Shown here piece after piece: positions 1-64,000 of a DNA stretch of 64,000 bases. Every line of letters starts with the position of its first letter. Within the stretch, counting starts at the first letter, position 1. A model generated the notes under the pieces. That model searched no databases and had not been told where the DNA came from. It saw only the letters and a program-made list of their open reading frames with translations. The DNA lies in contig NZ_LBIC01000009.1 of assembly GCF_001005725.1 (NCBI RefSeq), forward strand, positions 186,001 to 250,000, in the 5' to 3' direction. Source of the stretch: Sphingobium chungbukense. GTDB taxonomy: Bacteria; Pseudomonadota; Alphaproteobacteria; Sphingomonadales; Sphingomonadaceae. Both the position numbers and the translations under genes were made by a program.

Positions 1-928
1 GCGCCAGCACGATCAGCCGGTATCCGACCACCGCCGTTTTGGCGAGCGCGCTCGCCATCATGGTGACGAGCCCCGCTGCGGGCAGGAAGATGATATAGAC
101 TTCCGGATGGCCGAAGAACCAGAAAAGATGCTGCCACAGCAGCGGATCGCCCCCGCGCGTGGGATCGAAAAAGGGCCAGTTCAGTGCGCGTTCCAGTTCC
201 AGCAGCAGCGTTCCCAGTATGACGGCGGGAAAGCCGATGATGATCATCGCCGCGAAGACCAGCATCGCCCAGGCGAAGATCGGCATTTTTTCCAGGCTCA
301 TACCCGGCGCGCGGGTCCGCAATACGCCGACGATGATCTCGATCGCTCCGGCGATGGCGGAGATTTCGATGAAGCCGATGCCGAGCAGCCAGAAGTCCGC
401 ATTGATGCCCGGCGAAAAGCTGGTGCTGGTATAGGGCGGATACATGAACCAGCCGCCATCGGGCGCAAGGCCGACGAAGATCGAGGCGAAGAATGCAAGT
501 CCGCCGATGAGATACGCCCAGAAGGCATAAGCAGACAGGCGCGGAAAGGGCAGGTCGCGCGCCGCCAGCATTTGGGGCAATAACAGCACGCCCAACGCCT
601 CCACCGCTGGCACGGCGAAGAGGAACATCATCACCGTGCCGTGCATCGTGAAGAACTGATTATATGTTTCCTGCGGCAATATGCCGTTCAGCGGCCAGGC
701 GAGCTGCACCCGCATGACCAGCGCCAGCACGCCCGCCAGCAGGAAGAAGAGAAAGGCCGCGCCGACATAGAAGGCGCCGATATAATTATTATTGACGACG
801 GTCAGCAGCTGCCATCCCTTTGGCGCGCACCAGATGCGCTCCAGTTCCTTCATCTCGCCTGCGGGCCGCTCTTCCCGGGTCGGGAACCTGTCGTAGAGCG
901 CCGGGTCGAAGCCGGTCTCCGACCTCAC
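1..928 (-). CDS. ctaD: Cytochrome c oxidase subunit I, A1 type (3' part beyond window)
   Basis: Haem-copper oxidase catalytic subunit in the inner membrane, reducing O2 with electrons from cytochrome c. The open frame reads leftward off the window edge, so only about the first 309 residues are visible. I place the start at a GTG (928-926) whose last bases overlap the TGA of the upstream subunit II gene (GTGA). Visible hallmarks are FFTMHGTVMMF near residue 80, PPYTSTSFSPG, and helix VI WFFGHPEVYII, whose Glu is the proton-channel residue of A1-type enzymes. The N-terminus WCAPKGWQLLTVVNNNYIG fits the long subunit I variants that can carry a fused subunit III domain, but that end is not in the window. 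It differs in class from the second oxidase at 20,177-21,826. Confidence 0.93.
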   Translation of the reverse strand, partial: MRSETGFDPALYDRFPTREERPAGEMKELERIWCAPKGWQLLTVVNNNYIGAFYVGAAFLFFLLAGVLALVMRVQLAWPLNGILPQETYNQFFTMHGTVMMFLFAVPAVEALGVLLLPQMLAARDLPFPRLSAYAFWAYLIGGLAFFASIFVGLAPDGGWFMYPPYTSTSFSPGINADFWLLGIGFIEISAIAGAIEIIVGVLRTRAPGMSLEKMPIFAWAMLVFAAMIIIGFPAVILGTLLLELERALNWPFFDPTRGGDPLLWQHLFWFFGHPEVYIIFLPAAGLVTMMASALAKTAVVGYRLIVLA

Positions 929-1902
929 CGCAATGTCTCCAGATAGGCGGCGATCGCCGTCAGGTCGCGGCCGGGCAGCATCGAATAGGCCGGCATGCGG
1001 TTGCCCGGCTTCAAGGATTGGGGATCGCCGATCCAGCCGATCATCGTCCCGCGGTTGTTCGGCAATATGCCCGCGCCCAGCGTCCGCCGCGATCCGACAT
1101 GGCTGAGGTCGGGTCCGGCCAGCCCGTTCGCCGCCGTTCCGGCGACGCGATGGCACGCGCCGCACCCGTTGCTCTGGAAGAGCTGCGCCCCACGCGCCGC
1201 CTCGCCGCCCGCAACGGGGGCGGGCCTGCGCCTGCCCGCCATCAGCCGCGCATAGTCGTCGGGCCTGTGCGCCACGACCATGAAGCCCATCAGGGCATGA
1301 GCGCCGCCGCAATATTCGGCGCATTGCCCGGCATAGACGCCCGGCGCATCGGCCTGCATGCGCAGAACATTGCGCCGCCCCGGCACCATGTCGATCTTGC
1401 CGGAAAGACGTGGCACCCAGAAGCTGTGGATGACGTCGGAGGACTGAAGTTCGACGGTCACCGTTCGACCCACGGGTATGTGGATTTCATTGGCGTCCGT
1501 CATGGCGACGCGCCCCGTCTGGTCGAGATAGGCGACGCGCCACCACCACATTTCGCCGGTGACGCGCACCCGAATGTCGGAAGGCTGCGTCGGTGTCCGC
1601 AACATGCTGGTCAGGGTCAGGCCATAGATCAGCAACGCGGTCAGCACCACCACGGGCAGCGCGATGCCGGCCAGCCAGATGACGCGCGTTCCGCCAAGCC
1701 GGGAGCGCAGCCGTTCCGGCCCGGCCAGCGCCACCCACAGGGCGGCGAGCACGAGTCCCAGAATTACTCCCCCAATAGCGAACAGGACCCAGGAGAGGAC
1801 GGTGATCGATGAGGCGAACGGACCGGCCGGGTCCAGCACCGGCGGCGGCCAGCCGGCGAGCGCCTGTTCAGTCGAGCGAGAGAAGATAGGCAGCCGCGTC
1901 AC
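925..1902 (-). CDS. ctaC: Cytochrome c oxidase subunit II with fused cytochrome c domain
   Basis: Takes electrons from cytochrome c through a binuclear CuA centre and passes them to subunit I. After an N-terminal membrane hairpin (hydrophobic stretches around residues 30-60 and 80-105) comes the cupredoxin domain, with the CuA ligand set CAEYCGGAHALMGF. A C-terminal haem c domain follows with CGACH, so this is a caa3-like subunit II. The start is a GTG at 1902, inside the 3' end of the upstream cytochrome c gene (35-nt overlap); a later start is possible. It overlaps subunit I by 4 nt. The family assignment is firm; the start is less certain. Confidence 0.92.
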   Translation of the reverse strand: MTRLPIFSRSTEQALAGWPPPVLDPAGPFASSITVLSWVLFAIGGVILGLVLAALWVALAGPERLRSRLGGTRVIWLAGIALPVVVLTALLIYGLTLTSMLRTPTQPSDIRVRVTGEMWWWRVAYLDQTGRVAMTDANEIHIPVGRTVTVELQSSDVIHSFWVPRLSGKIDMVPGRRNVLRMQADAPGVYAGQCAEYCGGAHALMGFMVVAHRPDDYARLMAGRRRPAPVAGGEAARGAQLFQSNGCGACHRVAGTAANGLAGPDLSHVGSRRTLGAGILPNNRGTMIGWIGDPQSLKPGNRMPAYSMLPGRDLTAIAAYLETLR

Positions 1903-2224
1903 GCGCCTCTCCGGGGTTCAGCGGCATGGCGGGCATGGTCGTGCCCGGCGCGACGGCTGGCGCGTTGCGGATGAAGGCGGTCAGCACGTCCGGCCGATTG
2001 GGGACGCGCCCGGCGATCATCCCCTGGCGCGCGAAGCCGGTCAGGTCGGGTCCAAGCCGACCCTTTGGCCAGGCGATACCGGGTATGACGTGGCACGCGG
2101 CGCAACCGGCCTGCTGCATGACCAGTTTCCCGCGCTCCAGATCCGCGCCGGGCAGCGCAACGCGCCCCTCCGGCGGAGGCTTGCACCCGCCGAGCAGCAG
2201 AAGGAGCATGATGCCGATACGCAA
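1868..2224 (-). CDS. Small mono-haem cytochrome c, probable lipoprotein
   Basis: Predicted periplasmic electron carrier anchored to the membrane by a lipid. A TTG start at 2224 gives a positively charged N-terminus followed by MLLLLLGGC, a good lipobox; an ATG at 2209 would drop the Arg. The mature part has one haem c site (CAACH) and a downstream Met-rich segment (TTMPAMPL) suitable for the sixth ligand. At about 118 aa it is the size of a single cytochrome c domain. Its end overlaps subunit II of the oxidase, so it is probably co-transcribed and may feed it. It is transcribed away from the di-haem cytochrome at 2,294, and the two share a 69-bp promoter region. Confidence 0.78.
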   Translation of the reverse strand: MRIGIMLLLLLGGCKPPPEGRVALPGADLERGKLVMQQAGCAACHVIPGIAWPKGRLGPDLTGFARQGMIAGRVPNRPDVLTAFIRNAPAVAPGTTMPAMPLNPGEARDAAAYLLSLD

Positions 2225-2263
2225 AGACGACGCTGCCCCCTTCCCTGTCGCACAATCTTGTGT

Positions 2264-2290
2264 GGAACCGCCCGTGATCGTCACGGTTCC
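2264..2290. promoter_or_regulatory. Palindromic divergent promoter region, EcfG-like
   Basis: Between two divergent cytochrome c genes, GGAACCG (2264-2270) and CGGTTCC (2284-2290) form a perfect 7-bp dyad. Read on either strand it gives GGAAC-N16-GGTT, close to the EcfG general-stress promoter (GGAAC-N16/17-CGTT). The minus-strand copy lies a sensible distance from the start at 2224; the plus-strand copy would be nearly leaderless for the ATG at 2294. A second small dyad, CACAA-TC-TTGTG, lies at 2251-2262. It could equally be a repressor operator. Confidence 0.4.
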
Positions 2291-2293
2291 ATC

Positions 2294-3046
2294 ATGATGC
2301 AATGTTTCAGCCGAAGCCGGGGTCTGCTTCCCCTCCTTCTGCTCGCGATGAGCGCGGGGTGCGGCTCCTATGACAGCGGCGGTCCGGCGCAGTTTGCCCG
2401 GACTGGCGAGCTGGTGGCGCTGAGTGGCGGCGACGCGGGCGCGCAGGGCGCGTGCGTCACATGCCATGGCGTCGATGGCGCCGGCGACGATATGGCGGTT
2501 CCCCGCCTGGCCGGGTTGGACGGTGGCTATCTAGCGGCGCAGCTTCACGCCTATGCGGACGGGCGGCGGCAGCATCCGCAGATGCAGGCGATCGCCAAGC
2601 AGATGACGGGACGGCAGCGCCTGCTGGTTGCGCACTATTATGCGGCCATGCCCTACACGCGAAAGGCTCCCCCGCCCGCCATGGCCGCTCCGGCCCTCTA
2701 TGCGCAAGGCGACGCAGGGCGCGGCCTGCCTTCATGCGCCAGTTGCCATGGTCGGCAGGGCGAGGGAGTGGGCAGCGGCAACCCGCCCCTTGCAGGGCAG
2801 CCGGCGGCCTATCTGGCGGACCAGCTGCATCGCTGGCGCCTGTCGATGAGGCGCAGCGACGCGGGCAATGTCATGCAGCAGATCAGCCTGCGGCTTACTG
2901 CTGAGGAAGCCCGGCTTCTCGCGGCCTATGCTTCGAGCCTCCCCGGGGATCTTCCCAGTCGGGAACCTCGGGCAGCATCCCCCGCAGAACATCGTGCCGG
3001 TCCCAGAAATGATGCTTCAACGCCGCCCCCACATGAAGGGGAATGA
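2294..3046 (+). CDS. Di-haem cytochrome c4-like protein
   Basis: Exported electron carrier with two cytochrome c domains. The start at 2294 (or the adjacent ATG at 2297) gives a hydrophobic signal segment (LLPLLLLAMSAGC) that may be a lipobox. Haem sites are CVTCH in the first half and CASCH in the second; each is followed by the cytochrome c4-type patterns PRLAGLDGGYL and PPLAGQPAAYL. The last roughly 40 residues lie beyond the second domain and run antisense over the 3' end of the cytochrome b561 gene (152-nt convergent overlap). It is the only plus-strand gene inside a minus-strand oxidase locus, which suggests separate expression. Confidence 0.82.
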   Translation: MMQCFSRSRGLLPLLLLAMSAGCGSYDSGGPAQFARTGELVALSGGDAGAQGACVTCHGVDGAGDDMAVPRLAGLDGGYLAAQLHAYADGRRQHPQMQAIAKQMTGRQRLLVAHYYAAMPYTRKAPPPAMAAPALYAQGDAGRGLPSCASCHGRQGEGVGSGNPPLAGQPAAYLADQLHRWRLSMRRSDAGNVMQQISLRLTAEEARLLAAYASSLPGDLPSREPRAASPAEHRAGPRNDASTPPPHEGE

Positions 3047-3554
3047 GCGCGACGAGCAGCAAGATCAGGATGTGATGGGTCTCTTCCGCGGCGGCGAGGA
3101 GACGATATTGGGCTTCGGTCGACAGGCTGTGCAACGGCAGCGTCGGCCATGGGATGACGCCGGCAAGCCGCAGCGGCGCCGGTTCGCCGAGCGCCGACCA
3201 CATGACCCAACCGCTCAGCGGCAGTCCGAAGAAGCAGATGTAGAAGAGATAGTGGGTGAGATAGGCCGCCTGCGTCTGCCATCCGCCGCGATCGGCGTCG
3301 TTGACCGGACCCGGGATGATCATGCGCCAGAACAGCCTGCCGATCGCCAGCAGCAGGATCGGCAAGCCTACCGCGCTGTGCGCCTGATAGGTCAGCAGCT
3401 TGTCGCCGCCGGAGGGAAGCAGACTGGCATACCAGCCGATCAGGAGCTGGGCGAGGACGAGGAACGCCATGATCCAGTGGAAAGCGATCCCCACCGGCGA
3501 ATAGCGCGACTGTTCGGTGTGCCGTTCGGCCCAGCGGCGCAGCGCCCCGATCAC
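2895..3554 (-). CDS. Cytochrome b561 family protein
   Basis: Four-helix di-haem b membrane protein that exchanges electrons with the quinone pool or periplasmic carriers. Start is a GTG at 3554 overlapping the TGA of ctaG (GTGA); longer starts would run into ctaG. The protein opens with RYSPVGIAFHWIMAFLVL, then YQAHSAVGLPIL, THYLFYICFFGLPLSGWVMWS and ETHHILILLLVALIPLHVGAALKHH, so histidines sit in all four expected helices. Length about 219 aa. The final 40 or so residues are outside the domain and overlap the convergent cytochrome gene. Its place after ctaG suggests a respiratory role, but its substrate cannot be told from sequence. Confidence 0.88.
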   Translation of the reverse strand: MIGALRRWAERHTEQSRYSPVGIAFHWIMAFLVLAQLLIGWYASLLPSGGDKLLTYQAHSAVGLPILLLAIGRLFWRMIIPGPVNDADRGGWQTQAAYLTHYLFYICFFGLPLSGWVMWSALGEPAPLRLAGVIPWPTLPLHSLSTEAQYRLLAAAEETHHILILLLVALIPLHVGAALKHHFWDRHDVLRGMLPEVPDWEDPRGGSKHRPREAGLPQQ

Positions 3555-4270
3555 GCCGGGGCGCCCCGGGACAGATCGGGCGCGAGCAGCCGGTTCAGCC
3601 GGAGCAGCGCTGCGCCCAGATAAACCCCCGCGGCGGGCACCCACATGATAAGGCCGGCAAGCTGCTGGTCTTCAAGCGGCGACAGCCCCCATGCCTGTGT
3701 CGTGAGCCAATGCGGCGCATAGAAGGCCGAGGGGCTGAAGGTCAGCAGCGCGCCGAGCAGGCCCATCTGCATCATCGAAAAGAGCAGCGCGCCGACCGCC
3801 GCCACGGGGCTCGCATGGCGCAGCCGCGCCCAGAATAACGCGGCGCTGCCGAGCAACGTGGCCTGCATCAGCCAATATAGGCCGTCGTGAGACAGGGCGG
3901 CGGCGTAGGCGGCGGGCGCATGCCAGATCCAGAGGAGCACAGTCTGCGCGAGCGTATAAGCCGCCAGGCTACCCGCCCGTCCGGCAAGCCATTGCGACAG
4001 GATCGGCGCGAGGCCCAGCATCAGCAGCATGTGATGGACGGTGCGCACCGAAAACAGAGCGGAACTCAGCGCGCAGAAGGGCGAGAGGAACAGCGCTGCG
4101 GCGCAGAGCGGGCCAACGAGCGTGCGGGCGCTCGACGTTCGGGACCGCCACCCCAACAGCGCGAGGCCAAGCAGCAGCAGGATAAGGAGCGGATCGCCGT
4201 TCCAGCGCCATGGCAGCTCCGCTGGCGTTGGAGCCGCGCCGCAATAGGGTATCCAGCCAGTGCCCGTCAT
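3551..4270 (-). CDS. ctaG: CtaG-type cytochrome c oxidase assembly protein (caa3_CtaG family)
   Basis: Polytopic membrane protein of the caa3_CtaG family, needed in other bacteria for assembly of the copper centres of caa3 oxidases. I chose the ATG at 4270 (MTGTGWIPYCG), since the upstream extension is charged and low in hydrophobicity. About seven hydrophobic segments follow, with the conserved features RTVHHMLLMLGLAPIL, WIWHAPAAYAAAL and LEDQQLAGLIMWVPA. It is the first gene of the group running ctaG then b561, and shares the locus with subunits I and II of the A1 oxidase, whose maturation it probably serves. Confidence 0.87.
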   Translation of the reverse strand: MTGTGWIPYCGAAPTPAELPWRWNGDPLLILLLLGLALLGWRSRTSSARTLVGPLCAAALFLSPFCALSSALFSVRTVHHMLLMLGLAPILSQWLAGRAGSLAAYTLAQTVLLWIWHAPAAYAAALSHDGLYWLMQATLLGSAALFWARLRHASPVAAVGALLFSMMQMGLLGALLTFSPSAFYAPHWLTTQAWGLSPLEDQQLAGLIMWVPAAGVYLGAALLRLNRLLAPDLSRGAPA

Positions 4271-4340
4271 GCCGATGGTCCCTCCTGCTCCCCAACTTTC
4301 CGCACGGCATGGAGGTTCCTCGTCACGCCCATGAGCGGGC

Positions 4341-6146
4341 TCACGCTCCCGCACCTCTTTTTCCGCTTTCCTGGGCCGGCCCTCCCGCGCGTCCAAGGCT
4401 CATCGCCGCGCTGACGAGCGACAGATGCGAAAGCGCCTGCGGGAAATTGCCCAGCAGCATCGCGCCGTCGACCTCTTCGGAGAATAGGCCAAGATCATTG
4501 GCAAGACCGCACAGCTGTTCGAACATGGCCTGCCCTTCCCGCCTCCTTCCCTGGAGCACCAGCGCATCGACCAGCCAGAAGCTCGCCGCGAAAAAGCCGC
4601 CCTCATCGCCGCCGACGCCATCCTGCATCTCCTCCGTGCGATAGCGGCGAACCACGCCGTCGCGCATCAGCTCGCGCTCTATCGCTGCGATCGTTCCGGC
4701 GATCCTGGGATCATCGGCTGGAAGGAAGCCGATGGCCGGCAGGCGCAGGCAGGCAGCGTCCAGATGGGTGCAGCCATAGGCCCCGACAAAGCTGTTCAGA
4801 TCGACGTCGAAGCCGCGATCCAGCACCTGCGCATGCACCTTGCCTGCAAGACCGCGATAGCGTGAGGACCGATCATCATCGCGGCCGTCGAACCACTTCG
4901 CCGCCTCATGAAAGGCCAGCCACGCCATCGCCTTGGAATAGACATGGTGCAGCGGCGGCCCGCGGCTCTCCCAGATGCCGGCGTCGGGCTGCTCCCATTT
5001 GTCTTCCAGCGCATCCGCCAGCAGGCAGACCAGGGCGTCGCCGTCTCCATTCTGCTCTATGCCGTGTCGCGCGGCGGCAGCCAGGGTGCCGATCACATCG
5101 CCATAACTGTCGAGCTGCAATTGTTCGATGGCGGCGTTGCCGAACCTGACGGGACGGGATTGGGCAAAGCCGGGCAGCCAATGCGCTTCCCATTCCTGCA
5201 CGCGCCGGTCGCCGCCGACGGTGTAGAAGGGCCGCAGGTCGATCGGCTCTCCCCCCACCGCCCGCCGCAGCCAGAAGAGCCAGGACCGCGCTTCGGCGGT
5301 GAGGCCCGCCTGTAGAAGCGCGAGCAGCGACATGGTCGAATCGCGCAGCCAGCAGAAGCGATAATCCCAGTTCCGCTTCCCACCGAGCCGCTCGGGCAAT
5401 GATGCCGTGGGCGCCGCCACGATCCCGCCCGTCGGTTCATGGATCAGCGCCTTGAGGGTGATAAGGGACCGGATCACCTCCTGGCGATAGCCGCCCCTAT
5501 AATCGATCCTGGATACCCAATCGTCCCAGAAATGCTGCGTCTGCCGCAGGGCGAGTTCCGGGTCCACCGGCTCCGGCAGCTTCTTGTGCGAGGCGAACCA
5601 TGTCAGCACGAACCAGTGGCTTTCCCCCTTCCGCAGCGTGAACTGGCTGGTGAAGCGGCGGTCCTCAAACTCGATGGCCATGTCGCTGTCGATGACGATC
5701 CCGTCAGGTCCCGCCATGGCGACGACGCGCGCATCCCCCTGCCTGCGCACCAGCGGATGCAGCTGCCCATAGTCGAAGCGCAGCGCCAGATCGGATCGCA
5801 TGGACAAAGCGCCTTCCCTGCACTCGACGAGGCGGACAATGTCGGGCGCTTCCCCGCGCGGCGGCATGAAATCGATGATCGCCACTTCGCCGCTGTCCGT
5901 GCGCACCACGGTTTCAAGGATGAGGCTGTCGCCCAGATAGCGCCGCGACGTCTCCGTGACGGGTTCGAGCGGAGCCATGCGCCAGCAGCCATTTTCCTCA
6001 TCGCCCAGCAGGGCGGCGAAACAGGCTTCGGAATCGAAGCGCGGCATGCACAACCATTCGATGGTCGCGTCGCGCCAAACCAGGGCAGCCGTCTCGCCAT
6101 CGCCGATCAGCGCATAGTCGGCGATCTGCTTGGGTCGATCCCTCAT
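4341..6146 (-). CDS. Glycoside hydrolase family 15 protein (glucoamylase/trehalase-like)
   Basis: Cytoplasmic (alpha/alpha)6-barrel glycosidase; the family hydrolyses alpha-glucosides such as maltodextrins or trehalose. The 601-aa length and layout match bacterial GH15 proteins: an N-terminal beta domain (IADYALIGDGETAALV, WLCMPRFDSEACFAALL), then the catalytic core with NWDYRFCWLRDS, YGDVIGTL, and the C-terminal FSEEVD and LLGNFPQALSHL motifs. No signal peptide. The start ATG overlaps the stop of the upstream SDR gene (ATGA), so the two are translationally coupled. In relatives the pair occurs in stress-associated clusters. Whether trehalose is the substrate cannot be decided here. Confidence 0.92.
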   Translation of the reverse strand: MRDRPKQIADYALIGDGETAALVWRDATIEWLCMPRFDSEACFAALLGDEENGCWRMAPLEPVTETSRRYLGDSLILETVVRTDSGEVAIIDFMPPRGEAPDIVRLVECREGALSMRSDLALRFDYGQLHPLVRRQGDARVVAMAGPDGIVIDSDMAIEFEDRRFTSQFTLRKGESHWFVLTWFASHKKLPEPVDPELALRQTQHFWDDWVSRIDYRGGYRQEVIRSLITLKALIHEPTGGIVAAPTASLPERLGGKRNWDYRFCWLRDSTMSLLALLQAGLTAEARSWLFWLRRAVGGEPIDLRPFYTVGGDRRVQEWEAHWLPGFAQSRPVRFGNAAIEQLQLDSYGDVIGTLAAAARHGIEQNGDGDALVCLLADALEDKWEQPDAGIWESRGPPLHHVYSKAMAWLAFHEAAKWFDGRDDDRSSRYRGLAGKVHAQVLDRGFDVDLNSFVGAYGCTHLDAACLRLPAIGFLPADDPRIAGTIAAIERELMRDGVVRRYRTEEMQDGVGGDEGGFFAASFWLVDALVLQGRRREGQAMFEQLCGLANDLGLFSEEVDGAMLLGNFPQALSHLSLVSAAMSLGRAGGPAQESGKRGAGA

Positions 6147-7159
6147 CCCTTTTTCCTGCGGAACAGCAGTCCGGCGGCCAACGCCGCCGCAGCGCCTATC
6201 ATCGACGCCGACAGGCGCGGGCGCGTCGATAGCTCCAGCCAGATGCTGTGACGCCGCGCCTGCGCGTCGAAACGGCCATGCGCGCCATGGTCCCCGGGCA
6301 CCGGCTGCCAGAGATTGTCCTGGCGATCGGGCGACACGGGCTCTGCGCCCTGCTGTCCCCTAAAGCCGGTCGCGCCCAGATAGCGGTCGAGCAGCGGCGA
6401 CGCTAGCCGGTCGCCCAATATCGCCTTGGCCGAGGGCAAGGCGACCCACAGCGATTTGCGCCGATGATGGGCCGCATAGTGAATGGCGCGCGCGGCGATT
6501 TCAGGCTGATAAGGGGGGCTGGCGGGCTTGGGCCTGTTCGGCATCGTCGTCCTGATCCAATCGAACTGCGGCGTGTTGACGCCGGGTAGCTGAACCATCG
6601 CCACATGAATGGCGCTGCCGACATGGTCCAGCTCCGCGCGGATGGAATCCTGAAATCCCTGGATCGCGTGCTTCGCGCCGCAATAGGCGGCCTGCAGGGG
6701 AATGCCGCGATAGGCGAGCGCAGAACCCACGAGCACGATCGATCCCCTGCCCCTCGGCAACATCCGGCGCAGCGCGGCCCGGGTTCCGTTGACCTGCCCA
6801 TGATAGGTTACATCGGTGACGCGGCGATAATCTTCGGCCTTGGTGTCCATGAACGGCGCCAGCACGCCAGCGAAGGCCGCGTTGATCCAGATGTCGATCG
6901 GGCCGAACCTCTCTTCCACTCGGGAAGCGGCGTCCTCCACCGCATCGGCGTCGCTGACGTCGAGCGCAAGGACGAGCGCTTGCCCGCCGGCCTGCTCCAC
7001 TTCCCGCGCGGCTGCCTCCAGCCCGTCGCGGCCGCGCGCGATCAGCGCGATGCGCGCGCCATCCTGAGCGAAGCGTCGAACCACGGCGCGGCCCACGCCG
7101 GCCGATGCCCCGGTCACGACGACCACGGGTCGGTCTGGAATGGGAAGCCTGCGCGCCAT
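6143..7159 (-). CDS. SDR family NAD(P)-dependent oxidoreductase
   Basis: Short-chain dehydrogenase with a C-terminal extension. Cofactor motif TGASAGVG at residues 16-23, active-site Ser136 (GSALAY), Tyr149 and Lys153 (YCGAK). After the roughly 250-aa SDR core, about 80 residues end in a hydrophobic segment plus basic tail (MIGAAAALAAGLLFRRKKG), probably a membrane anchor. The ATG at 7159 has GAGGAG seven bases upstream and overlaps the stop of a truncated GMC oxidoreductase reading frame (ATGA). An ATG two codons earlier lacks proper spacing. It overlaps the GH15 gene downstream. Substrate unknown. Confidence 0.9.
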   Translation of the reverse strand: MARRLPIPDRPVVVVTGASAGVGRAVVRRFAQDGARIALIARGRDGLEAAAREVEQAGGQALVLALDVSDADAVEDAASRVEERFGPIDIWINAAFAGVLAPFMDTKAEDYRRVTDVTYHGQVNGTRAALRRMLPRGRGSIVLVGSALAYRGIPLQAAYCGAKHAIQGFQDSIRAELDHVGSAIHVAMVQLPGVNTPQFDWIRTTMPNRPKPASPPYQPEIAARAIHYAAHHRRKSLWVALPSAKAILGDRLASPLLDRYLGATGFRGQQGAEPVSPDRQDNLWQPVPGDHGAHGRFDAQARRHSIWLELSTRPRLSASMIGAAAALAAGLLFRRKKG

Positions 7160-7335
7160 CAACATTCTCCTCGGTCGGCAAGTTTCTTGATGCGGTCGGC
7201 GGTGCGGCAGGCGATCGCCTGAATGGTAAGGGAGGGGTTCACGCCGCCCACCGTGGGAAAAACCGATCCATCGCAGATCCACAAACTGGGAATGTCCCAG
7301 CTGCGGCAATCGACTTCGCCGGACTTGTGGCAGGA
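7159..7335 (-). pseudogene. 3' relic of a GMC-family oxidoreductase
   Basis: The minus strand just upstream of the SDR gene encodes about 58 residues ending at a TGA (7161-7159). They include LWICDGSVFPTVGGVNPSL and TIQAIACRTADRI, which match the conserved C-terminus of FAD-dependent GMC (choline/alcohol dehydrogenase-like) enzymes. The frame hits a stop at 7336-7338, and the FAD-binding N-terminal domain is absent. The 5' end has therefore been lost by a deletion or insertion between here and the ThDP enzyme gene that ends at 7418. The stop still overlaps the SDR start, a remnant of an older GMC-SDR-GH15 operon. Confidence 0.85.
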
Positions 7336-7417
7336 TCATCGCCCGCTCATTCTCACCCGGCGAAAAGGCTCGCTCCGTCCGCCACTCACTGCAATCCTGC
7401 TCCACGTTCACCGCGCA

Positions 7418-9211
7418 TCATTTCCGATCGTCACCGCCGAAAACATTGGCGAGCACCTGCTTCACCGCACCCTTGATGGCCCCGCCCTCATCAGGATCGC
7501 CCTTCGCCAGCATCGAAGTGAATTTCTTCGCTTGGTCGAGCGTGATGTGGGGCGGCAGCGGCGGCACCTCCGGATCAGTCTTCACCTCCAGTACCACCGG
7601 GCGCGGGCTGATGAGCGCCTGATCCCAGGCCGCGCCCAGCTTGTCTGGATCGTCCACTAAGATGCCGGCAAGGCCGATCATCTCGGCGAAACGGTGATAG
7701 GGCACGTCGGGTAGCTTCTGTGTCGCCTCGAACTTGGGATTGCCCTCCATCACTCGCTGTTCCCAGGTCACCTGATTGAGGTCCTCATTGTTGAGCACGC
7801 AGACGATCAGGCGGGGATCGCTCCACCGCTGCCAATATTTGGCGATGGTGATGAGTTCGGCCATGTTATTCATCTGCATCGCGCCGTCGCCGACGCTCGC
7901 GATGACGGGCCGGTCGGGATGCGCGAACTTCGCGGCGATGGCGTAGGGAACGCCCGCGCCCATCGACGCCAGCCCGCCGGAAAGCGACGCCATCATGCCC
8001 CGCCTGATCTGAATGTCGCGCGCGAACCAGTTGGCGCAGCTGCCGCTGTCGCTGGTCAGGATCGCATGGTCGGGGATGCGCGGCGACAATTCGGTAAAGA
8101 CGCGCTGCGGATTGACCGGGTTCGCAGGCACCATCGCGCGGTCGTGAAGTGTCTCCTCCCAATCGGCCTTCCAGCGAGCGATCCGCTCGCGCCACGACCC
8201 GTCGGTCTTTTGATGCAGCAGCGGCAGCAGCGCCTCCAGCGTCGCCTTGACGTCGCCGGTCAGGTTCACCTCGCTCGGGAAGCGGATCGACTGCATGCCC
8301 GGATCGATGTCCACCTGGACGCCGCGCGCCTGCCCTTCCTTGGGCAGGAACTCGGAATAGGGAAAGCCCGACCCGAGCATCAGGAAAGTGTCGCATTCCA
8401 TCATCAGCTCATAGCTGGGCTTGGTCCCCAGCAGCCCGATCGAACCCGTCACCCAGCTCAGATCATCGGGCAGCACCTGCTTGCCAAGCAGCGCCTTGGC
8501 GCATCCCGCGCCCAGCCGGTCGGCGACCGCCATCACTTCGTCCGTGGCCTCGCGCGCGCCCGCGCCGACCAGCATGGCGACCTTCTGCCCGCTGTTCAGC
8601 ACTTGTGCGGCGCGCTCCAGATCGGCTTTGACGGGCACCACCCTCGGCGCGCTCCAGCCGACGCCGGAAAAGACCGCGCCATGTTTGCGGGGCGGTTGCT
8701 CCATCGGCAGTTCCTGCAAGTCGTTCGGCAGGATGAGAGCCGTGACACGGCGCCCACCCATGGCGATCCGCACCGCGCGATCGACCAGATGGCGCACTTG
8801 CGCCGGGACGCTCGCCATGCCGGTAAAGGCACCCGCCACATCCTTGAACATCGAAACCAGATCGAGTTCCTGCTGGTAATGAGCCCCGATCGCCGTTCTC
8901 GCCTGCTGGCCGACGATGGCCAGCACCGGCATGTGGTCCAGCCGCGCATCATAAAGGCCGGTGAGCAGGTGCGAGGCGCCAGGTCCCGAGGTTGCGAGGC
9001 AGACGCCCAGTTCTCCCGTGAACTTCGCATGAGCCGAGGCCATGAAGGCCGCCATTTCCTCATGACGCACCTGCACGAACTCGAAGGCGTCGCCCGCCCT
9101 GTCGAGCGCACCCAGCAGGCCATTTATACCGTCTCCTGGATAGCCGAATATTCGGCGCACGCCCCATTGCCGCAGCCGTTCCCAAAAGAAATCGCTCACG
9201 GTCTGCGTCAT
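7418..9211 (-). CDS. Thiamine pyrophosphate-requiring enzyme, pyruvate oxidase/dehydrogenase (PoxB)-like
   Basis: ThDP-dependent decarboxylase family; PoxB relatives oxidise pyruvate to acetate and CO2 with electrons to quinone. Three domains are visible: PYR (FGYPGDGINGLL, catalytic Glu in VRHEEMAAF, ATSGPGASHLLTGLYDA), a central Rossmann-like FAD/regulatory domain (VAMLVGAGA) and PP (ASVGDGAMQMNN, the GDG-to-NN ThDP motif, and CVLNNEDLNQVTWEQR). The 597-aa length fits. It could instead be another acetolactate-synthase-like enzyme; whether FAD or quinone is used is not decided. The C-terminus (VKQVLANVFGGDD) may be the short amphipathic tail seen in PoxB. An EcfG-like promoter lies 40 bp upstream, suggesting stationary-phase or stress expression. 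Confidence 0.87.
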   Translation of the reverse strand: MTQTVSDFFWERLRQWGVRRIFGYPGDGINGLLGALDRAGDAFEFVQVRHEEMAAFMASAHAKFTGELGVCLATSGPGASHLLTGLYDARLDHMPVLAIVGQQARTAIGAHYQQELDLVSMFKDVAGAFTGMASVPAQVRHLVDRAVRIAMGGRRVTALILPNDLQELPMEQPPRKHGAVFSGVGWSAPRVVPVKADLERAAQVLNSGQKVAMLVGAGAREATDEVMAVADRLGAGCAKALLGKQVLPDDLSWVTGSIGLLGTKPSYELMMECDTFLMLGSGFPYSEFLPKEGQARGVQVDIDPGMQSIRFPSEVNLTGDVKATLEALLPLLHQKTDGSWRERIARWKADWEETLHDRAMVPANPVNPQRVFTELSPRIPDHAILTSDSGSCANWFARDIQIRRGMMASLSGGLASMGAGVPYAIAAKFAHPDRPVIASVGDGAMQMNNMAELITIAKYWQRWSDPRLIVCVLNNEDLNQVTWEQRVMEGNPKFEATQKLPDVPYHRFAEMIGLAGILVDDPDKLGAAWDQALISPRPVVLEVKTDPEVPPLPPHITLDQAKKFTSMLAKGDPDEGGAIKGAVKQVLANVFGGDDRK

Positions 9212-9517
9212 GGCAGGTCTCCAGGTAAGTTGTATGGGCGGCTAAAAGGTAACGGGTTGTCCCGCCGTGCGTTCCCCCCGAGGATCAGGAGAAAACAGGA
9301 TGGTGCCGCGACGGGGTCTTTCCAAGCCATTTTGAAAGGCAATATCCTCGGGCAACAACGTCCGCACCGCCGGGGCGCTGACCGCGATCAGACCGACGCC
9401 AGCAGCACCGTCCGGGCGGAACAATGGCCCGCAGGCAGACTTATTCTACCGCCTGATCACGAACTTGCGGATTTCTATCTACAGCTATTCCCTCGACCCC
9501 TCGGTATCCGGAGCTGC
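9212..9517. other. Intergenic region between two minus-strand genes
   Basis: Besides the EcfG-like promoter at 9251-9275, I see no gene. A 60-codon minus-strand frame (9242-9424) has no recognisable domain and overlaps the promoter, so I do not call it. No clear terminator hairpin with a T-run was found. Confidence 0.5.
9251..9275 (-). promoter_or_regulatory. EcfG-type general stress promoter for the PoxB-like gene
   Basis: On the minus strand GGAAC (9275-9271) is followed after exactly 16 bases by CGTT (9254-9251), the consensus for EcfG sigma factors of alphaproteobacteria. The -10 lies 40 bp before the start at 9211, giving a leader of about 30 nt. The match is perfect at both elements; activity is inferred. 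Confidence 0.65.
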
Positions 9518-11074
9518 TTAAGGACCAAGATCAATTGCCGCCGGCTGCGACTTACGCCCATTGCCAGTGAAACCCAAATGCCGCGCCACCGCCTCGCTCC
9601 AGCCATAGGGATCGGCGCGGAAGGCGATATCGCCGGAAGGTCTGACAAGGACGCTGCGGTAGAGCAGGCGCACCGGGATTTCGCGCGGGAGGGCGACGAA
9701 CTGCTCCTGCCCGACCTCACGCGCCGTGAGCCATTGCTCGAGGATTCCCTCATCCGATGCGAGCATCTGCGCAAAGCCGAGCGCATCCTCGACACGGACG
9801 CAGCCATGGCTAAGATGCCGCTCGCTTCTGTCGAACAGGGCAGGCGCGGACGTGTCGTGCAGGTAAATCGCCTGACCGTTGCGCATGTCGAACTTCACCT
9901 GCCCCAGCGCATTGCCCGGTCCCGCCCCTTGGACGATCCAGCCGGCGCGCAGGACCATATTGTTGCGCTGGAGATAGGCGGCGTCCACTTGCGCCAGTTC
10001 GGTGTTCTGTATGGATTTCGGCACGGTCCAGGTCGGATTGGCGACCAGCCGGAAAATGGGTGAGCTGAGCAAGGGTGTTGGCCGGTCTGGACGGCCCGCG
10101 ACCACCCTGCGCTCATCCACCACTACGTCGTCGCGGATATATTGCAGGCGCGCGGCAGCGATGTTGACATCGATCCGCGTGGCCGGCTTTGAACGAGGCA
10201 TCCAGCGCCGTCGCTCCATCGCCACGGCAAGCGCCCGCGCCCGATCCGGTGCCCGCAGATTGAGAACGCTGAAAGTATCAGGCCCGATCACGCCGTCTGC
10301 CGCAATGCCATAATCCCCTTGGAGACGCTCGACGGCGCTTTTCATGGAGGCGGTGTAGATTGCGCGCCCGCCGGTAGTTGCTCGTTCGGTGACGAGGCGG
10401 TCCTCGGAAGTCAGATAACCATTATCCGCAAGCTGGGCGGCAATGGCGACGATCCGTGAATCGTGGTCACCGACATGAATGACCCCACCGTCGGGCAACT
10501 GATCGCGCGCCTCCTCCCGCGCCTTGGCGGAATAGTCGAGATAGGCCGTCGAGAAATGGCGATACTCCTCGGTATCGGGCGCAAGGCTGGCGAACCAAAG
10601 GCCTGCCCTGCCCTCCGCCATCGCCTGCGCCAGCTCGCCCGGCACATCTTCGGCCGGCCTCGGCAAGGTGTAGATTTCGTGCAAGGAAGAAGGATCGACG
10701 GCTCCGTACGCGAGCGCAGACGCATAGGCCAGCGCAAGGCGTGTGAGCTTCAGCTCACGCTCGAGCGCGCTGTCGGATGAGGACGGTCGCGCGCCAAAGT
10801 CGATCCTGTCGAGGCCATGTCGCGCCCGCCGATCCAGTGTTTCGAGCAATTCCCGCTCTGCAGCCGCCGACCAGCATGCACGCCAACCCGCCGCCTCGTA
10901 GAAGCTGCGGACCGCCTCATCCCTAGCGGCGCCGCGCAATTCTTCGCCCGAGACGGGGACCATTATGGCTGAAGCCGGCGGCTCCATGGCCGACGATGCG
11001 GGATTATCCGCCATGACGCTGGCGGGCATCGCGACAAAGGGCAGAAGGCAAAGGCGAAATTTCAAAGTCCTCAT
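9518..11074 (-). CDS. L,D-transpeptidase, YcbB/LdtD type
   Basis: Periplasmic peptidoglycan cross-linking enzyme forming 3-3 bonds between meso-DAP residues. The ATG at 11074 gives a signal peptide (MRTLKFRLCLLPFVAM, then AxA-like ASVMADN); the ATG at 11113 would bury it. Then come an L,D-transpeptidase scaffold domain, a peptidoglycan-binding repeat (AVERLQGDYGIAADGVIGP), and a YkuD catalytic domain with IQNTELAQ, YLHDTSAPALF and the HxxxHGC-type site RHLSHGCVRV containing the catalytic Cys. About 518 aa, normal for the family. It could help remodel the wall under stress, consistent with the neighbouring stress genes. Confidence 0.93.
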   Translation of the reverse strand: MRTLKFRLCLLPFVAMPASVMADNPASSAMEPPASAIMVPVSGEELRGAARDEAVRSFYEAAGWRACWSAAAERELLETLDRRARHGLDRIDFGARPSSSDSALERELKLTRLALAYASALAYGAVDPSSLHEIYTLPRPAEDVPGELAQAMAEGRAGLWFASLAPDTEEYRHFSTAYLDYSAKAREEARDQLPDGGVIHVGDHDSRIVAIAAQLADNGYLTSEDRLVTERATTGGRAIYTASMKSAVERLQGDYGIAADGVIGPDTFSVLNLRAPDRARALAVAMERRRWMPRSKPATRIDVNIAAARLQYIRDDVVVDERRVVAGRPDRPTPLLSSPIFRLVANPTWTVPKSIQNTELAQVDAAYLQRNNMVLRAGWIVQGAGPGNALGQVKFDMRNGQAIYLHDTSAPALFDRSERHLSHGCVRVEDALGFAQMLASDEGILEQWLTAREVGQEQFVALPREIPVRLLYRSVLVRPSGDIAFRADPYGWSEAVARHLGFTGNGRKSQPAAIDLGP

Positions 11075-11117
11075 GATCGACGAACGGTTTATCGGCGATT
11101 TGGCTCCTTTCATGGGC

Positions 11118-11142
11118 GGAACGAGCAGCCGCCTCCCCGGTT
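11118..11142 (+). promoter_or_regulatory. EcfG-like promoter for yetF-DUF2254-permease genes
   Basis: GGAAC (11118-11122), N16, GGTT (11139-11142) followed by AT. The -35 is perfect and the -10 deviates by one base from CGTT. It lies about 120 bp before the yetF start, so the leader would be long. Confidence 0.4.
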
Positions 11143-11263
11143 ATAGCAAGTGCAAAGGCGGGATGGATTGACGGATCGCCCGTCAGGGGACTTCGCAAGA
11201 CGCCCCGAGTTCGCCCCTTATGGCAGTGGAGAAATTACGCTGGCGCTGTGGGAAAGGACCGCC

Positions 11264-11773
11264 ATGTTCTTCGATAATTGGCAAGGCCTCTGGCGAGTGG
11301 TGCTGGTGGGCACCGCCGCCTATGCCACGCTGGTCATCGTGCTCCGAATGAGCGGCAAGCGGACGCTGGCAAAGCTGAACGCATTCGATCTTGTCGTGAC
11401 CGTGGCGCTCGGATCGACGCTTGCGACGGTGCTGCTGACCAAGGACGTCGCGCTGCTGGAGGGAATGGTCGCCTTTGCCTTGCTGGCGCTACTGCAATTT
11501 CTCGTTGCCTGGAGTGCGTGCCGCTTCCGCATTGTCGCGCGGTTCGCCAAATCGGATCCCAGGATCCTTCTTGCCGATGGCCATATTCTGGAAGATGCTC
11601 TGCGCGAGGAGCGCGTATCGCCGGACGAGGTGAAGGCGGCCGTGCGCGGCGCGGGGGTGGGCGACCTTTCGGATATAGCCGCGGTCGTGCTGGAAACAGA
11701 CGGCAGCCTGAGCGTCATCGCGCGCGATCGCGCCGGGGCACGAACCGCATGGCCGCAGGAGCGCGGGTCGTGA
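11264..11773 (+). CDS. YetF/DUF421 family membrane protein
   Basis: Small membrane protein with three N-terminal hydrophobic segments (WRVVLVGTAAYATLVIVL, LVVTVALGSTLATVLL, GMVAFALLALLQFLVAW) and the family core SGKRTLAKLNAFDLVV, then a cytoplasmic DUF421 domain (ILLADGHILEDALREERVSPDEVKAAVRGAGV). The function of the family is not established; spore and stress links come from Bacillus YetF homologues. About 169 aa. The ATG at 11264 follows GGAAAGGA. Its TGA overlaps the GTG of the DUF2254 gene, so the two are coupled. Confidence 0.88.
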   Translation: MFFDNWQGLWRVVLVGTAAYATLVIVLRMSGKRTLAKLNAFDLVVTVALGSTLATVLLTKDVALLEGMVAFALLALLQFLVAWSACRFRIVARFAKSDPRILLADGHILEDALREERVSPDEVKAAVRGAGVGDLSDIAAVVLETDGSLSVIARDRAGARTAWPQERGS

Positions 11774-13179
11774 AGGCTCGTCTGCTCCGCTTGGCCGATA
11801 TGCTGCGGCAAAGCTACTGGTTCCTGCCCTCCATCATGGCCTGCGCGGCGATAGTGCTGGCAGGAGGCATGATCTGGCTGGACAGTTATGAAGGGTCGGT
11901 TTGGATGGACCGCTTCGCCTGGTTGCGCGCCTCGCGGCCGAGAGGGGCGCGGCAGCTTCTGTCGGCGATAGGCGGTTCGATGATTACCGTCGCGGGCACT
12001 GTGTTTTCTGTCACGATTGCGGCCGTGGTCTATGCGTCCGGCCAATATGGACCTCGCTTGCTCAGCAACTTCATGCGGGACCGGGGCAATCAGGTCACGC
12101 TCGGCACCTTCATTGCCACCTTCCTCTACTGCCTCATCGTCCTGCGAACGGTGCGTTCGCCCGAGGAGTCCGGCGGCGTGGGCTTCGTGCCGAACATCGC
12201 CCTGCTGGTCGCGGTGCTGCTGGCGCTCTGCTCCATCGCCGTGCTGATCTTCTTCATCCATCATGTCCCGAGCAAGATCCACATCAACAATGTGATCGAG
12301 GATGTCGGGAAGCGCCTGCTTCGGGAGGTAGGCCATCGTTTCCCGCGCTTCCTTGGCGAACCCGCCGATCGGGGTCGTCACAGAGGCGACACGATCGTGC
12401 CCGAGCCCTTTCGGCAGGATGGCGAAGCGGAAGCGGCTGCGCCGGTGCGGCTGGTGAAGGCGAGCCATACGGGCTATATCCAACTGGTCCGCGACGAGGA
12501 TCTGCTCCAGCTGGCGTCGCGCCATGATCTGGTGCTCCGCCTGCGCTACCAGCCGGGGGATTTCGTGCATGCCGGGCGCGCGCTGATCCTCGTCTTCCCA
12601 GCGGAGCGTTGCGATGAAGAGGCCAGCCAGGCGTTGGCCGACGCCTTTGCCATCGGATCGCAGCGCACAGCCTTGCAGGACCTGCGCTTTCTGATCGACG
12701 AGCTGGTCGAAATAGCGGCGCGGGCCCTGTCGCCGGGCATCAACGACCCCTTCACCGCGATCACGTGCCTGGACTGGCTCGGCGCGGCCATGTCTGACCT
12801 GTCGGGACGCGAGATCCCCTTTCATCTACGGCAGGACGCCGAAGGGGCGCTGCGCGTCATCGCCCACCCGCAGGATTTCGCGGATTTTCTCGAACGGAGC
12901 TTCGGCTCTCTGGCGCAATATTGCGCAGGCGACAGGGTGGCGGCTCTCCATTTCCTGAGTTCGCTGGGTGAGGTGGCGGTCGCATGCGAGGACCGCGGAA
13001 GACTGGGGGCCGTCGGGACTCACATCGACAGGATCGCTGGACTTGCCGGAAGCAAGCTCGACCGCCTGAACAGCCAGGTCGTAACCGATCGCGCCAACCT
13101 TTTGCGCGACGCCCTGGCCAGGCCCGATCACCGGCGGAGACTGCGCGATGACGTCAGCTGGTTGGGCGGCGCGGCGTGA
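11770..13179 (+). CDS. DUF2254 family membrane protein
   Basis: Large membrane protein of unknown function. The GTG start at 11770 overlaps the TGA of yetF (GTGA); the frame stays open upstream, but that part is antisense-like to yetF and not coding. About four hydrophobic segments lie in the first 190 residues (FLPSIMACAAIVLAGGMIW, GGSMITVAGTVFSVTIAAVVY, LGTFIATFLYCLIVL, IALLVAVLLALCSIAVLIFF). A soluble C-terminal half follows with the family signature ALSPGINDPFTAITCLDWLG. About 469 aa, normal length. Its stop overlaps the next gene (GTGA), so three membrane genes form one coupled unit. Confidence 0.88.
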   Translation: MKARLLRLADMLRQSYWFLPSIMACAAIVLAGGMIWLDSYEGSVWMDRFAWLRASRPRGARQLLSAIGGSMITVAGTVFSVTIAAVVYASGQYGPRLLSNFMRDRGNQVTLGTFIATFLYCLIVLRTVRSPEESGGVGFVPNIALLVAVLLALCSIAVLIFFIHHVPSKIHINNVIEDVGKRLLREVGHRFPRFLGEPADRGRHRGDTIVPEPFRQDGEAEAAAPVRLVKASHTGYIQLVRDEDLLQLASRHDLVLRLRYQPGDFVHAGRALILVFPAERCDEEASQALADAFAIGSQRTALQDLRFLIDELVEIAARALSPGINDPFTAITCLDWLGAAMSDLSGREIPFHLRQDAEGALRVIAHPQDFADFLERSFGSLAQYCAGDRVAALHFLSSLGEVAVACEDRGRLGAVGTHIDRIAGLAGSKLDRLNSQVVTDRANLLRDALARPDHRRRLRDDVSWLGGAA

Positions 13180-14189
13180 CCGCGCCGGGGACGAGCCCCG
13201 GCGCAAGCCGGTTGCTGTGGGTGATCGCTCTGATCCTGATCCTGGCGGCTTTGCGGGCAAGCTATGCCGTGACTATGCCGATCCTATTCGCGGCGATCAT
13301 CGTTGCGGCGTTATGGCCGCTCAAACTGTGGCTGGACAAGCGACTGCCGAGCTGGCTGAGCTATACGCTGACAGTCGCAACACTCGTCATCATCCTGACC
13401 GTATTCGTCGCGTCGGTCTATCTCTCACTTGGACAATTGATGAGCGTCCTCGGCGCACAGTGGCCCAAGCTCTTGTCTCTCTATGATGCGGCAGCCGACA
13501 AGGCTCGGAATTGGGGTGTGACACTTGACGCGCGGCTGCTCGATCAGCAGCGCATTGTGGCCTTCGCGCAGATGCTGGCTTCGAGCATCTACAGTTTCGT
13601 CACCTATGTAGGGTTCATCGGGCTGTTCGTGATCCTGGGACTGCCTGAAGTGGCGCGCATGCAGGACAAGATGCGAGCCGAGCTGGAACTGGAGACGCAT
13701 GGTCAATTGCGTTCGACTATGATCTCCATATCCGAGCAGGTGAGGCGCTATTTCAGCACGACGCTGGCGACAAGCCTGATGACCGGGATGGCATCGACCC
13801 TTTGGGCTCTGGCAACCGGGCTGGACCTTCCGATCGTCTGGGGTCTGCTTAATTTCCTGCTGAACTTCATTCCCGTGATCGGCAACATCATCGGCATCAT
13901 TCCGCCGACGCTCTATGCAGCGTTGCAGTTCCACGACATCGGCATGCCAGCCTTGGTGTTCGCAGGCTTTGCCACATTGCAGATCATCATCAGCAATTTC
14001 GTCTATCCGATCCTGCAGGGACGCCGCTTGTCGCTTTCGCCGCTCGCCATTGTCGTCGCCATGACCTTTTGGGGCTGGATGTGGGGCATCGCCGGGACGC
14101 TGATCGCCGTTCCCTTAACAGCCTCAGTCGTCATCATATGCGATCACTTCGACAGAAGCCGGTGGGTCGCCAAGCTGCTTTCCGCCTGA
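13176..14189 (+). CDS. AI-2E family transporter (PerM/TqsA-like permease)
   Basis: Polytopic membrane protein of the AI-2E exporter family; members export autoinducer-2 or act as Na+(Li+)/H+ antiporters, and which applies here is unknown. GTG start overlaps the stop of DUF2254. Hydrophobic segments are spread along 337 residues, with family features FVTYVGFIGLFVILGLPEV, GLLNFLLNFIPVIGNIIG, IIPPTLYAAL, FVYPILQGRRLSLSPLAIVVAM and WGWMWGIAGTLIAVPLTA. It is the third gene of the yetF unit. Length is normal. Confidence 0.88.
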   Translation: MTAPGTSPGASRLLWVIALILILAALRASYAVTMPILFAAIIVAALWPLKLWLDKRLPSWLSYTLTVATLVIILTVFVASVYLSLGQLMSVLGAQWPKLLSLYDAAADKARNWGVTLDARLLDQQRIVAFAQMLASSIYSFVTYVGFIGLFVILGLPEVARMQDKMRAELELETHGQLRSTMISISEQVRRYFSTTLATSLMTGMASTLWALATGLDLPIVWGLLNFLLNFIPVIGNIIGIIPPTLYAALQFHDIGMPALVFAGFATLQIIISNFVYPILQGRRLSLSPLAIVVAMTFWGWMWGIAGTLIAVPLTASVVIICDHFDRSRWVAKLLSA

Positions 14190-14256
14190 TCGTGCGGAGT
14201 TGTGAACAGGCTGCCGCAGACCCGACGCAACACAGTAGAGTTCGAAAGGCAGCGGG

Positions 14257-14282
14257 GGAACATCGGACAGCCATTCTCCGTT
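14257..14282 (+). promoter_or_regulatory. EcfG-type general stress promoter for the PQQ dehydrogenase
   Basis: GGAAC (14257-14261), N17, CGTT (14279-14282) followed by AG; both elements match the EcfG consensus. The ATG of the dehydrogenase is 33 bp downstream of the -10, leaving a short leader. Confidence 0.6.
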
Positions 14283-14315
14283 AGAGTGTTACCTCCCACG
14301 ATAAACGGATGTGCC

Positions 14316-16715
14316 ATGCTGAACGCTGCGTCGCCCGCCCGCGCCCGATCACAATGGGCCACCACAATCGTCGGATGCCTGATCGGCATGATCGGCCTTG
14401 CGCTTGCGACTGGCGGGGCATGGCTGCTGATCGTCGGGGGATCACCCTATTATCTGATTACGGGCGTGGCGATGATCGCCTCGGGCTGGCTGCTGTACAG
14501 CGGCCGAATGCTGGGCGCATGGCTCTATGTCGCGGTGGTCGCGGCAACGGTTATCTGGGCTTTTTGGGAAGTCGGCGCAATCGGCTGGGCGCTCGTCCCC
14601 CGCCTGATCGCGCCGCTGATCTTGTTGGTCGCCGTGCTGCTCGTCATGCCGCTGATGTCGGTTCGCGCTGATCGCTGGAAGCTGGCGGGCGCTGCGATTG
14701 CGGCGGTTGTCGTCGTGACGGCCGTCACCGGCTTCACGCTGAGCAAGGTCAATGAACATGAGGTGCTGGCCGCCCTCCCCGCCGCATCCACCATGATGAG
14801 CGAGCCGGCACTGCGACAGGCGGGTGCCGACTGGCCCGCCTACGGGGGATCGGAAAGCGCCCGGCGCTTCACGCCCCTAACGCAGATCACGCCCACTAAT
14901 GTATCCTCGCTGGAGCAAGTCTGGCTGAGGCACACGGGCGATCTGCCCTCAAAGGCTGCCAAGGGGACCTATGGCGCAGAGAACACGCCGCTGAAGGTCG
15001 GCAACATGCTCTATGTCTGCACCCCCAAGAGCATTGTCGTAGCCCTCGATCCAGCGACCGGACATCAACGCTGGCGTTTTGATCCGCGCGTGCCCGATAC
15101 GGCCATTCCCTACACCGCCGCCTGCCGGGGCGTCAGCTATTATGAGGTGCCCGGCGCGGCGGCAGGCCAAGCCTGCGGCAGGAGGATCATCTGGGGGACA
15201 CTGGACGCGCGCCTGTTTGCGATCGACGCGCATACCGGCACGCCGTGCCAGGATTTCGGATCGAACGGGCAGGTCGATACAAAGATCGGCATGGGCGAAA
15301 CACCCGCTGGCTATGTCTCGATCAATTCCCCGCCTACCATCGTCCGGGGCGTCGTCGTGACGGGGCATCAGGTGCTGGACGGGCAGGATCGCTGGGCGCC
15401 TTCCGGGGTGATCCGGGGCTTCGATGCCGTGACGGGCAAGCTGCGTTGGGCCTGGGACATGATGCATCCCGACTGGAATGGCTATCCTCCCCCGGGCCAA
15501 ACCTGGGCGCGCGGCACGCCCAACATGTGGACGATCGCAAGCGGCGACGAGCAACTGGGCCTTGTCTATCTGCCGATGGGCAATGCCGCCGCCGATTATT
15601 ATAGTGGCCTGCGCCGTCCGGCCGAAAATTTCTATGCGACCTCGCTGGTGGCGCTGGATGTGAGCAGCGGCAAGCCGCGCTGGCGGTTCCAAGCCGTGCG
15701 CAGGGATGTGTGGGATTATGACTTTGGCGCGCAGGCGACGCTTGTCGATTATCGCGGCACGCCCGCACTGGTCCTGCCAAGCAAGCAGGGCGACATCTAC
15801 ATCCTCGACCGCCGCACCGGAAAGCCGCTGACGCCAGTGGGGGTGATGCGCGCGCCGGTCGGCGGTGTCGAGCCGGGACAGCGTTCGCCCGTCCAGATCT
15901 ACTCCCGCTGGCACACGCTGCGCAAACCGGATCTTAGCGAGCGCGACATGTGGGGCATGTCGCCGATCGACCAGATGATCTGCCGCATCCAGTTCCGGCA
16001 GGCGAGCTACAAGGGCTTCTACACGCCGCCCGAGAGCAATCGGCGCTCGATCGAATATCCTGGCTATAATGGCGGTACCGACTGGGGCGGGATTGCTGTC
16101 GATCCCCGGCGCGGCGTCATCGTCGCCAATTATAACGACATGCCCAATTATGTCCGCTTGGTCCCCCGCAAGGAGGCCAATGAAAAAGGTTGGGCGCCGC
16201 GCCAGCAGGCGCGCGGCAATATCGGTGGGGCCGAGGGCGCAGGCGATCCGCAGGCCCATACACCCTATGCGATCGATGTGAATGCCGGATGGCGGCTGAA
16301 ATTCACTGGCATGCTGTGCAAACAGCCGCCCTATGGCGGCATTCGCGCGATCGACATGGCGAGCGGCCGCACCATCTGGGATCGCCCCTTCGGCACCGCG
16401 CGAACGAACGGCCCCTTCGGCATCCCGTCAATGCTGCCCATCACCATCGGCACGCCCAATAATGGCGGCGCAGTCGTGACCGCAAGCGGGCTCATTTTCA
16501 TCGCTGCGGCGACCGACAACCTGATTCGCGCCATCGACCTCGCCACGGGCAAGACCCTTTGGCAACGGAAACTGCCTGCCGGAGGCCAGGCGACACCGAT
16601 GGTGTACGAGGCAGGCGGGCGCGAATTTCTCGTTATCTATGCAGGCGGCCACCATTTTATGGAAACGCCAGTCGGGGACGAGGTCATCGCTTATGCGCTG
16701 CCGACAGCGCCTTAG
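14316..16715 (+). CDS. gcd: Membrane-bound PQQ-dependent dehydrogenase, glucose/quinate/shikimate family
   Basis: Oxidises sugars or cyclic polyols in the periplasm and passes electrons to ubiquinone. The ATG at 14316 was chosen because the preceding frame is short and non-hydrophobic. The first 150 residues form about five membrane helices; then an eight-bladed propeller begins at DWPAYGGSESARRFTPLTQI. Typical features follow: YTAACRGVSYYEVP, RGFDAVTGKLRWAWDMMHPD, YNGGTDWGGIAVDP, and the tryptophan-docking repeats near the end. About 799 aa, like E. coli Gcd. Glucose versus quinate or shikimate specificity is not resolved. No PQQ biosynthesis genes are in the window. Confidence 0.9.
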   Translation: MLNAASPARARSQWATTIVGCLIGMIGLALATGGAWLLIVGGSPYYLITGVAMIASGWLLYSGRMLGAWLYVAVVAATVIWAFWEVGAIGWALVPRLIAPLILLVAVLLVMPLMSVRADRWKLAGAAIAAVVVVTAVTGFTLSKVNEHEVLAALPAASTMMSEPALRQAGADWPAYGGSESARRFTPLTQITPTNVSSLEQVWLRHTGDLPSKAAKGTYGAENTPLKVGNMLYVCTPKSIVVALDPATGHQRWRFDPRVPDTAIPYTAACRGVSYYEVPGAAAGQACGRRIIWGTLDARLFAIDAHTGTPCQDFGSNGQVDTKIGMGETPAGYVSINSPPTIVRGVVVTGHQVLDGQDRWAPSGVIRGFDAVTGKLRWAWDMMHPDWNGYPPPGQTWARGTPNMWTIASGDEQLGLVYLPMGNAAADYYSGLRRPAENFYATSLVALDVSSGKPRWRFQAVRRDVWDYDFGAQATLVDYRGTPALVLPSKQGDIYILDRRTGKPLTPVGVMRAPVGGVEPGQRSPVQIYSRWHTLRKPDLSERDMWGMSPIDQMICRIQFRQASYKGFYTPPESNRRSIEYPGYNGGTDWGGIAVDPRRGVIVANYNDMPNYVRLVPRKEANEKGWAPRQQARGNIGGAEGAGDPQAHTPYAIDVNAGWRLKFTGMLCKQPPYGGIRAIDMASGRTIWDRPFGTARTNGPFGIPSMLPITIGTPNNGGAVVTASGLIFIAAATDNLIRAIDLATGKTLWQRKLPAGGQATPMVYEAGGREFLVIYAGGHHFMETPVGDEVIAYALPTAP

Positions 16716-16923
16716 AGGAGCCAAACGGCCTAAATCACACGATCAAATTCAAGGTCGCCGCTGCTGCATCATATCATATTCCATTTGCATCGGTGGAATG
16801 ACCGACCGATCCCCGTCTTCAACATCCCTGCTGCCTGAAGCAGATCGGTACAGGCAGTCGCTTGTCGCAGCGCAATAGGGCGCGCCGCGGAACCGGCTTT
16901 TCGGCAACGCCGAGCTGCGATCG

Positions 16924-19221
16924 CTATCGACTGGAGCAATCATTCGCGCGAATACGCACGGGCACGGACTTGGCCGCCGGCGTCTTCGATAGCTTGTCAT
17001 GGTGCGACAAGGGCACAAGCGGGTTCATTTCCGGGTAATAGGCCGCCACGCATCGATCGGGCAGCGAGAATGGCGTGACCGTCAGGCCGCCCACTTCCCG
17101 GTGCACGCCATCTTCCGCATCGCTGACCAGCGCGACCACCTGTCCGGCGGCCAGCCCCGCGCGCGCCATCTCGTCCGGGTTGATGAGCAGCACGTCGCGC
17201 GTACCCTCTATGCCCCGCATCCGATCCGAATAGCCGTAGATGGTGGTGTTGAACTGGTCGTTGGATCGCAGGGTGATAAGTCGGTAGCGGCCGGGCGCAT
17301 CGTCGAAGCCACAGCTCGAAAGCGTGGTGGGCACTGTGAACTCCGCCTTGCCGCTTTCCGCTTTCCAAATCCGCTCGCGCGCCTTGCTTCCCTTGTAAAA
17401 GCCACCGGGGGTAAACAGGCGATCGTTGAAGTCGGTGAACTTGTCGGGATAGCTCGCCTCGATCAGATCGCGCACCTTGCCATAGTCGCCGACCCATTCG
17501 TCCCATCGAACCTTGGGGTTGGGCGGCAGCGTCTCCTTTGCGATGCCCGTGACGATCGCCAGTTCGGACAGGAGATGCTCGCTCGCGGGCTTGCGCTTGC
17601 CGACCGATCCGTGGATGCAGGACAGGCTGTCCTCCATCGTCACCGTTTGCGGGCCGCTGGCCTGCATATCCTCTTCGGAGCGGCCGAGGCAGGGGAGGAG
17701 ATAGGCGATCTCCCCATTGATCAGATGGCTGCGGTTGAGCTTGGTCGCGATCTGGACGGTGAGGTGCATCTTCGTCCAAGCGCCTTCCATCTTTCCGCGT
17801 TCCGGGATCGCGCGGACGAAATTGCCGCCCAGGCTGACGAACGCCTTCACTTTGCCAGCGATGATGCCTTCGCACGCTTCGACCGTGTTCATGCCCTTAT
17901 CCATCGGCGGTTCGAAGTCGAAGAGCCTTTTCAGCCGGTCATTGGGGACCAGCTCGGGCTTTTCGGAAATGCCGACGGTGCGCTGGCCCTGCACGTTGGA
18001 ATGGCCGCGCACGGGGGAGATGCCCGCCCCTTCCCGGCCGATATTGCCTCGTAGCAAAAGGAGGTTAACGAGCATGCCGATGGTTTGCGACCCGTGAACA
18101 TGTTGGGTCACGCCCATGCCGTAGATGCCGATGACCTTCTCCGCATCGCAATAAATGTCGGCCGCCGCCTCCAGATCGGCGCGCGACAGGCCGGACTCGC
18201 GCTCGATCTCTTCCCAGCTGGCGGCGTTCGCGCAGGCGACGAAATCGTCATAGCCATGGCAATGCTGCTCGATGAAGGCGGTGTCGATCAGGTGCCGCTT
18301 GTCCCGTGCGAACAGTTCCGCGTCGCGCGCCAGCACATGCTTGCACAGGCCCATGATCGCGGCGATGTCGCCGCCGGGCCGCACCTGGAAATAGAGTTCG
18401 GAAATCGGCGTCGATTTCTTCGTCAGCATTTCCGTAGGGCTTTGCGGATTGACGAACTTGATGAGACCGGGCTCCTGCACCGGGTTGAAGGTCACGATGC
18501 GGCAGCCGCGCTTCACCGCTTCCTGCAACGGGTGGAGGAAGCGCGGGCTGTTCGAGCCTGTATTCTGACCGAAGAAAAAGATGGCGTCGCACTGGTCGAA
18601 ATCGCTCAGCACGCAGGTCCCGACCGGCGATCCCGTCACTTTCTTGAGGCCGACCGACGTCGTTTCATGACACATGTTCGAACTGTCGGGCAGGTTGTTA
18701 TGGCCATAGAGCCGCGCGAACAGTGCATAGAGGTAAGACGTCTCCAGGCTGGCGCGGCCTGAAGTGTAGAATGCCGTCGATTTGGGATCGAGCGCGCGCA
18801 GCTCCGCGCCGATCTCGCGAAACGCCTCAGCCCAGCTGACCGGCAGATAGCGGTCGCTGGCGCGATCATAGCGCATGGGGTGAGTCAGCCTCCCCTCCTG
18901 CTCCAGGTCATGGTCGGGCCATTCCTTGAGTTCCGACACGCTGTGCCGGTCGAAAAATTCGGGCGTGCAGCGGCGGCTGGTCAGTTCCCACAATGTTGCC
19001 TTGGCGCCATTTTCGCAGAATTCGGCAGGGTGCGGATGAGCCGGCTTGGTCCAGGCGCAGGACACGCACATGAAGCCGCCCGGCTTGTTCTGACGCCGCA
19101 GCGTTTCGATCACCGCAGGGGAAGCCAGTTCCTTCGCATAGATTCGGCTGATGCCCTTCAGCGAGCCCCAGCCGCCGGCCGGCCCGTCATAATGAACGGT
19201 CTCGTCCTCTGGCTTGTCCAT
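16924..19221 (-). CDS. FdhF/YdeP family molybdopterin oxidoreductase
   Basis: Cytoplasmic bis-MGD oxidoreductase of the YdeP branch; E. coli YdeP is linked to acid resistance, and true formate dehydrogenase activity is unproven for the branch. The N-terminus carries CVSCAW and FCENGAK, the cysteine set expected for a [4Fe-4S] site. The large Mo-binding core includes FYTSGRASLETSYLYALFAR, DSSNMCHETTSVGLKK, IFFFGQNTGSNSPR, RGNIGREGAGISPVRGHSNVQG and a C-terminal molydopterin-binding domain (LRSNDQFNTTIYGYSDRMRG). About 765 aa. It lies 67 bp downstream of the oxidase operon but has no overlap, so it may be separately expressed. Confidence 0.9.
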   Translation of the reverse strand: MDKPEDETVHYDGPAGGWGSLKGISRIYAKELASPAVIETLRRQNKPGGFMCVSCAWTKPAHPHPAEFCENGAKATLWELTSRRCTPEFFDRHSVSELKEWPDHDLEQEGRLTHPMRYDRASDRYLPVSWAEAFREIGAELRALDPKSTAFYTSGRASLETSYLYALFARLYGHNNLPDSSNMCHETTSVGLKKVTGSPVGTCVLSDFDQCDAIFFFGQNTGSNSPRFLHPLQEAVKRGCRIVTFNPVQEPGLIKFVNPQSPTEMLTKKSTPISELYFQVRPGGDIAAIMGLCKHVLARDAELFARDKRHLIDTAFIEQHCHGYDDFVACANAASWEEIERESGLSRADLEAAADIYCDAEKVIGIYGMGVTQHVHGSQTIGMLVNLLLLRGNIGREGAGISPVRGHSNVQGQRTVGISEKPELVPNDRLKRLFDFEPPMDKGMNTVEACEGIIAGKVKAFVSLGGNFVRAIPERGKMEGAWTKMHLTVQIATKLNRSHLINGEIAYLLPCLGRSEEDMQASGPQTVTMEDSLSCIHGSVGKRKPASEHLLSELAIVTGIAKETLPPNPKVRWDEWVGDYGKVRDLIEASYPDKFTDFNDRLFTPGGFYKGSKARERIWKAESGKAEFTVPTTLSSCGFDDAPGRYRLITLRSNDQFNTTIYGYSDRMRGIEGTRDVLLINPDEMARAGLAAGQVVALVSDAEDGVHREVGGLTVTPFSLPDRCVAAYYPEMNPLVPLSHHDKLSKTPAAKSVPVRIRANDCSSR

Positions 19222-19288
19222 GATCCTGCTCCTTCACGCGTGCCTCGCCGCGACAATGCGCGTGGCCTTAGAAATATCCGGGAAACAT

Positions 19289-19558
19289 TTACCCACCGAT
19301 CCAGCTGCGGGTCAGATAGTCCGCTGCGGTCAATGTCAGCATCATCAGCAGCCAGACGCCGGCCGCGACCATCGCCAGCCGCGCGGTCGCCCCTTCGCTG
19401 CGCATTTCCATGAAAAACCAGAGGATCAGCGTCGCCTTGGCAAAGGCGATGCCATAAGCGATCCAGGGCTTGGCCGGACCGAGCGGGAGGTGCGCCGCCA
19501 CGACGGTCACCGCCAGCAGCAGCATCAACGCCGCCGAGACAAGCACCAGCCGGATCAC
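19289..19558 (-). CDS. Cytochrome c oxidase subunit IV-like small membrane protein
   Basis: Last gene of the ACIII-oxidase operon. GTG start at 19558 overlaps the TGA of subunit III (GTGA). The 89 residues hold three hydrophobic segments (LVLVSAALMLLLAVTVVAA, WIAYGIAFAKATLILWFF, LAMVAAGVWLLMMLTLTAA), with FAKATLILWFFMEMR resembling prokaryotic subunit IV (COX4_pro). Such subunits support stability of the Cu-B centre. Identification rests on context and topology more than on long motifs. Confidence 0.8.
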   Translation of the reverse strand: MIRLVLVSAALMLLLAVTVVAAHLPLGPAKPWIAYGIAFAKATLILWFFMEMRSEGATARLAMVAAGVWLLMMLTLTAADYLTRSWIGG

Positions 19559-20184
19559 GACACCCCCGGCAGATAGAGCGTGGGATAGAGGAACAGCCAG
19601 ATGATATCGACCAGATGCCAATAAAGCGCCGCGTTGCCGATCAGCACGGCGGCCCGATCCTCCCGCGCCGCACGGCTGAGCGCGGACACGCCCAGCAGGC
19701 CGATGCCGACCATGACGTGGACGCCATGCAGCCCGGTGCTGACGAAGTAGAAGTTCATGAACAGCTGCTGTGTGCGGGTGCCGAAATGCGCGTTCGCCAG
19801 GCCCGGGACCAGCCCTTCGCGATATTCGCCCAGATATTCATAGCCCTTGATGCCAAGGAACAGCAGGGCGAGGATGATCGCCGAGCCGAGCGACCACCCC
19901 GCCAGTCGCGGACTGCCGCTGCGCGCCGCTTCCACGGCAACCGCAGCCATCAGGCTCGACGTCAGCAGGATCGCCGTGTTGGCGGTGCCGAGCCAGAGCT
20001 TCAGGTGGCCGGAGGCCGCGACATACTCGACCGGGTGCAGCAAGCGCAACGCCATCGCCGCGGCGAAAAGCCCGCCGAACAGCATCGCTTCGCTCGCCAA
20101 AAATACGATCATGCCCAGCCGGTCCGCCTCCCGCTGGCGAGCGGGCTGGTGGAAGGGTTCGTGCAGAGCGCGCTGTTCAGGCAT
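19555..20184 (-). CDS. ctaE: Cytochrome c oxidase subunit III
   Basis: Membrane subunit that stabilises the oxidase and its proton uptake path. The ATG at 20184 ([12 protein letters not shown]) overlaps the subunit I stop by 8 nt. Five hydrophobic segments are visible, with [42 protein letters not shown] and [20 protein letters not shown], the standard motifs of the family. At 209 aa it is the five-helix prokaryotic form. Part of the operon from actA to the subunit IV-like gene. Confidence 0.93.
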
Positions 20185-21826
20185 TGGCCCTGCTCGCAGG
20201 GTGTTCGAGCGGATAGTAGTACGGCCCGCGCACGACCACCGGCTGCTGCGTGAAATTATGCTTGGGAGGGGGCGAGGATGTCGTCCATTCCAGCCCGGTC
20301 GCGCCCCAGGGATTGGCGGGCGCGCGCGGGCCACGCCTCAGCGACCAGAGCAGGTAGAAGGTGGGCATGGCGTAGCCGACGGCCAGCAGCGCCGCACCGG
20401 CCGAGGAGAAGACCTGGAGCAGCTGGAACTCCGGCGGATAGACATGGTAGCGCCGCGGCATTCCTTCATAGCCCAGCATGAACTGCGGGAAGAAGGTGAG
20501 GTTGAAGCCGACCAGGATGACGACCGCGGCGATGCGGGCCAGCGTCTCGTTATACAGGCGCCCCGTGATCTTGGGCCACCAATAATGGAGCGCGCCGAAA
20601 AAGGCCGTAACCGTGCCGCCGACCATGATGTAGTGGAAATGGGCGACGACGAAATAGGTGTCGTGGACATGCACGTCTATCGCCAGCATCGCCAGCATCA
20701 ACCCCGTCAGCCCGCCCGCGACGAACAGGCCGATGAACCCCATCGCAAAGAGCAGCGGCGCGTCGATCATGATGTCGCCCTTGTAGAGGGTCGCAGTCCA
20801 GTTATAGACCTTGATCGCGGAGGGCACGGCGACGGCGATCGACAGGAAGGAAAAGAACGCGCTCGCATAGATGGACTGGCCCGACACGAACATATGATGG
20901 CCCCAGACCAGAAAGCCGATCACGGCGATGGCGATGGAGGCGATGGCGACGAACCAGTAGCCGAAGATGCGCTTGTGCGCCGCCGATGTGATGAGTTCGC
21001 TGATGACGCCCATGGCGGGCAGCACCATGATGTAGACGGCGGGGTGGCTGTAGAACCAGAAGAGGTGCTGGAACAGCAGCGGATCGCCGCCCAGCGCCGG
21101 ATCGAACACCCCGATGCCGAACAACCGCTCCGCCGCGACCAATATCAGCGTGATCGCCAGCACCGGCGTCGCCAGCACGAAGATGATCGACACCGCATAA
21201 TGCGACCAGATGAACAGCGGCAAGCGGCTCCACGTCATGCCCGGCGCGCGCAACTTGTGTATCGTCACGATGAAGTTGATGCCGGTGAGGATCGTTGAAA
21301 AGCCGCTGATGAAGACAGCTACGACCGTAGCCACCACCATGCCGTTGGCGTACATGGTCGAGAGTGGCGTGTAGAAGGTCCAGCCCGTGTCCACGCCGCC
21401 GCCCAGCACGACGGCGAGCGTGATGAACCCGGCGACGATGTAGATATACCAGCTGAGCAGGTTCAGGCGCGGAAAGGCCAGGTCCCGCGCGCCGATCATC
21501 AGCGGGATGATGAAGTTGCCGATGGTGTTGGGGATGGACGGGATCAGGAAGAACCAGACCATGATGATCCCGTGCAGCGAAAAGGCGCGATTATAGCCCT
21601 CATTGGTCATGAGGTCGCCCGCCGGGGTCAGCAGGTCCAGCCGGATCAGCGCCGCAGCGACGCCGCCGATCAGGAAGAAGAAGGTGATCGACACGAGGTA
21701 GAGGATGGCGATGCGCTTGTGATCGGTGGTCAGGAACCAGGAACCCAGGCTGTGGCCGGCGCGCAGATAGCTGATGTCCTCCACCTCCTCGTCGGGCCTG
21801 TCGATGTCGAGCGCGGCGTCACTCAT
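20177..21826 (-). CDS. ctaD: Cytochrome c oxidase subunit I, A2 type (YS motif)
   Basis: Catalytic haem-copper subunit, 549 aa, about twelve helices. Helix VI reads [15 protein letters not shown]: the proton-channel Glu of A1 enzymes (HPEV) is replaced and the preceding YS pair is present, the hallmark of A2-type oxidases such as those paired with alternative complex III in Rhodothermus. Cu-B/haem ligands include [10 protein letters not shown] and [16 protein letters not shown]. It overlaps subunit II by 8 nt and subunit III by 8 nt. With ActABCDEF upstream, it probably takes electrons from that complex directly or through the haem c domain of subunit II. Confidence 0.95.
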
Positions 21827-22793
21827 CGCGATCCTCCTGCCGGGTGCCGGGCTCCCCCCCGCCGATGTCCTTGAGGTAAGCGACCAGCGCGTTCACCTCT
21901 TCGGGCTTCAGCACATTGCCATAGGTCGGCATGATCGGCCGGTATCCCGCCGCCACATCCTTGTTGGGCAGCATGATCGAGTCGTGCAGATATTGCTCGT
22001 CCGCGATCAGGGTTCGCCCGCCCGACAGGCCCACCGGACCGCCAAAGAGCCCTTCGAGCGGCGGTGCGTGAACGGCGGAGGCCGCGCCGTGGCAGCCGCT
22101 GCACCCCGCCGAGCGGAACAGCCGCGCGCCCGACGCCGCCAGTGTTTCGTCCTCGCCGGCATCACGATTGCGCGCCATCCAGTCGGCATAATCCTGTTGC
22201 CGCATGACGATCAGCCGCCCGCCCATGACGCTGTGATCGGTGCCGCAAAATTCCGCGCAGCGCAGCGGATAGATGCCGGGTTTATCAGCGGTGAACCACA
22301 TCGTCGTGTAGCGGCCCGGCAGAACGTCCTGCTTGATGCGTAGCGCGGGCACATAGAGGCTGTGAATCACATCCTGCGAGATCATGACCAGTTTGACCGG
22401 CCGGCCCATAGGCACATGCAGGTCGTTAATTTCTCGCGCGCCTTCGCCATGCTGATATTTCCACATCCATTGCTTGGCGACGACATTGATCGTCGTCGCG
22501 TCGGCCGGCGGGCGGCGGAGGTTGAAATAGAGCGCCGTCGCCCAGACGAAGAAGCCGAGCGTCAGCAGGAAGGGAATGACCGACCAACTCACTTCCAGCC
22601 AGACATTGCCGCTGGACGCATGTTCGCGATTGACGTCCCGGCTGGTGCGATAGCGAATGGCGAAGAACGCCATCAGCACGAAGACGGGCAGCGTCAGCAG
22701 CCAGACCATGACGCCGAAGGCGCCGATCAGCAAGTCGACCTGCCCCGCATGGTGCGAGGCCTGTTCCGGCCAGAGGAAGAAGCGGTGACTCAT
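21819..22793 (-). CDS. ctaC: Cytochrome c oxidase subunit II with fused cytochrome c domain
   Basis: Electron entry subunit of the A2-type oxidase. Two N-terminal helices ([39 protein letters not shown]) are followed by the CuA cupredoxin domain ([24 protein letters not shown]) and a C-terminal haem c domain (CSGCH, then [10 protein letters not shown] with a Met ligand). 324 aa. It overlaps the SCO gene start/stop (ATGA) and subunit I. The fused haem c makes it a caa3 type, which in other bacteria docks to alternative complex III. Confidence 0.94.
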
Positions 22794-23548
22794 GCCGCCC
22801 GCCTCCTCAGGCGAAAGATCAACAGGCCGAGGCCGGCCACGGTGATGCCGCCAGCCAGCCGCAACATCTTCTCAATCGCGGGCGTGTAGCGGCCGGTCGC
22901 CGGATTATAATGATAGCAGAGCAGCAGCAGCGCTTCGCCGAAAGAGCCGGACTGCCCTGACCGGGCCGCCGCCAGCGCGCGCTCCAGATCGTCCGGCTGC
23001 GGCGCCAGGCCGTAGAGCCAGCCGGTCATCCGGCCATCGGGCGCGATCACCGCGCTCGCCGCCGCATGGGCATATTGGCCGATCCGGTCATCCCACGCAT
23101 AATGATAGCCGATGGCGTCGGTCACGCTGCGGATCGCCCTGCGCTGGCCGGTCAGGGCATGGACGCCCTCGCGCGCCTTGATCTGCGCCAGATCGTCCCG
23201 CGCCGCCTGAGGCCCCTCGCGCGGATCGATGCCGAAGGCGACGAGGGTGAAATCGCGCCCCGGCCGCAGCTTCTGCCCCGCAATCGCCTGCGCCATGCCG
23301 GCCAGCGTCGCGCCGCAGATATTGGGGCAATGGTGCAACACCGGCACCAGCAGCAGCGGCTTGCCCGCCGCCAGCGCGCGCAGGCTGGTGCGGCGGCCTT
23401 GCGCGTCAAGGAAGGGCGCATCGATCGGAACGCGTGCGCCCAGCTTCTCCTCTATGCGTGCCTCTCCGAACGGGTCGAACCCGGCTTGCGCCGCTGCCGG
23501 CGACGCCGCGAGCAGGGCGGCGAACAGTATCAGGAGACGCGGGATCAT
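22790..23548 (-). CDS. SCO1/SenC-family copper chaperone-like protein
   Basis: Thioredoxin-fold protein probably delivering copper to the CuA site of the neighbouring subunit II. Signal peptide (LLILFAALLAASPAAAQA), then the SCO metal motif CPNIC (CxxxC) at PVLHHCPNICGATLAGM. The distal His expected of SCO proteins is probably in the segment YAHAAASAVIAPDGRMTG. The C-terminus has a membrane anchor (ITVAGLGLLIFRLRRR). 252 aa. Embedded in the operon between the small membrane protein and subunit II, which supports a dedicated assembly role. Confidence 0.88.
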   Translation of the reverse strand: MIPRLLILFAALLAASPAAAQAGFDPFGEARIEEKLGARVPIDAPFLDAQGRRTSLRALAAGKPLLLVPVLHHCPNICGATLAGMAQAIAGQKLRPGRDFTLVAFGIDPREGPQAARDDLAQIKAREGVHALTGQRRAIRSVTDAIGYHYAWDDRIGQYAHAAASAVIAPDGRMTGWLYGLAPQPDDLERALAAARSGQSGSFGEALLLLCYHYNPATGRYTPAIEKMLRLAGGITVAGLGLLIFRLRRRAA

Positions 23549-23970
23549 TGCCCGGCCTCACGATGAGCGCGCGCGGTCGCTTCGGTGGAGGGTGCGGACG
23601 CGGCGTCCTGCCAACCCTGCCGCGCCACCTCGCTCCGCGCATGGGCCAGGGCGGGGGCCTCCATCCGCCTGTCCATGGCTGCGTCATAGCCATGGCGCAC
23701 AGCTTCCGGTTCAGCCAGCAGGTGGGGCGGAGGCGGCGCAATGGCCATGGCATGCGTCAGATCGCGAGGCTGGTCATCGCGCGCCTTGAGCCAGCCCAGC
23801 GTCGCCCACGCGAACCCCAGCCCCGCCGCCATCAGCGCCAGGAAGCAGGCGATGCCCAGCACCACCCTGCCCGGCGATGCATCGCGCGGTTCATAGCCGC
23901 GCCTGCGCTGTTCCTGCGACGGATGCGCGCCGCGCTGGACGTCGGTTTCGGTATGGAGCGGGCGGGTCAT
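23545..23970 (-). CDS. Small single-helix membrane protein of the ACIII-oxidase operon
   Basis: Not recognised by family. A 141-aa protein with a basic, polar N-terminus (about 30 residues), one strong membrane segment (VVLGIACFLALMAAGLGFAW) and a polar periplasmic tail rich in Ala, Arg and Glu. It overlaps actF (ATGA) and the SCO gene (ATGA). Its position between the complex III-like genes and the oxidase assembly gene suggests a small structural or assembly subunit; that is inference only. The longer frame upstream (to 24,675) runs antisense-like over actF and is not coding. Confidence 0.72.
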   Translation of the reverse strand: MTRPLHTETDVQRGAHPSQEQRRRGYEPRDASPGRVVLGIACFLALMAAGLGFAWATLGWLKARDDQPRDLTHAMAIAPPPPHLLAEPEAVRHGYDAAMDRRMEAPALAHARSEVARQGWQDAASAPSTEATARAHREAGQ

Positions 23971-25012
23971 CGCCGTGCCTCCGCCGGCAGACGGGCGCGC
24001 ACGCGATGGCGCAACGCCATGGGCAGCAGCGCCACACCGAGCAGGCCAAGGCCGACAACACTGGCGCAGAAGGCCAGCACCGCCAGCCCTCCCCGGCCCG
24101 GCAGAACCGTCCAGCCCAGTTGCAGCAGCGACGACAGGATCACCGCCGCTGACAACGGCTTCAGCCATGACGCGCTCTTTCGCGCCCTCGCCAAGAGCAG
24201 CGCCAGCAGCGGCACGCCAGCCAGCAAGCCGAAGGTCCAGGCGACAGCTTCCCAACCCGTTCCCCATCGCCGGGCATACCATTCGACATTGGGCGCCAGA
24301 TTGCTCGACCAGATGACGAAGAACGGCAGGAACAGGAAATAGGCCGACAGCAGCAGGAGCGTCAGCAGCAAACCGCCCAAAACGCCCAGTCGCCGGGGTT
24401 CTCGCCCCATGCCGAGCCGCAGCAGCAGGAGTACGCAAAAGGCGATGATGACTTCCCGCTGCATGAATTCGAGCCCGAAGGCGGACGAGGCGAAATCCGG
24501 TTCCAGCGACATCAGCCAATCGACCGCGACCAGCGAAGTGAGAACCGGCATCAGCACGACGCCCGCGCCGGCCGTCACCGTCTGCCCCCGCCGCGCCCGC
24601 ATGCGATGGCCGAGCCACCATTGCGCCCCGAACCGCAGCAGCGTGCGGGTGATGAACGGCACAGGACTGAGCCACAGCAGCTTGAAGGCACTGGGAGAAC
24701 GGTCGCCGACCCAGGGATAGACGGCTGCCATGCCGATGAGCACTGGCACCATCGCGGCGGCGGCGAGCGGTGTCAGCAGCGTGGCGGCCTCGACGCTCAG
24801 GCGCATCTCATCCCCCCAGGCGCCCGGAATGAGGCGCATCATCATCATGAGCAGCAACGCGCCCGACGGAACCGCCCCGAACGCCACCGCGCCCCCAGCC
24901 AACCCGTCAGCATCGCGCGCGGCGACCAGAACGCGCCCAACAGCACCGCGCTGCAGATCAGCACGCCGATCAGAGCCATGGCCCGCTCGCGGGGCAGCGC
25001 ATCAGCGATCAT
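23967..25012 (-). CDS. actF: Alternative complex III subunit ActF, with apparent 1-base frameshift
   Basis: Membrane subunit of the quinol:cytochrome c oxidoreductase, paralogous to ActC in fold. The ATG at 25012 starts a frame with the first helix (ALIGVLICSAVLLGAFW, then MLTGWLG). At a run of five C (plus strand 24892-24896) continuation requires one more base. The next frame resumes in register with the protein (GAVAFGAVPSGALLLMMMM) and runs to 23967 with about eight further helices. Either the gene is broken or the read lost a base in a homopolymer. A TTG at 24902 could start a shortened form lacking the first helix. Both ends overlap neighbours like an intact operon gene. Confidence 0.82.
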
Positions 25013-25505
25013 GGCCGCCCTCCCGCTCCCCATCGTGGACCGGCTGCGCCGCCTGGAGAACGCGGATATGCGCGGCGATGGCCCAGCGGTCGGCGGGCGG
25101 CACCCGGTCGGCATAGCTGTACATCACGCCATAGCCGTTGGTGATGACATCATAGAAATGCGATGCGGGCGCGGCGCGCAGCCGGGGGCACAGGTAGGTT
25201 GGCGGGTGGGGAAAGCCGCGCGTCGTCACATAGCCGTCGCCCCGCCCATCCTTTCCATGGCAGATGGCGCAATAGATGCCATAGCGATCCTCGCCGCGCG
25301 CGAGCAGGGCTGGCGTGATGGCGGCGGGACGCCGGGCGGCTGCCGCAAGCATCGGCGCATCACGCACCACCGTTCCGTCCGGCGGGGCCTGCATCACCTT
25401 GCCGTCGGGAAAGAGGCTACTGTCCTCATAGACGTCGTAGCGCGGCTGCTGCACCATGTTGTTGCAGGCGGCGAGCAGCAGCAGGCAAGGCAGGCCGCGC
25501 ATCAT
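25002..25505 (-). CDS. actE: Alternative complex III mono-haem cytochrome c subunit ActE
   Basis: Lipid-anchored periplasmic cytochrome c of alternative complex III that passes electrons out of the complex. Lipobox in LPCLLLLAAC near residue 14; haem site CAICHGKDGRGDG; later a Met in YGVMYSYADRVPPADRWAIAAHIRVLQ. 167 aa. The segment PRYDVYEDSSLFPDG is typical of ActE. It overlaps actD by 4 nt and actF by 11 nt. Confidence 0.9.
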   Translation of the reverse strand: MMRGLPCLLLLAACNNMVQQPRYDVYEDSSLFPDGKVMQAPPDGTVVRDAPMLAAAARRPAAITPALLARGEDRYGIYCAICHGKDGRGDGYVTTRGFPHPPTYLCPRLRAAPASHFYDVITNGYGVMYSYADRVPPADRWAIAAHIRVLQAAQPVHDGEREGGHDR

Positions 25506-26047
25506 GACCGCGGCCTTTCGCGCACGTCGATGATCGCGTCCGGCCCGAGCGCCGCGAGCGCCCTGCCCGCCTCGTTCCGATCGAAATGATCGTCCGCCAG
25601 GATCGCGAGATAGAAGCGGTCGTCGGCGGACAGGTCGAACCCGTCGGCATCGAAGACCGGATGATGCAGGCGAGGCAACCGATTGGCCATGAACATCATG
25701 GCCAGCGCCGCAAGCACCGCGCCCAGCACCATCAGTTCGAAGGTGATCATCATGAATGCGGGCACCGCGATCAGCGGCCTGCCCCCGATCCTCAGCGGAT
25801 AGTCGAGGTTGGTGCCGACCTGCATCAGGAACCCGCCTGCCGCCCCGACGATGCCGCCGATCAGCATGGCGGCGGGCACGCGATTGTCACGGAAGGCAAG
25901 CGCCTCCTCCAGCCCCTTGACCGGAAAGGGCGTGAATGCGTCGACCTGGGCAAAGCCCTGCGCCCGGACCGCGCGAACGGCCTCGACCAGCCGTTCCGGC
26001 GTGTCGAAGGCAGCGAGCACCGCGAACAGGCGGCCGGTGTCAGCCAT
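25502..26047 (-). CDS. actD: Alternative complex III subunit ActD (DUF3341)
   Basis: Peripheral/membrane subunit of alternative complex III. The ATG at 26047 gives 181 aa beginning with a small alpha/beta domain (VLAAFDTPERLVEAVRAVRAQGF, AFTPFPVKGLEEAL). Two hydrophobic helices follow (MLIGGIVGAAGGFLMQ, LIAVPAFMMITFELMVLGAVLAAL), then a DHFDRNEA-containing tail. The pattern FPVKGLEEA matches DUF3341. It overlaps actC and actE. Confidence 0.9.
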   Translation of the reverse strand: MADTGRLFAVLAAFDTPERLVEAVRAVRAQGFAQVDAFTPFPVKGLEEALAFRDNRVPAAMLIGGIVGAAGGFLMQVGTNLDYPLRIGGRPLIAVPAFMMITFELMVLGAVLAALAMMFMANRLPRLHHPVFDADGFDLSADDRFYLAILADDHFDRNEAGRALAALGPDAIIDVRERPRS

Positions 26048-27341
26048 CCACCGCTTCCTCTCGCACTTCAAAGGCGGATATGACGGGCAGGAAGCGCACG
26101 AACAGCAGGAACAGCGTCAGGAACAGGCCGATCGTGCCTGCGAACAGACTCCAGTCCCAGAAGGTCGGGTGGAAGGTGCCGGTCGAGCTTTCCAGCCAGT
26201 CGCGATAGAGCGAACTGACCAGCAGCATGTAACGTTCCATCCACATGCCGATGGTGGCGCTGAGCCCGATGAGGAACAGGAGGATGGGCCGCACCCGCCA
26301 GCGCCGCCACCACAGCAGTTGCAACGGCACGAAGTTGAACAGGATCGCGCCCCAGTAACTCCACGCATAGGGGCCGACGAACCGGTCGAACAGCGTCTCG
26401 GCTTCCTTGCCCCCGGCATAAGCGGCGGTGAACATTTCGGCGGCATAGCCATAGGCCGTCATCATTCCCGTCGCCAGCAGCAGGCATCCCAGCATGTTGA
26501 GGTGGCGCAGCGTCACGAGAGTGTGAAGGCCCAGCATCCAGCGCAACCACACCGTCAGCATCGACACCACCGCAAAACCGGAAAAGGCCGCGCCCAGCAC
26601 GAAATAGGGAGGGAACACGGTCGATACCCAGCCCGGCACCGGCCCTGCGGCAAACAGCAGCGAAATCTCCGAATGGACCGATACGACCAGCGGCACCGCG
26701 ATGGCGGCGGTCAGGCGGTAGGCCTGTTGCCAGCGCGCCCAGTGCGTCGCCTGCCCCCGCCAGCCGAGCGCACCAAGGCCGAAAAAAATCTTCCACCGCA
26801 TCTTTCGCGCCCGGTCCCGCGCCGCCGCAAGGTCGGGAATGATGCCGATATACCAGAACAGCGTCGATACGATGAGGTAGGTGAGGACCGCGAAGAAGTC
26901 CCAGGTGAGAGGGCTCTTGAACTGCGGCCAGACATTCATCGTATTGAAATAGGGCGCCATCCAGTAAAAGAGCCAGGGGCGCCCGAGGTGAAGGATCGGG
27001 TAAAGGCCGGCGCAGGTAACCGCGAACAACGTCATCGCTTCGGCAAAGCGGTTGAGCGAATTGCGCCAGCCCTGCCCCATCAGCAGCAGCATGGCGGAAA
27101 TCAGCGTTCCGGCATGGCCGATGCCCAGCCACCAGATATAGTTGGCGATGGGAAAGCCCCAGCCGACCGGGATATTATTGCCCCAGATTCCCGGCCCATG
27201 GCCGAACAGCCAAGCCACCGACGCAAGGAACAGCCCCAGCAGCGATAGCGCGAAGCCGAAGCATATCCACCAGGCGCGCGGCGCGGGGAAGCGCGGCGGC
27301 AGGCGCAGGACGCGGTCGGCGGCGTTCAGCCGCGCGTTCAC
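26040..27341 (-). CDS. actC: Alternative complex III NrfD-like quinone-binding subunit ActC
   Basis: Ten-helix membrane subunit of the NrfD/PsrC family, the likely quinol oxidation site of the complex. 433 aa. Features are WGFPIANYIWWLGIGHAGTL, LFAVTCAGLYPILHLGRPW, the periplasmic loop with FNTMNVWPQFKSPLTWDFFA, and SVHSEISLLFAAGPVPGW. The start overlaps actB (ATGA) and the end overlaps actD by 8 nt. Confidence 0.93.
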   Translation of the reverse strand: MNARLNAADRVLRLPPRFPAPRAWWICFGFALSLLGLFLASVAWLFGHGPGIWGNNIPVGWGFPIANYIWWLGIGHAGTLISAMLLLMGQGWRNSLNRFAEAMTLFAVTCAGLYPILHLGRPWLFYWMAPYFNTMNVWPQFKSPLTWDFFAVLTYLIVSTLFWYIGIIPDLAAARDRARKMRWKIFFGLGALGWRGQATHWARWQQAYRLTAAIAVPLVVSVHSEISLLFAAGPVPGWVSTVFPPYFVLGAAFSGFAVVSMLTVWLRWMLGLHTLVTLRHLNMLGCLLLATGMMTAYGYAAEMFTAAYAGGKEAETLFDRFVGPYAWSYWGAILFNFVPLQLLWWRRWRVRPILLFLIGLSATIGMWMERYMLLVSSLYRDWLESSTGTFHPTFWDWSLFAGTIGLFLTLFLLFVRFLPVISAFEVREEAVDG

Positions 27342-30160
27342 GACTTCCCCTCCCCGCCCCTGATCCGCGCCTGATAGGTGGTGCGGGGCCGCGTGTTGGT
27401 TTCAGGCAGCAGGTCATAGTCGCGCCCGCTGGCCTTGCGGCGGCTAACTCCGCTCGTCGCGTCCGATATGTCGCCGAACATGATCGCCTGAGTCGGGCAG
27501 GCCGCCTGGCAGGCCGTCATCACCTCGCCCTCGCGGATCGCGCGATCTTCCTTCTTGGCGGTGATCCGGGCGGCGCTGATCCGCTGGATGCAATAGGTGC
27601 ATTTTTCCATCACGCCGCGCCCGCGCACGCTGACTTCGGGATTGCGAACCGCCCGCAGTTCCGGCGGGTCCTTGGCCGTCAGGTCGAACCAGTTGAAGCG
27701 CCGCACCTTGTAGGGGCAATAGGCCGAACAGGTGCGCGTACCGATGCAGCGGTTATAGACTTGCAGGTTAAGGCCTTCGGGGCTGTGCACAGCGGCGTTG
27801 ACCGGGCAGCCCATCTCGCAGGGCGCGTCCTCGCAATGCATGCAGGGGACGGGCTGAAAGGCTTGGCTTGGCTCGTCCGGCGATCCTTCATAATAGCGGT
27901 CGACGCGCAGCCAGTGCATTTCCCTGCCCTTGGCCACCTGCTCCCTGCCGACCATCGGGATGTTGTTTTCCGCCACGCAGGCGACGACGCAGGCATTGCA
28001 ACCGATGCAGAGGTCAAGGTCGATCGCCATCCCCCAGGCGGGGCTTGACTTCTGCGCGGAAAAGAAGTTCGCGCGTGGCGGCTCGGGCGGCAGGGCGTCG
28101 GCCAGCGTATCGACGAAGCGGATGAATTCGTCCCCCTCCATCGCGAAATGATGCTGGGTGGTGGCGACTTCTTCGCGCCCTTCGATCTTTTCGAGCCTTA
28201 CTTCTCCCCGCGCATTCACCAGCGGATAGGAGTCGAAGCCCACTTTCTGCGCCACCGGCCCTCCCCGCGACCGGCCATGGCCCAGATGCACCAACAGCGT
28301 GCGCCGCTCCTGCCCCGGCACGATCCAGACCGGCCCGGTGACGCTGCGGCTGCCGACCGACAGGCGCACAAGGTCGCCCGACGCGAGCTCTCTCTCCCGC
28401 GCCAGCGCCGGGCTGAGATGGATGGCATTGCCCCATGTGATCTTGGTCAGCGGCTTGGGCAATTCCTGAAGCCAGGGATTGCTGGCGAAGCGCCCGTCCC
28501 AGATCGTCGGGTCGGGGCGGATGAGCAGGGAAAGCCCCTCGCTCGGCAACTCCTGTACAGGCGGCGGCTCGGCACCGGGCGGCGAAGCGGCGGCAGGCTC
28601 GCCGCCGGCTATGATCCCGCTGACCAGCGCCCTGGTCCAGCCCTCCTCATCCAGCGCGTCGGCCCATGTTTCCCGCACGATGTCGCGGTCGGCCCGGTCG
28701 CCGCCCATCAGCGCTTCGAGCAGCGCATGGCGGGAGCGCACTTGCAGCCATGGCCGCACCAGCGGCTGCATCAGCACCGCCGATCCGTCCGCCGCGCGTC
28801 CGTCGCTCCAGCTTTCGAGCAGATGCGGCATGGGCAGGTGCCAGTGCGCCGCCGCCGCGCTCTCATCGGCATGCAGACCGGCGTGAATGCGCATCGGCAC
28901 GCGCGCGAGCAACGGCGCGAGGCTGGGCGCGCTGTAACAGGGGTTCACTTCGAGCAGGAAAACGCTCTGCACGTCGCCCGCGCGGATGTCCCCGGCCAGC
29001 GCCGCCATGTCCAGCGCCTGCTGCCTGGCGGCGGGCGCAGCGACGGTCCGGGTTACTTCCAGATTCCCCAGACGCTGGTCGATGGCGCGCGCCAGCGCAT
29101 GCAGCGCGGGCGGCTGCTCGCTTCCCGCCACGACCAGACCCCGCCCCGCGTTTCGCTTGAGCGCCGCTGCGGCTCGCTTGACCCAGTTCCGCTCGGTCGA
29201 CCCGAGCCGAAGCGGCGTTCCTGCCCGTACGCCCAGTTCCACCGCCAGCGCCTTCATGAGCGTTCCCATCCGTGCAGCGGCAGCGACCAGCCGTCCGGTC
29301 GCGGTGACGCCGGTAATCGTTGGGCTGGGTTCCGCGACGAACAGGGTAGCATCGCCCTCGCCGGCCTGGAACGCCCGCCGCCGCGCGCCCCAGCCGGTCG
29401 CGTGCCACAGCTGGCGCGGCCCCGGACCGAGCAGGTCGGCGTCGAAACTGATGATGGCATGCGCGCGGTCGAGACGCAGCCTTTCACCCGCGCCCGCATC
29501 GCTCACCGGCGCATGCACATGCCAGCACGCCTGGGGCCAGCGGTCCAGCATCGTCTCAATCTGGCGGCGCAGCGTCGGCGATCCGACCCGAGCCGTCAAC
29601 AGCCGGAACCCCTCACCTTGCCGGCCGTCCAGTTCTCCGCGCAGCGCGGCCAGCGCCGTCTCGAACCGCGCCCAGCTTGTCGGCTGCCCCCTGTGGAGCG
29701 GCGCCGTCGACCGGGCGGGGTCGTAGAGGTCAAGCAACGCCGCCTGGGTGAAGGCATCGGTGGCACCTCGGCTGGCGGGATGGTCGCCATTGCCCTCCAG
29801 CTTCACCGGACGCCCCTCACGCGTCTTGCCGATCACCGGCTGCGCCACGCCGTCCATCTCAACCGCCGTCGCATAGAAGCGGGCGACGCCCGGCTCTGCC
29901 CCCTCCGGCTGCTCGACGAAGGGCATCGCGTCCTGATCGGGCGCGCGTTCGCAGCCGTCGAGCCCGGCGAGGGCAAGGGCGCCGCCCAGGCATTTCAATA
30001 TGTCCCGCCGCCGCCAGTCGCCCGGGCCGCTGGCCAACGCGGGAAAGGCCGCGCTCATCCGCACCCGAAAATCGGGCTGATCGACCAACTCATCGAGCGC
30101 GCGCCAGAACCGCTTGCCGGTCAGCGATCGCAGCGCCGTCAAGTCCGGAGGACCGCTCAT
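27338..30160 (-). CDS. actB: Alternative complex III subunit ActB (molybdopterin-oxidoreductase-like plus Fe-S domain)
   Basis: Large periplasm-facing subunit of alternative complex III. The ATG at 30160 overlaps the actA stop (ATGA); longer starts run into actA. About residue 50 has the Tat-like WRRRDILKCLGGALALAG. A molybdopterin-oxidoreductase-like region follows; in known ActB proteins it no longer binds the cofactor. The C-terminal third is a four-cluster ferredoxin-like domain with CIGCNACVVACVAENN, CMHCEDAPCEMGCP, CIGTRTCSAYCPYKVRRF and CTYCIQRI. 940 aa, in the usual size range. These clusters carry electrons from the quinol site to the haems of ActA. Confidence 0.94.
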   Translation of the reverse strand: MSGPPDLTALRSLTGKRFWRALDELVDQPDFRVRMSAAFPALASGPGDWRRRDILKCLGGALALAGLDGCERAPDQDAMPFVEQPEGAEPGVARFYATAVEMDGVAQPVIGKTREGRPVKLEGNGDHPASRGATDAFTQAALLDLYDPARSTAPLHRGQPTSWARFETALAALRGELDGRQGEGFRLLTARVGSPTLRRQIETMLDRWPQACWHVHAPVSDAGAGERLRLDRAHAIISFDADLLGPGPRQLWHATGWGARRRAFQAGEGDATLFVAEPSPTITGVTATGRLVAAAARMGTLMKALAVELGVRAGTPLRLGSTERNWVKRAAAALKRNAGRGLVVAGSEQPPALHALARAIDQRLGNLEVTRTVAAPAARQQALDMAALAGDIRAGDVQSVFLLEVNPCYSAPSLAPLLARVPMRIHAGLHADESAAAAHWHLPMPHLLESWSDGRAADGSAVLMQPLVRPWLQVRSRHALLEALMGGDRADRDIVRETWADALDEEGWTRALVSGIIAGGEPAAASPPGAEPPPVQELPSEGLSLLIRPDPTIWDGRFASNPWLQELPKPLTKITWGNAIHLSPALARERELASGDLVRLSVGSRSVTGPVWIVPGQERRTLLVHLGHGRSRGGPVAQKVGFDSYPLVNARGEVRLEKIEGREEVATTQHHFAMEGDEFIRFVDTLADALPPEPPRANFFSAQKSSPAWGMAIDLDLCIGCNACVVACVAENNIPMVGREQVAKGREMHWLRVDRYYEGSPDEPSQAFQPVPCMHCEDAPCEMGCPVNAAVHSPEGLNLQVYNRCIGTRTCSAYCPYKVRRFNWFDLTAKDPPELRAVRNPEVSVRGRGVMEKCTYCIQRISAARITAKKEDRAIREGEVMTACQAACPTQAIMFGDISDATSGVSRRKASGRDYDLLPETNTRPRTTYQARIRGGEGKS

Positions 30161-30882
30161 CGGTGGCATATCCCGCAATTGTCGAGCGTCTTGGGATCGA
30201 TCCGATGCACGCGCATCACCTGCTCGCCATAGGCGCGCTTCTGCTTCTCGCTCCAGCCGAGCGGCTCCATCCGTGTCACCAGATCGGGCGGGCGCAGATG
30301 CGGCGCCGGATCGCGATGGCATTCCAGGCAGAATTGCATCTGGAACGGCTTGGCCCGCCAGGTGAGCGGCATCTGATCAACGCGGCCATGGCATTCCACG
30401 CAGGCAACCCCGCGATCGATGTGGATGCTGTGATTGAACTGAACATAGTCGGGCAGCTGGGCGACGCGCCGCCACCGGATTGGCTTGTCAGAGGCTAGGC
30501 TTTCCCGCACCGGCTCCAGCACCCCGGCGCCCGTCCACAGCTGGGAATGGCAGGTCATGCACGTGTGGGTCGGCGGTAGCCCGGCATTCTCGCTCGTCTC
30601 GACGCTCGCATGACAATAGCGGCAGTCGATGCCATCGTCCGCGACATGATGCTTGTGGCTGAAGGGAACAGGCTGGTCTTGCACCCACCCGGTCTGCGAT
30701 TGGTAGGAGGATCGGGCATAATCCCAGCCTCCCAGTGCGAGGATGAGCAAGCCCAGCGCCAGGGCCGCGACGCCAAGGCGTAACCATGTATCAGCCGCGG
30801 GCGGAAAAATCTGCGCTGCTCGCCCCCTTTGTTTCCGGTATGTTGCTACACGGTGAATGCGAACAGGGGCCTCGAGTTCCAT
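30157..30882 (-). CDS. actA: Alternative complex III pentahaem cytochrome c subunit ActA
   Basis: First gene of the 12-gene operon. The ATG at 30882 (MELEAPVRIHRV) is preferred to a TTG three codons earlier. One N-terminal membrane anchor (LGVAALALGLLILALGGW) precedes a periplasmic domain with five CxxCH haem sites in order: CRYCH, CMTCH, CVECH, CLECH and CGICH. SHKHHV and NHSIHIDRG give the distal histidines typical of ActA. About 241 aa. It passes electrons between ActB and ActE or external cytochromes. I found no obvious promoter match; the intergenic space to the divergent protease gene is 113 bp. Confidence 0.94.
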   Translation of the reverse strand: MELEAPVRIHRVATYRKQRGRAAQIFPPAADTWLRLGVAALALGLLILALGGWDYARSSYQSQTGWVQDQPVPFSHKHHVADDGIDCRYCHASVETSENAGLPPTHTCMTCHSQLWTGAGVLEPVRESLASDKPIRWRRVAQLPDYVQFNHSIHIDRGVACVECHGRVDQMPLTWRAKPFQMQFCLECHRDPAPHLRPPDLVTRMEPLGWSEKQKRAYGEQVMRVHRIDPKTLDNCGICHR

Positions 30883-30995
30883 GGACGCCAAACTCGATCA
30901 GTAAAATGGGCGACAACCCGTTCGGTCGATGCTTCGTCGTTCACTGAGGCACGCGGATTGGATCGAACCTCCAGCCCAGCGGTTCACCCAGCGTC

Positions 30996-31610
30996 ATGCC
31001 CGTGTCTATCAATCCTGAATGGCAGCAGATGGCATTCTATGCCTTGGCCGCTGCCGCCCTCCTGATCCTGCTCTTCAACATCCCCTATGTCGGGCGGCTG
31101 CTGCGAGCGCTGTTTTCCTTCAGCGTCCTGGCTTTCTGCCTGTTCCTGCTGCTCCAGCAGGCGCCGTTCGACCCCATATTAGCCCGCCTCGCTTCGCAAC
31201 TGGGCATCGATGGCCAGCAAGTGAGCGGTCAGGAGGTGCATGTCCGCATGTCGCCCGACGGCCACTTCTGGGCGCGGGCGACCATCAACGGCGTCGAACG
31301 AAGGTTGCTGATAGACAGCGGCGCGACCGTCACAACCCTTTCGGAAGGGACAGCCCGGCGGGCCTCTGTCGATCGTGGCAGCGGCCTGCTGCCCATCGTC
31401 ATGCGCACAGCAAATGGCGTGGTACCCGCCGAAACCGGGACGGTCGCCCGTATCGTGCTTGGGGGAATAGAAGCTCGCGGCCTCAAGGTCGCCATCTCGC
31501 CCGCCCTCGGCAACATCGATGTGCTGGGAATGAATTTCCTGTCGCAACTCGCGTCCTGGCGGGTCGAGGGACGCACCCTGATCATGGTGCCGAACGACGC
31601 CGCCGCCTGA
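30996..31610 (+). CDS. Membrane-anchored retropepsin-like aspartic protease (TIGR02281 type)
   Basis: Single-domain bacterial retropepsin. After a short N-terminus there are two hydrophobic helices (MAFYALAAAALLILLFNI and LFSFSVLAFCLFLLLQQA). A protease domain follows with catalytic motif RRLLIDSGATVTTLSEGTA; the second signature is VLGMNFLSQLASWRVEG. 204 aa. As in retroviral proteases, one domain has one catalytic Asp, so it should act as a dimer. Its substrate is unknown. It is divergent from actA. Confidence 0.88.
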   Translation: MPVSINPEWQQMAFYALAAAALLILLFNIPYVGRLLRALFSFSVLAFCLFLLLQQAPFDPILARLASQLGIDGQQVSGQEVHVRMSPDGHFWARATINGVERRLLIDSGATVTTLSEGTARRASVDRGSGLLPIVMRTANGVVPAETGTVARIVLGGIEARGLKVAISPALGNIDVLGMNFLSQLASWRVEGRTLIMVPNDAAA

Positions 31611-31625
31611 AACCGCCAACATGGT

Positions 31626-33620
31626 TCAGGCAAGCCGCCGCATGTGCCTGAACCGCGCATAGCGGTTCAGCAGATCATTGATCAGCTGATCCCCGCTGTA
31701 GCCGGTGACGTCGTGCGGGTGATCCTCCTCGGAGCTTTGCGCCATAGCCCGATAGTGGCGGCGCTCTGCCTCAGGTCGCCTGCGCGGCTCGGCGAACGCG
31801 AAGCTCGCAGCCCGAAAGGCGCGAGCGCGAACACCATAGCGAAATTCGCCCCGCTCCTCATGGGGCACGCGAAGTTCGACATGGGTTGCGTCCTGCACCA
31901 ATCTGGGCGTCAGGTCCGAATCGCGCATCTGCGCCGCGACCGCATTCAGCGCAGGGCAAGCGATGTCGATCAGGAAGGTCTCAATCTCCTTTTCCTCATG
32001 GTAGCGCGTGATGCTGGCGAGGCGTTGTTGCCAGTTTGGTCCTTCCACCAGGTAGGGCGCGGCTTGCGCGGCGGTGGACAAGTCGATCGCGGACCCCTCT
32101 TCTTCCATCTGCAACGCGCGCAATAGCCCATAGCAGATGACGATCATCACCGCCGCAAAGGGCAGCGCACTTGCGATAGCGGCCGTCTGCAAGGCTTCCA
32201 GCCCCCCTGCGACCAGCAGAACCGCCGCGACTACCCCAGCGCTCACCGCCCAGAAAATGCGTTGCCAGACCGGCGGATTTTCCTCCGCGCCCGAAGTGAT
32301 CATGTCGATCACCAGCGCCCCGGAATCGGCTGAGGTGACGAAGAAGGTAATGACGAGCAACGTCGCCAGGCCGGATGCAATGGTGGAGAAAGGCAAATGC
32401 TCCAATGTTTCGAACAAGGCGACCGGCATATTGTTGACGGCGGTTGCGGCAATGTCGGCGGTCCCCCGCAAATCCATGTCGATCGCTGTGTTGCCAAAGA
32501 CCGTCATCCACAGGAAAGTGAACAGCGGCGGCACTAGCAGCACGCCCGTCACGAATTGGCGGATCGTGCGCCCGCGCGAGATACGGGCGATGAACATGCC
32601 GACAAAGGGCGACCAGCTGATCCACCAGCCCCAATAGAAGAGCGTCCAGTTGCCGAACCATTCATTGGGTTCATAGGCATACATGCGGAAGGTGCGTTGC
32701 ACGAGGCTGCCGAGATAAGCCCCGACATTCTGGACATAAGCCTGGAGCAGGAAAACGGTTGAACCGGCGATGAGCACAAAGGCGAGCAATGTCACGGCGA
32801 GAATGATGTTGATTTCGGATAGCCGCTTGACGCCCTTGTCGAGACCCATGGCAGCAGAAAGGGTTGCCATGCCTGTGATCACGGCGATCAGGAGGATCTG
32901 GACCAGTGGCTCGGTCGGCAAGCCGAACAGGTGATTGAATCCCGCATTGACCTGAAGCACGCCGAAGCCAAGCGAAGTCGCCACGCCGAACATCGTGCCC
33001 AGCACCGCGAATATGTCGATCGCATGCCCGATCGGCCCGTGGATGCGCTGTCCGATCAGTGGAAACAGCGCGGAACGGATGGTGAGCGGCAGTCCGCGCC
33101 GGAACGCGAAATAGGCGAGCGCCAGACCGACGACGATGTAGATTGCCCAGGCGTGCAGACCCCAGTGGAAAAAGGTGAGCACCATCGCGTGACGCGCGGA
33201 CTCGATCGTGCTTCCCGCTCCAACAGGGGGACGCGCATAATGCTGGATCGGCTCGGCGACCCCGAAGAAGAGCAGTCCGATGCCCATGCCCGCGCTGAAC
33301 AGCATCGCGAACCAGGAAATATAGCTATAGTCCGGCTCGCTTTCGTCCGGCCCAAGCTTCACGTCGCCATAGCGGCTGAGCATCAGGAACAGGATGAAGA
33401 GCAAAAAGCCAGCAACGGCAACGACGTAGAACCAGCCGAAATCAACGGTGATCATTGTCTGCACGGAAGCGAATAACCGTGATGCCTGCTCGGTGAAAAG
33501 CGCGCCGAACAGGACGAAAGCGAGGATCAGCCCAGCGGAAATGAAGAAAACGGGCGGATTGACCTGGATCCATGGGCCAGTGCGGCTCTCCGGCGCGTGG
33601 GTCAGCCCCGTGTCATTCAT
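31626..33620 (-). CDS. betT: BCCT family transporter, BetT-like (choline/betaine uptake)
   Basis: Sodium- or proton-coupled importer of quaternary ammonium compounds such as choline, giving osmoprotection. 664 aa with twelve hydrophobic helices. Family motifs include SWFAMLFSAGMGIGLLFFGVAEP, FFHWGLHAWAIY, FYWGWWISWSPFVGMFIARISRGRT and ITFFVTSADSGALV. The long cytoplasmic C-terminus ends HDVTGYSGDQLINDLLNRY, resembling the osmosensing tail of BetT proteins. No betAB genes are nearby, so substrate remains open among choline and betaines. Confidence 0.9.
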   Translation of the reverse strand: MNDTGLTHAPESRTGPWIQVNPPVFFISAGLILAFVLFGALFTEQASRLFASVQTMITVDFGWFYVVAVAGFLLFILFLMLSRYGDVKLGPDESEPDYSYISWFAMLFSAGMGIGLLFFGVAEPIQHYARPPVGAGSTIESARHAMVLTFFHWGLHAWAIYIVVGLALAYFAFRRGLPLTIRSALFPLIGQRIHGPIGHAIDIFAVLGTMFGVATSLGFGVLQVNAGFNHLFGLPTEPLVQILLIAVITGMATLSAAMGLDKGVKRLSEINIILAVTLLAFVLIAGSTVFLLQAYVQNVGAYLGSLVQRTFRMYAYEPNEWFGNWTLFYWGWWISWSPFVGMFIARISRGRTIRQFVTGVLLVPPLFTFLWMTVFGNTAIDMDLRGTADIAATAVNNMPVALFETLEHLPFSTIASGLATLLVITFFVTSADSGALVIDMITSGAEENPPVWQRIFWAVSAGVVAAVLLVAGGLEALQTAAIASALPFAAVMIVICYGLLRALQMEEEGSAIDLSTAAQAAPYLVEGPNWQQRLASITRYHEEKEIETFLIDIACPALNAVAAQMRDSDLTPRLVQDATHVELRVPHEERGEFRYGVRARAFRAASFAFAEPRRRPEAERRHYRAMAQSSEEDHPHDVTGYSGDQLINDLLNRYARFRHMRRLA

Positions 33621-33658
33621 GGCAGCTAATCTCCTCCTGACGATGGGGGATCTCCAAG

Positions 33659-33683
33659 GGAACGAGAGACCGTCTGGGTGGTT
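33659..33683 (+). promoter_or_regulatory. EcfG-like promoter for the Na+/H+ antiporter
   Basis: GGAAC (33659-33663), N16, GGTT (33680-33683), with the antiporter start about 75 bp downstream. The -35 is perfect and the -10 is one base off CGTT. It begins 39 bp upstream of the divergent betT start. Confidence 0.42.
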
Positions 33684-33757
33684 GCCTCTTGTTTCCAGAA
33701 TTGCAAGGGCAAGGGCAACGGCGGAGCCAGGCCGCTCGACAACGAAGAGGAATCCCG

Positions 33758-34981
33758 GTGGCCAACATCGACCTGCTGGATTTCGGCATGTTGCTGGTCG
33801 TTGCGTCGCTGGTGGCGATGGTCTCGCGGCGGATAGGATTGCCCTATACGGCCGGGCTGGTGCTGGCAGGCATCAGCCTTGCCTTGCTGCCGTTCGGCGT
33901 TGACCTGCCGCTCTCGCGCGAGCTCATCTTCAACATCTTCCTTCCACCTCTCATCTTCGAGGCCGCCTTGCAGATGAACTGGCCCAGGTTCCGCCAGGAG
34001 ATGCCGCTCACTATCACGCTCGCTTTCCTGGGGGTGGCTATTTCCGCTGCCGTTGTTGCGGGCGGGCTGCACTGGCTGCTCGGCTGGAGCTGGATCGGCG
34101 CGGGGTTCGTGGGCGTGCTGATCGCTGCCACTGATCCCGTTTCGGTGATCGCCGCTTTCAAGGAGATGAAGGCGGAACCTAGGCTGGGCATGGTCGTCGA
34201 ATCCGAAAGCCTGCTGAACGACGGCGTCGCCGCCGTCGGCTTCGGCATCCTGATGGGGCTGACGCAGGGACAGGCTCTTACACCGATCGGTGTCCTTGCT
34301 TCTCTCTTGTGGACCGTGGTGGGCGGGATAGTGGCGGGCGCCGCCGTGGCCTTCATCGTGCTAAGGATCGCCGGCCGCACCCGCGATCATCTGGTGGAGA
34401 TCACACTGACCACTATCATCGCATGGGGCGGATTCCTCCTCGCCGAACGGATCGGCGCGTCCGGCGTGTTCGCGGCCCTCGCCGCGGGCGTGATCGTCGG
34501 CAATTTCGGGTGGCGCACGTCCATCTCGGAGGCAGGCAAGCCGCATGTGACCGGCTTCTGGGAATATGCGGCTTTCCTTGCCAACTCGGTGCTGTTCCTG
34601 CTGATCGGCAGCCATGAAGCGCATCAGCCCCTCACCCTCGTTTCCGGCGCGCTAGCGGTGCTGGTGCTGCTCACTCTGATCGGCCGCGCCGCCGCGGTCT
34701 ACCCGATCGCATTCCTGTTCTGCCGATCATCGCTCCGGCTGCCGGCCACTTACCAGCATGTCCTCGTCTGGGGCGGCTTGCGCGGAGCGGTCGGTCTGGC
34801 GCTCGCGCTGGCCGTACCGCCAAGCGTTCCCGAGCAGAGGGAAATCGTGGTCCTGACCTTCGGCGTCGTCGCCTTTTCCATCTTCGTGCAGGGCCTTACC
34901 ATGCCGCCGCTGCTGCGCCGCTGGAACCTAAGCAACGGTGCGCCAGGCGGATCGCGACGGAATAAGCGGCCAAAATCATAG
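33758..34981 (+). CDS. Cation:proton antiporter, CPA1/NhaP type
   Basis: Exchanges Na+ or K+ for H+ at the inner membrane. The GTG at 33758 follows GAAGAGG at proper spacing; the frame upstream is not membrane-like. About 407 aa with 11-12 helices. Hallmarks are NIFLPPLIFEAALQMNW, GVLIAATDPVSVIAAFKE with the ion-binding Asp, ESLLNDGVAAVGF and VLVWGGLRGAVGLALALAVP, all typical of CPA1. There is no long C-terminal cytoplasmic domain. Divergent from betT, consistent with joint roles in salt stress. Confidence 0.9.
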   Translation: MANIDLLDFGMLLVVASLVAMVSRRIGLPYTAGLVLAGISLALLPFGVDLPLSRELIFNIFLPPLIFEAALQMNWPRFRQEMPLTITLAFLGVAISAAVVAGGLHWLLGWSWIGAGFVGVLIAATDPVSVIAAFKEMKAEPRLGMVVESESLLNDGVAAVGFGILMGLTQGQALTPIGVLASLLWTVVGGIVAGAAVAFIVLRIAGRTRDHLVEITLTTIIAWGGFLLAERIGASGVFAALAAGVIVGNFGWRTSISEAGKPHVTGFWEYAAFLANSVLFLLIGSHEAHQPLTLVSGALAVLVLLTLIGRAAAVYPIAFLFCRSSLRLPATYQHVLVWGGLRGAVGLALALAVPPSVPEQREIVVLTFGVVAFSIFVQGLTMPPLLRRWNLSNGAPGGSRRNKRPKS

Positions 34982-35356
34982 GTACTCACTTCGTGGCATG
35001 ATCACGGCAAGCACTGCGGTTGTTCCCTTCGAACCAAAGCAGACAGGTCAGGGCGGACTGCCGCTCGCGATCGAGATCACCACAGATGGGATGGCCCTGA
35101 CGAATATCGGGCTTGGAGTTCCAGCTGAGAATGCCGGTCGATAACCGCGACCCGCGCGGCAAAAGCCGGCCGCCTCGCGGCGGCACGTCCGGAAAAGCGC
35201 TCCTTCTCTAAAAGCGCTCCTTCTCTAATGTGAAGGCGGGATATGGCTCTACGGCCAACGATCGCCCGCGCCAACGTCCGGATGAAGACCAGATTGGTCT
35301 GACAGAGGCTTCAAGCTATAGGGATTCGCTGTGTCGCGCTTAGGCAATTGCAATCC
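34982..35356. other. Intergenic stretch without a supported gene
   Basis: Short frames here (for example 34938-35144 plus and 35077-35274 minus) show no domain and have poor start contexts. The only clear structure is the 17-bp tandem duplication at 35193-35226. It lies beside a decayed gene and is probably eroded sequence. Confidence 0.5.
35193..35226. repeat. Perfect 17-bp tandem duplication
   Basis: AAAAGCGCTCCTTCTCT occurs twice head to tail with no spacer (35193-35209 and 35210-35226). It looks like a recent slippage or repair duplication next to a decayed gene. Confidence 0.9.
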
Positions 35357-35658
35357 ATGTTCGATATCGCTCATCCCTATCTCTCCCTGGTTGCATCCAT
35401 CGCCGTAGGGCTACTCGTAGGGCTTGAGCGCGGCTGGGCCAAGCGGGATTTCGGCAAGGGCCGCAGGGTCGCGGGCTTCGCACCTTCGGGCTGATCGGAT
35501 TACTTGGCGGGCTCGGAGGTCTTGGACCTGACATGGTCGCCGCTGCCCTGGGCCTGGGAGTCTCTGCCGTGCTGACGGTCGGCTACAGCCGAAGCGCCGA
35601 TGCGCATCAAGGTGTGTTTCGCCCTGATGCGGTCCTGCGCCGCCGGTGGCAAGGATAG
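35357..35658 (+). pseudogene. MgtC/SapB-family membrane protein, frameshifted and truncated
   Basis: The ATG at 35357 opens a frame encoding LSLVASIAVGLLVGLERGW and GRRVAGF, the start of MgtC/SapB (DUF4010-like) proteins, which stops after 45 codons. Loss of one base near 35479-35481 explains this: the next frame continues TFGLIGLLGGLGGL, then MVAAALGLGVSAVLTVGYSR and SADAHQGV. Homology then ends and an unrelated tail runs to a TAG at 35656-35658. The remaining two-thirds of the protein is gone. Confidence 0.8.
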
Positions 35659-35944
35659 CGTTCCAGGCGGCGGCCGCTGAGATCTCCCCGGTTGTGGAAG
35701 GTCATCCGAAAATGGCGCGGACCCCGGAGCTCTTTCATCGGCGCCATGCACGCGGCAAGGTTGAAGTAGGCCGGTTAAGTGTCGCAACTCCTATTTCAGT
35801 CCCCGCACCTCGCGCCACTCCTGACAAGGCTCTGGCCTGTCTGGAGGCGTGGCCGCCATATCAGGGGAGAGCTTGTGCGAAAGGGCCTCGCCTGCGGCAC
35901 GCCATCCGGGCGAATCGACGTCCTGGCCAGTCCGCAAAAAGGGG
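35659..35944. other. Unassigned sequence between MgtC relic and usp
   Basis: Frames on both strands are short and do not resemble a known family. It ends where the universal stress protein gene ends (minus strand), so it may hold that gene's terminator, but I see no clear hairpin with a T-run. Confidence 0.45.
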
Positions 35945-36742
35945 TCAATGCCCCAATAGGGTGGGCCTCTTGCCATGCGTAAGCAGACGCCGGGTCACGC
36001 CGCCGAACGTTTCCATGATCCTGCCCCGCCCGTAGGCGCCCATCATGAGATAATCGGCCTTCCACTGGCTGGCTTCTTCTTCGATGATGGCGTCCACCGG
36101 ATGAAGGCGGTCGTCAAGAACCCGTATGCTCGCATTCACATTGTGACGCGAGAGATATCGGGCAGCGTCGCTCGGCTCAGCCTGTATCGACCCATCCTTG
36201 ATGGTCAGCACTTCAACTTCTTCTGCCAGCGCAAGCAAGGGGGTGCAGGCTCGCATGGTGGCGATGCACGAGGGATGGCCGTCCCATGCCAGCAGAGCCC
36301 TCTTTAAGGCAAAGCTCTTCACATGCTGCGGAACGGCCAGAACCGGGACCCGGGCGTGCATCAGCACCTGGCCGGCGATTGTCCGCATGTCGGGAAGCGG
36401 GTAGCTGTCGAGCTGCCGATTAAGCACCACGATGTCGGCAAGCGAGGCCTCCTTAAGAAGACAGCTGGCGATTTCACCAGTGGTATCGACCCAGTCCCAG
36501 CTGACGTCCTCCTTGGCAAGGTGAGCACTGATCCGCTTCTTGTTGCGGGCTTCGCTGTCCCGCTCATCAAGCAGGAGCGCAGTTTCGCCAAATCCGGCAT
36601 AGAGATCGCCAGCGATGACGGGAAAGGGCGTCACGTCGATACATTGCAGATGACCGCCAAGCGCACGGGCCAGGTCGAGAGCCGCCTGAAGTCGCGCTTC
36701 CTGACCTTCGTCATCATGTACCAGAAGAAGAATATTCTTCAT
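35945..36742 (-). CDS. Universal stress protein, tandem Usp domains
   Basis: Cytoplasmic protein of 265 aa, about twice the single Usp length. The first domain begins MKNILLLVHDDEG, with IVVLNRQ near residue 110. The second begins around residue 145 (ALLAWDGHPSCIATMRA) and ends with the nucleotide-binding loop YLMMGAYGRGRIMETFGGVTRRLL, the G-2x-G-9x-G type that binds ATP in family members. I used the internal ATG at 36742; the four-codon longer start is possible. The exact role is unknown; homologues aid survival in redox, starvation or respiratory stress. Confidence 0.9.
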   Translation of the reverse strand: MKNILLLVHDDEGQEARLQAALDLARALGGHLQCIDVTPFPVIAGDLYAGFGETALLLDERDSEARNKKRISAHLAKEDVSWDWVDTTGEIASCLLKEASLADIVVLNRQLDSYPLPDMRTIAGQVLMHARVPVLAVPQHVKSFALKRALLAWDGHPSCIATMRACTPLLALAEEVEVLTIKDGSIQAEPSDAARYLSRHNVNASIRVLDDRLHPVDAIIEEEASQWKADYLMMGAYGRGRIMETFGGVTRRLLTHGKRPTLLGH

Positions 36743-37141
36743 GAGCGCCTCCACGAGAAGGGCGCCAAGTTACGATGGGTCGTCTCCAGCAGCTATGGGG
36801 AAACATACTTAAGGGCAACGCGCCGCGGCGACCGGTCCTCCCCATGGCAGGGATCCGAACCTCACGATGTAGGATGCAGAAATATCAGGGTCGGCGTCAG
36901 GCCTCTCGGCAGGGTGACGGTGATCGAGTGGTCATCCGCAGACGCATTCAAGCATTCCGCTCCCACGTCTAATTTGTGCGGGAACCCGATCAGCAGTTCG
37001 TCCGCTTCGCTGAGGGAACCGGATTATGCATGAGGACATGATTATGCGCACCTCCGATCACGGCGCTCGGTGGCTTGATGACGAGGAGCCTTTGAGGTCT
37101 AGTAGCGGAACCTTTGACCCTTGCCCCGCTAGGAAGCCACG
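36743..37141. other. Divergent intergenic region, usp and LOV kinase
   Basis: About 400 bp between usp (minus) and the LOV kinase (plus). It must hold both promoters. Three GGAAC boxes occur (near 36963, 37016 and 37107) but none has a properly spaced GTT box. I see no gene with domain support in it. Confidence 0.5.
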
Positions 37142-39784
37142 TTGTCCGATCGAAATGATAGCAGCAATCGTTCCTGCAAGAGCATCGCGGATGACGAAAG
37201 GATCGAGAACGGGCTAAGCGGCCTCGACCCTTTTACAGACCCCTTCGTCGCCGCGGTGCATGCCACGCGGATGCCGATGATCATCACCAATCCCCGGCTT
37301 GCCGATAATCCGATCGTGTTTGCCAATGATGCCTTTTGTCGACTGACCGGATACGGGCGCGCTGAAATCCTTGGCCGTAACTGCCGTTTTCTGCAGGGTG
37401 AAGCCACCGACCCGGAAACCAGGCGATTGCTCCACGAGGCCGTCGAGCATGCTCATCCGGTCGAAGTCGACATCAGGAATTACCGGAAGAATGGCGAGCC
37501 ATTCTGGAACCGGCTCCTCATGGCGCCGGTGTTCGACGCCGACAAGAAGCTTTCCTATTTCTTTGCCAGCCAGGTGGATGTGACGCTTGAGCGGGAACGG
37601 TTGTCCGGGCTTGAACGTGACAACGCCACCCTCATGGCCGAGGTGAGCGCCCGTTTGCGCAGCCAGGACGAGCGCGAGCGGGAGTTGGCGCTCGCGCTGC
37701 GGGCGGGGGGCTTTGGCACCTGGAGCTTCGAACTCCAGTCCCGGACCTTGACCGCGTCGGCAGAGTGCAAGAGGTTGTTCGGCCGGGAACCGGAACAACC
37801 GTTCACCTTTGAAGATAGAATTGCGGCGGTTCATCGCGAAGATCGCCGGCGAGCAATCGACAATATGATCGAGGCCGGCACGGGCGGCCGCGAACATCAG
37901 GAGGAATATCGCATCATCTGGCCCGACGGCAGCACACGCTGGATATCGTCCCGTGGCCAGCCCTTCTTCGACGTCGATGGCAGACCTATCCGGGTTGCCG
38001 GTGTTTCGATGGACATCACCAGTGCAAAGCGGGCGGAGCTGAAGCGCCAGGCCCTGGTTCGCCTGAACGACCTTTTTCGCGACCTCGATCACAGCGCCGA
38101 CATATCGCACGCCGCAGCGGAGATCCTCGGTCAGACGCTTGGCGTGAGCCGGGCCGGCTACGGCATGGTCGACCGCATCCAGGAGACGATCATGATCGAG
38201 CGGGACTGGAACGCAGTCGGTGTCGCGACCATAGCAGGCACGTTGCAGTTTCGCGAGCACGGCACCTACATCGAGGATCTGAAGCACGGCGAAACGGTGT
38301 GCGTCGATGACTCCCGCCTCGATCCGCGCACCGCCGACAGATCAGCGGTGCTCGAGGCAATCAACGCTCGCGCATTCATCAACATGCCCTTGCATGAGCA
38401 GGGCGGATTTGTCGCCCTCATCTTTGTCAACAATGACACGCCGCGCCATTGGTCTAAAGATGATGTCGCATTTGTCCGTGAAGTGGCCGAGAGAACCCGC
38501 GATGCTGTGGAGCGGCGCCGCGCGGAGCAAGAGCTCGCCGAGCTGGCTGCCTCGCTTGAACGCCAGGTAGCAGAGCGGACCGCCGAATTGCTGCGGGCGG
38601 AAGATGCGTTGCGGCAGTCCCAGAAGATGGAGGCAGTCGGCCAACTGACAGGCGGTCTCGCTCACGATTTCAACAATCTGCTCACAGCTATCGGCGGTGG
38701 CCTCGAACTGATCCAGCTTCGCCTTGCTCAGGACCGCGCGGGCGAGATCGGTCGCTACATGGACGCAGCACAGGATGCGGTGAAGCGAGCGGCAGCCTTG
38801 ACCCACCGCCTGCTCGCCTTCAGCCGTCGGCAGACGCTCGACCCCCGACCCACCGATGCAAATGGGCTGATCTGCGGCCTTGAAGATCTCGTTCGCCGGA
38901 CCGTCGGTCCGGCCATCCTGGTCGAAACAAGATTGGCCACCGATCTGAAATCCATCCTGGTGGACCCGAACCAACTCGAGAACGCGCTTCTCAACCTGTG
39001 CATCAATGCGCGCGATGCGATGCCCGACGGTGGACGGATCATGATCGAGACGCAGGATCATCTGATCGACGAGCATGCAGGCCGTCGGCGCGACATGATG
39101 CCCGGCAATTATATCTGTCTGTCGGTCAGCGACACCGGTACAGGCATGGATGCCGAGACCATTTCCAGAGCATTCGAGCCTTTCTTCACCACCAAGCCGA
39201 TAGGCAGTGGGACCGGCCTCGGCTTGTCGATGATTTATGGATTTGCGCGCCAGTCGGGCGGCGACGTACGCATCCACTCGACGCCAGGCATGGGCACGAC
39301 TGTCGCGATCTACCTGCCACGAGACGGCCAGGCCGTCGTGGCCGACGCTTCACCGCTCCCCCTGTCCGCGGCCCCCCGGACGGACGGGGGTGAAACGGTC
39401 CTCGTCGTGGATGACGAAGTTGCCGTCCGCATGCTCATCATCGAAGCGCTGACTGACCTGGGATATGACGCCATCGAGGCGCCTGACGGACCGGCAGCGA
39501 TGGAGTTGCTAGCGCAGGGGCGCGACATCGATCTGCTGGTAACCGACGTCGGCCTTCCCGGCATGAACGGACGCCAACTCGCAGAGGCGTTGCGGGCGAC
39601 CAGGCCTGGCCTCAAGGTTCTTTTCATTACCGGCTATGCGGAGAATGCAGTGTTGAACCATGGCCATCTGGAGGCAGGCATGCACGTCATCACCAAGCCA
39701 TTTCCGATGGAAGCCCTCGCATCGCGCGTCAAGGCCATCTTTTTCGAACCGCCGCTCGGCCCCGCCCGTTACACGCGCCCATGA
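37142..39784 (+). CDS. LOV-PAS-GAF hybrid histidine kinase, probable blue-light sensor
   Basis: Cytoplasmic sensor kinase of 880 aa. Order: LOV domain (about 35-150) with the flavin-binding motif GRNCRFLQG whose Cys81 can form the photoadduct; PAS_3-type domain (about 185-300); GAF (about 310-460); coiled coil; HisKA with phospho-acceptor His508 ([11 protein letters not shown]); HATPase_c with NLCINARDAM and GTGLGLSMIYG; and a C-terminal receiver with Asp802 (VTDVGLPG) and KPF. No membrane segment. The start is a TTG at 37142; no ATG fits before the LOV domain. No separate response regulator is adjacent, so partners are unknown. Confidence 0.92.
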   Translation: MSDRNDSSNRSCKSIADDERIENGLSGLDPFTDPFVAAVHATRMPMIITNPRLADNPIVFANDAFCRLTGYGRAEILGRNCRFLQGEATDPETRRLLHEAVEHAHPVEVDIRNYRKNGEPFWNRLLMAPVFDADKKLSYFFASQVDVTLERERLSGLERDNATLMAEVSARLRSQDERERELALALRAGGFGTWSFELQSRTLTASAECKRLFGREPEQPFTFEDRIAAVHREDRRRAIDNMIEAGTGGREHQEEYRIIWPDGSTRWISSRGQPFFDVDGRPIRVAGVSMDITSAKRAELKRQALVRLNDLFRDLDHSADISHAAAEILGQTLGVSRAGYGMVDRIQETIMIERDWNAVGVATIAGTLQFREHGTYIEDLKHGETVCVDDSRLDPRTADRSAVLEAINARAFINMPLHEQGGFVALIFVNNDTPRHWSKDDVAFVREVAERTRDAVERRRAEQELAELAASLERQVAERTAELLRAEDALRQSQKMEAVGQLTGGLAHDFNNLLTAIGGGLELIQLRLAQDRAGEIGRYMDAAQDAVKRAAALTHRLLAFSRRQTLDPRPTDANGLICGLEDLVRRTVGPAILVETRLATDLKSILVDPNQLENALLNLCINARDAMPDGGRIMIETQDHLIDEHAGRRRDMMPGNYICLSVSDTGTGMDAETISRAFEPFFTTKPIGSGTGLGLSMIYGFARQSGGDVRIHSTPGMGTTVAIYLPRDGQAVVADASPLPLSAAPRTDGGETVLVVDDEVAVRMLIIEALTDLGYDAIEAPDGPAAMELLAQGRDIDLLVTDVGLPGMNGRQLAEALRATRPGLKVLFITGYAENAVLNHGHLEAGMHVITKPFPMEALASRVKAIFFEPPLGPARYTRP

Positions 39785-39798
39785 AGATAAGGGTGACA

Positions 39799-41553
39799 TC
39801 AGCTCTCCCCGAACAAAGCCCGTTGGGAGGACTCGATCTCCTCGAAATATCGCCGTCGGGCATGTTTCTCTGTCAATACGCCGATCACCAGGCCGGAACC
39901 ATCGACTACCGCGAGTTCGTCAGCAGCCCACCGGTCGAACAGGGGCAGGACGGTCTGGATATCGGCATCCGGCTTCAGCTTGGCATCGCGCAGAACCGCA
40001 AGCGCTGCCACTTGCGCATCCCCATCAAGTCCCGGCGCATAGGCGGCAGCCGTCGGAACAATGCCGCGATAATGTCCGACCGCATCGGTCATGATCGCTT
40101 TGCTCGCCGACCCTAGCGGGACGGTGCGCCGAAACTCGGCCACCGTGCAATCCTCGCCCACCGATGCCCAGTCACGCCGCATCATGCGCGCGGCGGTCAG
40201 GCTCAGCACCCAGCCGATGTCGCGAGGGCTACGGATGCTCGAACCACGCAGGTGCAGCCGCCATGTCGAGAAGGAAAAACCAAACATCTCCCTGGTCACT
40301 GTACTCGACAGCAAGGAAGCAGTCAGCACAACAGCCATCAGCGCAAAATCGTGGGTCGTCTCGAGCATCAGCAGGGCCAGCGTCATCGGTCCGCCGACAA
40401 TCGATACGCTGAGCCCGGCCATACCCACAAGCGCTGCATCGTTGGGATCGAGGAAGATCCCCAATCCTCCTGCGTTGACGAGCCCGGCGAAAATCTGGCC
40501 CGCCAGCGATCCCAGGAACAGCGATGCGAAGAACAGGCCGCCCCGGAAGCCAAAACTCAGGGAAATCACCGATGCGGCGATCTTCAGGCCCAAAATGAGT
40601 AGCAGGAGGGTAAGGGCAGGCTGCAGGACCAGGTTGAGGTGCAACGCCCCATGTCCTGCCGACAGTGTCTGGGGTGACGCCAGAGCCAGAGGTATCAGCA
40701 GCAACCCGCCGACCAGCGGCTTCCATCTTCCAAGCTTGGTCCAGCCTTGCACCCGCACCTCGGTGAAGGTGACCAGGCGCATGATGAGTATACCCAGCCA
40801 TGCACACAGCAGACCGAGCAGGGCATAGAGAAGATAATCGCCGGTCGTGATCGCGCGGTGGGCCGTGGTCGCAATCAGCCAGGGCTCTCCGCCCAGCGCT
40901 CGCGTCACGAAGACACCCGCCAGAGCAGCCGCGATCACCGGCGCGATCGCCGAGGGCGTATAGTGACCGATAACAATTTCAAAGGCGTAGAAAGCCCCGG
41001 TCAGCGGAGCGCCGAATGCCGCACCGATTGCGGCGCCTGCGCCCGCTCCCACCAACGTGCGCAGGTCGTTGCGGCGCAGTTTCAGCCACTGCCCAAGCAT
41101 CGAGGCAGCCCCTCCGCCCATTTGCGCATAGGCCGCTTCCAGCCCGACCGAGGCGCCCATGCCGTTGGAAATGACCGTCTGGGTCGCAATGATGAGATTG
41201 TCAGCCCCTGGTATGCGCCCGCCATGGAGGGCATTTGCTTCGACAACGTCGATGGGCGCCCCCTTGCGTCCTTTCAGGAGAAGGGCAAAAAGCGTCAGCA
41301 TGAGGCCGCCCAGGGGCAGCGCCAGCAAACGCCAGGGGTGATGAATAGCTCCGAGCGCGCTCAGTCGGTTGCCCTCGACACCATAGAATAGGTGCTGCAG
41401 CCCGTGCGCCAACCATTGCTGCACATTCGTCATCAGTCCGGCGGCCAGTCCGGCCGCGGCTGCCAGCAGAATAAAGGTCGCCTCGCTTTGCCGAAGACGC
41501 CGGCGCACCCGAATGGTGGACGACCGCGCGAACGATTTCCAGTTTCGTTGCAT
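39799..41553 (-). CDS. ClC family chloride channel/antiporter with C-terminal CBS region
   Basis: About 584 aa from the ATG at 41553 (MQRNWKSFAR). Around ten membrane helices with ClC patterns: GGRIPGADNLIIATQTVISNG, GASVGLEAAYAQMGG (position of the gating glutamate motif, here GLEA not GREG), AAIGAAFGAPLTGAFYAFE, SFGFRGGLFFASLFLGS and GMAGLSVSIVGGPMT. A C-terminal part of about 150 residues holds CBS-like sequence (TVLPLFDRWAADELAVVDGSGLVIGVLTEK). The altered selectivity motif leaves ion and mechanism open. Its 3' end comes within 14 bp of the convergent kinase gene. Confidence 0.88.
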   Translation of the reverse strand: MQRNWKSFARSSTIRVRRRLRQSEATFILLAAAAGLAAGLMTNVQQWLAHGLQHLFYGVEGNRLSALGAIHHPWRLLALPLGGLMLTLFALLLKGRKGAPIDVVEANALHGGRIPGADNLIIATQTVISNGMGASVGLEAAYAQMGGGAASMLGQWLKLRRNDLRTLVGAGAGAAIGAAFGAPLTGAFYAFEIVIGHYTPSAIAPVIAAALAGVFVTRALGGEPWLIATTAHRAITTGDYLLYALLGLLCAWLGILIMRLVTFTEVRVQGWTKLGRWKPLVGGLLLIPLALASPQTLSAGHGALHLNLVLQPALTLLLLILGLKIAASVISLSFGFRGGLFFASLFLGSLAGQIFAGLVNAGGLGIFLDPNDAALVGMAGLSVSIVGGPMTLALLMLETTHDFALMAVVLTASLLSSTVTREMFGFSFSTWRLHLRGSSIRSPRDIGWVLSLTAARMMRRDWASVGEDCTVAEFRRTVPLGSASKAIMTDAVGHYRGIVPTAAAYAPGLDGDAQVAALAVLRDAKLKPDADIQTVLPLFDRWAADELAVVDGSGLVIGVLTEKHARRRYFEEIESSQRALFGES

Positions 41554-41660
41554 TGTTCTCGGGTGGCTCACGGCAGTCCTGAACCTGCCGAGGCGCGGCC
41601 CTGGACCATTTGCGCTGTCAGAAGGAAGGTAACCCGATCCACGCTGGTAGCCGAAATGGC

Positions 41661-42551
41661 TCAGGCCTTGTCTGGCGCAAGGAACGACTGAGCCGTCATC
41701 TGCGGCCTGACATGCAGGCTCCGTTTGCACTGACCCAGAGTTTCGAGCACGAGACGGTAATCGGCCACGGCTCGCGCACGCGCCTCCTGAGTCCGTGATA
41801 TATTTGCACCAGGCGGCGGCATGTCGGGCAATGAGCAAGCCAGCCGGTACCACTCGAGGCTATCTGGCGAGGGAGGCCCTCCTGCATCCTTGATAAGCTC
41901 GGAGAAGGAGGCGTGCCAGCTTGGCCGCTCGCCAGGCCGATGCCGCACGGTTACCGATGCAAAGGAGCCATCCTGCGTATCGAGGAATATTTGCGTTCTA
42001 CCCTGCTCCAATAATGCGCCGGGTACATGCAGCAAGGCCCGAACGCCCGTTACAGGCGGAGGGGCATCGGGCGAAACAGCGGCTCGCAGTATAGCCCGCA
42101 GGCGCGCTTCCCCCGCAGGACTCCAGGGCAGCTGCGCGGTGGGGGTGACAAGCTGCAGTTCGCCGGGCTTACCCGCAACTCTGCGAGCGAAGATAAAGAC
42201 TTCCTCCCCCTCCAGGTCATCGGCTCGACCACGACCATCGAGCGGCAGGTCAACCAGATATCGGACGTTGCGTCCGAGGGGCTTCCTGCTCACGAGCAGG
42301 GCTCTGGCCTCGCCCTCGATGTAAAAGCGACCATATCCCCGGCGACCTGCCGCCGAGCGAGAGGGATCGACCGCAATCATCGTGTCGACCCGCACCAATG
42401 CTATCAATCCGGCAGAGTAGGAGAGGTCTGCAACATCAGCGTAAGTGACCATCCGCTCCCCGCCGATGGTCTGTGCATCCACCACCATGGTCTGGGCAGT
42501 CCCAGCCGCCGCGAAAATTGCTGCGATAAGATTTCGCCAAATTATTGGCAT
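41661..42551 (-). CDS. Conserved-looking secreted protein, function unknown
   Basis: Not recognised. The ATG at 42551 gives a signal peptide (MPIIWRNLIAAIFAAAG, then TMVVDA as a likely cleavage region). The mature part is about 270 aa, without membrane helices or cysteine pairs; it contains YADVADLSYSAGLIALVRVD, YLVDLPLDGRG, GEEVFIFARRVAGKPGELQL and a polar tail with a single late pair of Cys (CSLPD, GQCKR). It is beta-rich by pattern and probably periplasmic. It lies 107 bp upstream of the ClC gene on the same strand and could be co-transcribed. Confidence 0.7.
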   Translation of the reverse strand: MPIIWRNLIAAIFAAAGTAQTMVVDAQTIGGERMVTYADVADLSYSAGLIALVRVDTMIAVDPSRSAAGRRGYGRFYIEGEARALLVSRKPLGRNVRYLVDLPLDGRGRADDLEGEEVFIFARRVAGKPGELQLVTPTAQLPWSPAGEARLRAILRAAVSPDAPPPVTGVRALLHVPGALLEQGRTQIFLDTQDGSFASVTVRHRPGERPSWHASFSELIKDAGGPPSPDSLEWYRLACSLPDMPPPGANISRTQEARARAVADYRLVLETLGQCKRSLHVRPQMTAQSFLAPDKA

Positions 42552-42736
42552 CCGGCGTTCTCCTGAATGTTTTTGCAAGTAGCTCGAGCCCGAGCAATCG
42601 CAAGAGAGCGTGAGGGTAAATCCTAACTGCTCCGGCGGTCAGGCTGCAACCCCTCCCCTCCAGGAAAAGGCACGCCAGGCGATGTACCGGGTGCCATGGC
42701 AACCTCGTTCGGGCCTCTTATGTCTTTATGACACAA

Positions 42737-43948
42737 TTATCCTTCGGCTGGAGCGCCGACGAGCGTTGCGACGATACAGACCATGCCCACCAGAAGGAAA
42801 CCCATCTGCCGCGCGCCGCCCGCTGTTGCGGTGCGCCTCGCGACGATGAAGGCCAGGCTGCATTGCAACGCATAGAACAGGGCAAAGGCGCGCGAGGATA
42901 TCGCGACCACCTCGAATGGATCGGTCAGCCACACAACCGCCACCGCCAGTGAGCCGGCGAGCGCAAATGCCACCTGGACGCTCACCCGCCGCTGCGTCAC
43001 CTCGCTCATGAGGCCTCCTGAACCGATGGAGTCCGCGACAGCCGCGCTAAGCTGACTGGAAACGGCTCCCACCAGTACGAACAGCCCCAGCGCGGGTCCC
43101 ACGATCGTCATGATATCAAGGATGCCTGCAACGCCCTCAGCCTGAGCAGCGCGCGCCAGGAAGGGCGTAAGGAGCGCCAGAAAGGCAAGATAGATGGCGG
43201 ACGCGATCCACTGAGCATGCCGCATCGTGCGAATGCGCAGCGCCTGGTCATAGGCATGGCCGAGATAACGGGAGGTCTCAAATCCCTGGACCGTGATGAC
43301 GAGTCCGAGGAGGAGGGATATGCTGCTCCAGTTCACCCGTGCGGGCGGCAGGGGATCGGCGGCGGCATTTGTGAGCCACCAGCACGCAAGTGCTGCCAGC
43401 AACCCGGCGATGATGCCGATCTTGAGAGCGACCGTGCCGTGAGCAAGATGTTCGACACGGCGCAGCCCGTTCCCCAGGGCAAGCGCCACGATCGCAACGA
43501 TGAACGTGGTGACGATCGCATTGGAAGCCAGCATGTGCCATGCCGGATCGGTGTCGAATGGCTTGAGCAGAAACTCCGCAAGCAGTTTGAGATAATAGGC
43601 CACTGAAATCGCATAGGCGATGGCCAGGACACCCTGGGTCGCCCGCGCGAGCCATGCGAGGGGATCATTGACCCGAGCAGACGCAAGATAATTTTCGACA
43701 TGAACGATATTGAAGCGGATGACGGCCCCTGCGGCATAGGCGATCAACAGGAGAATCGCTTCGGCGATGATGGCTGCCCGTCCGAACTCGCGCGCCAGAA
43801 TAGGGCCGCAGATGAGAAAACCGCTGCCGATGATCGATGCGAGCGGCGTGACGGTTGCGCGCCAGCTATCGGTGCGTGCGAAACGGCTGAAGGTGAGAAA
43901 AGCCGTCACTGCGGCGGCACAGATCAGTGCGATGAAAGTGATGATCAA
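42737..43948 (-). CDS. Polytopic membrane protein, APC/amino-acid-permease-like
   Basis: A 403-aa protein with about eleven hydrophobic segments, opening MIITFIALICAAAVTAFLTF and then a glycine-rich unwound-helix-like stretch (ASIIGSGFLICGPILAREFG), which resembles the first helix of APC-superfamily carriers. VITVQGFETSRYLGHAYD resembles the sixth-helix region of such carriers. Substrate unknown. The neighbours are an unknown secreted protein and a DUF389 protein, not enough to assign a role. Confidence 0.68.
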   Translation of the reverse strand: MIITFIALICAAAVTAFLTFSRFARTDSWRATVTPLASIIGSGFLICGPILAREFGRAAIIAEAILLLIAYAAGAVIRFNIVHVENYLASARVNDPLAWLARATQGVLAIAYAISVAYYLKLLAEFLLKPFDTDPAWHMLASNAIVTTFIVAIVALALGNGLRRVEHLAHGTVALKIGIIAGLLAALACWWLTNAAADPLPPARVNWSSISLLLGLVITVQGFETSRYLGHAYDQALRIRTMRHAQWIASAIYLAFLALLTPFLARAAQAEGVAGILDIMTIVGPALGLFVLVGAVSSQLSAAVADSIGSGGLMSEVTQRRVSVQVAFALAGSLAVAVVWLTDPFEVVAISSRAFALFYALQCSLAFIVARRTATAGGARQMGFLLVGMVCIVATLVGAPAEG

Positions 43949-44146
43949 GGGTCTCGTTCCTGTCTAGCGACCTGGAAAGGGCGTTGTCAGGCATCATGCG
44001 GCGCTAGCCCGCGCTGCGAGAAATGCCGCTCATCTTCATGGCTTCAATCCGACCCTTTGCCTCGCATCTTGAACGGGCGGACCTTCCGGTGGGATGGCCA
44101 GGGTAAGGCAATTCAGGCCAGTGGGGATTCGACGCCATTCCGCGGC

Positions 44147-45706
44147 TCATGGAATATCAGCGTTAAGAGCTGGAGCCAGGCTGAAGCTTGCGCCCCCAGC
44201 GGTAGCAGGGACCGCCTCGATGCCCTCGCTGCGTATCAGGGCGGCAATAGCCATCGCCCTGCGCTCGGCAAGCGTGGGCGCCTCGGGGCTGTCCTGGGCC
44301 AGACCAGGAACAGCTATCGCCCGGATATTCCAGCGCCGGGCAGCCCAGGCGGACGTAAGCGCCGCATCGCGTGCCGCGGCGTCGGGGGTATCGGAACCAT
44401 CTGCAAAGACGATCTGTGGCATGTCTCCGCGGGGCGGAACGAGCGCAATGTCCCAGTCGACGGCCTGGCTGCGCGCCCGCTGTTCGAGCGCACGATAGCT
44501 CGACAGGCTTGCGCCGGGCAGCGGCGCGGCCGCGGCAATCGCGCGGCGATGATCGCGATCGATGGTTATGGCATCGGCCGGAACACCCGCTGCAAGCGAG
44601 ATCAGCCGGGCCAGGGCTGCTATCCGCGCCGTTTCCGCGGTCGCTGGTGAGCTGGCCTGCCGCAATTCTTCCCGCTGCGCCTCGATCGCGCCGGCGCCCG
44701 GCTCCAGCAGCACTTGGTCCAGCTGGAGCCGCAGTGGCTCACCAAGTCGCCGCGCGAGCTCGGCCTGGAGCATGGGCGTGCGTTGCATCCGTTCCCGCGG
44801 GGTAATGATGACGGAGCGGATCGCCATCGGCCTCGCGTCGAAATCGACGTCCAGCTGCGTGACGCGGGCGCCGCTGCCGAACCGGTCCGACAGGAAGGAG
44901 CGAACCTGGGTGATTGTGACCGCCTCGGTAGCGATACGCTTGAGTGAGAAGGCAAGTGGGACCGCCATCACCACGAAGACCATCATGAGCACGATTGTCT
45001 GCGCCCAGCTTTGCTGGCTCGACAGAAAATGTCCAAAGCCGTAGAGCCGGGCCATGACGGTCGCCGACAAAGCTATGGTAACGAAATTGGTGACGAACAG
45101 CGCGAGCGCTCCTCCCAGGACCGGGAGGTTCCAGGTGGCAAGGCCATAACCCACCACCGCCAGGGGGGGCATCAACGCGGTCGCGATCGCCACGCCGACG
45201 ATGGTGCCGCCACGCCCCCTGATGATGGCGAAGGTGCCAGCCAGCGCGGCGAACAGGGCAACCCCCAGATCGAACAGATTGGGGCGGGTTCGCGCGATGA
45301 TCTCAGAGGTTGGCGCCTGAAGGGGTGAAAGCGCCACGATCATGGCGGTGAAGGCTATCGCGCTTGCAGACCCCGCGCCAAGAGCGACGAGGGCGCGGCG
45401 CATCTCGCGAAAATCGAACAACGCCAGGCTGAAGCCCAGGCCCAGGATCGGGTTCATCAAGGGCGAAATCAGCATCGCGCCGATCACCACCGCCGGAGAA
45501 GAAAGCAGAAGGCCAAGCACCGCGATCCCGGCCGACATGATCGTCATGAAGAGGTAGCGCGGCGACCAGCCGCTCTCCTCCGCTATGACCGCAATGACCT
45601 GTTCATGTTCGACGCTGCCTACCAGCTTCAGCCGCCACCAGCGATAAAGCGCCATGCGGTCCAGCCGTGCCCGCATGGACGTTTCGATCACTCTGTCCCG
45701 ACGCAT
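44147..45706 (-). CDS. DUF389 family membrane protein with C-terminal OmpA-like extension
   Basis: The first 280 residues hold six helices and DUF389 hallmarks (SVEHEQVIAVIAEESGWSP, SSPAVVIGAMLISPLMNPIL, ATALMPPLAVVGYGLA). The remaining 240 residues are soluble; the last 100 (VDWDIALVP to RSEGIEAVPA) resemble the OmpA/peptidoglycan-associated fold in layout, which would make the protein a membrane-wall link, but I cannot confirm this. I start at the ATG at 45706 (MRRDRVIETSMRARL); a TTG at 45751 is an alternative. Function of DUF389 is unknown. Confidence 0.82.
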   Translation of the reverse strand: MRRDRVIETSMRARLDRMALYRWWRLKLVGSVEHEQVIAVIAEESGWSPRYLFMTIMSAGIAVLGLLLSSPAVVIGAMLISPLMNPILGLGFSLALFDFREMRRALVALGAGSASAIAFTAMIVALSPLQAPTSEIIARTRPNLFDLGVALFAALAGTFAIIRGRGGTIVGVAIATALMPPLAVVGYGLATWNLPVLGGALALFVTNFVTIALSATVMARLYGFGHFLSSQQSWAQTIVLMMVFVVMAVPLAFSLKRIATEAVTITQVRSFLSDRFGSGARVTQLDVDFDARPMAIRSVIITPRERMQRTPMLQAELARRLGEPLRLQLDQVLLEPGAGAIEAQREELRQASSPATAETARIAALARLISLAAGVPADAITIDRDHRRAIAAAAPLPGASLSSYRALEQRARSQAVDWDIALVPPRGDMPQIVFADGSDTPDAAARDAALTSAWAARRWNIRAIAVPGLAQDSPEAPTLAERRAMAIAALIRSEGIEAVPATAGGASFSLAPALNADIP

Positions 45707-45915
45707 CTGCGCGACCCCCTTTTTCTTTCCTCCAGAAGCGAGGCTGATCAAGGCAGCCTATCTTCGTCGCTCGCACTACATGGAACCGGAAGGAGACGCT
45801 ACCATGCCCAAGGCTGGGAAAGCAGCACGGTTCGCTGTCAACCGGCCCGCAGTCTCTCATGCCTCTTTCACGCCAGCGGTTCAGCGTGCAGCTTCGCGCT
45901 GTCACATGGGCAAGC

Positions 45916-47412
45916 TCAGTGCGGCACCGAACCTGTCTGGACTCCGGTCTTGTCGTGCAGTGCGAAGCGGTCGACAAGATCCTCGCTTGCCTTGTTGTAG
46001 CCGATGATCTGCACGGCCCGCACATCGCGTCGCAGCCGCGCCACGATCTTGTCGAGAGCGCCCACAGCCGAGATGTCCCAGAAGTGCGCCGCAGACACGT
46101 CGATCGTGACGCTTGATCTGCCCTGCTCCTCCTGAAATGCGCGTGTGAAACGAATGACCGACGCGAAGAATATCTGCCCGCTTACCCGATAAGTGGCGTG
46201 ATCCCCATCCTGGGACAGGATGCGCTCGACCGCGAACATGCGCTGCACCTTGCCAGCGAAGAATATGCCCGAAAGAAGCACGCCGGATAGCACGCCCAGC
46301 GACAGATCGCGCGTCGCCACCACCACCGCGACCGTTACCAGCATGACCACTGACGAGCTCGGCGGATGATGCCGGAGGTTCGGGATCGAGTTCCAGCTAA
46401 ACGTGCCGATCGACACCATGATCATCACCGCGACAAGCGCGGGCATCGGTACCTGTCCTACCCAGGGTTCCAGGACGGAGAGAAGGAACAGGAGGAATGC
46501 ACCGGCCATGAAGGTCGACAATCGCCCGCGCCCGCCTGATGTCACATTGATGACTGACTGACCGATCATCGCGCAGCCGCCCATGCCGCCGAACAGAGCC
46601 GACACGATATTGGCCCCTCCCTGCCCCAGGCACTCGCGCCGCTTGTCGCTGTCGGTGTCCGTCATGTCATCGACGATCTGCGCCGTCAGCAGCGATTCGA
46701 GCAGGCCAACCGCCGCCATCGTCACGGAATAGGGCAGGATTATGCCGAGCGTCTCGAGCGTCAGGGGCACCTGCGGGAGCGCGAAGCTCGGCAACCCTTC
46801 TGGCAGCCTTCCCATATCCCCGACCGTGTGCACCGGAAGGCCTAGCCCCACGCTGGCCATGGTAAGGACAAGGATCGAAATCAACGGCGATGGCACGGCC
46901 TTGGTAAGGCGGGGAAACAGATAGATGATCCCGAGCCCGCTGGCCACCATGGCGTAGGTCTGCCACCCGACATTCGTCAGCTGCGGAAGTTGAGCCAGGA
47001 AGATCAGGATGGCGAGGGCGTTGACGAAGCCGGTGATCACCGAGCGCGACACGAACTGCATCAGGAGGTCCAGCCGCAACAACCCTGCTACCGCCTGGAT
47101 GAGGCCCATAAGGATGGTGGCGGCGAAAAGATACTGAACGCCGTGCTCGCGCACCAGTGGCGTCACGAGCACCGCAACGGCTGCTGTCGCGGCGGAAATC
47201 ATGCCGGGCCGCCCGCCCAGGAGAGCGATCACCATCGCAATGACCACCGAGGCATAGAGCCCCACCCTCGGATCGACGCCCGCGATAATTGAAAAGCCGA
47301 TGGCTTCGGGAATGAGTGCAAGCGCAACGACGATGCCCGCGAGCATATCGCGGCGAATGGATGTCATATCGCTCATCCAGGCGAGACGGTAAGAGGAAGA
47401 GGTACCAGTCAT
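45916..47412 (-). CDS. SulP family anion permease with STAS domain
   Basis: Inner-membrane anion transporter of 498 aa. Family motifs are [27 protein letters not shown] (SulP signature), [40 protein letters not shown] and [20 protein letters not shown]. The cytoplasmic C-terminus is a STAS domain ([27 protein letters not shown]). Sulfate, bicarbonate or other anions are possible; STAS and [10 protein letters not shown] resemble bicarbonate-type BicA relatives, but that is tentative. I use the ATG at 47412; the frame extends eight codons further upstream. Confidence 0.9.
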
Positions 47413-47680
47413 TCGGAAATTTCCACAACAATGCACATGGCGCTCAGGTGGCGCGGATCAATTCGGGTCATGTGGGATGTTGTCCGGCGGATCGGCGGCC
47501 GGAATAGCCACCCGGGGTTGCACCGGGTCCTTGCGAATGCGGCGACCTAGCTCACGCAGCGTTGTCCTGGCAAGGGCATTTGCAGGGTTGAGGCAGGATT
47601 GTGCATCCGCCTTGACCGTGCCTGTCGCGACACTTTGCACCCGGGAGGCAAGCGTAGGCCGGACTGCCTATTTAAATCGC

Positions 47681-47719
47681 ACTCTCCTGGAGATAACCTC
47701 CGGGGATTGGCAGGAGAGT
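47681..47719 (+). promoter_or_regulatory. Inverted repeat covering the Shine-Dalgarno of the lipoprotein gene
   Basis: ACTCTCCTG (47681-47689) is the exact complement of CAGGAGAGT (47711-47719), which contains the ribosome binding site (AGGAG) of the ATG at 47724. In the RNA a 9-bp stem with a 21-nt loop would mask the site. An RNA thermometer or protein-controlled switch is possible, but a chance stem cannot be ruled out. Confidence 0.5.
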
Positions 47720-47723
47720 TGGC

Positions 47724-48176
47724 ATGCGTATGTTGATTTTGCCGTTCGTGGCGGGACTTGCGGCATGCGGGTCCGATAGCAATGAAGCAGCGCAGAGCGG
47801 GGGAGAAAGACAACCGCCCAAGGTTGCACCCGCGCCTGTTCCCGAGCCTGCGTCTTTCGAGCGCGAAGCACCGCCCCCAGACATTTCGATGCCGGACTTC
47901 GCACCGCAATATCCCGGTTCGATCGTCAAGTCGGCAAGCAGCGCCCGGAGTGGATCGGATCTGCACGAAATATCCTTGGAGACCAGCGACGATGCCGCAG
48001 CCATCATGACATTTTATCGGGACAGATTTCTCGCTGCTGGTTTGCGGAAAACGGCCGACTTCATGTCAGGGGGCACGGGGATGCTGTCGGCAGCTGCAGG
48101 TAACAGGAAAGCCTCGATCGCCATATCCCGAAGCGGCGCACGAAATGTCGTGATCGTCACCTTCTCAGGCAGGTGA
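47724..48176 (+). CDS. Small lipoprotein, function unknown
   Basis: A 150-aa predicted lipoprotein: signal segment MLILPFVAGLAAC with lipobox GLAAC, then a Pro/Glu-rich linker (about residues 20-55) and a folded part with YPGSIVKSASS, ISLETSDDAAAIMTFYRDRFLAAGL and ISRSGARNVVIVTFSG. The middle pattern (DDAAAIMTFYRDRFLAAGL) is common in small proteins of unknown role. A strong ribosome site (CAGGAGAG) lies inside an inverted repeat. No domain assigned. It is the last gene before the transposon. Confidence 0.75.
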   Translation: MRMLILPFVAGLAACGSDSNEAAQSGGERQPPKVAPAPVPEPASFEREAPPPDISMPDFAPQYPGSIVKSASSARSGSDLHEISLETSDDAAAIMTFYRDRFLAAGLRKTADFMSGGTGMLSAAAGNRKASIAISRSGARNVVIVTFSGR

Positions 48177-48500
48177 GGCCTCCTGCAAAGGTCAAGAGCG
48201 TGACGGGCAACGAATCCAGCTTCGGGATCTCCGGCGACCTCGATTGGAACAATCCCCATACTGATGACAGCAGCAAGGCCATGACCTGCGCCAACCTGCA
48301 TCACCGTAAAACGGAACACATATTCCTTCTCTCTCGATGTGCGGCGGCTATGAAGCCGGCGTGATTTCTTGCGGAAGGATTTCGTCTCAGAACATCCGGA
48401 CGCGAGCTCGAGGTTTGCCCGTGCTCCGGAGTGCGTCTGTGGGCTGTTCTGATCGCAGCATGGTCCACGCCCCCCGTCCCTCTTGAACGCATTGGCCCCT
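48177..48500. other. Left flank of the transposon, no supported gene
   Basis: Long minus-strand frames cross here (48,014-49,093) but lack the GC-rich third codon position of true genes in the window and overlap the recombinase and lipoprotein genes. Sequence just after the lipoprotein stop has a GCAGG/CCTGC mini-hairpin. No function seen. Confidence 0.5.
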
Positions 48501-48525
48501 TGTGACCGGACAAAGAAGACTGCAT
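48501..48525 (+). repeat. Left inverted repeat of the Tni transposon
   Basis: Begins TGTGACCGGACAAAG and ends AGACTGCAT; it matches the reverse complement of the right end at 22 of 25 positions. An internal degenerate copy (GGACAGAATTCGCTGCA) lies at 48554-48570. Confidence 0.88.
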
Positions 48526-48576
48526 CCGGCCCCATTTCCCCGTTTTGCCGGACGGACAGAATTCGCTGCAGCGGCC

Positions 48577-49869
48577 TCACTTTCTGACGCCCTTCAGCAT
48601 GCGCGCCGCGGCGTTGGAGGACGGCGCCAGCTTGCGGCCATAGCGTAGAGCAGTCGCGGTAGAGGTCCAGCGCAACGCCTGCGCAATCGGCCCCGCGTCC
48701 TCGCCATTGGCGAACAGGTCCTGGGTCAGCCCGACCCGCAGCGAATGCGTGCTCAGGGCATTGATCGCCTCGGCCAGATCGGCTCCCATGAGATCGACCA
48801 GGCCCTGATCGGCGGCTGCGAGCGCCGTCCGCTTGATGATCAGACGCACAGCGGCGGGTGTCAGTGCGTCTTCCCCAATTTTGTATGTCGCGGTGGCAGC
48901 GCGCGCGGGCCGCGCGACCATGCGGTCGCGATCGACCTGGGCATGATAGGCCAGATCGCTGATGGTACGTTCGCGCCGGGCTTCGCTTGGCTTTGTCCTG
49001 GTCACCGCCACCCTGCGGAACAGGACGCCCGCGCGTATGGAGGCTGCCTCCCGCCACAAAGCCACACGCCGCATCGTATCGGGCGAGAGCCACACCAAGG
49101 CCCCTTTCCCGTCCTGGTCGGTTTTCGAGCGTGCCAGCTCGAGCAGAGCTGAGCCGTCCTCTTGCCCTTCAATCTGTTCGAGCGCGACCGCCGCCAGTTC
49201 CGACACCCGCAGACCGGCATCATAGCCCAGCGACAGGATTGCCGCATCGCGCAGTCCCACGACATCGCGCCCACAGGCATCAAGCATGACCGCAAGCGTG
49301 AACCCCTTGACCGGCTCCGGCCCGACTCCGTCGCCGAACCGCAAGGGGCCGGCCTGGCGCTGCCTGACCCCGGCCCGGCGCCGCAGGCCACGAAGGGCAT
49401 CGCGGACCACCCCGGCACCGACGAGATTGGGAACACCCAGAAGGTGATGGGCCACCGCCAGCGAAGACAGGCGCCGGGACACGGTGGCCGGCTTGAACTT
49501 ACGCGTCTCGCAATAGTCGACATAGGCCACGAGCCGAGCTTCGCTGGCGGGCAAACCGATCCCGCCCTGCCCTGCCGAAAAGTGCGCGTAGCAATCCAGG
49601 TCGACCGCGAGCGCCTTGATGCTGGCGGGCGCCCGCGCCTCGAGACTCTTCTTGAAATTGAGTTCGACCAGACCAGCGCCTTCACCCGTCAGTTCCTGGA
49701 GCAAGGCGACGAGCTGGGCTTCGCGATTCCGCGCGGACCCGGAACGCCGACGGGGCAGTTTGGTCTCGCCCGGCGGCAGGATCGTCACGATCTCCCCGGC
49801 AACCGCCGCCTTCGGTTGTGCCAGGCGCGGCGCCGGCGCAGACATCGGCAAATCTGATTTCTTGCTCAT
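48577..49869 (-). CDS. Tyrosine recombinase/integrase carried by the Tni transposon
   Basis: Site-specific recombinase of 430 aa. The N-terminal half includes a SAM-like core-binding domain (LAVDLDCYAHFSAG, VAYVDYCETRKFKPATVSRRLS). The catalytic C-terminal domain has Arg221 (DAGLRVSEL), a Lys249 region (ARSKTDQDGKG), His375 and Arg378 (THSLRVG), Trp401 in the place of the second His (LRWTSTATAL) and nucleophile Tyr410 (LRYGRKL). All residues needed for activity are present. It starts 44 bp from the three-copy repeat at 49913-50005, a possible binding or recombination site. It occupies the position of the resolvase in Tn5053-like elements, so cointegrate resolution is the likely job. Confidence 0.88.
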   Translation of the reverse strand: MSKKSDLPMSAPAPRLAQPKAAVAGEIVTILPPGETKLPRRRSGSARNREAQLVALLQELTGEGAGLVELNFKKSLEARAPASIKALAVDLDCYAHFSAGQGGIGLPASEARLVAYVDYCETRKFKPATVSRRLSSLAVAHHLLGVPNLVGAGVVRDALRGLRRRAGVRQRQAGPLRFGDGVGPEPVKGFTLAVMLDACGRDVVGLRDAAILSLGYDAGLRVSELAAVALEQIEGQEDGSALLELARSKTDQDGKGALVWLSPDTMRRVALWREAASIRAGVLFRRVAVTRTKPSEARRERTISDLAYHAQVDRDRMVARPARAATATYKIGEDALTPAAVRLIIKRTALAAADQGLVDLMGADLAEAINALSTHSLRVGLTQDLFANGEDAGPIAQALRWTSTATALRYGRKLAPSSNAAARMLKGVRK

Positions 49870-49912
49870 GGGCCAACCCGGCCTGACGCTGCGGGACAGC
49901 CTCCGGCAGGCC

Positions 49913-50005
49913 AGTCCGGCGTTATTGGCAAGAATCCGGTGTTATTGGGAAAAAAATATCGCCCAAAACCGCGGGCAGCGTGGAGTCCGGTCTTATTGGG
50001 AAAAC
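49913..50005 (+). repeat. Three direct repeats upstream of the recombinase gene
   Basis: A unit close to TCCGGTGTTATTGGGAAA occurs at 49913, 49933 and 49984 (about 20 bp each; the first ends GGCAAG). The two intervals are 20 and 51 bp. The repeats sit between the divergent recombinase and RHE_PE00001 starts, so they may be promoter operators, a recombination (res-like) site, or both. Confidence 0.72.
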
Positions 50006-50131
50006 GACACATGGACGGGATTATAGCTGCGAAAATGTGGCTGTCACTATCGATAACACCTCATTATCGTTAGTTCGAAAAAAGGCTGATCAAGGCTGGT
50101 GCAGTTAAGTCGATTTAACTAGACTTGGTGG

Positions 50132-51328
50132 ATGGCAGACCCCTCGCCCCCCTTCCATCCGCTCCAGTCAGACGAGGATGCGCCCCTCGACGCGCTCATG
50201 GCGGCGCGGGTGCAGGCCACGCTTGCCTGGGGCCAACTACAAGGCAAATTATCACATGTGCCTCGCCAAGTGGCCCATCATTTTTGCGCCGCGCTCGTCC
50301 GCCTCATGCTCATCGAGGCCCTCGCCCAGTCTGGCTTTTCCGGCGCCGAGGGCTGGTTTTCCGCGTGGTTTTCCGGCCTCGCCCCCGTGCCTGACGTCAC
50401 GACCCAGATCACCGCCCCGGCAGCGTTGGTCGCCGACACGCTGCTGTCTGAGCTATCCCTGTCCACCTGGGAACCGCTGGGGCAAGCGACCGCGCAGATC
50501 CGCGCCGCGGCGCGCTTCGATCAGGACAGGCACCATGCTGAGCCTGAAATCCCGCCGGCGTTCGCCGTCGAGGAAGCCACCAGGCTGTCCGAGTCCCTCG
50601 CATTGGGTCCCGAGGAAAATTGGCCGCTCGCCGCGCTGGATCGCCTGCACGACGCAGCCGCAGGCTCGCCGCATTTCGCGCCTGTCGAGCGGAACCGCCA
50701 GTTGCTTGCCCTGCCATCCGGGCCGATGGTCTTCGAGCAGGCAAGGTCCGCCATGCCGCTATGGGCGCTCGATCTTGTCGCCGGTCGTCTGATCGCGCAA
50801 AGCAACCCGGGCTCCCCTCCCCTCCCCTTACCCGGCACCGTGCGGGCCGAAGCGCTCCGGCCCGAATTGTGGCCGCGCGAGCGTGCCATTCTAGTGGCTG
50901 AGGCCGCCGGAAATGCCGCGCGCCGTGTGAGCGAACAACTGGATGCGGCCTATGCGCGGGTGCAGGTTATGCAGGCGGCTATTTCCCGCCTGCGCTCGAC
51001 GTCGCGCGCGCCGCATCTGTACCGGCTGCTCGCCGGCTTTGGCCCGCTGCGCCCGCTGCAGATCGAGCAGGCCCTGGGCGTATCGAAAAACGGCGCGCGC
51101 GATCTTGTGGCAGCGCTCGTCAAAGCGGGCTTGGCCGAAACAACCGCTCCCCGACATCAGGCGGTCATTCGCGCCCTGCCGCCCCCACGCACTTATAATG
51201 TCCCGGCAGCAGAGGACGACGTCAGTGCCGACAGCCCTTATGCCGAACATGACGCGATCATGGCCGATATCGACCGCCTGCTCGCCCGCGCGAATGCCTC
51301 CTGTCGAGGAAATGATCTGGACGAGTGA
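50132..51328 (+). CDS. RHE_PE00001 family protein (DUF1612/HTH)
   Basis: 398-aa protein of a family known mostly from rhizobial and sphingomonad replicons, with no established function. The N-terminal half is helical (VAHHFCAALVRLMLIEALAQ, GAEGWFSAWFSGL). The C-terminal region contains a helix-turn-helix (PLQIEQALGVSKNGARDLVAALVKAGLAE), so DNA binding is likely. It is divergent from the tyrosine recombinase across the repeat region and convergent with tniQ. It may regulate the recombinase or the element; that is inference. A relative lies outside the element at 55,922. Confidence 0.75.
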   Translation: MADPSPPFHPLQSDEDAPLDALMAARVQATLAWGQLQGKLSHVPRQVAHHFCAALVRLMLIEALAQSGFSGAEGWFSAWFSGLAPVPDVTTQITAPAALVADTLLSELSLSTWEPLGQATAQIRAAARFDQDRHHAEPEIPPAFAVEEATRLSESLALGPEENWPLAALDRLHDAAAGSPHFAPVERNRQLLALPSGPMVFEQARSAMPLWALDLVAGRLIAQSNPGSPPLPLPGTVRAEALRPELWPRERAILVAEAAGNAARRVSEQLDAAYARVQVMQAAISRLRSTSRAPHLYRLLAGFGPLRPLQIEQALGVSKNGARDLVAALVKAGLAETTAPRHQAVIRALPPPRTYNVPAAEDDVSADSPYAEHDAIMADIDRLLARANASCRGNDLDE

Positions 51329-51619
51329 GCCGGCTGCAAAACTCCAGGGCGAATGGAAATTTTCGCCTTGGATCCGCTGTTCAAGCAGCGTTGCAGGCCG
51401 CTCAGTCGGCAGATTTCAGGCAAATAATTGATTTTGAACCATAAAATAAAAGTGCCCGCAAAGGCCCCCTAGAGCGCGAAAACGAGGCTCGGATAGGCCA
51501 AGGGTGCTCGGAGACCTTCAACACGCCCTACGAGGCTCTGAGGGCAAAATTGAGCCAAATGTCCTGTGGCCGGCATGTGTCGGCCGATTTTTGCATCGTG
51601 CGGCAGCGCAAGCTCCGTG

Positions 51620-52924
51620 TCATGCGCCCTTAAACGTCAATCCTGTCAGAAACGCCGCCGCTTTCATCTGGATCGGCGCGAGGCACTGTGTCCCCTCCAA
51701 AGCGTCGAAGCCGACGGGAAGACTTGGCAGATGGAGCAGGACGCGAAAGTCTGGATCGGCGAAGCACGCGGCGAGCCGCGCCCGCAAGCGATGGACATCC
51801 TCGTGGCAATCGTCCCAGCGATCGCCATCGCAACGCGCGACAGGATCAGTACCGTCCGCCAACCCGGCTTCCTGCAGATACACCAGCGCCTCCTGGAAGC
51901 CCCGCAAACAGGTCTGCGCGGAAATCTCACCACCAGCCATCTCGGCGGCGCGGCGGAGACTCACCTCGTGCGCCAGCGCCGCACGGCCCTTTCGCCACAC
52001 ACCCTGCCAATGCACAAAGCTGTAGTTCTCCTTGGCCCGCTCCAGTCGCTTGCAGACCTTGCCCAGTTCCCGGCACTTGCGCTCAAGCTGCCGCAGGCCG
52101 ATCCTCGCGATCGTCTTCGCGAGGTCCGGGAGTTTGGGGCCAGACGCGCCCCGCGCCCTGCCCGTTGGCGCGCCGCGTCCGGGCCGCGTCGTGAAGCCGA
52201 AAATCTGCTCCCATTGGCCGGCTTGGAGTCCGTCTTTACTGTGGAGGGCCGCCAAGAGCAGATGACGGGCAGGTGCGATATGGAAGCAGTTGCCGACCAG
52301 CGCCGCCCGATAGCGTGCCGGCATAGCCCCGAAACTGGGGTCACTCCCGCGAACATGGGCGCGCGCAATGGTCCCATTCCAGGCGAGGCGGGTTTTGACC
52401 AAGGTAAAGCGGGCCATTTGCGCCCGGGTCCGATCCACATTCTCCTCAAGCAGCTGCCGCGCCGCGTTGCCATGCCCCCGGACCATGATCCCCCGCAGAT
52501 CGGTCAGCAACAAGGCATGGGTTTCGCAACAGGCGGTCACGCGCAAAATCCAGCTCCGCTCGATCCGCCATGGCTCGGCGGACGCCAACCAATCGCGCCA
52601 GCACTGGGCGCAGCCGATCGAACGCAGCGGCAAAGGCAACAGATCGGCCTTCGGGCAGCCCACGAACGTCCCGGAAATCGCCTTCTCCGGTACCATCGTC
52701 GCCCAAGCCAACCGCTCAACCATGGCGTGACGCGGTTCCGCCGCGCCAGCGGCTGAGGATGCCAGATCGCGATCGGCCAGCGCCGCGTCGATCCCGAGAT
52801 GGCGAAACAGTGCCTTGGGAGTGGTGTCATGACACTCGGCCAAGCGCCGCAGCCAGGATTCGAAACATTCTTCGGGCAGCGGCTTCACCCGAAACGCCAA
52901 GGGTTCGATGTCCCGGCCGCTCAT
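51620..52924 (-). CDS. tniQ: TniQ family transposition protein
   Basis: Target-selection adaptor of Tni/Tn7-like transposons, linking the target to the TniB ATPase. Signature start PLAFRVKPLPEECFESWLRRLAECH (P-x-ESW-x-R), then the zinc-binding set CAQCW, ERSWILRVTACCETH with LLTDL. 434 aa, so longer than minimal TniQ; the extra C-terminal half is basic and helical (LRQLERKCRELGKVCKRLERA). Start overlaps the tniB stop (ATGA). No CRISPR array or target-guide gene is next to it. Confidence 0.88.
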   Translation of the reverse strand: MSGRDIEPLAFRVKPLPEECFESWLRRLAECHDTTPKALFRHLGIDAALADRDLASSAAGAAEPRHAMVERLAWATMVPEKAISGTFVGCPKADLLPLPLRSIGCAQCWRDWLASAEPWRIERSWILRVTACCETHALLLTDLRGIMVRGHGNAARQLLEENVDRTRAQMARFTLVKTRLAWNGTIARAHVRGSDPSFGAMPARYRAALVGNCFHIAPARHLLLAALHSKDGLQAGQWEQIFGFTTRPGRGAPTGRARGASGPKLPDLAKTIARIGLRQLERKCRELGKVCKRLERAKENYSFVHWQGVWRKGRAALAHEVSLRRAAEMAGGEISAQTCLRGFQEALVYLQEAGLADGTDPVARCDGDRWDDCHEDVHRLRARLAACFADPDFRVLLHLPSLPVGFDALEGTQCLAPIQMKAAAFLTGLTFKGA

Positions 52925-53763
52925 TCCGGGCTGTAGGGCATGAAGAGCTGCAACGCCTGGCTGATGTCGTCCTGCGTCACCAGCGCACGGTCATGCCGCT
53001 TGGCGACCTTTCCTGACCAGCGCAGGATCCGCTTGAAATTTCCGGTCACCCCGCCGCTTTCGCGCCAAATGCGCTCGGCAAAGGCGGGGTCGGCCAGATG
53101 GTCGGGCTCTTCCATCCCCATGCCGCGCGCCAGCGCCCTGATCAGGCGCTGCGAGGGCTCGCCTGGCTCCCATAGCGGCAATTTGAGCATGATCGAACGG
53201 TAGGCCAGCTCGACATCGTCAGCAAAGATCTGCCGGGCGACATCGAGGCCCGCCACGACCAGGGGCACATTGCCCGCGCTCATCAGGAAACGGAACGCAT
53301 CGAGGGTGTCGCGCCGCGCGACGCCGCTGGCCGTCAGCATCACGTGGACATTATCGATTGCGACCAGCCTCGTACCCTGTGCGGCCAGGAGATCGACCAC
53401 CTTCAAATCGGCGGTTTTGTGCGTGTTCGTGCGGATCGGCCAGCCCTGTTTCCAGAGCAAGGCGAGGTTGATCTTGAGCGAGGTCGGACTCGAGGGAATG
53501 ACCGTCCGCAACACTGGTTGATAGCGCGCCTCGCCCCAATGGGCAGGCTCGGGAAAGGCCTCGGTCAGGCGCCGCTGGGCTTCGCGCAAGATCGAGGTCT
53601 TCCCCATGCCGGACTGGCCGGTGAGCACGATGCAGGTCGGGCGTTCCTCGGGGTCGTCATGGGCGACTTCGACAATCGTCTCCACAGCGTTGTGGGCTTC
53701 TTCGAAATCGATCCAGAATGGGGATGCGGGCGCCAAGGAAGGCGGTGGTGCAGCCACGCTCAT
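52921..53763 (-). CDS. tniB: TniB family AAA+ ATPase of the transposon
   Basis: 280-aa TnsC-like ATPase that forms a target-bound filament and recruits TniA. Walker A is GQSGMGKTS (residues 49-57). The Walker B motif reads LVAIDNVH (residues 133-140); the usual Asp-Glu pair is Asp137-Asn138, which may abolish or slow hydrolysis. Sensor and lid features include SAGNVPLVVAGLDVA and SGGVTGNFKRIL. It overlaps tniA and tniQ at both ends (ATGA). Confidence 0.88.
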   Translation of the reverse strand: MSVAAPPPSLAPASPFWIDFEEAHNAVETIVEVAHDDPEERPTCIVLTGQSGMGKTSILREAQRRLTEAFPEPAHWGEARYQPVLRTVIPSSPTSLKINLALLWKQGWPIRTNTHKTADLKVVDLLAAQGTRLVAIDNVHVMLTASGVARRDTLDAFRFLMSAGNVPLVVAGLDVARQIFADDVELAYRSIMLKLPLWEPGEPSQRLIRALARGMGMEEPDHLADPAFAERIWRESGGVTGNFKRILRWSGKVAKRHDRALVTQDDISQALQLFMPYSPE

Positions 53764-55433
53764 GTCCGCTCCTGCAACCAGTCATCCTCGCCCAGGTCCG
53801 CGACCGGTTTCCAGTCAACCGGCGGCCGTTCGGGCTTTCGGGCAACGCGCAGGTCCGCCAGTGTCGTCCCCTCCCCTTCCCGGCGCTTGGCCTGGCGCCT
53901 CGCCTCCTTCGTGCGGGCGCGCGCGTCGTGGATTTCCTGGTTGGCGGCAGCAACCGCCCGTGCGGTCGCGGCGCGACCGCCATCGGCCTGATAGGCCCTG
54001 CCCAAGGCCCTGACCCTCGCTCTGCCGGCTTCCCAGTCCGCCTCCCAAACGTCTGGATACTGGCCGATGACCGGCAGTTCCACATAGCTGCCGTCCAGGT
54101 CGGCATAGACATGCTGGATCGTCCGCTCATCCCAACTGATCTCGACCTTTTGGCCGATTCGGGCGGCGAGCGCCTGATGCCAGTAATGGCGATATTTGAT
54201 CCGAACGCCCTTGGCATGGACCGTCAAGGACGTCGACGGCAGGAACTGGCGGAAGAGCTGCTCCGCATCGACCGACAGGGGCAGCAGCCGGCCGCGTCTG
54301 GCCGCTTCCCGCTCCCACATCTGAGCGGGGCAGAGGCCGCCCAGCGCGCTGTGCGGCGTGTGGTGATAGATCGCGATCTGGCACAGGAGCCATCGCTCGA
54401 ATTCAGCCAGCGTCATCGCTGCTTCCGCTTCGGCATCGTACCCGTCGCGCGCCGAGACGTTCGATCCCGTCGCACCGGGCAAAAGTCTCAGTTTTCCGAC
54501 CATTGTGCCGATCAGCCGCTCGATATGCCCGCCTAGATGGGCAGGCCCAGGCTTGCGGACATCGGGGTCTATCCCGTTGCGCACACAGGCCCGTCTGAAG
54601 CCCTCCGACCGATGCGGTTTAGCCTGGTCCGCATGCAAGCGGCTGAACAGGCCATACATTGGGTAGCTGACGTCCACTCCCAGATGATTGAGGATCGGCT
54701 CCTTGGGCAACATGGCACTCGCAACCGCCCGCCCGCACCGGAATATCGAAGGGTCGCCGAAGCTGACATAGTAGCCGAGGATCGATCGGGTCCAGATTTC
54801 GATGAGGAAGGTGATCCAAGGTCTTCCGAGCTGTTCCCGCCTCAGGCTATCGACCAGGATGACATCACCCCTGGTATGATCCATCTGAACCAGGTCGAGA
54901 AATCCGTCGCTGCAATATTCGCCGGGGTGTGGCTCATGGGCACTTCTGGTCTTTGATCCCATCGTGGCTTTGGCCCAGACGCGGCTCGGAATTTCACACA
55001 GCAGCCGATCGATCGTTTTCTCGCTTGGGATCAGATCGGCGGAAAACCCGTGATTTCCATTATCCGCGTGCAACAGGCCCCATATCTGCCGCGCCGCTTC
55101 CGCCCGCGACGGCGACACCATCTTGAGCGCAATTTCCTCGATCAACGTCTCGATCGCAGCCATCACCTCCGGATCAATCCGGTGCGATCCGAGAGTGGGT
55201 CCCCGCGGTTTTGGAGCAAGCGTCTCCGCGACCGGATGCGCCCTAAATCGCGCAGCCAATGTCCGTATCTGCCGCTCCTTCAAGCCTGTTGCCTCGGCAA
55301 TCGCCGCGACCTGAGCTGCCGTCACCGGGCCGGAAAGGGAGATATGTTGCCGGAAGTGCGGGTATAGCGCCAAACCCGCCTCGAGCGATTTGAGACTTCG
55401 TCGGGGCGCGGGAGACGGCTTGCGCTCAATCAT
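53760..55433 (-). CDS. tniA: TniA-type DDE transposase (Mu/Tn5053 integrase family)
   Basis: Catalytic transposase, 557 aa from the ATG at 55433. N-terminal helix-turn-helix parts (AEATGLKERQIRTLAARFRAH) bind the ends. The RNase H-like core has Asp185 (VQMDHTRGD), Asp269 (RLHADQAKPH) and Glu305 (GGHIERLIGTM), giving the DD-35-E spacing expected. A Mu transposase C-terminal domain follows (KGVRIKYRHYWH, ISWDERTIQHVYADLDG), and the tail is basic (AKRREGEG). The gene starts about 140 bp inside the right inverted repeat. All catalytic residues are intact. Confidence 0.92.
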   Translation of the reverse strand: MIERKPSPAPRRSLKSLEAGLALYPHFRQHISLSGPVTAAQVAAIAEATGLKERQIRTLAARFRAHPVAETLAPKPRGPTLGSHRIDPEVMAAIETLIEEIALKMVSPSRAEAARQIWGLLHADNGNHGFSADLIPSEKTIDRLLCEIPSRVWAKATMGSKTRSAHEPHPGEYCSDGFLDLVQMDHTRGDVILVDSLRREQLGRPWITFLIEIWTRSILGYYVSFGDPSIFRCGRAVASAMLPKEPILNHLGVDVSYPMYGLFSRLHADQAKPHRSEGFRRACVRNGIDPDVRKPGPAHLGGHIERLIGTMVGKLRLLPGATGSNVSARDGYDAEAEAAMTLAEFERWLLCQIAIYHHTPHSALGGLCPAQMWEREAARRGRLLPLSVDAEQLFRQFLPSTSLTVHAKGVRIKYRHYWHQALAARIGQKVEISWDERTIQHVYADLDGSYVELPVIGQYPDVWEADWEAGRARVRALGRAYQADGGRAATARAVAAANQEIHDARARTKEARRQAKRREGEGTTLADLRVARKPERPPVDWKPVADLGEDDWLQERT

Positions 55434-55571
55434 GGATGGACTCCACAACGATTTCTGCGTCGATGAAAATGTAGCTTACTTTGTCGACCACCGCGACGGA
55501 CAAATCGAGCGAGACAGAATTGCTTGCAGTATCGTCGCTATAACCTTTTGATTTGACGATGAAACAGCAAA

Positions 55572-55596
55572 ATGCAGTCTACTTTGTCCGCTGACA
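55572..55596 (-). repeat. Right inverted repeat of the Tni transposon
   Basis: On the minus strand reads TGTCAGCGGACAAAGTAG and ends ACTGCAT, near-identical to the left end. An internal copy, GACAAAGTAAGCTACAT, lies about 100 bp inside (55471-55488). Confidence 0.88.
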
Positions 55597-55921
55597 CCAG
55601 CCGCTTTTTTCGCCGTGAACGGTTGAGCGCAAAGCGGGGTCAGGAGGTCAGCTCTCGACAGAGACCTGGCCTCCTTCGCGATAGGCGCTCTGTTTGCCTT
55701 GTGCGAACAGGAGATCTGCCTTGTTGCGGGGCCCTGCCAACCGCCCTGCCCTCGCCCATCCGACATCAAATCATGCTGGCCGCGCTCATGCCGATGTGCC
55801 ATAAGCAGCTTTGTGGTCGAGTCCTTCATGTAAGACATCCCACCCTTCCAATCCGGGCCTATCAGCGGATACAACCAACGCCCCTCTTTGGTTGTACGTG
55901 CCCTTGCGCTATCCCTAGAAA
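55597..55921. other. Right flank of the transposon, no supported gene
   Basis: No frame here has recognisable domains; a minus-strand frame of 153 codons overlaps the transposon end and looks spurious. The stretch probably carries the promoter of the RHE_PE00001-like gene that starts at 55922. Confidence 0.5.
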
Positions 55922-56872
55922 ATGCGCGATTTCTCATCCTCTTCGGATCAAGCCCTGCTTCTCCTTGGCCGACTCGACGGAAGGCTGCTCAACAGCCCGG
56001 CAGCCAATATCTGGCTGGCGCAGGCGAGATTGAAGGGCGCGGCTGCCCTGGCAAGCTTTGCGGGCATTCCCGTGTCGGTGAGGAACCTGCAGGACTGGAT
56101 TTGCGGCCGCACGGCTCCGCCACGGCACAGCGAAGGTCTGAACGATCCCTTTTCCATCGCCGCCCTGTTTCACTTTGCCCTGTCTGCGACGGAGGGCCAT
56201 GGCGACCCTATCGCGCGGGCGACGCTCAATGTCTCGCGTAGCTTGCTGGACGATCGGAAGGAGGCCGACCTTTGGGCGCCGGAGGACCTGGTGCGTTTTG
56301 GTCCGCTCTGGCGCATGGCGCAAATGCTGCTGGAAGCTCCCTACCCTGTCGCATCCTTCCAGACGGTCGCCCGGCGTCTGATCGAAGCACGCACCAGCCT
56401 GGACATGCCAGCGACGGAAGGACAATTGCTCACGACGATCGATGGGCGGCAGTTGCGGATAGAAGCGCGGCGGTTCGATACGGGGTGGCTGTTGGCCTGC
56501 CATCTGCCCGCGGCGCTTGTCGCGGCCGGTCTGGCTCTTCGTCCCCTGCCCTCGCTGGTCGATCTGCCCCGCTTCCTGCCGGATGATCCAGAGGCACTGG
56601 CCGGGCATATGGCAACCATGATCGCAAGGCAGGCGGGTCAGGGGCTGGTTGAACTGGACCGGTTGGAAGCGAAGCTCGCGCAATTGCCCCAGTTGCCGGT
56701 CACACGGCGAAGCAAGGCGCCGCTCCTGATCCGGCTGGAACTGGCTTATCCTGGGCTTGGCAGGACGGCGATCGCCCGATTGCTCGGCATTTCCCATCAG
56801 GGTGCGACCAAATTGGTGGCGCAGGTGGAGCGGCTGACGGAGGGTCGGCTTTCGGGGTTGGGTGGTCGGTAG
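55922..56872 (+). CDS. RHE_PE00001 family-like protein (DUF1612/HTH), plasmid backbone copy
   Basis: 316-aa protein, start ATG at 55922. Helical N-terminal region with WLAQARLKGAAALASFAGI and LQDWICGRTAPPRHSEG, a middle region of about 100 residues, and a C-terminal helix-turn-helix (PGLGRTAIARLLGISHQGATKLVAQVERL). It resembles the transposon-borne protein at 50,132 in layout and in the C-terminal HTH, although it is shorter. It sits beside the iteron array and convergent with repA, so it could be a plasmid regulatory protein. No function is known for the family. Confidence 0.72.
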   Translation: MRDFSSSSDQALLLLGRLDGRLLNSPAANIWLAQARLKGAAALASFAGIPVSVRNLQDWICGRTAPPRHSEGLNDPFSIAALFHFALSATEGHGDPIARATLNVSRSLLDDRKEADLWAPEDLVRFGPLWRMAQMLLEAPYPVASFQTVARRLIEARTSLDMPATEGQLLTTIDGRQLRIEARRFDTGWLLACHLPAALVAAGLALRPLPSLVDLPRFLPDDPEALAGHMATMIARQAGQGLVELDRLEAKLAQLPQLPVTRRSKAPLLIRLELAYPGLGRTAIARLLGISHQGATKLVAQVERLTEGRLSGLGGR

Positions 56873-57016
56873 ACGGAACGGGCCGTTGTAGATTCATCCA
56901 TAAATTCCCAAGGCAATATCTCCGGCCAGTTACAAGGTTTCTAAGTTAGTTAGAGAGTTACCGGCCCCGGCGCAGTCGTCCGAATCGCCGGAATCGCATG
57001 AGTCGGCCGGAAGGGC

Positions 57017-57125
57017 CCGTTCCCATAGGATCGATGGTTCGTTCCCATTGTGTCGGACCGTCCGTTCCTGAAATGTCGGGGAACCGTTCCTGAAGGGGCG
57101 AAGACCGTTCCTGGAGTGTCGACGA
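57017..57125 (+). other. Candidate replication origin: five direct iterons
   Basis: CGTTCC occurs at 57018, 57040, 57063, 57085 and 57106, spaced 22, 23, 22 and 21 bp, each followed by a similar 3' half; the consensus is near CCGTTCCTGAAGTGTCGGA. Spacing of two helical turns is typical of Rep-binding iterons. The array is about 420-530 bp downstream of repA and close to a more AT-rich stretch at 56890-56960. I propose it as oriV or part of it. Confidence 0.72.
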
Positions 57126-57261
57126 TAGCGGATTTGCCTCGATATGGCGGACCGGATTGAATCAGTTTTCGAAATGGGGTCCGGGAGGACGTTCAAAATC
57201 TTCGACGGCTTGAGCGGAGCGGAATGGCTGGGAGCGGTTGCTTCATCCTCTGGGAAGCGCA

Positions 57262-57281
57262 CCCGACACTTCGGGAACGGC
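57262..57281 (-). repeat. Inverted iteron copy
   Basis: Read on the minus strand: CCGTTCCCGAAGTGTCGGG, an excellent match to the iteron consensus but in opposite orientation and about 140 bp from the array. It may allow handcuffing. Confidence 0.7.
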
Positions 57282-57543
57282 CATCCATCCTTCCGTGGCA
57301 TCGAGACGGGGGATAGCCGGGCCCGCACAAAGGCCGATGGCAGACCGGCGCGGCGGTCAGAGGGTGTGCGGATGACCATGGTTTGTCGGGCCATGCGCGC
57401 TCGACTGGCTGTAAGCGGAATAGCCGTAATAGGATGATCGTCGGCCCGCATGATGACGGGCCGTAATGGCGAGATCGGCAGGCGGGAGTGGGAGAGGGGC
57501 CACCGGTCCGGGCGCCAGGGGCGCGCGGATCTCGGCCGACGGT

Positions 57544-58755
57544 TCAGAGGCGGTGCCGGTTCTTCTCGTGGAAGCGACGGACGAAGCCGATGAAGGCCTT
57601 TTGGTAGCTGACCGGCGTACGAGCGGCATCGCCGTCAAGCCAGTCGCGAAATTCCTGATGCAGTGCCTGATAGTCCCAGCCAGGGCATTCTGCGCGCAAG
57701 GTGGCGAGCGTGGCGTCGGTGATCTCACCCGCGCTGGCCTTGGCGGACAGTCCCGCCACGGTGCGGCGGATCATGGCGCTCGCGTCGAACAGTTCCGGCT
57801 TTTCCGCTGCCACGGATGGGGAGGGGGACGGGGAGGGGAAGGGACTATCGGAAGTCGGCTTGGTAACGGGCCGGGCGGCCGGCAGGCTGGCCGGGGCGCT
57901 GACGGAGGGAGATGGAACAGCGGAGCGGCGGCGCATGCGCAGCGAGGGTTCGCGCTTGCCCTCCGCCTGTTCGAGATGCAGCGTGTAGCCGGGCAGGGGG
58001 TCCCGTTCGGCGATCTTGGCGATCTCGAACTTGAAGCGGCGGTACGCGCCCTCGGCCCCGGACTTGTCGAACAGGGTCGGCATGGAGATGGCGAAGCCGG
58101 CCTCGCCCGCACCGCCGGCATGTTTGCGCGCCACCTTGTAGAGCCAGCGTTCGCGGCCGCCCGTGAGGTCGAAATAGGCGCGGTCGATGCTCAGCACGCC
58201 GCCCTGCATCAGCACGCCTTCATAGAACCAGTTGGAAAGCTCGATGGTCATACCGCGCGAGCGTTCGGTGCGTTCGTCGACAAGCTGGGTCCAGCCGTCG
58301 AGCCAACTGAAGGTCGCCTCGCGGCGGTTTTCGGCGCGGATGTTGGTCTTGATGGTGGTGGAGACGAGCCGGTCGAGCGACTGGCCGAGCAGTTCATAGG
58401 CGCGGCCGGTGGTCGGCCGGTGGATGGCGCGCAGCAGGTCATAGGGCATGAGATGCAGCTTGCGCGGAATGTCGTTGAGGCCGCGGCGGGCCATGTCGGC
58501 CAGTATCGAGGCGCAGTAGATGAGGATGTCCGCATCCCAGATGGTCGCCATGCCATAGTCGGGATTGGCCGAGACATGGACCCATGCCTTGCCGTCGGGG
58601 GAGGTGTAGTCGATTGGCTTGACCCGCTTGGTCTTGGCGAGGCTGAAGAAGGGGCGCTCCATCATCTCGCGCTGGTCGCGCAGCGGCATGTCCGCGATAT
58701 AGGGAAGGAAGAGTTCGAACTGGTCGTTGATCTCGGTCTTGCCGGTGCGGATCAT
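57544..58755 (-). CDS. repA: Plasmid replication initiator protein RepA (RPA family)
   Basis: 403-aa initiator of the RPA family used by sphingomonad and other alphaproteobacterial plasmids. Conserved beginning of the fold: DQFELFLPYIADMPLRDQREMMERPFFSL, then SPDGKAWVHVSANPDYGMATIWDADILIYC. Winged-helix regions follow (RATFSWLDGWTQLVDE, IELSNWFYEGVLMQGGVLSIDRAYFDLTGG). A Pro/Ser-rich linker (SPFPSPSPSPSV) separates a C-terminal domain of about 80 residues. It should bind iterons and recruit host replication proteins. Upstream lie the parS-like palindromes and parB, parA on the same strand; the iterons are on its 3' side. Confidence 0.9.
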   Translation of the reverse strand: MIRTGKTEINDQFELFLPYIADMPLRDQREMMERPFFSLAKTKRVKPIDYTSPDGKAWVHVSANPDYGMATIWDADILIYCASILADMARRGLNDIPRKLHLMPYDLLRAIHRPTTGRAYELLGQSLDRLVSTTIKTNIRAENRREATFSWLDGWTQLVDERTERSRGMTIELSNWFYEGVLMQGGVLSIDRAYFDLTGGRERWLYKVARKHAGGAGEAGFAISMPTLFDKSGAEGAYRRFKFEIAKIAERDPLPGYTLHLEQAEGKREPSLRMRRRSAVPSPSVSAPASLPAARPVTKPTSDSPFPSPSPSPSVAAEKPELFDASAMIRRTVAGLSAKASAGEITDATLATLRAECPGWDYQALHQEFRDWLDGDAARTPVSYQKAFIGFVRRFHEKNRHRL

Positions 58756-58880
58756 GGGCAGGTCCTGTCGATGAAAGGCAGCCCGTGGCTTCCGACGGCG
58801 CAGCGTCGGGCGATGACAGCATGGCTAAACCGTGAAGGAACGAGCGAATAGAGAAATGTGGAGCAGAGGCGGGGAGGGGT

Positions 58881-58958
58881 GTTTCCCCGGGGAAACGGAG
58901 AGGATGCTCCCCGGAGGGTGACGGCAAGAGGACGAGCCTGTTTCCCCGGGGAAACAGG
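58881..58958. other. parS: Candidate parS centromere: two perfect palindromes
   Basis: GTTTCCCCGGGGAAAC occurs at 58881-58896 and 58940-58955, centres 59 bp apart. The second extends to a 22-bp perfect palindrome (58937-58958). The GTTTC...GAAAC frame resembles ParB-binding parS sites (chromosomal type GTTTCACGTGAAAC). They lie between parB and repA in a 270-bp gap that otherwise holds only the repA upstream region, so they may also affect repA expression. Confidence 0.78.
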
Positions 58959-59026
58959 TTGCGCGGCGAGGGCGTTGCGCATCCGCCGCGCCCATTCCGC
59001 TGCGATGTCCCGCCCCCCCGCGACCA

Positions 59027-60115
59027 TCAGCGTTGCAGCCCCTTGCCCTGTCGTTCGAGATGGTCGAGCGTGTCGCGCAAGGCCTGGGTCAGCATGTCCA
59101 TGTCCGCGCCGGACCCGGCATGGAGACGGATGGTGACGCCCTGGCGATTGACGGACTGAACGGTGAGCGCGGGGCGGCCAAGACGGGTGTTCCAGACATA
59201 GGGTTCTTCCCTGGGCGCGGATTGTGCGGCGCGAGGGGCGTCGAGCAGGCGTTTGAGCACATCGCTCGCTGGGATCAAGATTGCACCAGCCGCGCGCAAG
59301 GCGCACTGTTCGGAAGCGAGCCGGCCGGCTTCCGCCATGATCGCCGGGGCGGCTTTTGCGTCGTCGAGCGCCTGCGCGAGGGCATAAGCGGGTTTCAGCA
59401 GCACGTCGGCAGGCGACGCGAAGGCGTCGATGATGGGGTCGGGAATGCCTGCGACCTTGATCATCTTCGACAGCCAGCCCTTGGAGAGTTTCAGCCGTTC
59501 GGCCATGCGGGTCAGGTGGCTGCCATAATGGGCCTTGAGAGCTTCGGCATAGTTGCGGGCGCGCTCCAGATCCGAGACGTCCTTGCGGGCGCGATTTTCC
59601 AGATCGGCCAGGCGAAAGGCGGCTTCGTCGTCAAGCTGGGCGACCTGCGCCACGAACATCATCTCGGGATAGCTGTTCGCGCGCAGCCAACTGATCGACC
59701 AGTGGCGGCGGGTGCCCGCAATCACCTCATAATCGTGATCGGGGTCGCCCTCGACCCGGCGGACCACGGCGGGCACCTTCTGCCCGCCTTCGGCGATGAT
59801 CGAATCGATCAGTTCGCGGCAATTTTCCTCATTGAGAAGCGCCTGATGCCGGGCATTGCCGGTCCAGATGCGGACCTTGGCCGGGTCGAGCAGCAATTGC
59901 GTGACCTGCCGCACCTCGCCCGAGGCGAGACGGGCGAGCGCGGATTCGCGGCCGAGCAGGGTCGTGCCGCGCGCACGGTCTGGACGACCCTGGACCGGGG
60001 GAGCGGACAGGGGGGGCTCCGGTGCCTTGATTTCTTCCTGGGCGGGCGCAGGCGTGGCAGCCTCCGCCTCCTCCGAAAGCAAAGCGGCGAGATAGTCGGA
60101 TTGCTTACGCGCCAT
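59027..60115 (-). CDS. parB: ParB/RepB/Spo0J family partition protein
   Basis: Centromere-binding partition protein, 362 aa from the ATG at 60115, with GGGGGG seven bases upstream. After a Pro/Ala-rich N-terminus the ParB domain reads LLLDPAKVRIWTGNARHQALLNEENC, then PAVVRRVEGDPDHDYEVIAGTRRHWSI (CTP-binding-type GxRR motif), then an HTH (HLTRMAERLKLSKGWLSKMIKVAGIP). The C-terminal part probably dimerises. Its likely binding sites are the palindromes just downstream. Spacing to parA is 77 bp. Confidence 0.93.
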   Translation of the reverse strand: MARKQSDYLAALLSEEAEAATPAPAQEEIKAPEPPLSAPPVQGRPDRARGTTLLGRESALARLASGEVRQVTQLLLDPAKVRIWTGNARHQALLNEENCRELIDSIIAEGGQKVPAVVRRVEGDPDHDYEVIAGTRRHWSISWLRANSYPEMMFVAQVAQLDDEAAFRLADLENRARKDVSDLERARNYAEALKAHYGSHLTRMAERLKLSKGWLSKMIKVAGIPDPIIDAFASPADVLLKPAYALAQALDDAKAAPAIMAEAGRLASEQCALRAAGAILIPASDVLKRLLDAPRAAQSAPREEPYVWNTRLGRPALTVQSVNRQGVTIRLHAGSGADMDMLTQALRDTLDHLERQGKGLQR

Positions 60116-60192
60116 CACATTTCCCCCCAGGCGAAACTGGAACATAAAGTGAACATATGGCGGCGGGCGACGCTGTGATGCGCATCGATCCA

Positions 60193-61386
60193 TCATGCAT
60201 TGATAATATCCTCTTCCCGCGCCGGGGTGACGCGGCCCCAGCCCTGGCGCACCAGAGCCTCTATCTGGCCAAGTGCCTCGTCCAGATTGGCGCGGCAGCG
60301 CTTGTGGGTTCGGGGCGTGCCGATCGGCTTTTCCAGTTCATAGACCGTCATCATGCGCAGCGCCGCATGGCTGATCTCCGCGCTGTCGAGGATGGGCACC
60401 GGAAGAAGCGCCGGGCCGAAGCTCTGTTCCATGATCGCGCGAACCATCGAATGGCTGGGATCGTTGCTGTCGAATTTGGAGCAGAGCAGGCGGACGAACT
60501 GGTAATCGACCGCGATCCCCGCCTGCTGGAGCTGGCCGATCACCTGGTCCATCATCGAGAGGAACTGGACGGTCGAACAGAAGTCGGGCGTGGTCGCGGC
60601 CAACGGCACCAGCAGGGCGTTGGCGGCCTGCATCACGGCAAGGCTGATCGTGCCCAAGGCTGGCGGGGGGTCGAGCAGCACCACGTCATAATGGCGGGCA
60701 AGGTCCATCAGTCCCTGTTTGAGCTTGCGGAAGCGCGCGGCGAGGACCGATCCGCCGTCGCTGCCCGCCGCCGCCAGCTCATATTCGACGTCGAACAGTT
60801 CCAGGTTGGACGGGATCAGGTCGACATTGGGCCAGGCGGTGTGCTTGACCGCATAGAGCAGGTCGACCTGCGTCGGGTCGATCGACAGATAGGGATAGAG
60901 CGTCTCTTCCCGCTGGATGTTGAAATGCGGGTTGAAGCCGAACAGGGTGGTGGTCGTCGCCTGGCTGTCGCAGTCGACCACCAGCACGCGATAGCCTTGG
61001 ACCGCGAAATAATGGGCGAGATGGGTGGTGACGGTCGACTTGCCGACGCCGCCCTTGAAATTCTGGACCGCGATGATCGCGGGCACGTCGAGCGGGGCGC
61101 GTTCGGGCGAGGCGCCCAGCACCTGCCGCATGTTCAGCAGCTCCTCCACCTTGTAGCCGGGGCGGCGTCCGTTTTCGGTCGGCGGGGCAGGGGGCAGGCG
61201 GCCATCCTCCTCCGCCATGCGGATCCGATTCGTCGAGCAGCCCAGCAGTTGCGCCGCCTCGGCAATGCCGAAGCGGATGTTGAGTTCCTTGCGGCTATCC
61301 GGCAGAAAAGCCTTGCGCCGCAGGCGTTCGACCATCTTTTCGCCGGCCTCCGCCAGATCGCCAATCTGGGTTACCACTGCGTTCAT
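60193..61386 (-). CDS. parA: ParA family partition ATPase
   Basis: Walker-type ATPase for plasmid partition, 397 aa from the ATG at 61386. The N-terminal 100 residues contain a helix-turn-helix-like region (IRFGIAEAAQLLGCSTNRIRMAEEDG), as in type Ia ParA proteins that repress their own operon. The deviant Walker A is KGGVGKST at residues 111-118; VLVVDCDSQ and DVVLLDPPPALG follow. It is the first gene of parA-parB-repA, all on the minus strand. The 291 bp before the divergent kinase should hold its promoter and operator; a TTCA/TGAA dyad lies near 61442-61459. Confidence 0.93.
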   Translation of the reverse strand: MNAVVTQIGDLAEAGEKMVERLRRKAFLPDSRKELNIRFGIAEAAQLLGCSTNRIRMAEEDGRLPPAPPTENGRRPGYKVEELLNMRQVLGASPERAPLDVPAIIAVQNFKGGVGKSTVTTHLAHYFAVQGYRVLVVDCDSQATTTTLFGFNPHFNIQREETLYPYLSIDPTQVDLLYAVKHTAWPNVDLIPSNLELFDVEYELAAAGSDGGSVLAARFRKLKQGLMDLARHYDVVLLDPPPALGTISLAVMQAANALLVPLAATTPDFCSTVQFLSMMDQVIGQLQQAGIAVDYQFVRLLCSKFDSNDPSHSMVRAIMEQSFGPALLPVPILDSAEISHAALRMMTVYELEKPIGTPRTHKRCRANLDEALGQIEALVRQGWGRVTPAREEDIINA

Positions 61387-61677
61387 TCCTGCCCTCGCGC
61401 GCGATGTTGAAGCTTGTTTGGGACAGATGTGGCATAAATCCTTCAAATTGGCAAATGAAGGGGAATTGAGCTTCGGGAGTAGCGGATGGGCGTTCAAATC
61501 GTTCCAGCCACTGGCCTTGCGCCCTCTTCGGCCGAGCGATCAGCAGGTGGATGAGATTTCTGCCCACAAGGGATACCAAATTCGACCAATTGATCCCGTT
61601 CGGCCATGGTTACGGTTGGTCGCTGGAAAACAATGGCTTATGCTCCGGTCCGAACGACTGCGAAGGTCAGGGGGCCT

Positions 61678-64000
61678 ATGCATGGGATGAAGGGGGAGAA
61701 TGGGGGGCCGTGGCCACGGCTGTTCGCGGCCGCGGAGCGGCTGGCGAAGGCCCGTTCGTTGTCCGATGTGGTCGATGTCGTGCGATCGGCGGCGCGGGGG
61801 ATCATCGGCGCGCAGGGAATCTGCTTCGTCACCGCCGATGGCGACCATTGTCATTATGTCGCGGAAGACGCGATCGAACCGCTGTGGGCGGGACAGCGCT
61901 TCCTCATGAGCGAATGCGTGTCGGGCTGGGCGATGCTGCATGGGGAACCCGCCATCATCCCGGACATCTGGCGCGACCCTCGCGTGCCGCAGACGGCCTA
62001 TGCGCCGACCTTTGTGAAGAGCATGGTGATGATGCCGGTCGATACCGGCGTCACTGAGGCGGCGATCGGCGCCTATTGGGACAGGGTGGGCGCGATCGAC
62101 GACTTCGCCGTGGCGTTGCTGGAACAACTGGCGCGGCTGGTGGCGGCGGCGATCCGCAACGTCTCGCTTCAGACCAGCTTCGAGATCGTCAACCAGACCG
62201 GGGCCGCGGTGGCCGCCGATCAGGATCTGGAACGCATCGTCCAGACCGTCACCGATGCCGGGGTGGAACTGACCGGGGCGGAATTCGGCGCCTTCTTCTA
62301 CAATCAAGTCGGGGAGGATGGGGAGAGTTACATGCTCTACACCCTTTCGGGAGTGGAGCGGGAAGCCTTTGCCGGCTTTCCCATGCCGCGCAATACGGCA
62401 GTGTTCGCGCCGACCTTCGCGGGCCAGGGGGTGGTGCGGTCGAACGACATAAGGCTGGATGCGCGCTACGGCCATAATCCGCCGCATGAAGGCATGCCGC
62501 CAGGGCATCTGCCCGTGGCCAGCTATCTGGCGGTGCCGGTGGTTTCGCACAGCGGGGAGGTGCATGGCGGCCTGTTCTTCGGCCATCGCCTGCCCGGCCG
62601 TTTCAGCGCGGAACATGAAAAGATATTGGCGGGCATAGCCGGGCACGCCGCCACCGCCATCGACAACGCCCGGCTGCATGCGCAGGCGCGGCGGGAAATC
62701 GCCGCCCGTGCCGATGTCGAGGCGGAGTTACGCCAGCTCAACGCCACGCTGGAGCAGCGGATCGAGCAGCGCACGTCGGAAATCCAGCGCGCTTTCACCA
62801 GGCTGGAGGAAAGCGAGCAGCGCTTCGGCAAGCTGGTGCAGGGGGTGACGGACTATGCGCTGTGCATGCTGGACGCGTCGGGCATCATCACCAACTGGAA
62901 TGCAGGTGCCGAACGCATCAAGGGCTATGCCGCCGAGGAGATATTGGGGCGGCATTTCTCGATCTTCTATACCCCGGCCGACCGGGAGGCGGGGATGCCG
63001 GAGCGGACGATCCGGATCGCGTCGGTCGCGGGGCGGTTCGAGGCGGAAGGCTGGCGCATGCGGCGCGACGGCCGCGAATATTGGGCCAATATCGTCGTCG
63101 ACGCGATCCATGACGAGCAGGGCAGGCTGATCGGCTTTGCCAAGGTGACGCGCGACCTGACCGAGAAACGCGCGATCGAGGAGCAACTCCGCCAGGCCCA
63201 GAAAATGGAAGCGGTGGGCCAGTTGACCGGGGGGATCGCGCATGACTTCAATAATCTGCTGACCGTCATCGCGGGCAATATCGAATTGGCCGAGCGGGCG
63301 CTGCATAAGGGCGATGAGCAGGACAAGGCGCTGCGGGCGGTCGGCAATGCAATGAAGGGTGCGGAGCGGGCAGCGGCGCTGACGCAGCGATTGCTGGCCT
63401 TTTCGCGCCGTCAGCCGTTATCGCCCAAGCCGGTCGACCTGGGGCAGATGACCGACGGACTCGCCGAACTGCTGAAGCGGTCGCTGGGCGAGTTGATCCG
63501 GCTCGACATCCGGCGTGGCGAGGGTCTGTGGGCGGTGGAGGCCGACCCCAATCAGATGGAGAGCACGTTGCTCAATCTGGCGGTCAATGCCCGCGACGCC
63601 ATGGCCAACGGTGGCATATTGACCATCGAGACGGTCAATATGCCTCTCGACGAAGCCTATGTCGCGCGGCATCCCTATGTGGTCGCCGGGGACTATGTGA
63701 TGATCGCGGTGGCCGACACCGGCACCGGCATGTCGCAGGAAACGCTGGCGAAGATCTTCGAACCCTTCTTCACCACCAAAGAGATCGGACGCGGTACGGG
63801 GCTGGGGCTCAGCCAGGTCTATGGCTTCGTCAAGCAGTCGGGCGGCCATATCGAGGTCCAGTCGCGCGAAGGGCAGGGGACGACGGTGCAGCTCTTCCTG
63901 CCGCGTTTCACCGGAAAGGCGGGGCCGTGGGAGGGCGCGCGCGTTCCTGGCGCTGACCGGCAGGCGAAGGGCGAGACGATCCTGGTGGTGGAGGATGATG
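61678..64000 (+). CDS. GAF-GAF-PAS hybrid histidine kinase (3' end beyond window)
   Basis: Soluble sensor kinase, at least 774 aa; the frame is open at the window edge. Two GAF domains (about 15-160 and 165-315), a coiled coil ([24 protein letters not shown]), one PAS domain (about 390-490, with [22 protein letters not shown] and the NIVVDAIHD segment), HisKA ([14 protein letters not shown]), HATPase_c ([28 protein letters not shown]) and the start of a receiver domain (ETILVVEDD) at the edge. It has the same kinase core type as the LOV kinase at 37,142. Start ATG 61678 or 61687. Ligand unknown. Confidence 0.92.

Follow-up and report, generated by a model that had tools for sequence, protein, structure and literature searches.

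The window, a 64,000-nucleotide stretch of the Sphingobium chungbukense genome, contains a complete Tni transposon at positions 48501-55596, which confirms the earlier observation. The element is bounded by 25-nt terminal repeats that are 88% complementary (22/25) and are the first-listed among the 94 inverted pairs of the region, and its interior is filled, according to the open reading frame map, by five genes encoding a tyrosine recombinase (TyrRec), a protein related to RHE_PE00001 (hereafter RHE), TniQ, TniB, and TniA (Table 1). The tniQ/tniB and tniB/tniA pairs overlap by 4 bp each, the spacing from D274 to E310 in the TniA catalytic triad is 35 residues, and the Pfam profiles TniQ, TniB, Mu-transpos_C, and Phage_integrase each scored above their cut-off. 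The repeats, Pfam matches, and motifs bear out the paired ends, the DD35E tniA, the overlapping tniA/tniB/tniQ order, and the tyrosine recombinase of the preliminary description. The recombinase showed 25% identity over 330 aa (BLASTP, E 6e-16) to TnpS of Tn4651 from pWW0. An end-to-end copy of the element (query 201-7299, 98.7% identity) is situated on another plasmid, NZ_CP117472, where it is bordered by the 5-bp target site duplication (TSD) CCAAG; the window copy lacks a TSD, with CCCCT in the left flank and CCAGC in the right flank.

Table 1. Features of the transposon and of the plasmid region adjoining its right end (positions within the window).
Feature	Position	Strand	Evidence or remark
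Left terminal inverted repeat (TyrRec end)	48501-48525	+	22/25 vs right end; like end in relatives
Tyrosine recombinase, TnpS-like, predicted cointegrate resolvase	48577-49869	-	PF00589; R-K-H-R-W-Y
Three TCCGG-type repeats	49912-49933, 49932-49953, 49983-50004	+	Also in serine-recombinase/RHE modules
Palindrome ACTATCGATAA-CACCTCA-TTATCGTTAGT, Xer-like core	50046-50074	.	Candidate recombination and/or RHE-binding site
Inverted repeat AGTTAA/TTAACT, promoter-proximal, upstream of on-board RHE	50099-50124	.	Possible operator, function inferred
On-board RHE_PE00001-related protein	50132-51328	+	Fic-like fold without recognisable Fic motif plus C-terminal winged helix (modelled)
tniQ	51620-52924	-	PF06527, 39 bits, cut-off 27
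tniB, AAA ATPase	52921-53763	-	PF05621; Walker A GQSGMGKT
tniA, DD35E transposase	53760-55448	-	PF09299; D190 D274 E310
Right-end subterminal repeat, possible second TniA binding site	55466-55485	-	85% vs 55569-55588, 103 bp apart
Right terminal inverted repeat (tniA end)	55572-55596	-	Pairs with left end
Inverted repeat ACAACCAA..TTGGTTGT upstream of flanking RHE gene	55871-55897	.	From sequence, function inferred
Flanking plasmid RHE gene, target-type	55922-56872	+	Starts 325 bp past the element's right end
Plasmid replication initiator (RPA)	57544-58755	-	PF10134
parB homologue	59066-59977	-	Profile match
parA homologue	60235-61359	-	Profile match

In the TniA tree, the window element belongs to a clade of 37 rows with 100/100 support that is far removed from Tn402 TniA, a separation subject to a long-branch warning, which upholds the proposal of a distinct Tni lineage. 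All five gene families are present in 28 of the 31 elements in which both ends were recognised. A tyrosine recombinase was found in each of these 31 elements, and L010, a hybrid without recognised ends, carries a serine recombinase instead. In the 7726-bp elements (L057, L065, L078), the protein at the position of RHE was unmatched by the RHE profiles, and direct comparison of the L078 protein with RHE gave a weak HTH match (probability 6). Additionally, some members of the lineage adjoin metal-efflux genes. No description of the lineage, of RHE targets, or of RHE-recombinase pairs was found among open PMC papers by title and start of abstract.

Regarding the RHE proteins, the reported RHE_PE00001 gene on board stood as far as homology is concerned, since the encoded protein is homologous at the profile level to the RHE protein of the right flank (hhalign probability 99.9, E 8e-31, 296 columns); the protein itself gave zero NCBIfam matches, NF040876 included. 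The two are very divergent, with 74 residues aligned at 30% identity by BLASTP, and the flanking protein matched NF040876 below the curated cut-off of 250 (E 3.7e-6, 26 bits). The preliminary description had missed that the gene adjoining the right end is of the same kind as the on-board RHE gene, and that such genes are the insertion target. RHE-type proteins are annotated as hypothetical, 'MarR', or 'helix-turn-helix' in the sphingomonad plasmid records consulted. In AF2 models compared with solved Fic structures, RHE is predicted to combine a Fic fold with a winged helix, although Foldseek taken by itself gives a weak match for the flanking protein (E 0.026). The catalytic motif of Fic proteins is HPFx(D/E)GN(G/K)R. 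Fic Pfam profiles did not match RHE at E 0.01 and the motif was absent by eye; four NF040876-matching Fic proteins do display it. RHE differs from proteins with a Fic fold and a C-terminal winged helix, such as SoFic (3eqx), in lacking a recognisable Fic motif (10-11% identity) and in its genetic setting, which is recombination. Across 190 genomes of the class, NF040876 had matches in 8; among the candidates, L117-L120 were judged by eye to be ordinary Fic proteins, L121 looks unrelated, and at L115 an RHE-like gene is divergent from a tyrosine-profile match. In single-sequence searches RHE was rare, with the flanking protein found in 11 of 249 family genomes and the on-board protein in 17 of 397. 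The PF02914 profile had no match in the own genome, where its control was silent too.

The flanks of the relatives show, at the level of sequence, that this lineage inserts into RHE genes. For 49 of 57 elements, or 45 of 53 distinct junctions, an RHE match on the same strand lay no more than 400 bp from the right end, always in one orientation relative to that end, and in 38 elements it began within 25 nt. The 57 right ends correspond to 64 tniA entries minus 4 without a recognisable right end and 3 with a flank below 100 bp; a 700-bit TniA bound excluded the degraded or partial L069 and L070, and the later finds L111, L167, and L174, each with tniA beside RHE, stand outside this count. Because the RHE profiles had been iterated on the very loci counted, a non-iterated control was run with two single-sequence queries, which found RHE in 29 of the 57 flanks vs 0 of 141 control windows. 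Among 30 relatives in which both ends were recognised, 8 had a 5-bp TSD; joining the flanks at the TSD restored an open RHE-matching frame of 333-405 aa in seven of the eight. Counted along the stop-to-stop frame, the insertion points within RHE fell at codons 120-159 in six cases and at codon 380 in L078. L001, L005, and L078 are nested in the RHE genes of other elements. Evidence against targeting includes the absence of a TSD in 22 of these 30 relatives, the window copy, which lies on the upstream side of a complete RHE gene and lacks a TSD, and the 8 of 57 right ends without an RHE match. Among the latter, the right end of L048 is at a TyrRec N-terminus, that of L078 is close to an RHE 3' end, the left side of L052 carries a serine recombinase together with the repeat array, and the remaining five, L051, L059, L064, L071, and L076, are misses or rearranged; L059 has a TSD and hit an unrelated gene. 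On the supporting side, loci whose only TniA is a distant one (L023, L027, L028, L079-L081) had an RHE match in 0 of 6.

RHE genes were in turn associated with site-specific recombinases. In all ten examined backbone RHE loci uninterrupted by a Tni element, RHE and a site-specific recombinase gene (tyrosine-type in 8, serine-type in 2) were divergent, and par/rep genes lay beside seven of these loci. For a further 19 RHE loci, a set that includes element copies (22 matches minus 3 from the own genome), a divergent recombinase was located within 1 kb in 14 and at 1.4 kb in 2, while two were abutted by tniA and one stops at a contig end. Obligate pairing is contradicted by the TyrRec loci, only 16 of 30 of which had a divergent RHE gene within 1 kb; the other 14 comprise two cut at contig ends, two with tniA upstream, and ten without RHE in the 1.5 kb fetched. 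The linkage suggests an unlikely alternative in which the beacon is the recombinase, TniQ/TniB sensing any site-bound recombinase: a divergent recombinase accompanies the uninterrupted RHE loci and part of the left flanks, and Tn5053/Tn402 elements, described as sensing serine resolvases at res (PMC7765201), offer a precedent. However, RHE is the feature common to the targets, partnered with two unrelated recombinase chemistries, and the TSD-flanked insertions lie inside RHE itself. More doubtful still is a role of RHE in defence, addiction, or plasmid maintenance, in which the carried spare replaces the broken copy and the recombinase is incidental. The presence of an own RHE gene in 28 of the 31 elements whose two ends were recognised would fit such a role, as would RHE_PE00001 of p42e, which is reported as essential (PMC3898782) and lies 3' of repC, with no annotated recombinase in the stretches of p42e covered; the recombinase linkage at all ten uninterrupted backbone loci and the divergence between on-board and target RHE argue against it. 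A par/rep profile match lay within 6 kb of the right end in 43 of the 48 elements whose flank spanned 3 kb or more, as expected if plasmid rep/par regions attracted the element through ParB spreading or replication intermediates and RHE merely resided there. This we regard as very improbable, since insertions occur at RHE in one orientation rather than scattered across parA, parB, or rep, the nested elements strike another transposon's RHE, and L054 has RHE with no par/rep match across 9.4 kb. The earlier suggestion that RHE is not passive cargo is supported.

The three-copy repeat described between the divergent recombinase and RHE genes is present, and its proposed role as the resolution site (49913-50005) is probably wrong. 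Of the 6 distinct modules with a serine recombinase, 5 carried at least two copies of the TCCGG-type repeat, vs 2 of the 26 with a tyrosine recombinase, so the repeat is not TyrRec-specific and was set aside as its site; as the weight matrix was built from the window, L107, and L024 copies, and L010 repeats the L107 letters, independent support comes only from L011, L072, and L104. The palindrome at 50046-50074 appears to be a better candidate, its core being shared by 27 of the 32 regions between recombinase and RHE genes that were left after deduplication. Sharp mosaic switches were located in 14 of 32 cases at +10 to +18, corresponding to the palindrome's right arm, where identity at the outer arm falls from 88-100% to 20-33%, and in the remaining 18 at -13 to -115, in a scan that was anchored on the palindrome and compared pairs that are not independent. 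The palindrome also occurs beside serine recombinases and so may be an RHE operator instead of the TyrRec core. A somewhat unlikely reading goes further: the palindrome would be the RHE operator only, the mosaics would have arisen at this conserved sequence through microhomology or ordinary homologous recombination, and resolution would occur elsewhere. The palindrome does track RHE subtype more than recombinase type, and the 18 distant switches agree with this, while the 14 sharp falls in identity at the right arm speak against it.

When compared to known systems, the lineage resembles the Tn5053/Tn402 'res site hunters' in its overlapping tniA-tniB-tniQ operon, ends of ~25 bp, 5-bp duplications, one-orientation insertion into plasmid recombination modules, and nesting in other transposons. 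In contrast to these, a tyrosine recombinase and RHE replace tniR/res, and the target is the RHE gene, whatever its recombinase partner, instead of serine-resolvase res sites. TniA shares 31% identity over 420 aa with Tn402 TniA, and the element end matches the tniA-side end in R751 at 15/25 positions, the next best R751 position giving 13/25. Benler et al. 2021 (PMC8649781) describe elements of the Tn5053 clade in which a tyrosine resolvase stands in for the serine one, and our element is like their Tn5053-clade (clade 3) Tn7-like transposons in this replacement, a resolvase being expected without tnsA; the sections of that account consulted here mention neither an RHE partner nor RHE targets. 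The tyrosine resolvase is already published, with the RHE gene as the apparently new part. In Tn4651, the TnpS and TnpT genes are described as divergent with rst between them (PMC7157771). The arrangement in our element, a tyrosine recombinase divergent from a putative helper gene with a candidate palindromic site between, is similar, although the element is of the Tni type and not of the Tn3 family, and RHE was rejected as a TnpT homologue (no sequence similarity, hhalign probability 0.1).

Taken as a whole, we consider it probable that the element is a 'res-hunter'-like transposon homing on RHE-recombinase modules and carrying its own module for cointegrate resolution. The sequences themselves establish the unit and its ends, the targeting of RHE genes, the pairing of RHE with recombinases, and the mosaic switches at the palindrome. 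On sphingomonad plasmids, TniABQ would insert in one orientation and with 5-bp duplications into RHE_PE00001-type genes, themselves partners of site-specific recombinases and mostly near plasmid rep/par loci. As there is no tnsA among the five genes, transposition should proceed via cointegrates, which TyrRec may resolve at the palindrome between the recombinase and RHE genes, probably assisted by RHE as TnpT assists TnpS; TniQ/TniB might sense RHE itself or the complex assembled by RHE at its site. More tentatively, with the odds slightly against it, a catalytically dead Fic-fold winged-helix protein could be a general accessory of plasmid site-specific recombination, tyrosine or serine, with RHE on the palindrome acting as the Tni target beacon.

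These findings widen the scope of 'res hunting' beyond serine resolvase sites to a module whose defining feature is a common partner gene, provide RHE_PE00001-type proteins with a genetic setting, and suggest a non-enzymatic role of the Fic fold in DNA recombination. They also offer a target-selection system that is open to direct test and operates without CRISPR guides. For soil and water bacteria, they show where this transposon lineage settles on sphingomonad plasmids: most of the relatives examined lie, in one direction, in or beside an RHE gene, usually near plasmid replication genes, a pattern suggestive of a targeting rule.

In agreement with the preliminary description, the analysis revealed a complete Tni transposon with 25-bp ends (22/25 matching), its genes, and its catalytic residues. 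The overlapping tniA, tniB, and tniQ run leftward from the right end, followed by a rightward RHE_PE00001-related gene (RHE) and a leftward tyrosine recombinase gene (TyrRec) reaching the left end. The window proteins contained TniA residues D190, D274, and E310, the intact TyrRec set (R, K, H, R, W, Y), and a Walker A motif in TniB. A partial second copy of the right-end sequence lies 103 bp inward, fitting the expectation of arrayed transposase sites. NZ_CP117472 bears a 98.7% copy over exactly the same interval, with the 5-bp target-site duplication (TSD) CCAAG; the window copy has none, so its left neighbourhood was probably rearranged after insertion. At another site in the same genome, a relative with 89% TniA is located inside another RHE gene (TSD GTTCA).

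Features of the transposon and its flank (window positions)
Feature	Position	Strand
Tni transposon	48501–55596	
TyrRec	48577–49869	-
Three-copy TCCGG-type repeat	49912–50004	
Palindrome (candidate site)	50046–50074	
On-board RHE	50132–51328	+
Flanking RHE-related gene, just beyond the right end	55922–56872	+

Relatives comprised 43 loci from genome contigs and further loci from plasmids. TyrRec, tniA, tniB, and tniQ occurred in 31/31 elements with both ends recognised, and a gene matching RHE profiles in 28 of them. The window TniA clade (37 rows) was separated with full support from Tn402 and other Tni TniA proteins by a long stem, which carries a long-branch warning. Compared with Tn402 of R751 (BLASTP), identity was 31% over 420 aa for TniA and 26% over 256 aa for TniB, while TniQ was not alignable. 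The RHE slot of L057, L065, and L078 (a 7726-bp element) encodes a protein unmatched by RHE profiles, in L078 one of 330 aa with only a weak HTH match. In elements L073 (10401–14211) and L075 (14274–17665), TyrRec is succeeded by one small ORF and then by TolC, RND adaptor, and CusA heavy-metal efflux genes, probably cargo. Decayed element L011 (6008–9774) retains the left end and TyrRec, RHE, and TniQ remnants, with tniA/tniB unmatched. A second, distant Tni element (L023; TniA 34%) is present in the window's own genome; its tyrosine recombinase gene and tniA are divergent, and the stretch C11:22000–41000 gave no RHE match.

Insertion was directed largely at RHE genes. A same-strand RHE gene lay within 400 bp of the right end in 49/57 elements, within 25 nt in 38 of those 49; no adjacent match was found at the other right ends (8/57: L048, L051, L052, L059, L064, L071, L076, L078). 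Since the RHE profiles had been iterated on these same loci, the test was redone with two single-sequence queries, which matched 29/57 flanks versus 0/141 control windows. Among 30 relatives with both ends, eight had a 5-bp TSD, and joining the flanks restored an open RHE frame in seven (L001, L004, L009, L024, L029, L077, L078); the eighth, L059 (5632–11824; perfect TSD CACGC), interrupts a gene unrelated to RHE and shows that insertions elsewhere do occur. The target genes belong to several divergent subtypes and are struck at many positions, which makes one shared DNA word an improbable targeting signal. A par/rep match lay within 6 kb of 43/48 right ends having at least 3 kb of flank.

Backbone RHE genes were divergent from a site-specific recombinase at 10/10 loci (L104–L110, L112–L114; eight tyrosine, two serine), and par/rep genes adjoined seven, L112–L114 being the exceptions; the search matched two more loci, the window gene and L111, the latter struck by a Tni element. 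In a second set of 19 loci, element copies among them, a recombinase lay within 1 kb in 14 (12 tyrosine, two serine) and 1.4 kb away in two, while two were abutted by tniA and one was at a contig end. Seen from the recombinase side the link is looser: 16/30 loci of TyrRec relatives had a divergent RHE, and among the remaining 14, two were cut by contig ends, two had tniA upstream, and ten had no RHE within the 1.5 kb retrieved. In p42e, source of the family name, RHE_PE00001 adjoins repC, and no annotated recombinase was found nearby within the stretches inspected. L115 (7232–9513), from another family of the class, bears an RHE-like gene and a divergent tyrosine-recombinase profile match.

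Between recombinase and RHE, a palindrome (core ATAA-N6/7-TTA(T/G)) was present in 27/32 deduplicated intergenic regions, with arms from 5 bp in some to 12 bp in L002 and L114, and tracked RHE subtype across recombinase types. A mosaic scan of 601 equal-spacer module pairs, which are non-independent (50 distinct modules) and aligned on the palindrome, showed a sharp identity switch in 32: 14 at +10 to +18 (the right arm), 17 at −35 to −115, and one at −13, where one and the same RHE is paired with a tyrosine recombinase in L140 and with a serine recombinase in L169. Most clearly, L065 equals L012 as far as the palindrome and is unrelated beyond. These sequence mosaics are evidence for exchange at the palindrome; given the non-independence and anchoring, they do not amount to proven site-specific cleavage. 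The three-copy repeat, which the preliminary description put forward for a cointegrate-resolution assay with the recombinase, does recur (at least two copies in 7/32 modules), but five of those seven are serine-paired. In hybrid element L010, left of RHE at 3508, an L107-like serine recombinase and TCCGG array are fused, at a point ~45 bp upstream of the palindrome, with an RHE-tni half of the L002 type; neither TyrRec nor a left end was found there.

As none of the element's five genes is tnsA, its transposition should be replicative, and the recombinase would then resolve cointegrates. The initial observation was correct, but resolution by a tyrosine recombinase is not new in kind, having been inferred for such elements by Benler et al. 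2021 (PMC8649781). Since TyrRec is related by sequence comparison to TnpS, whose helper TnpT is described in PMC7157771 as encoded divergently with the rst site between, TyrRec may by analogy act at the palindrome, with RHE as helper or regulator. RHE modules on other replicons may in turn be detected by TniQ/TniB in a way similar to the recognition of res sites, together with their resolvase, by Tn5053/Tn402 (PMC7765201); RHE is favoured over the recombinase as the thing sensed because it is the constant partner. RHE targeting and RHE–recombinase modules, of which we found no description in the open-access literature searched, are linked findings that merit follow-up.
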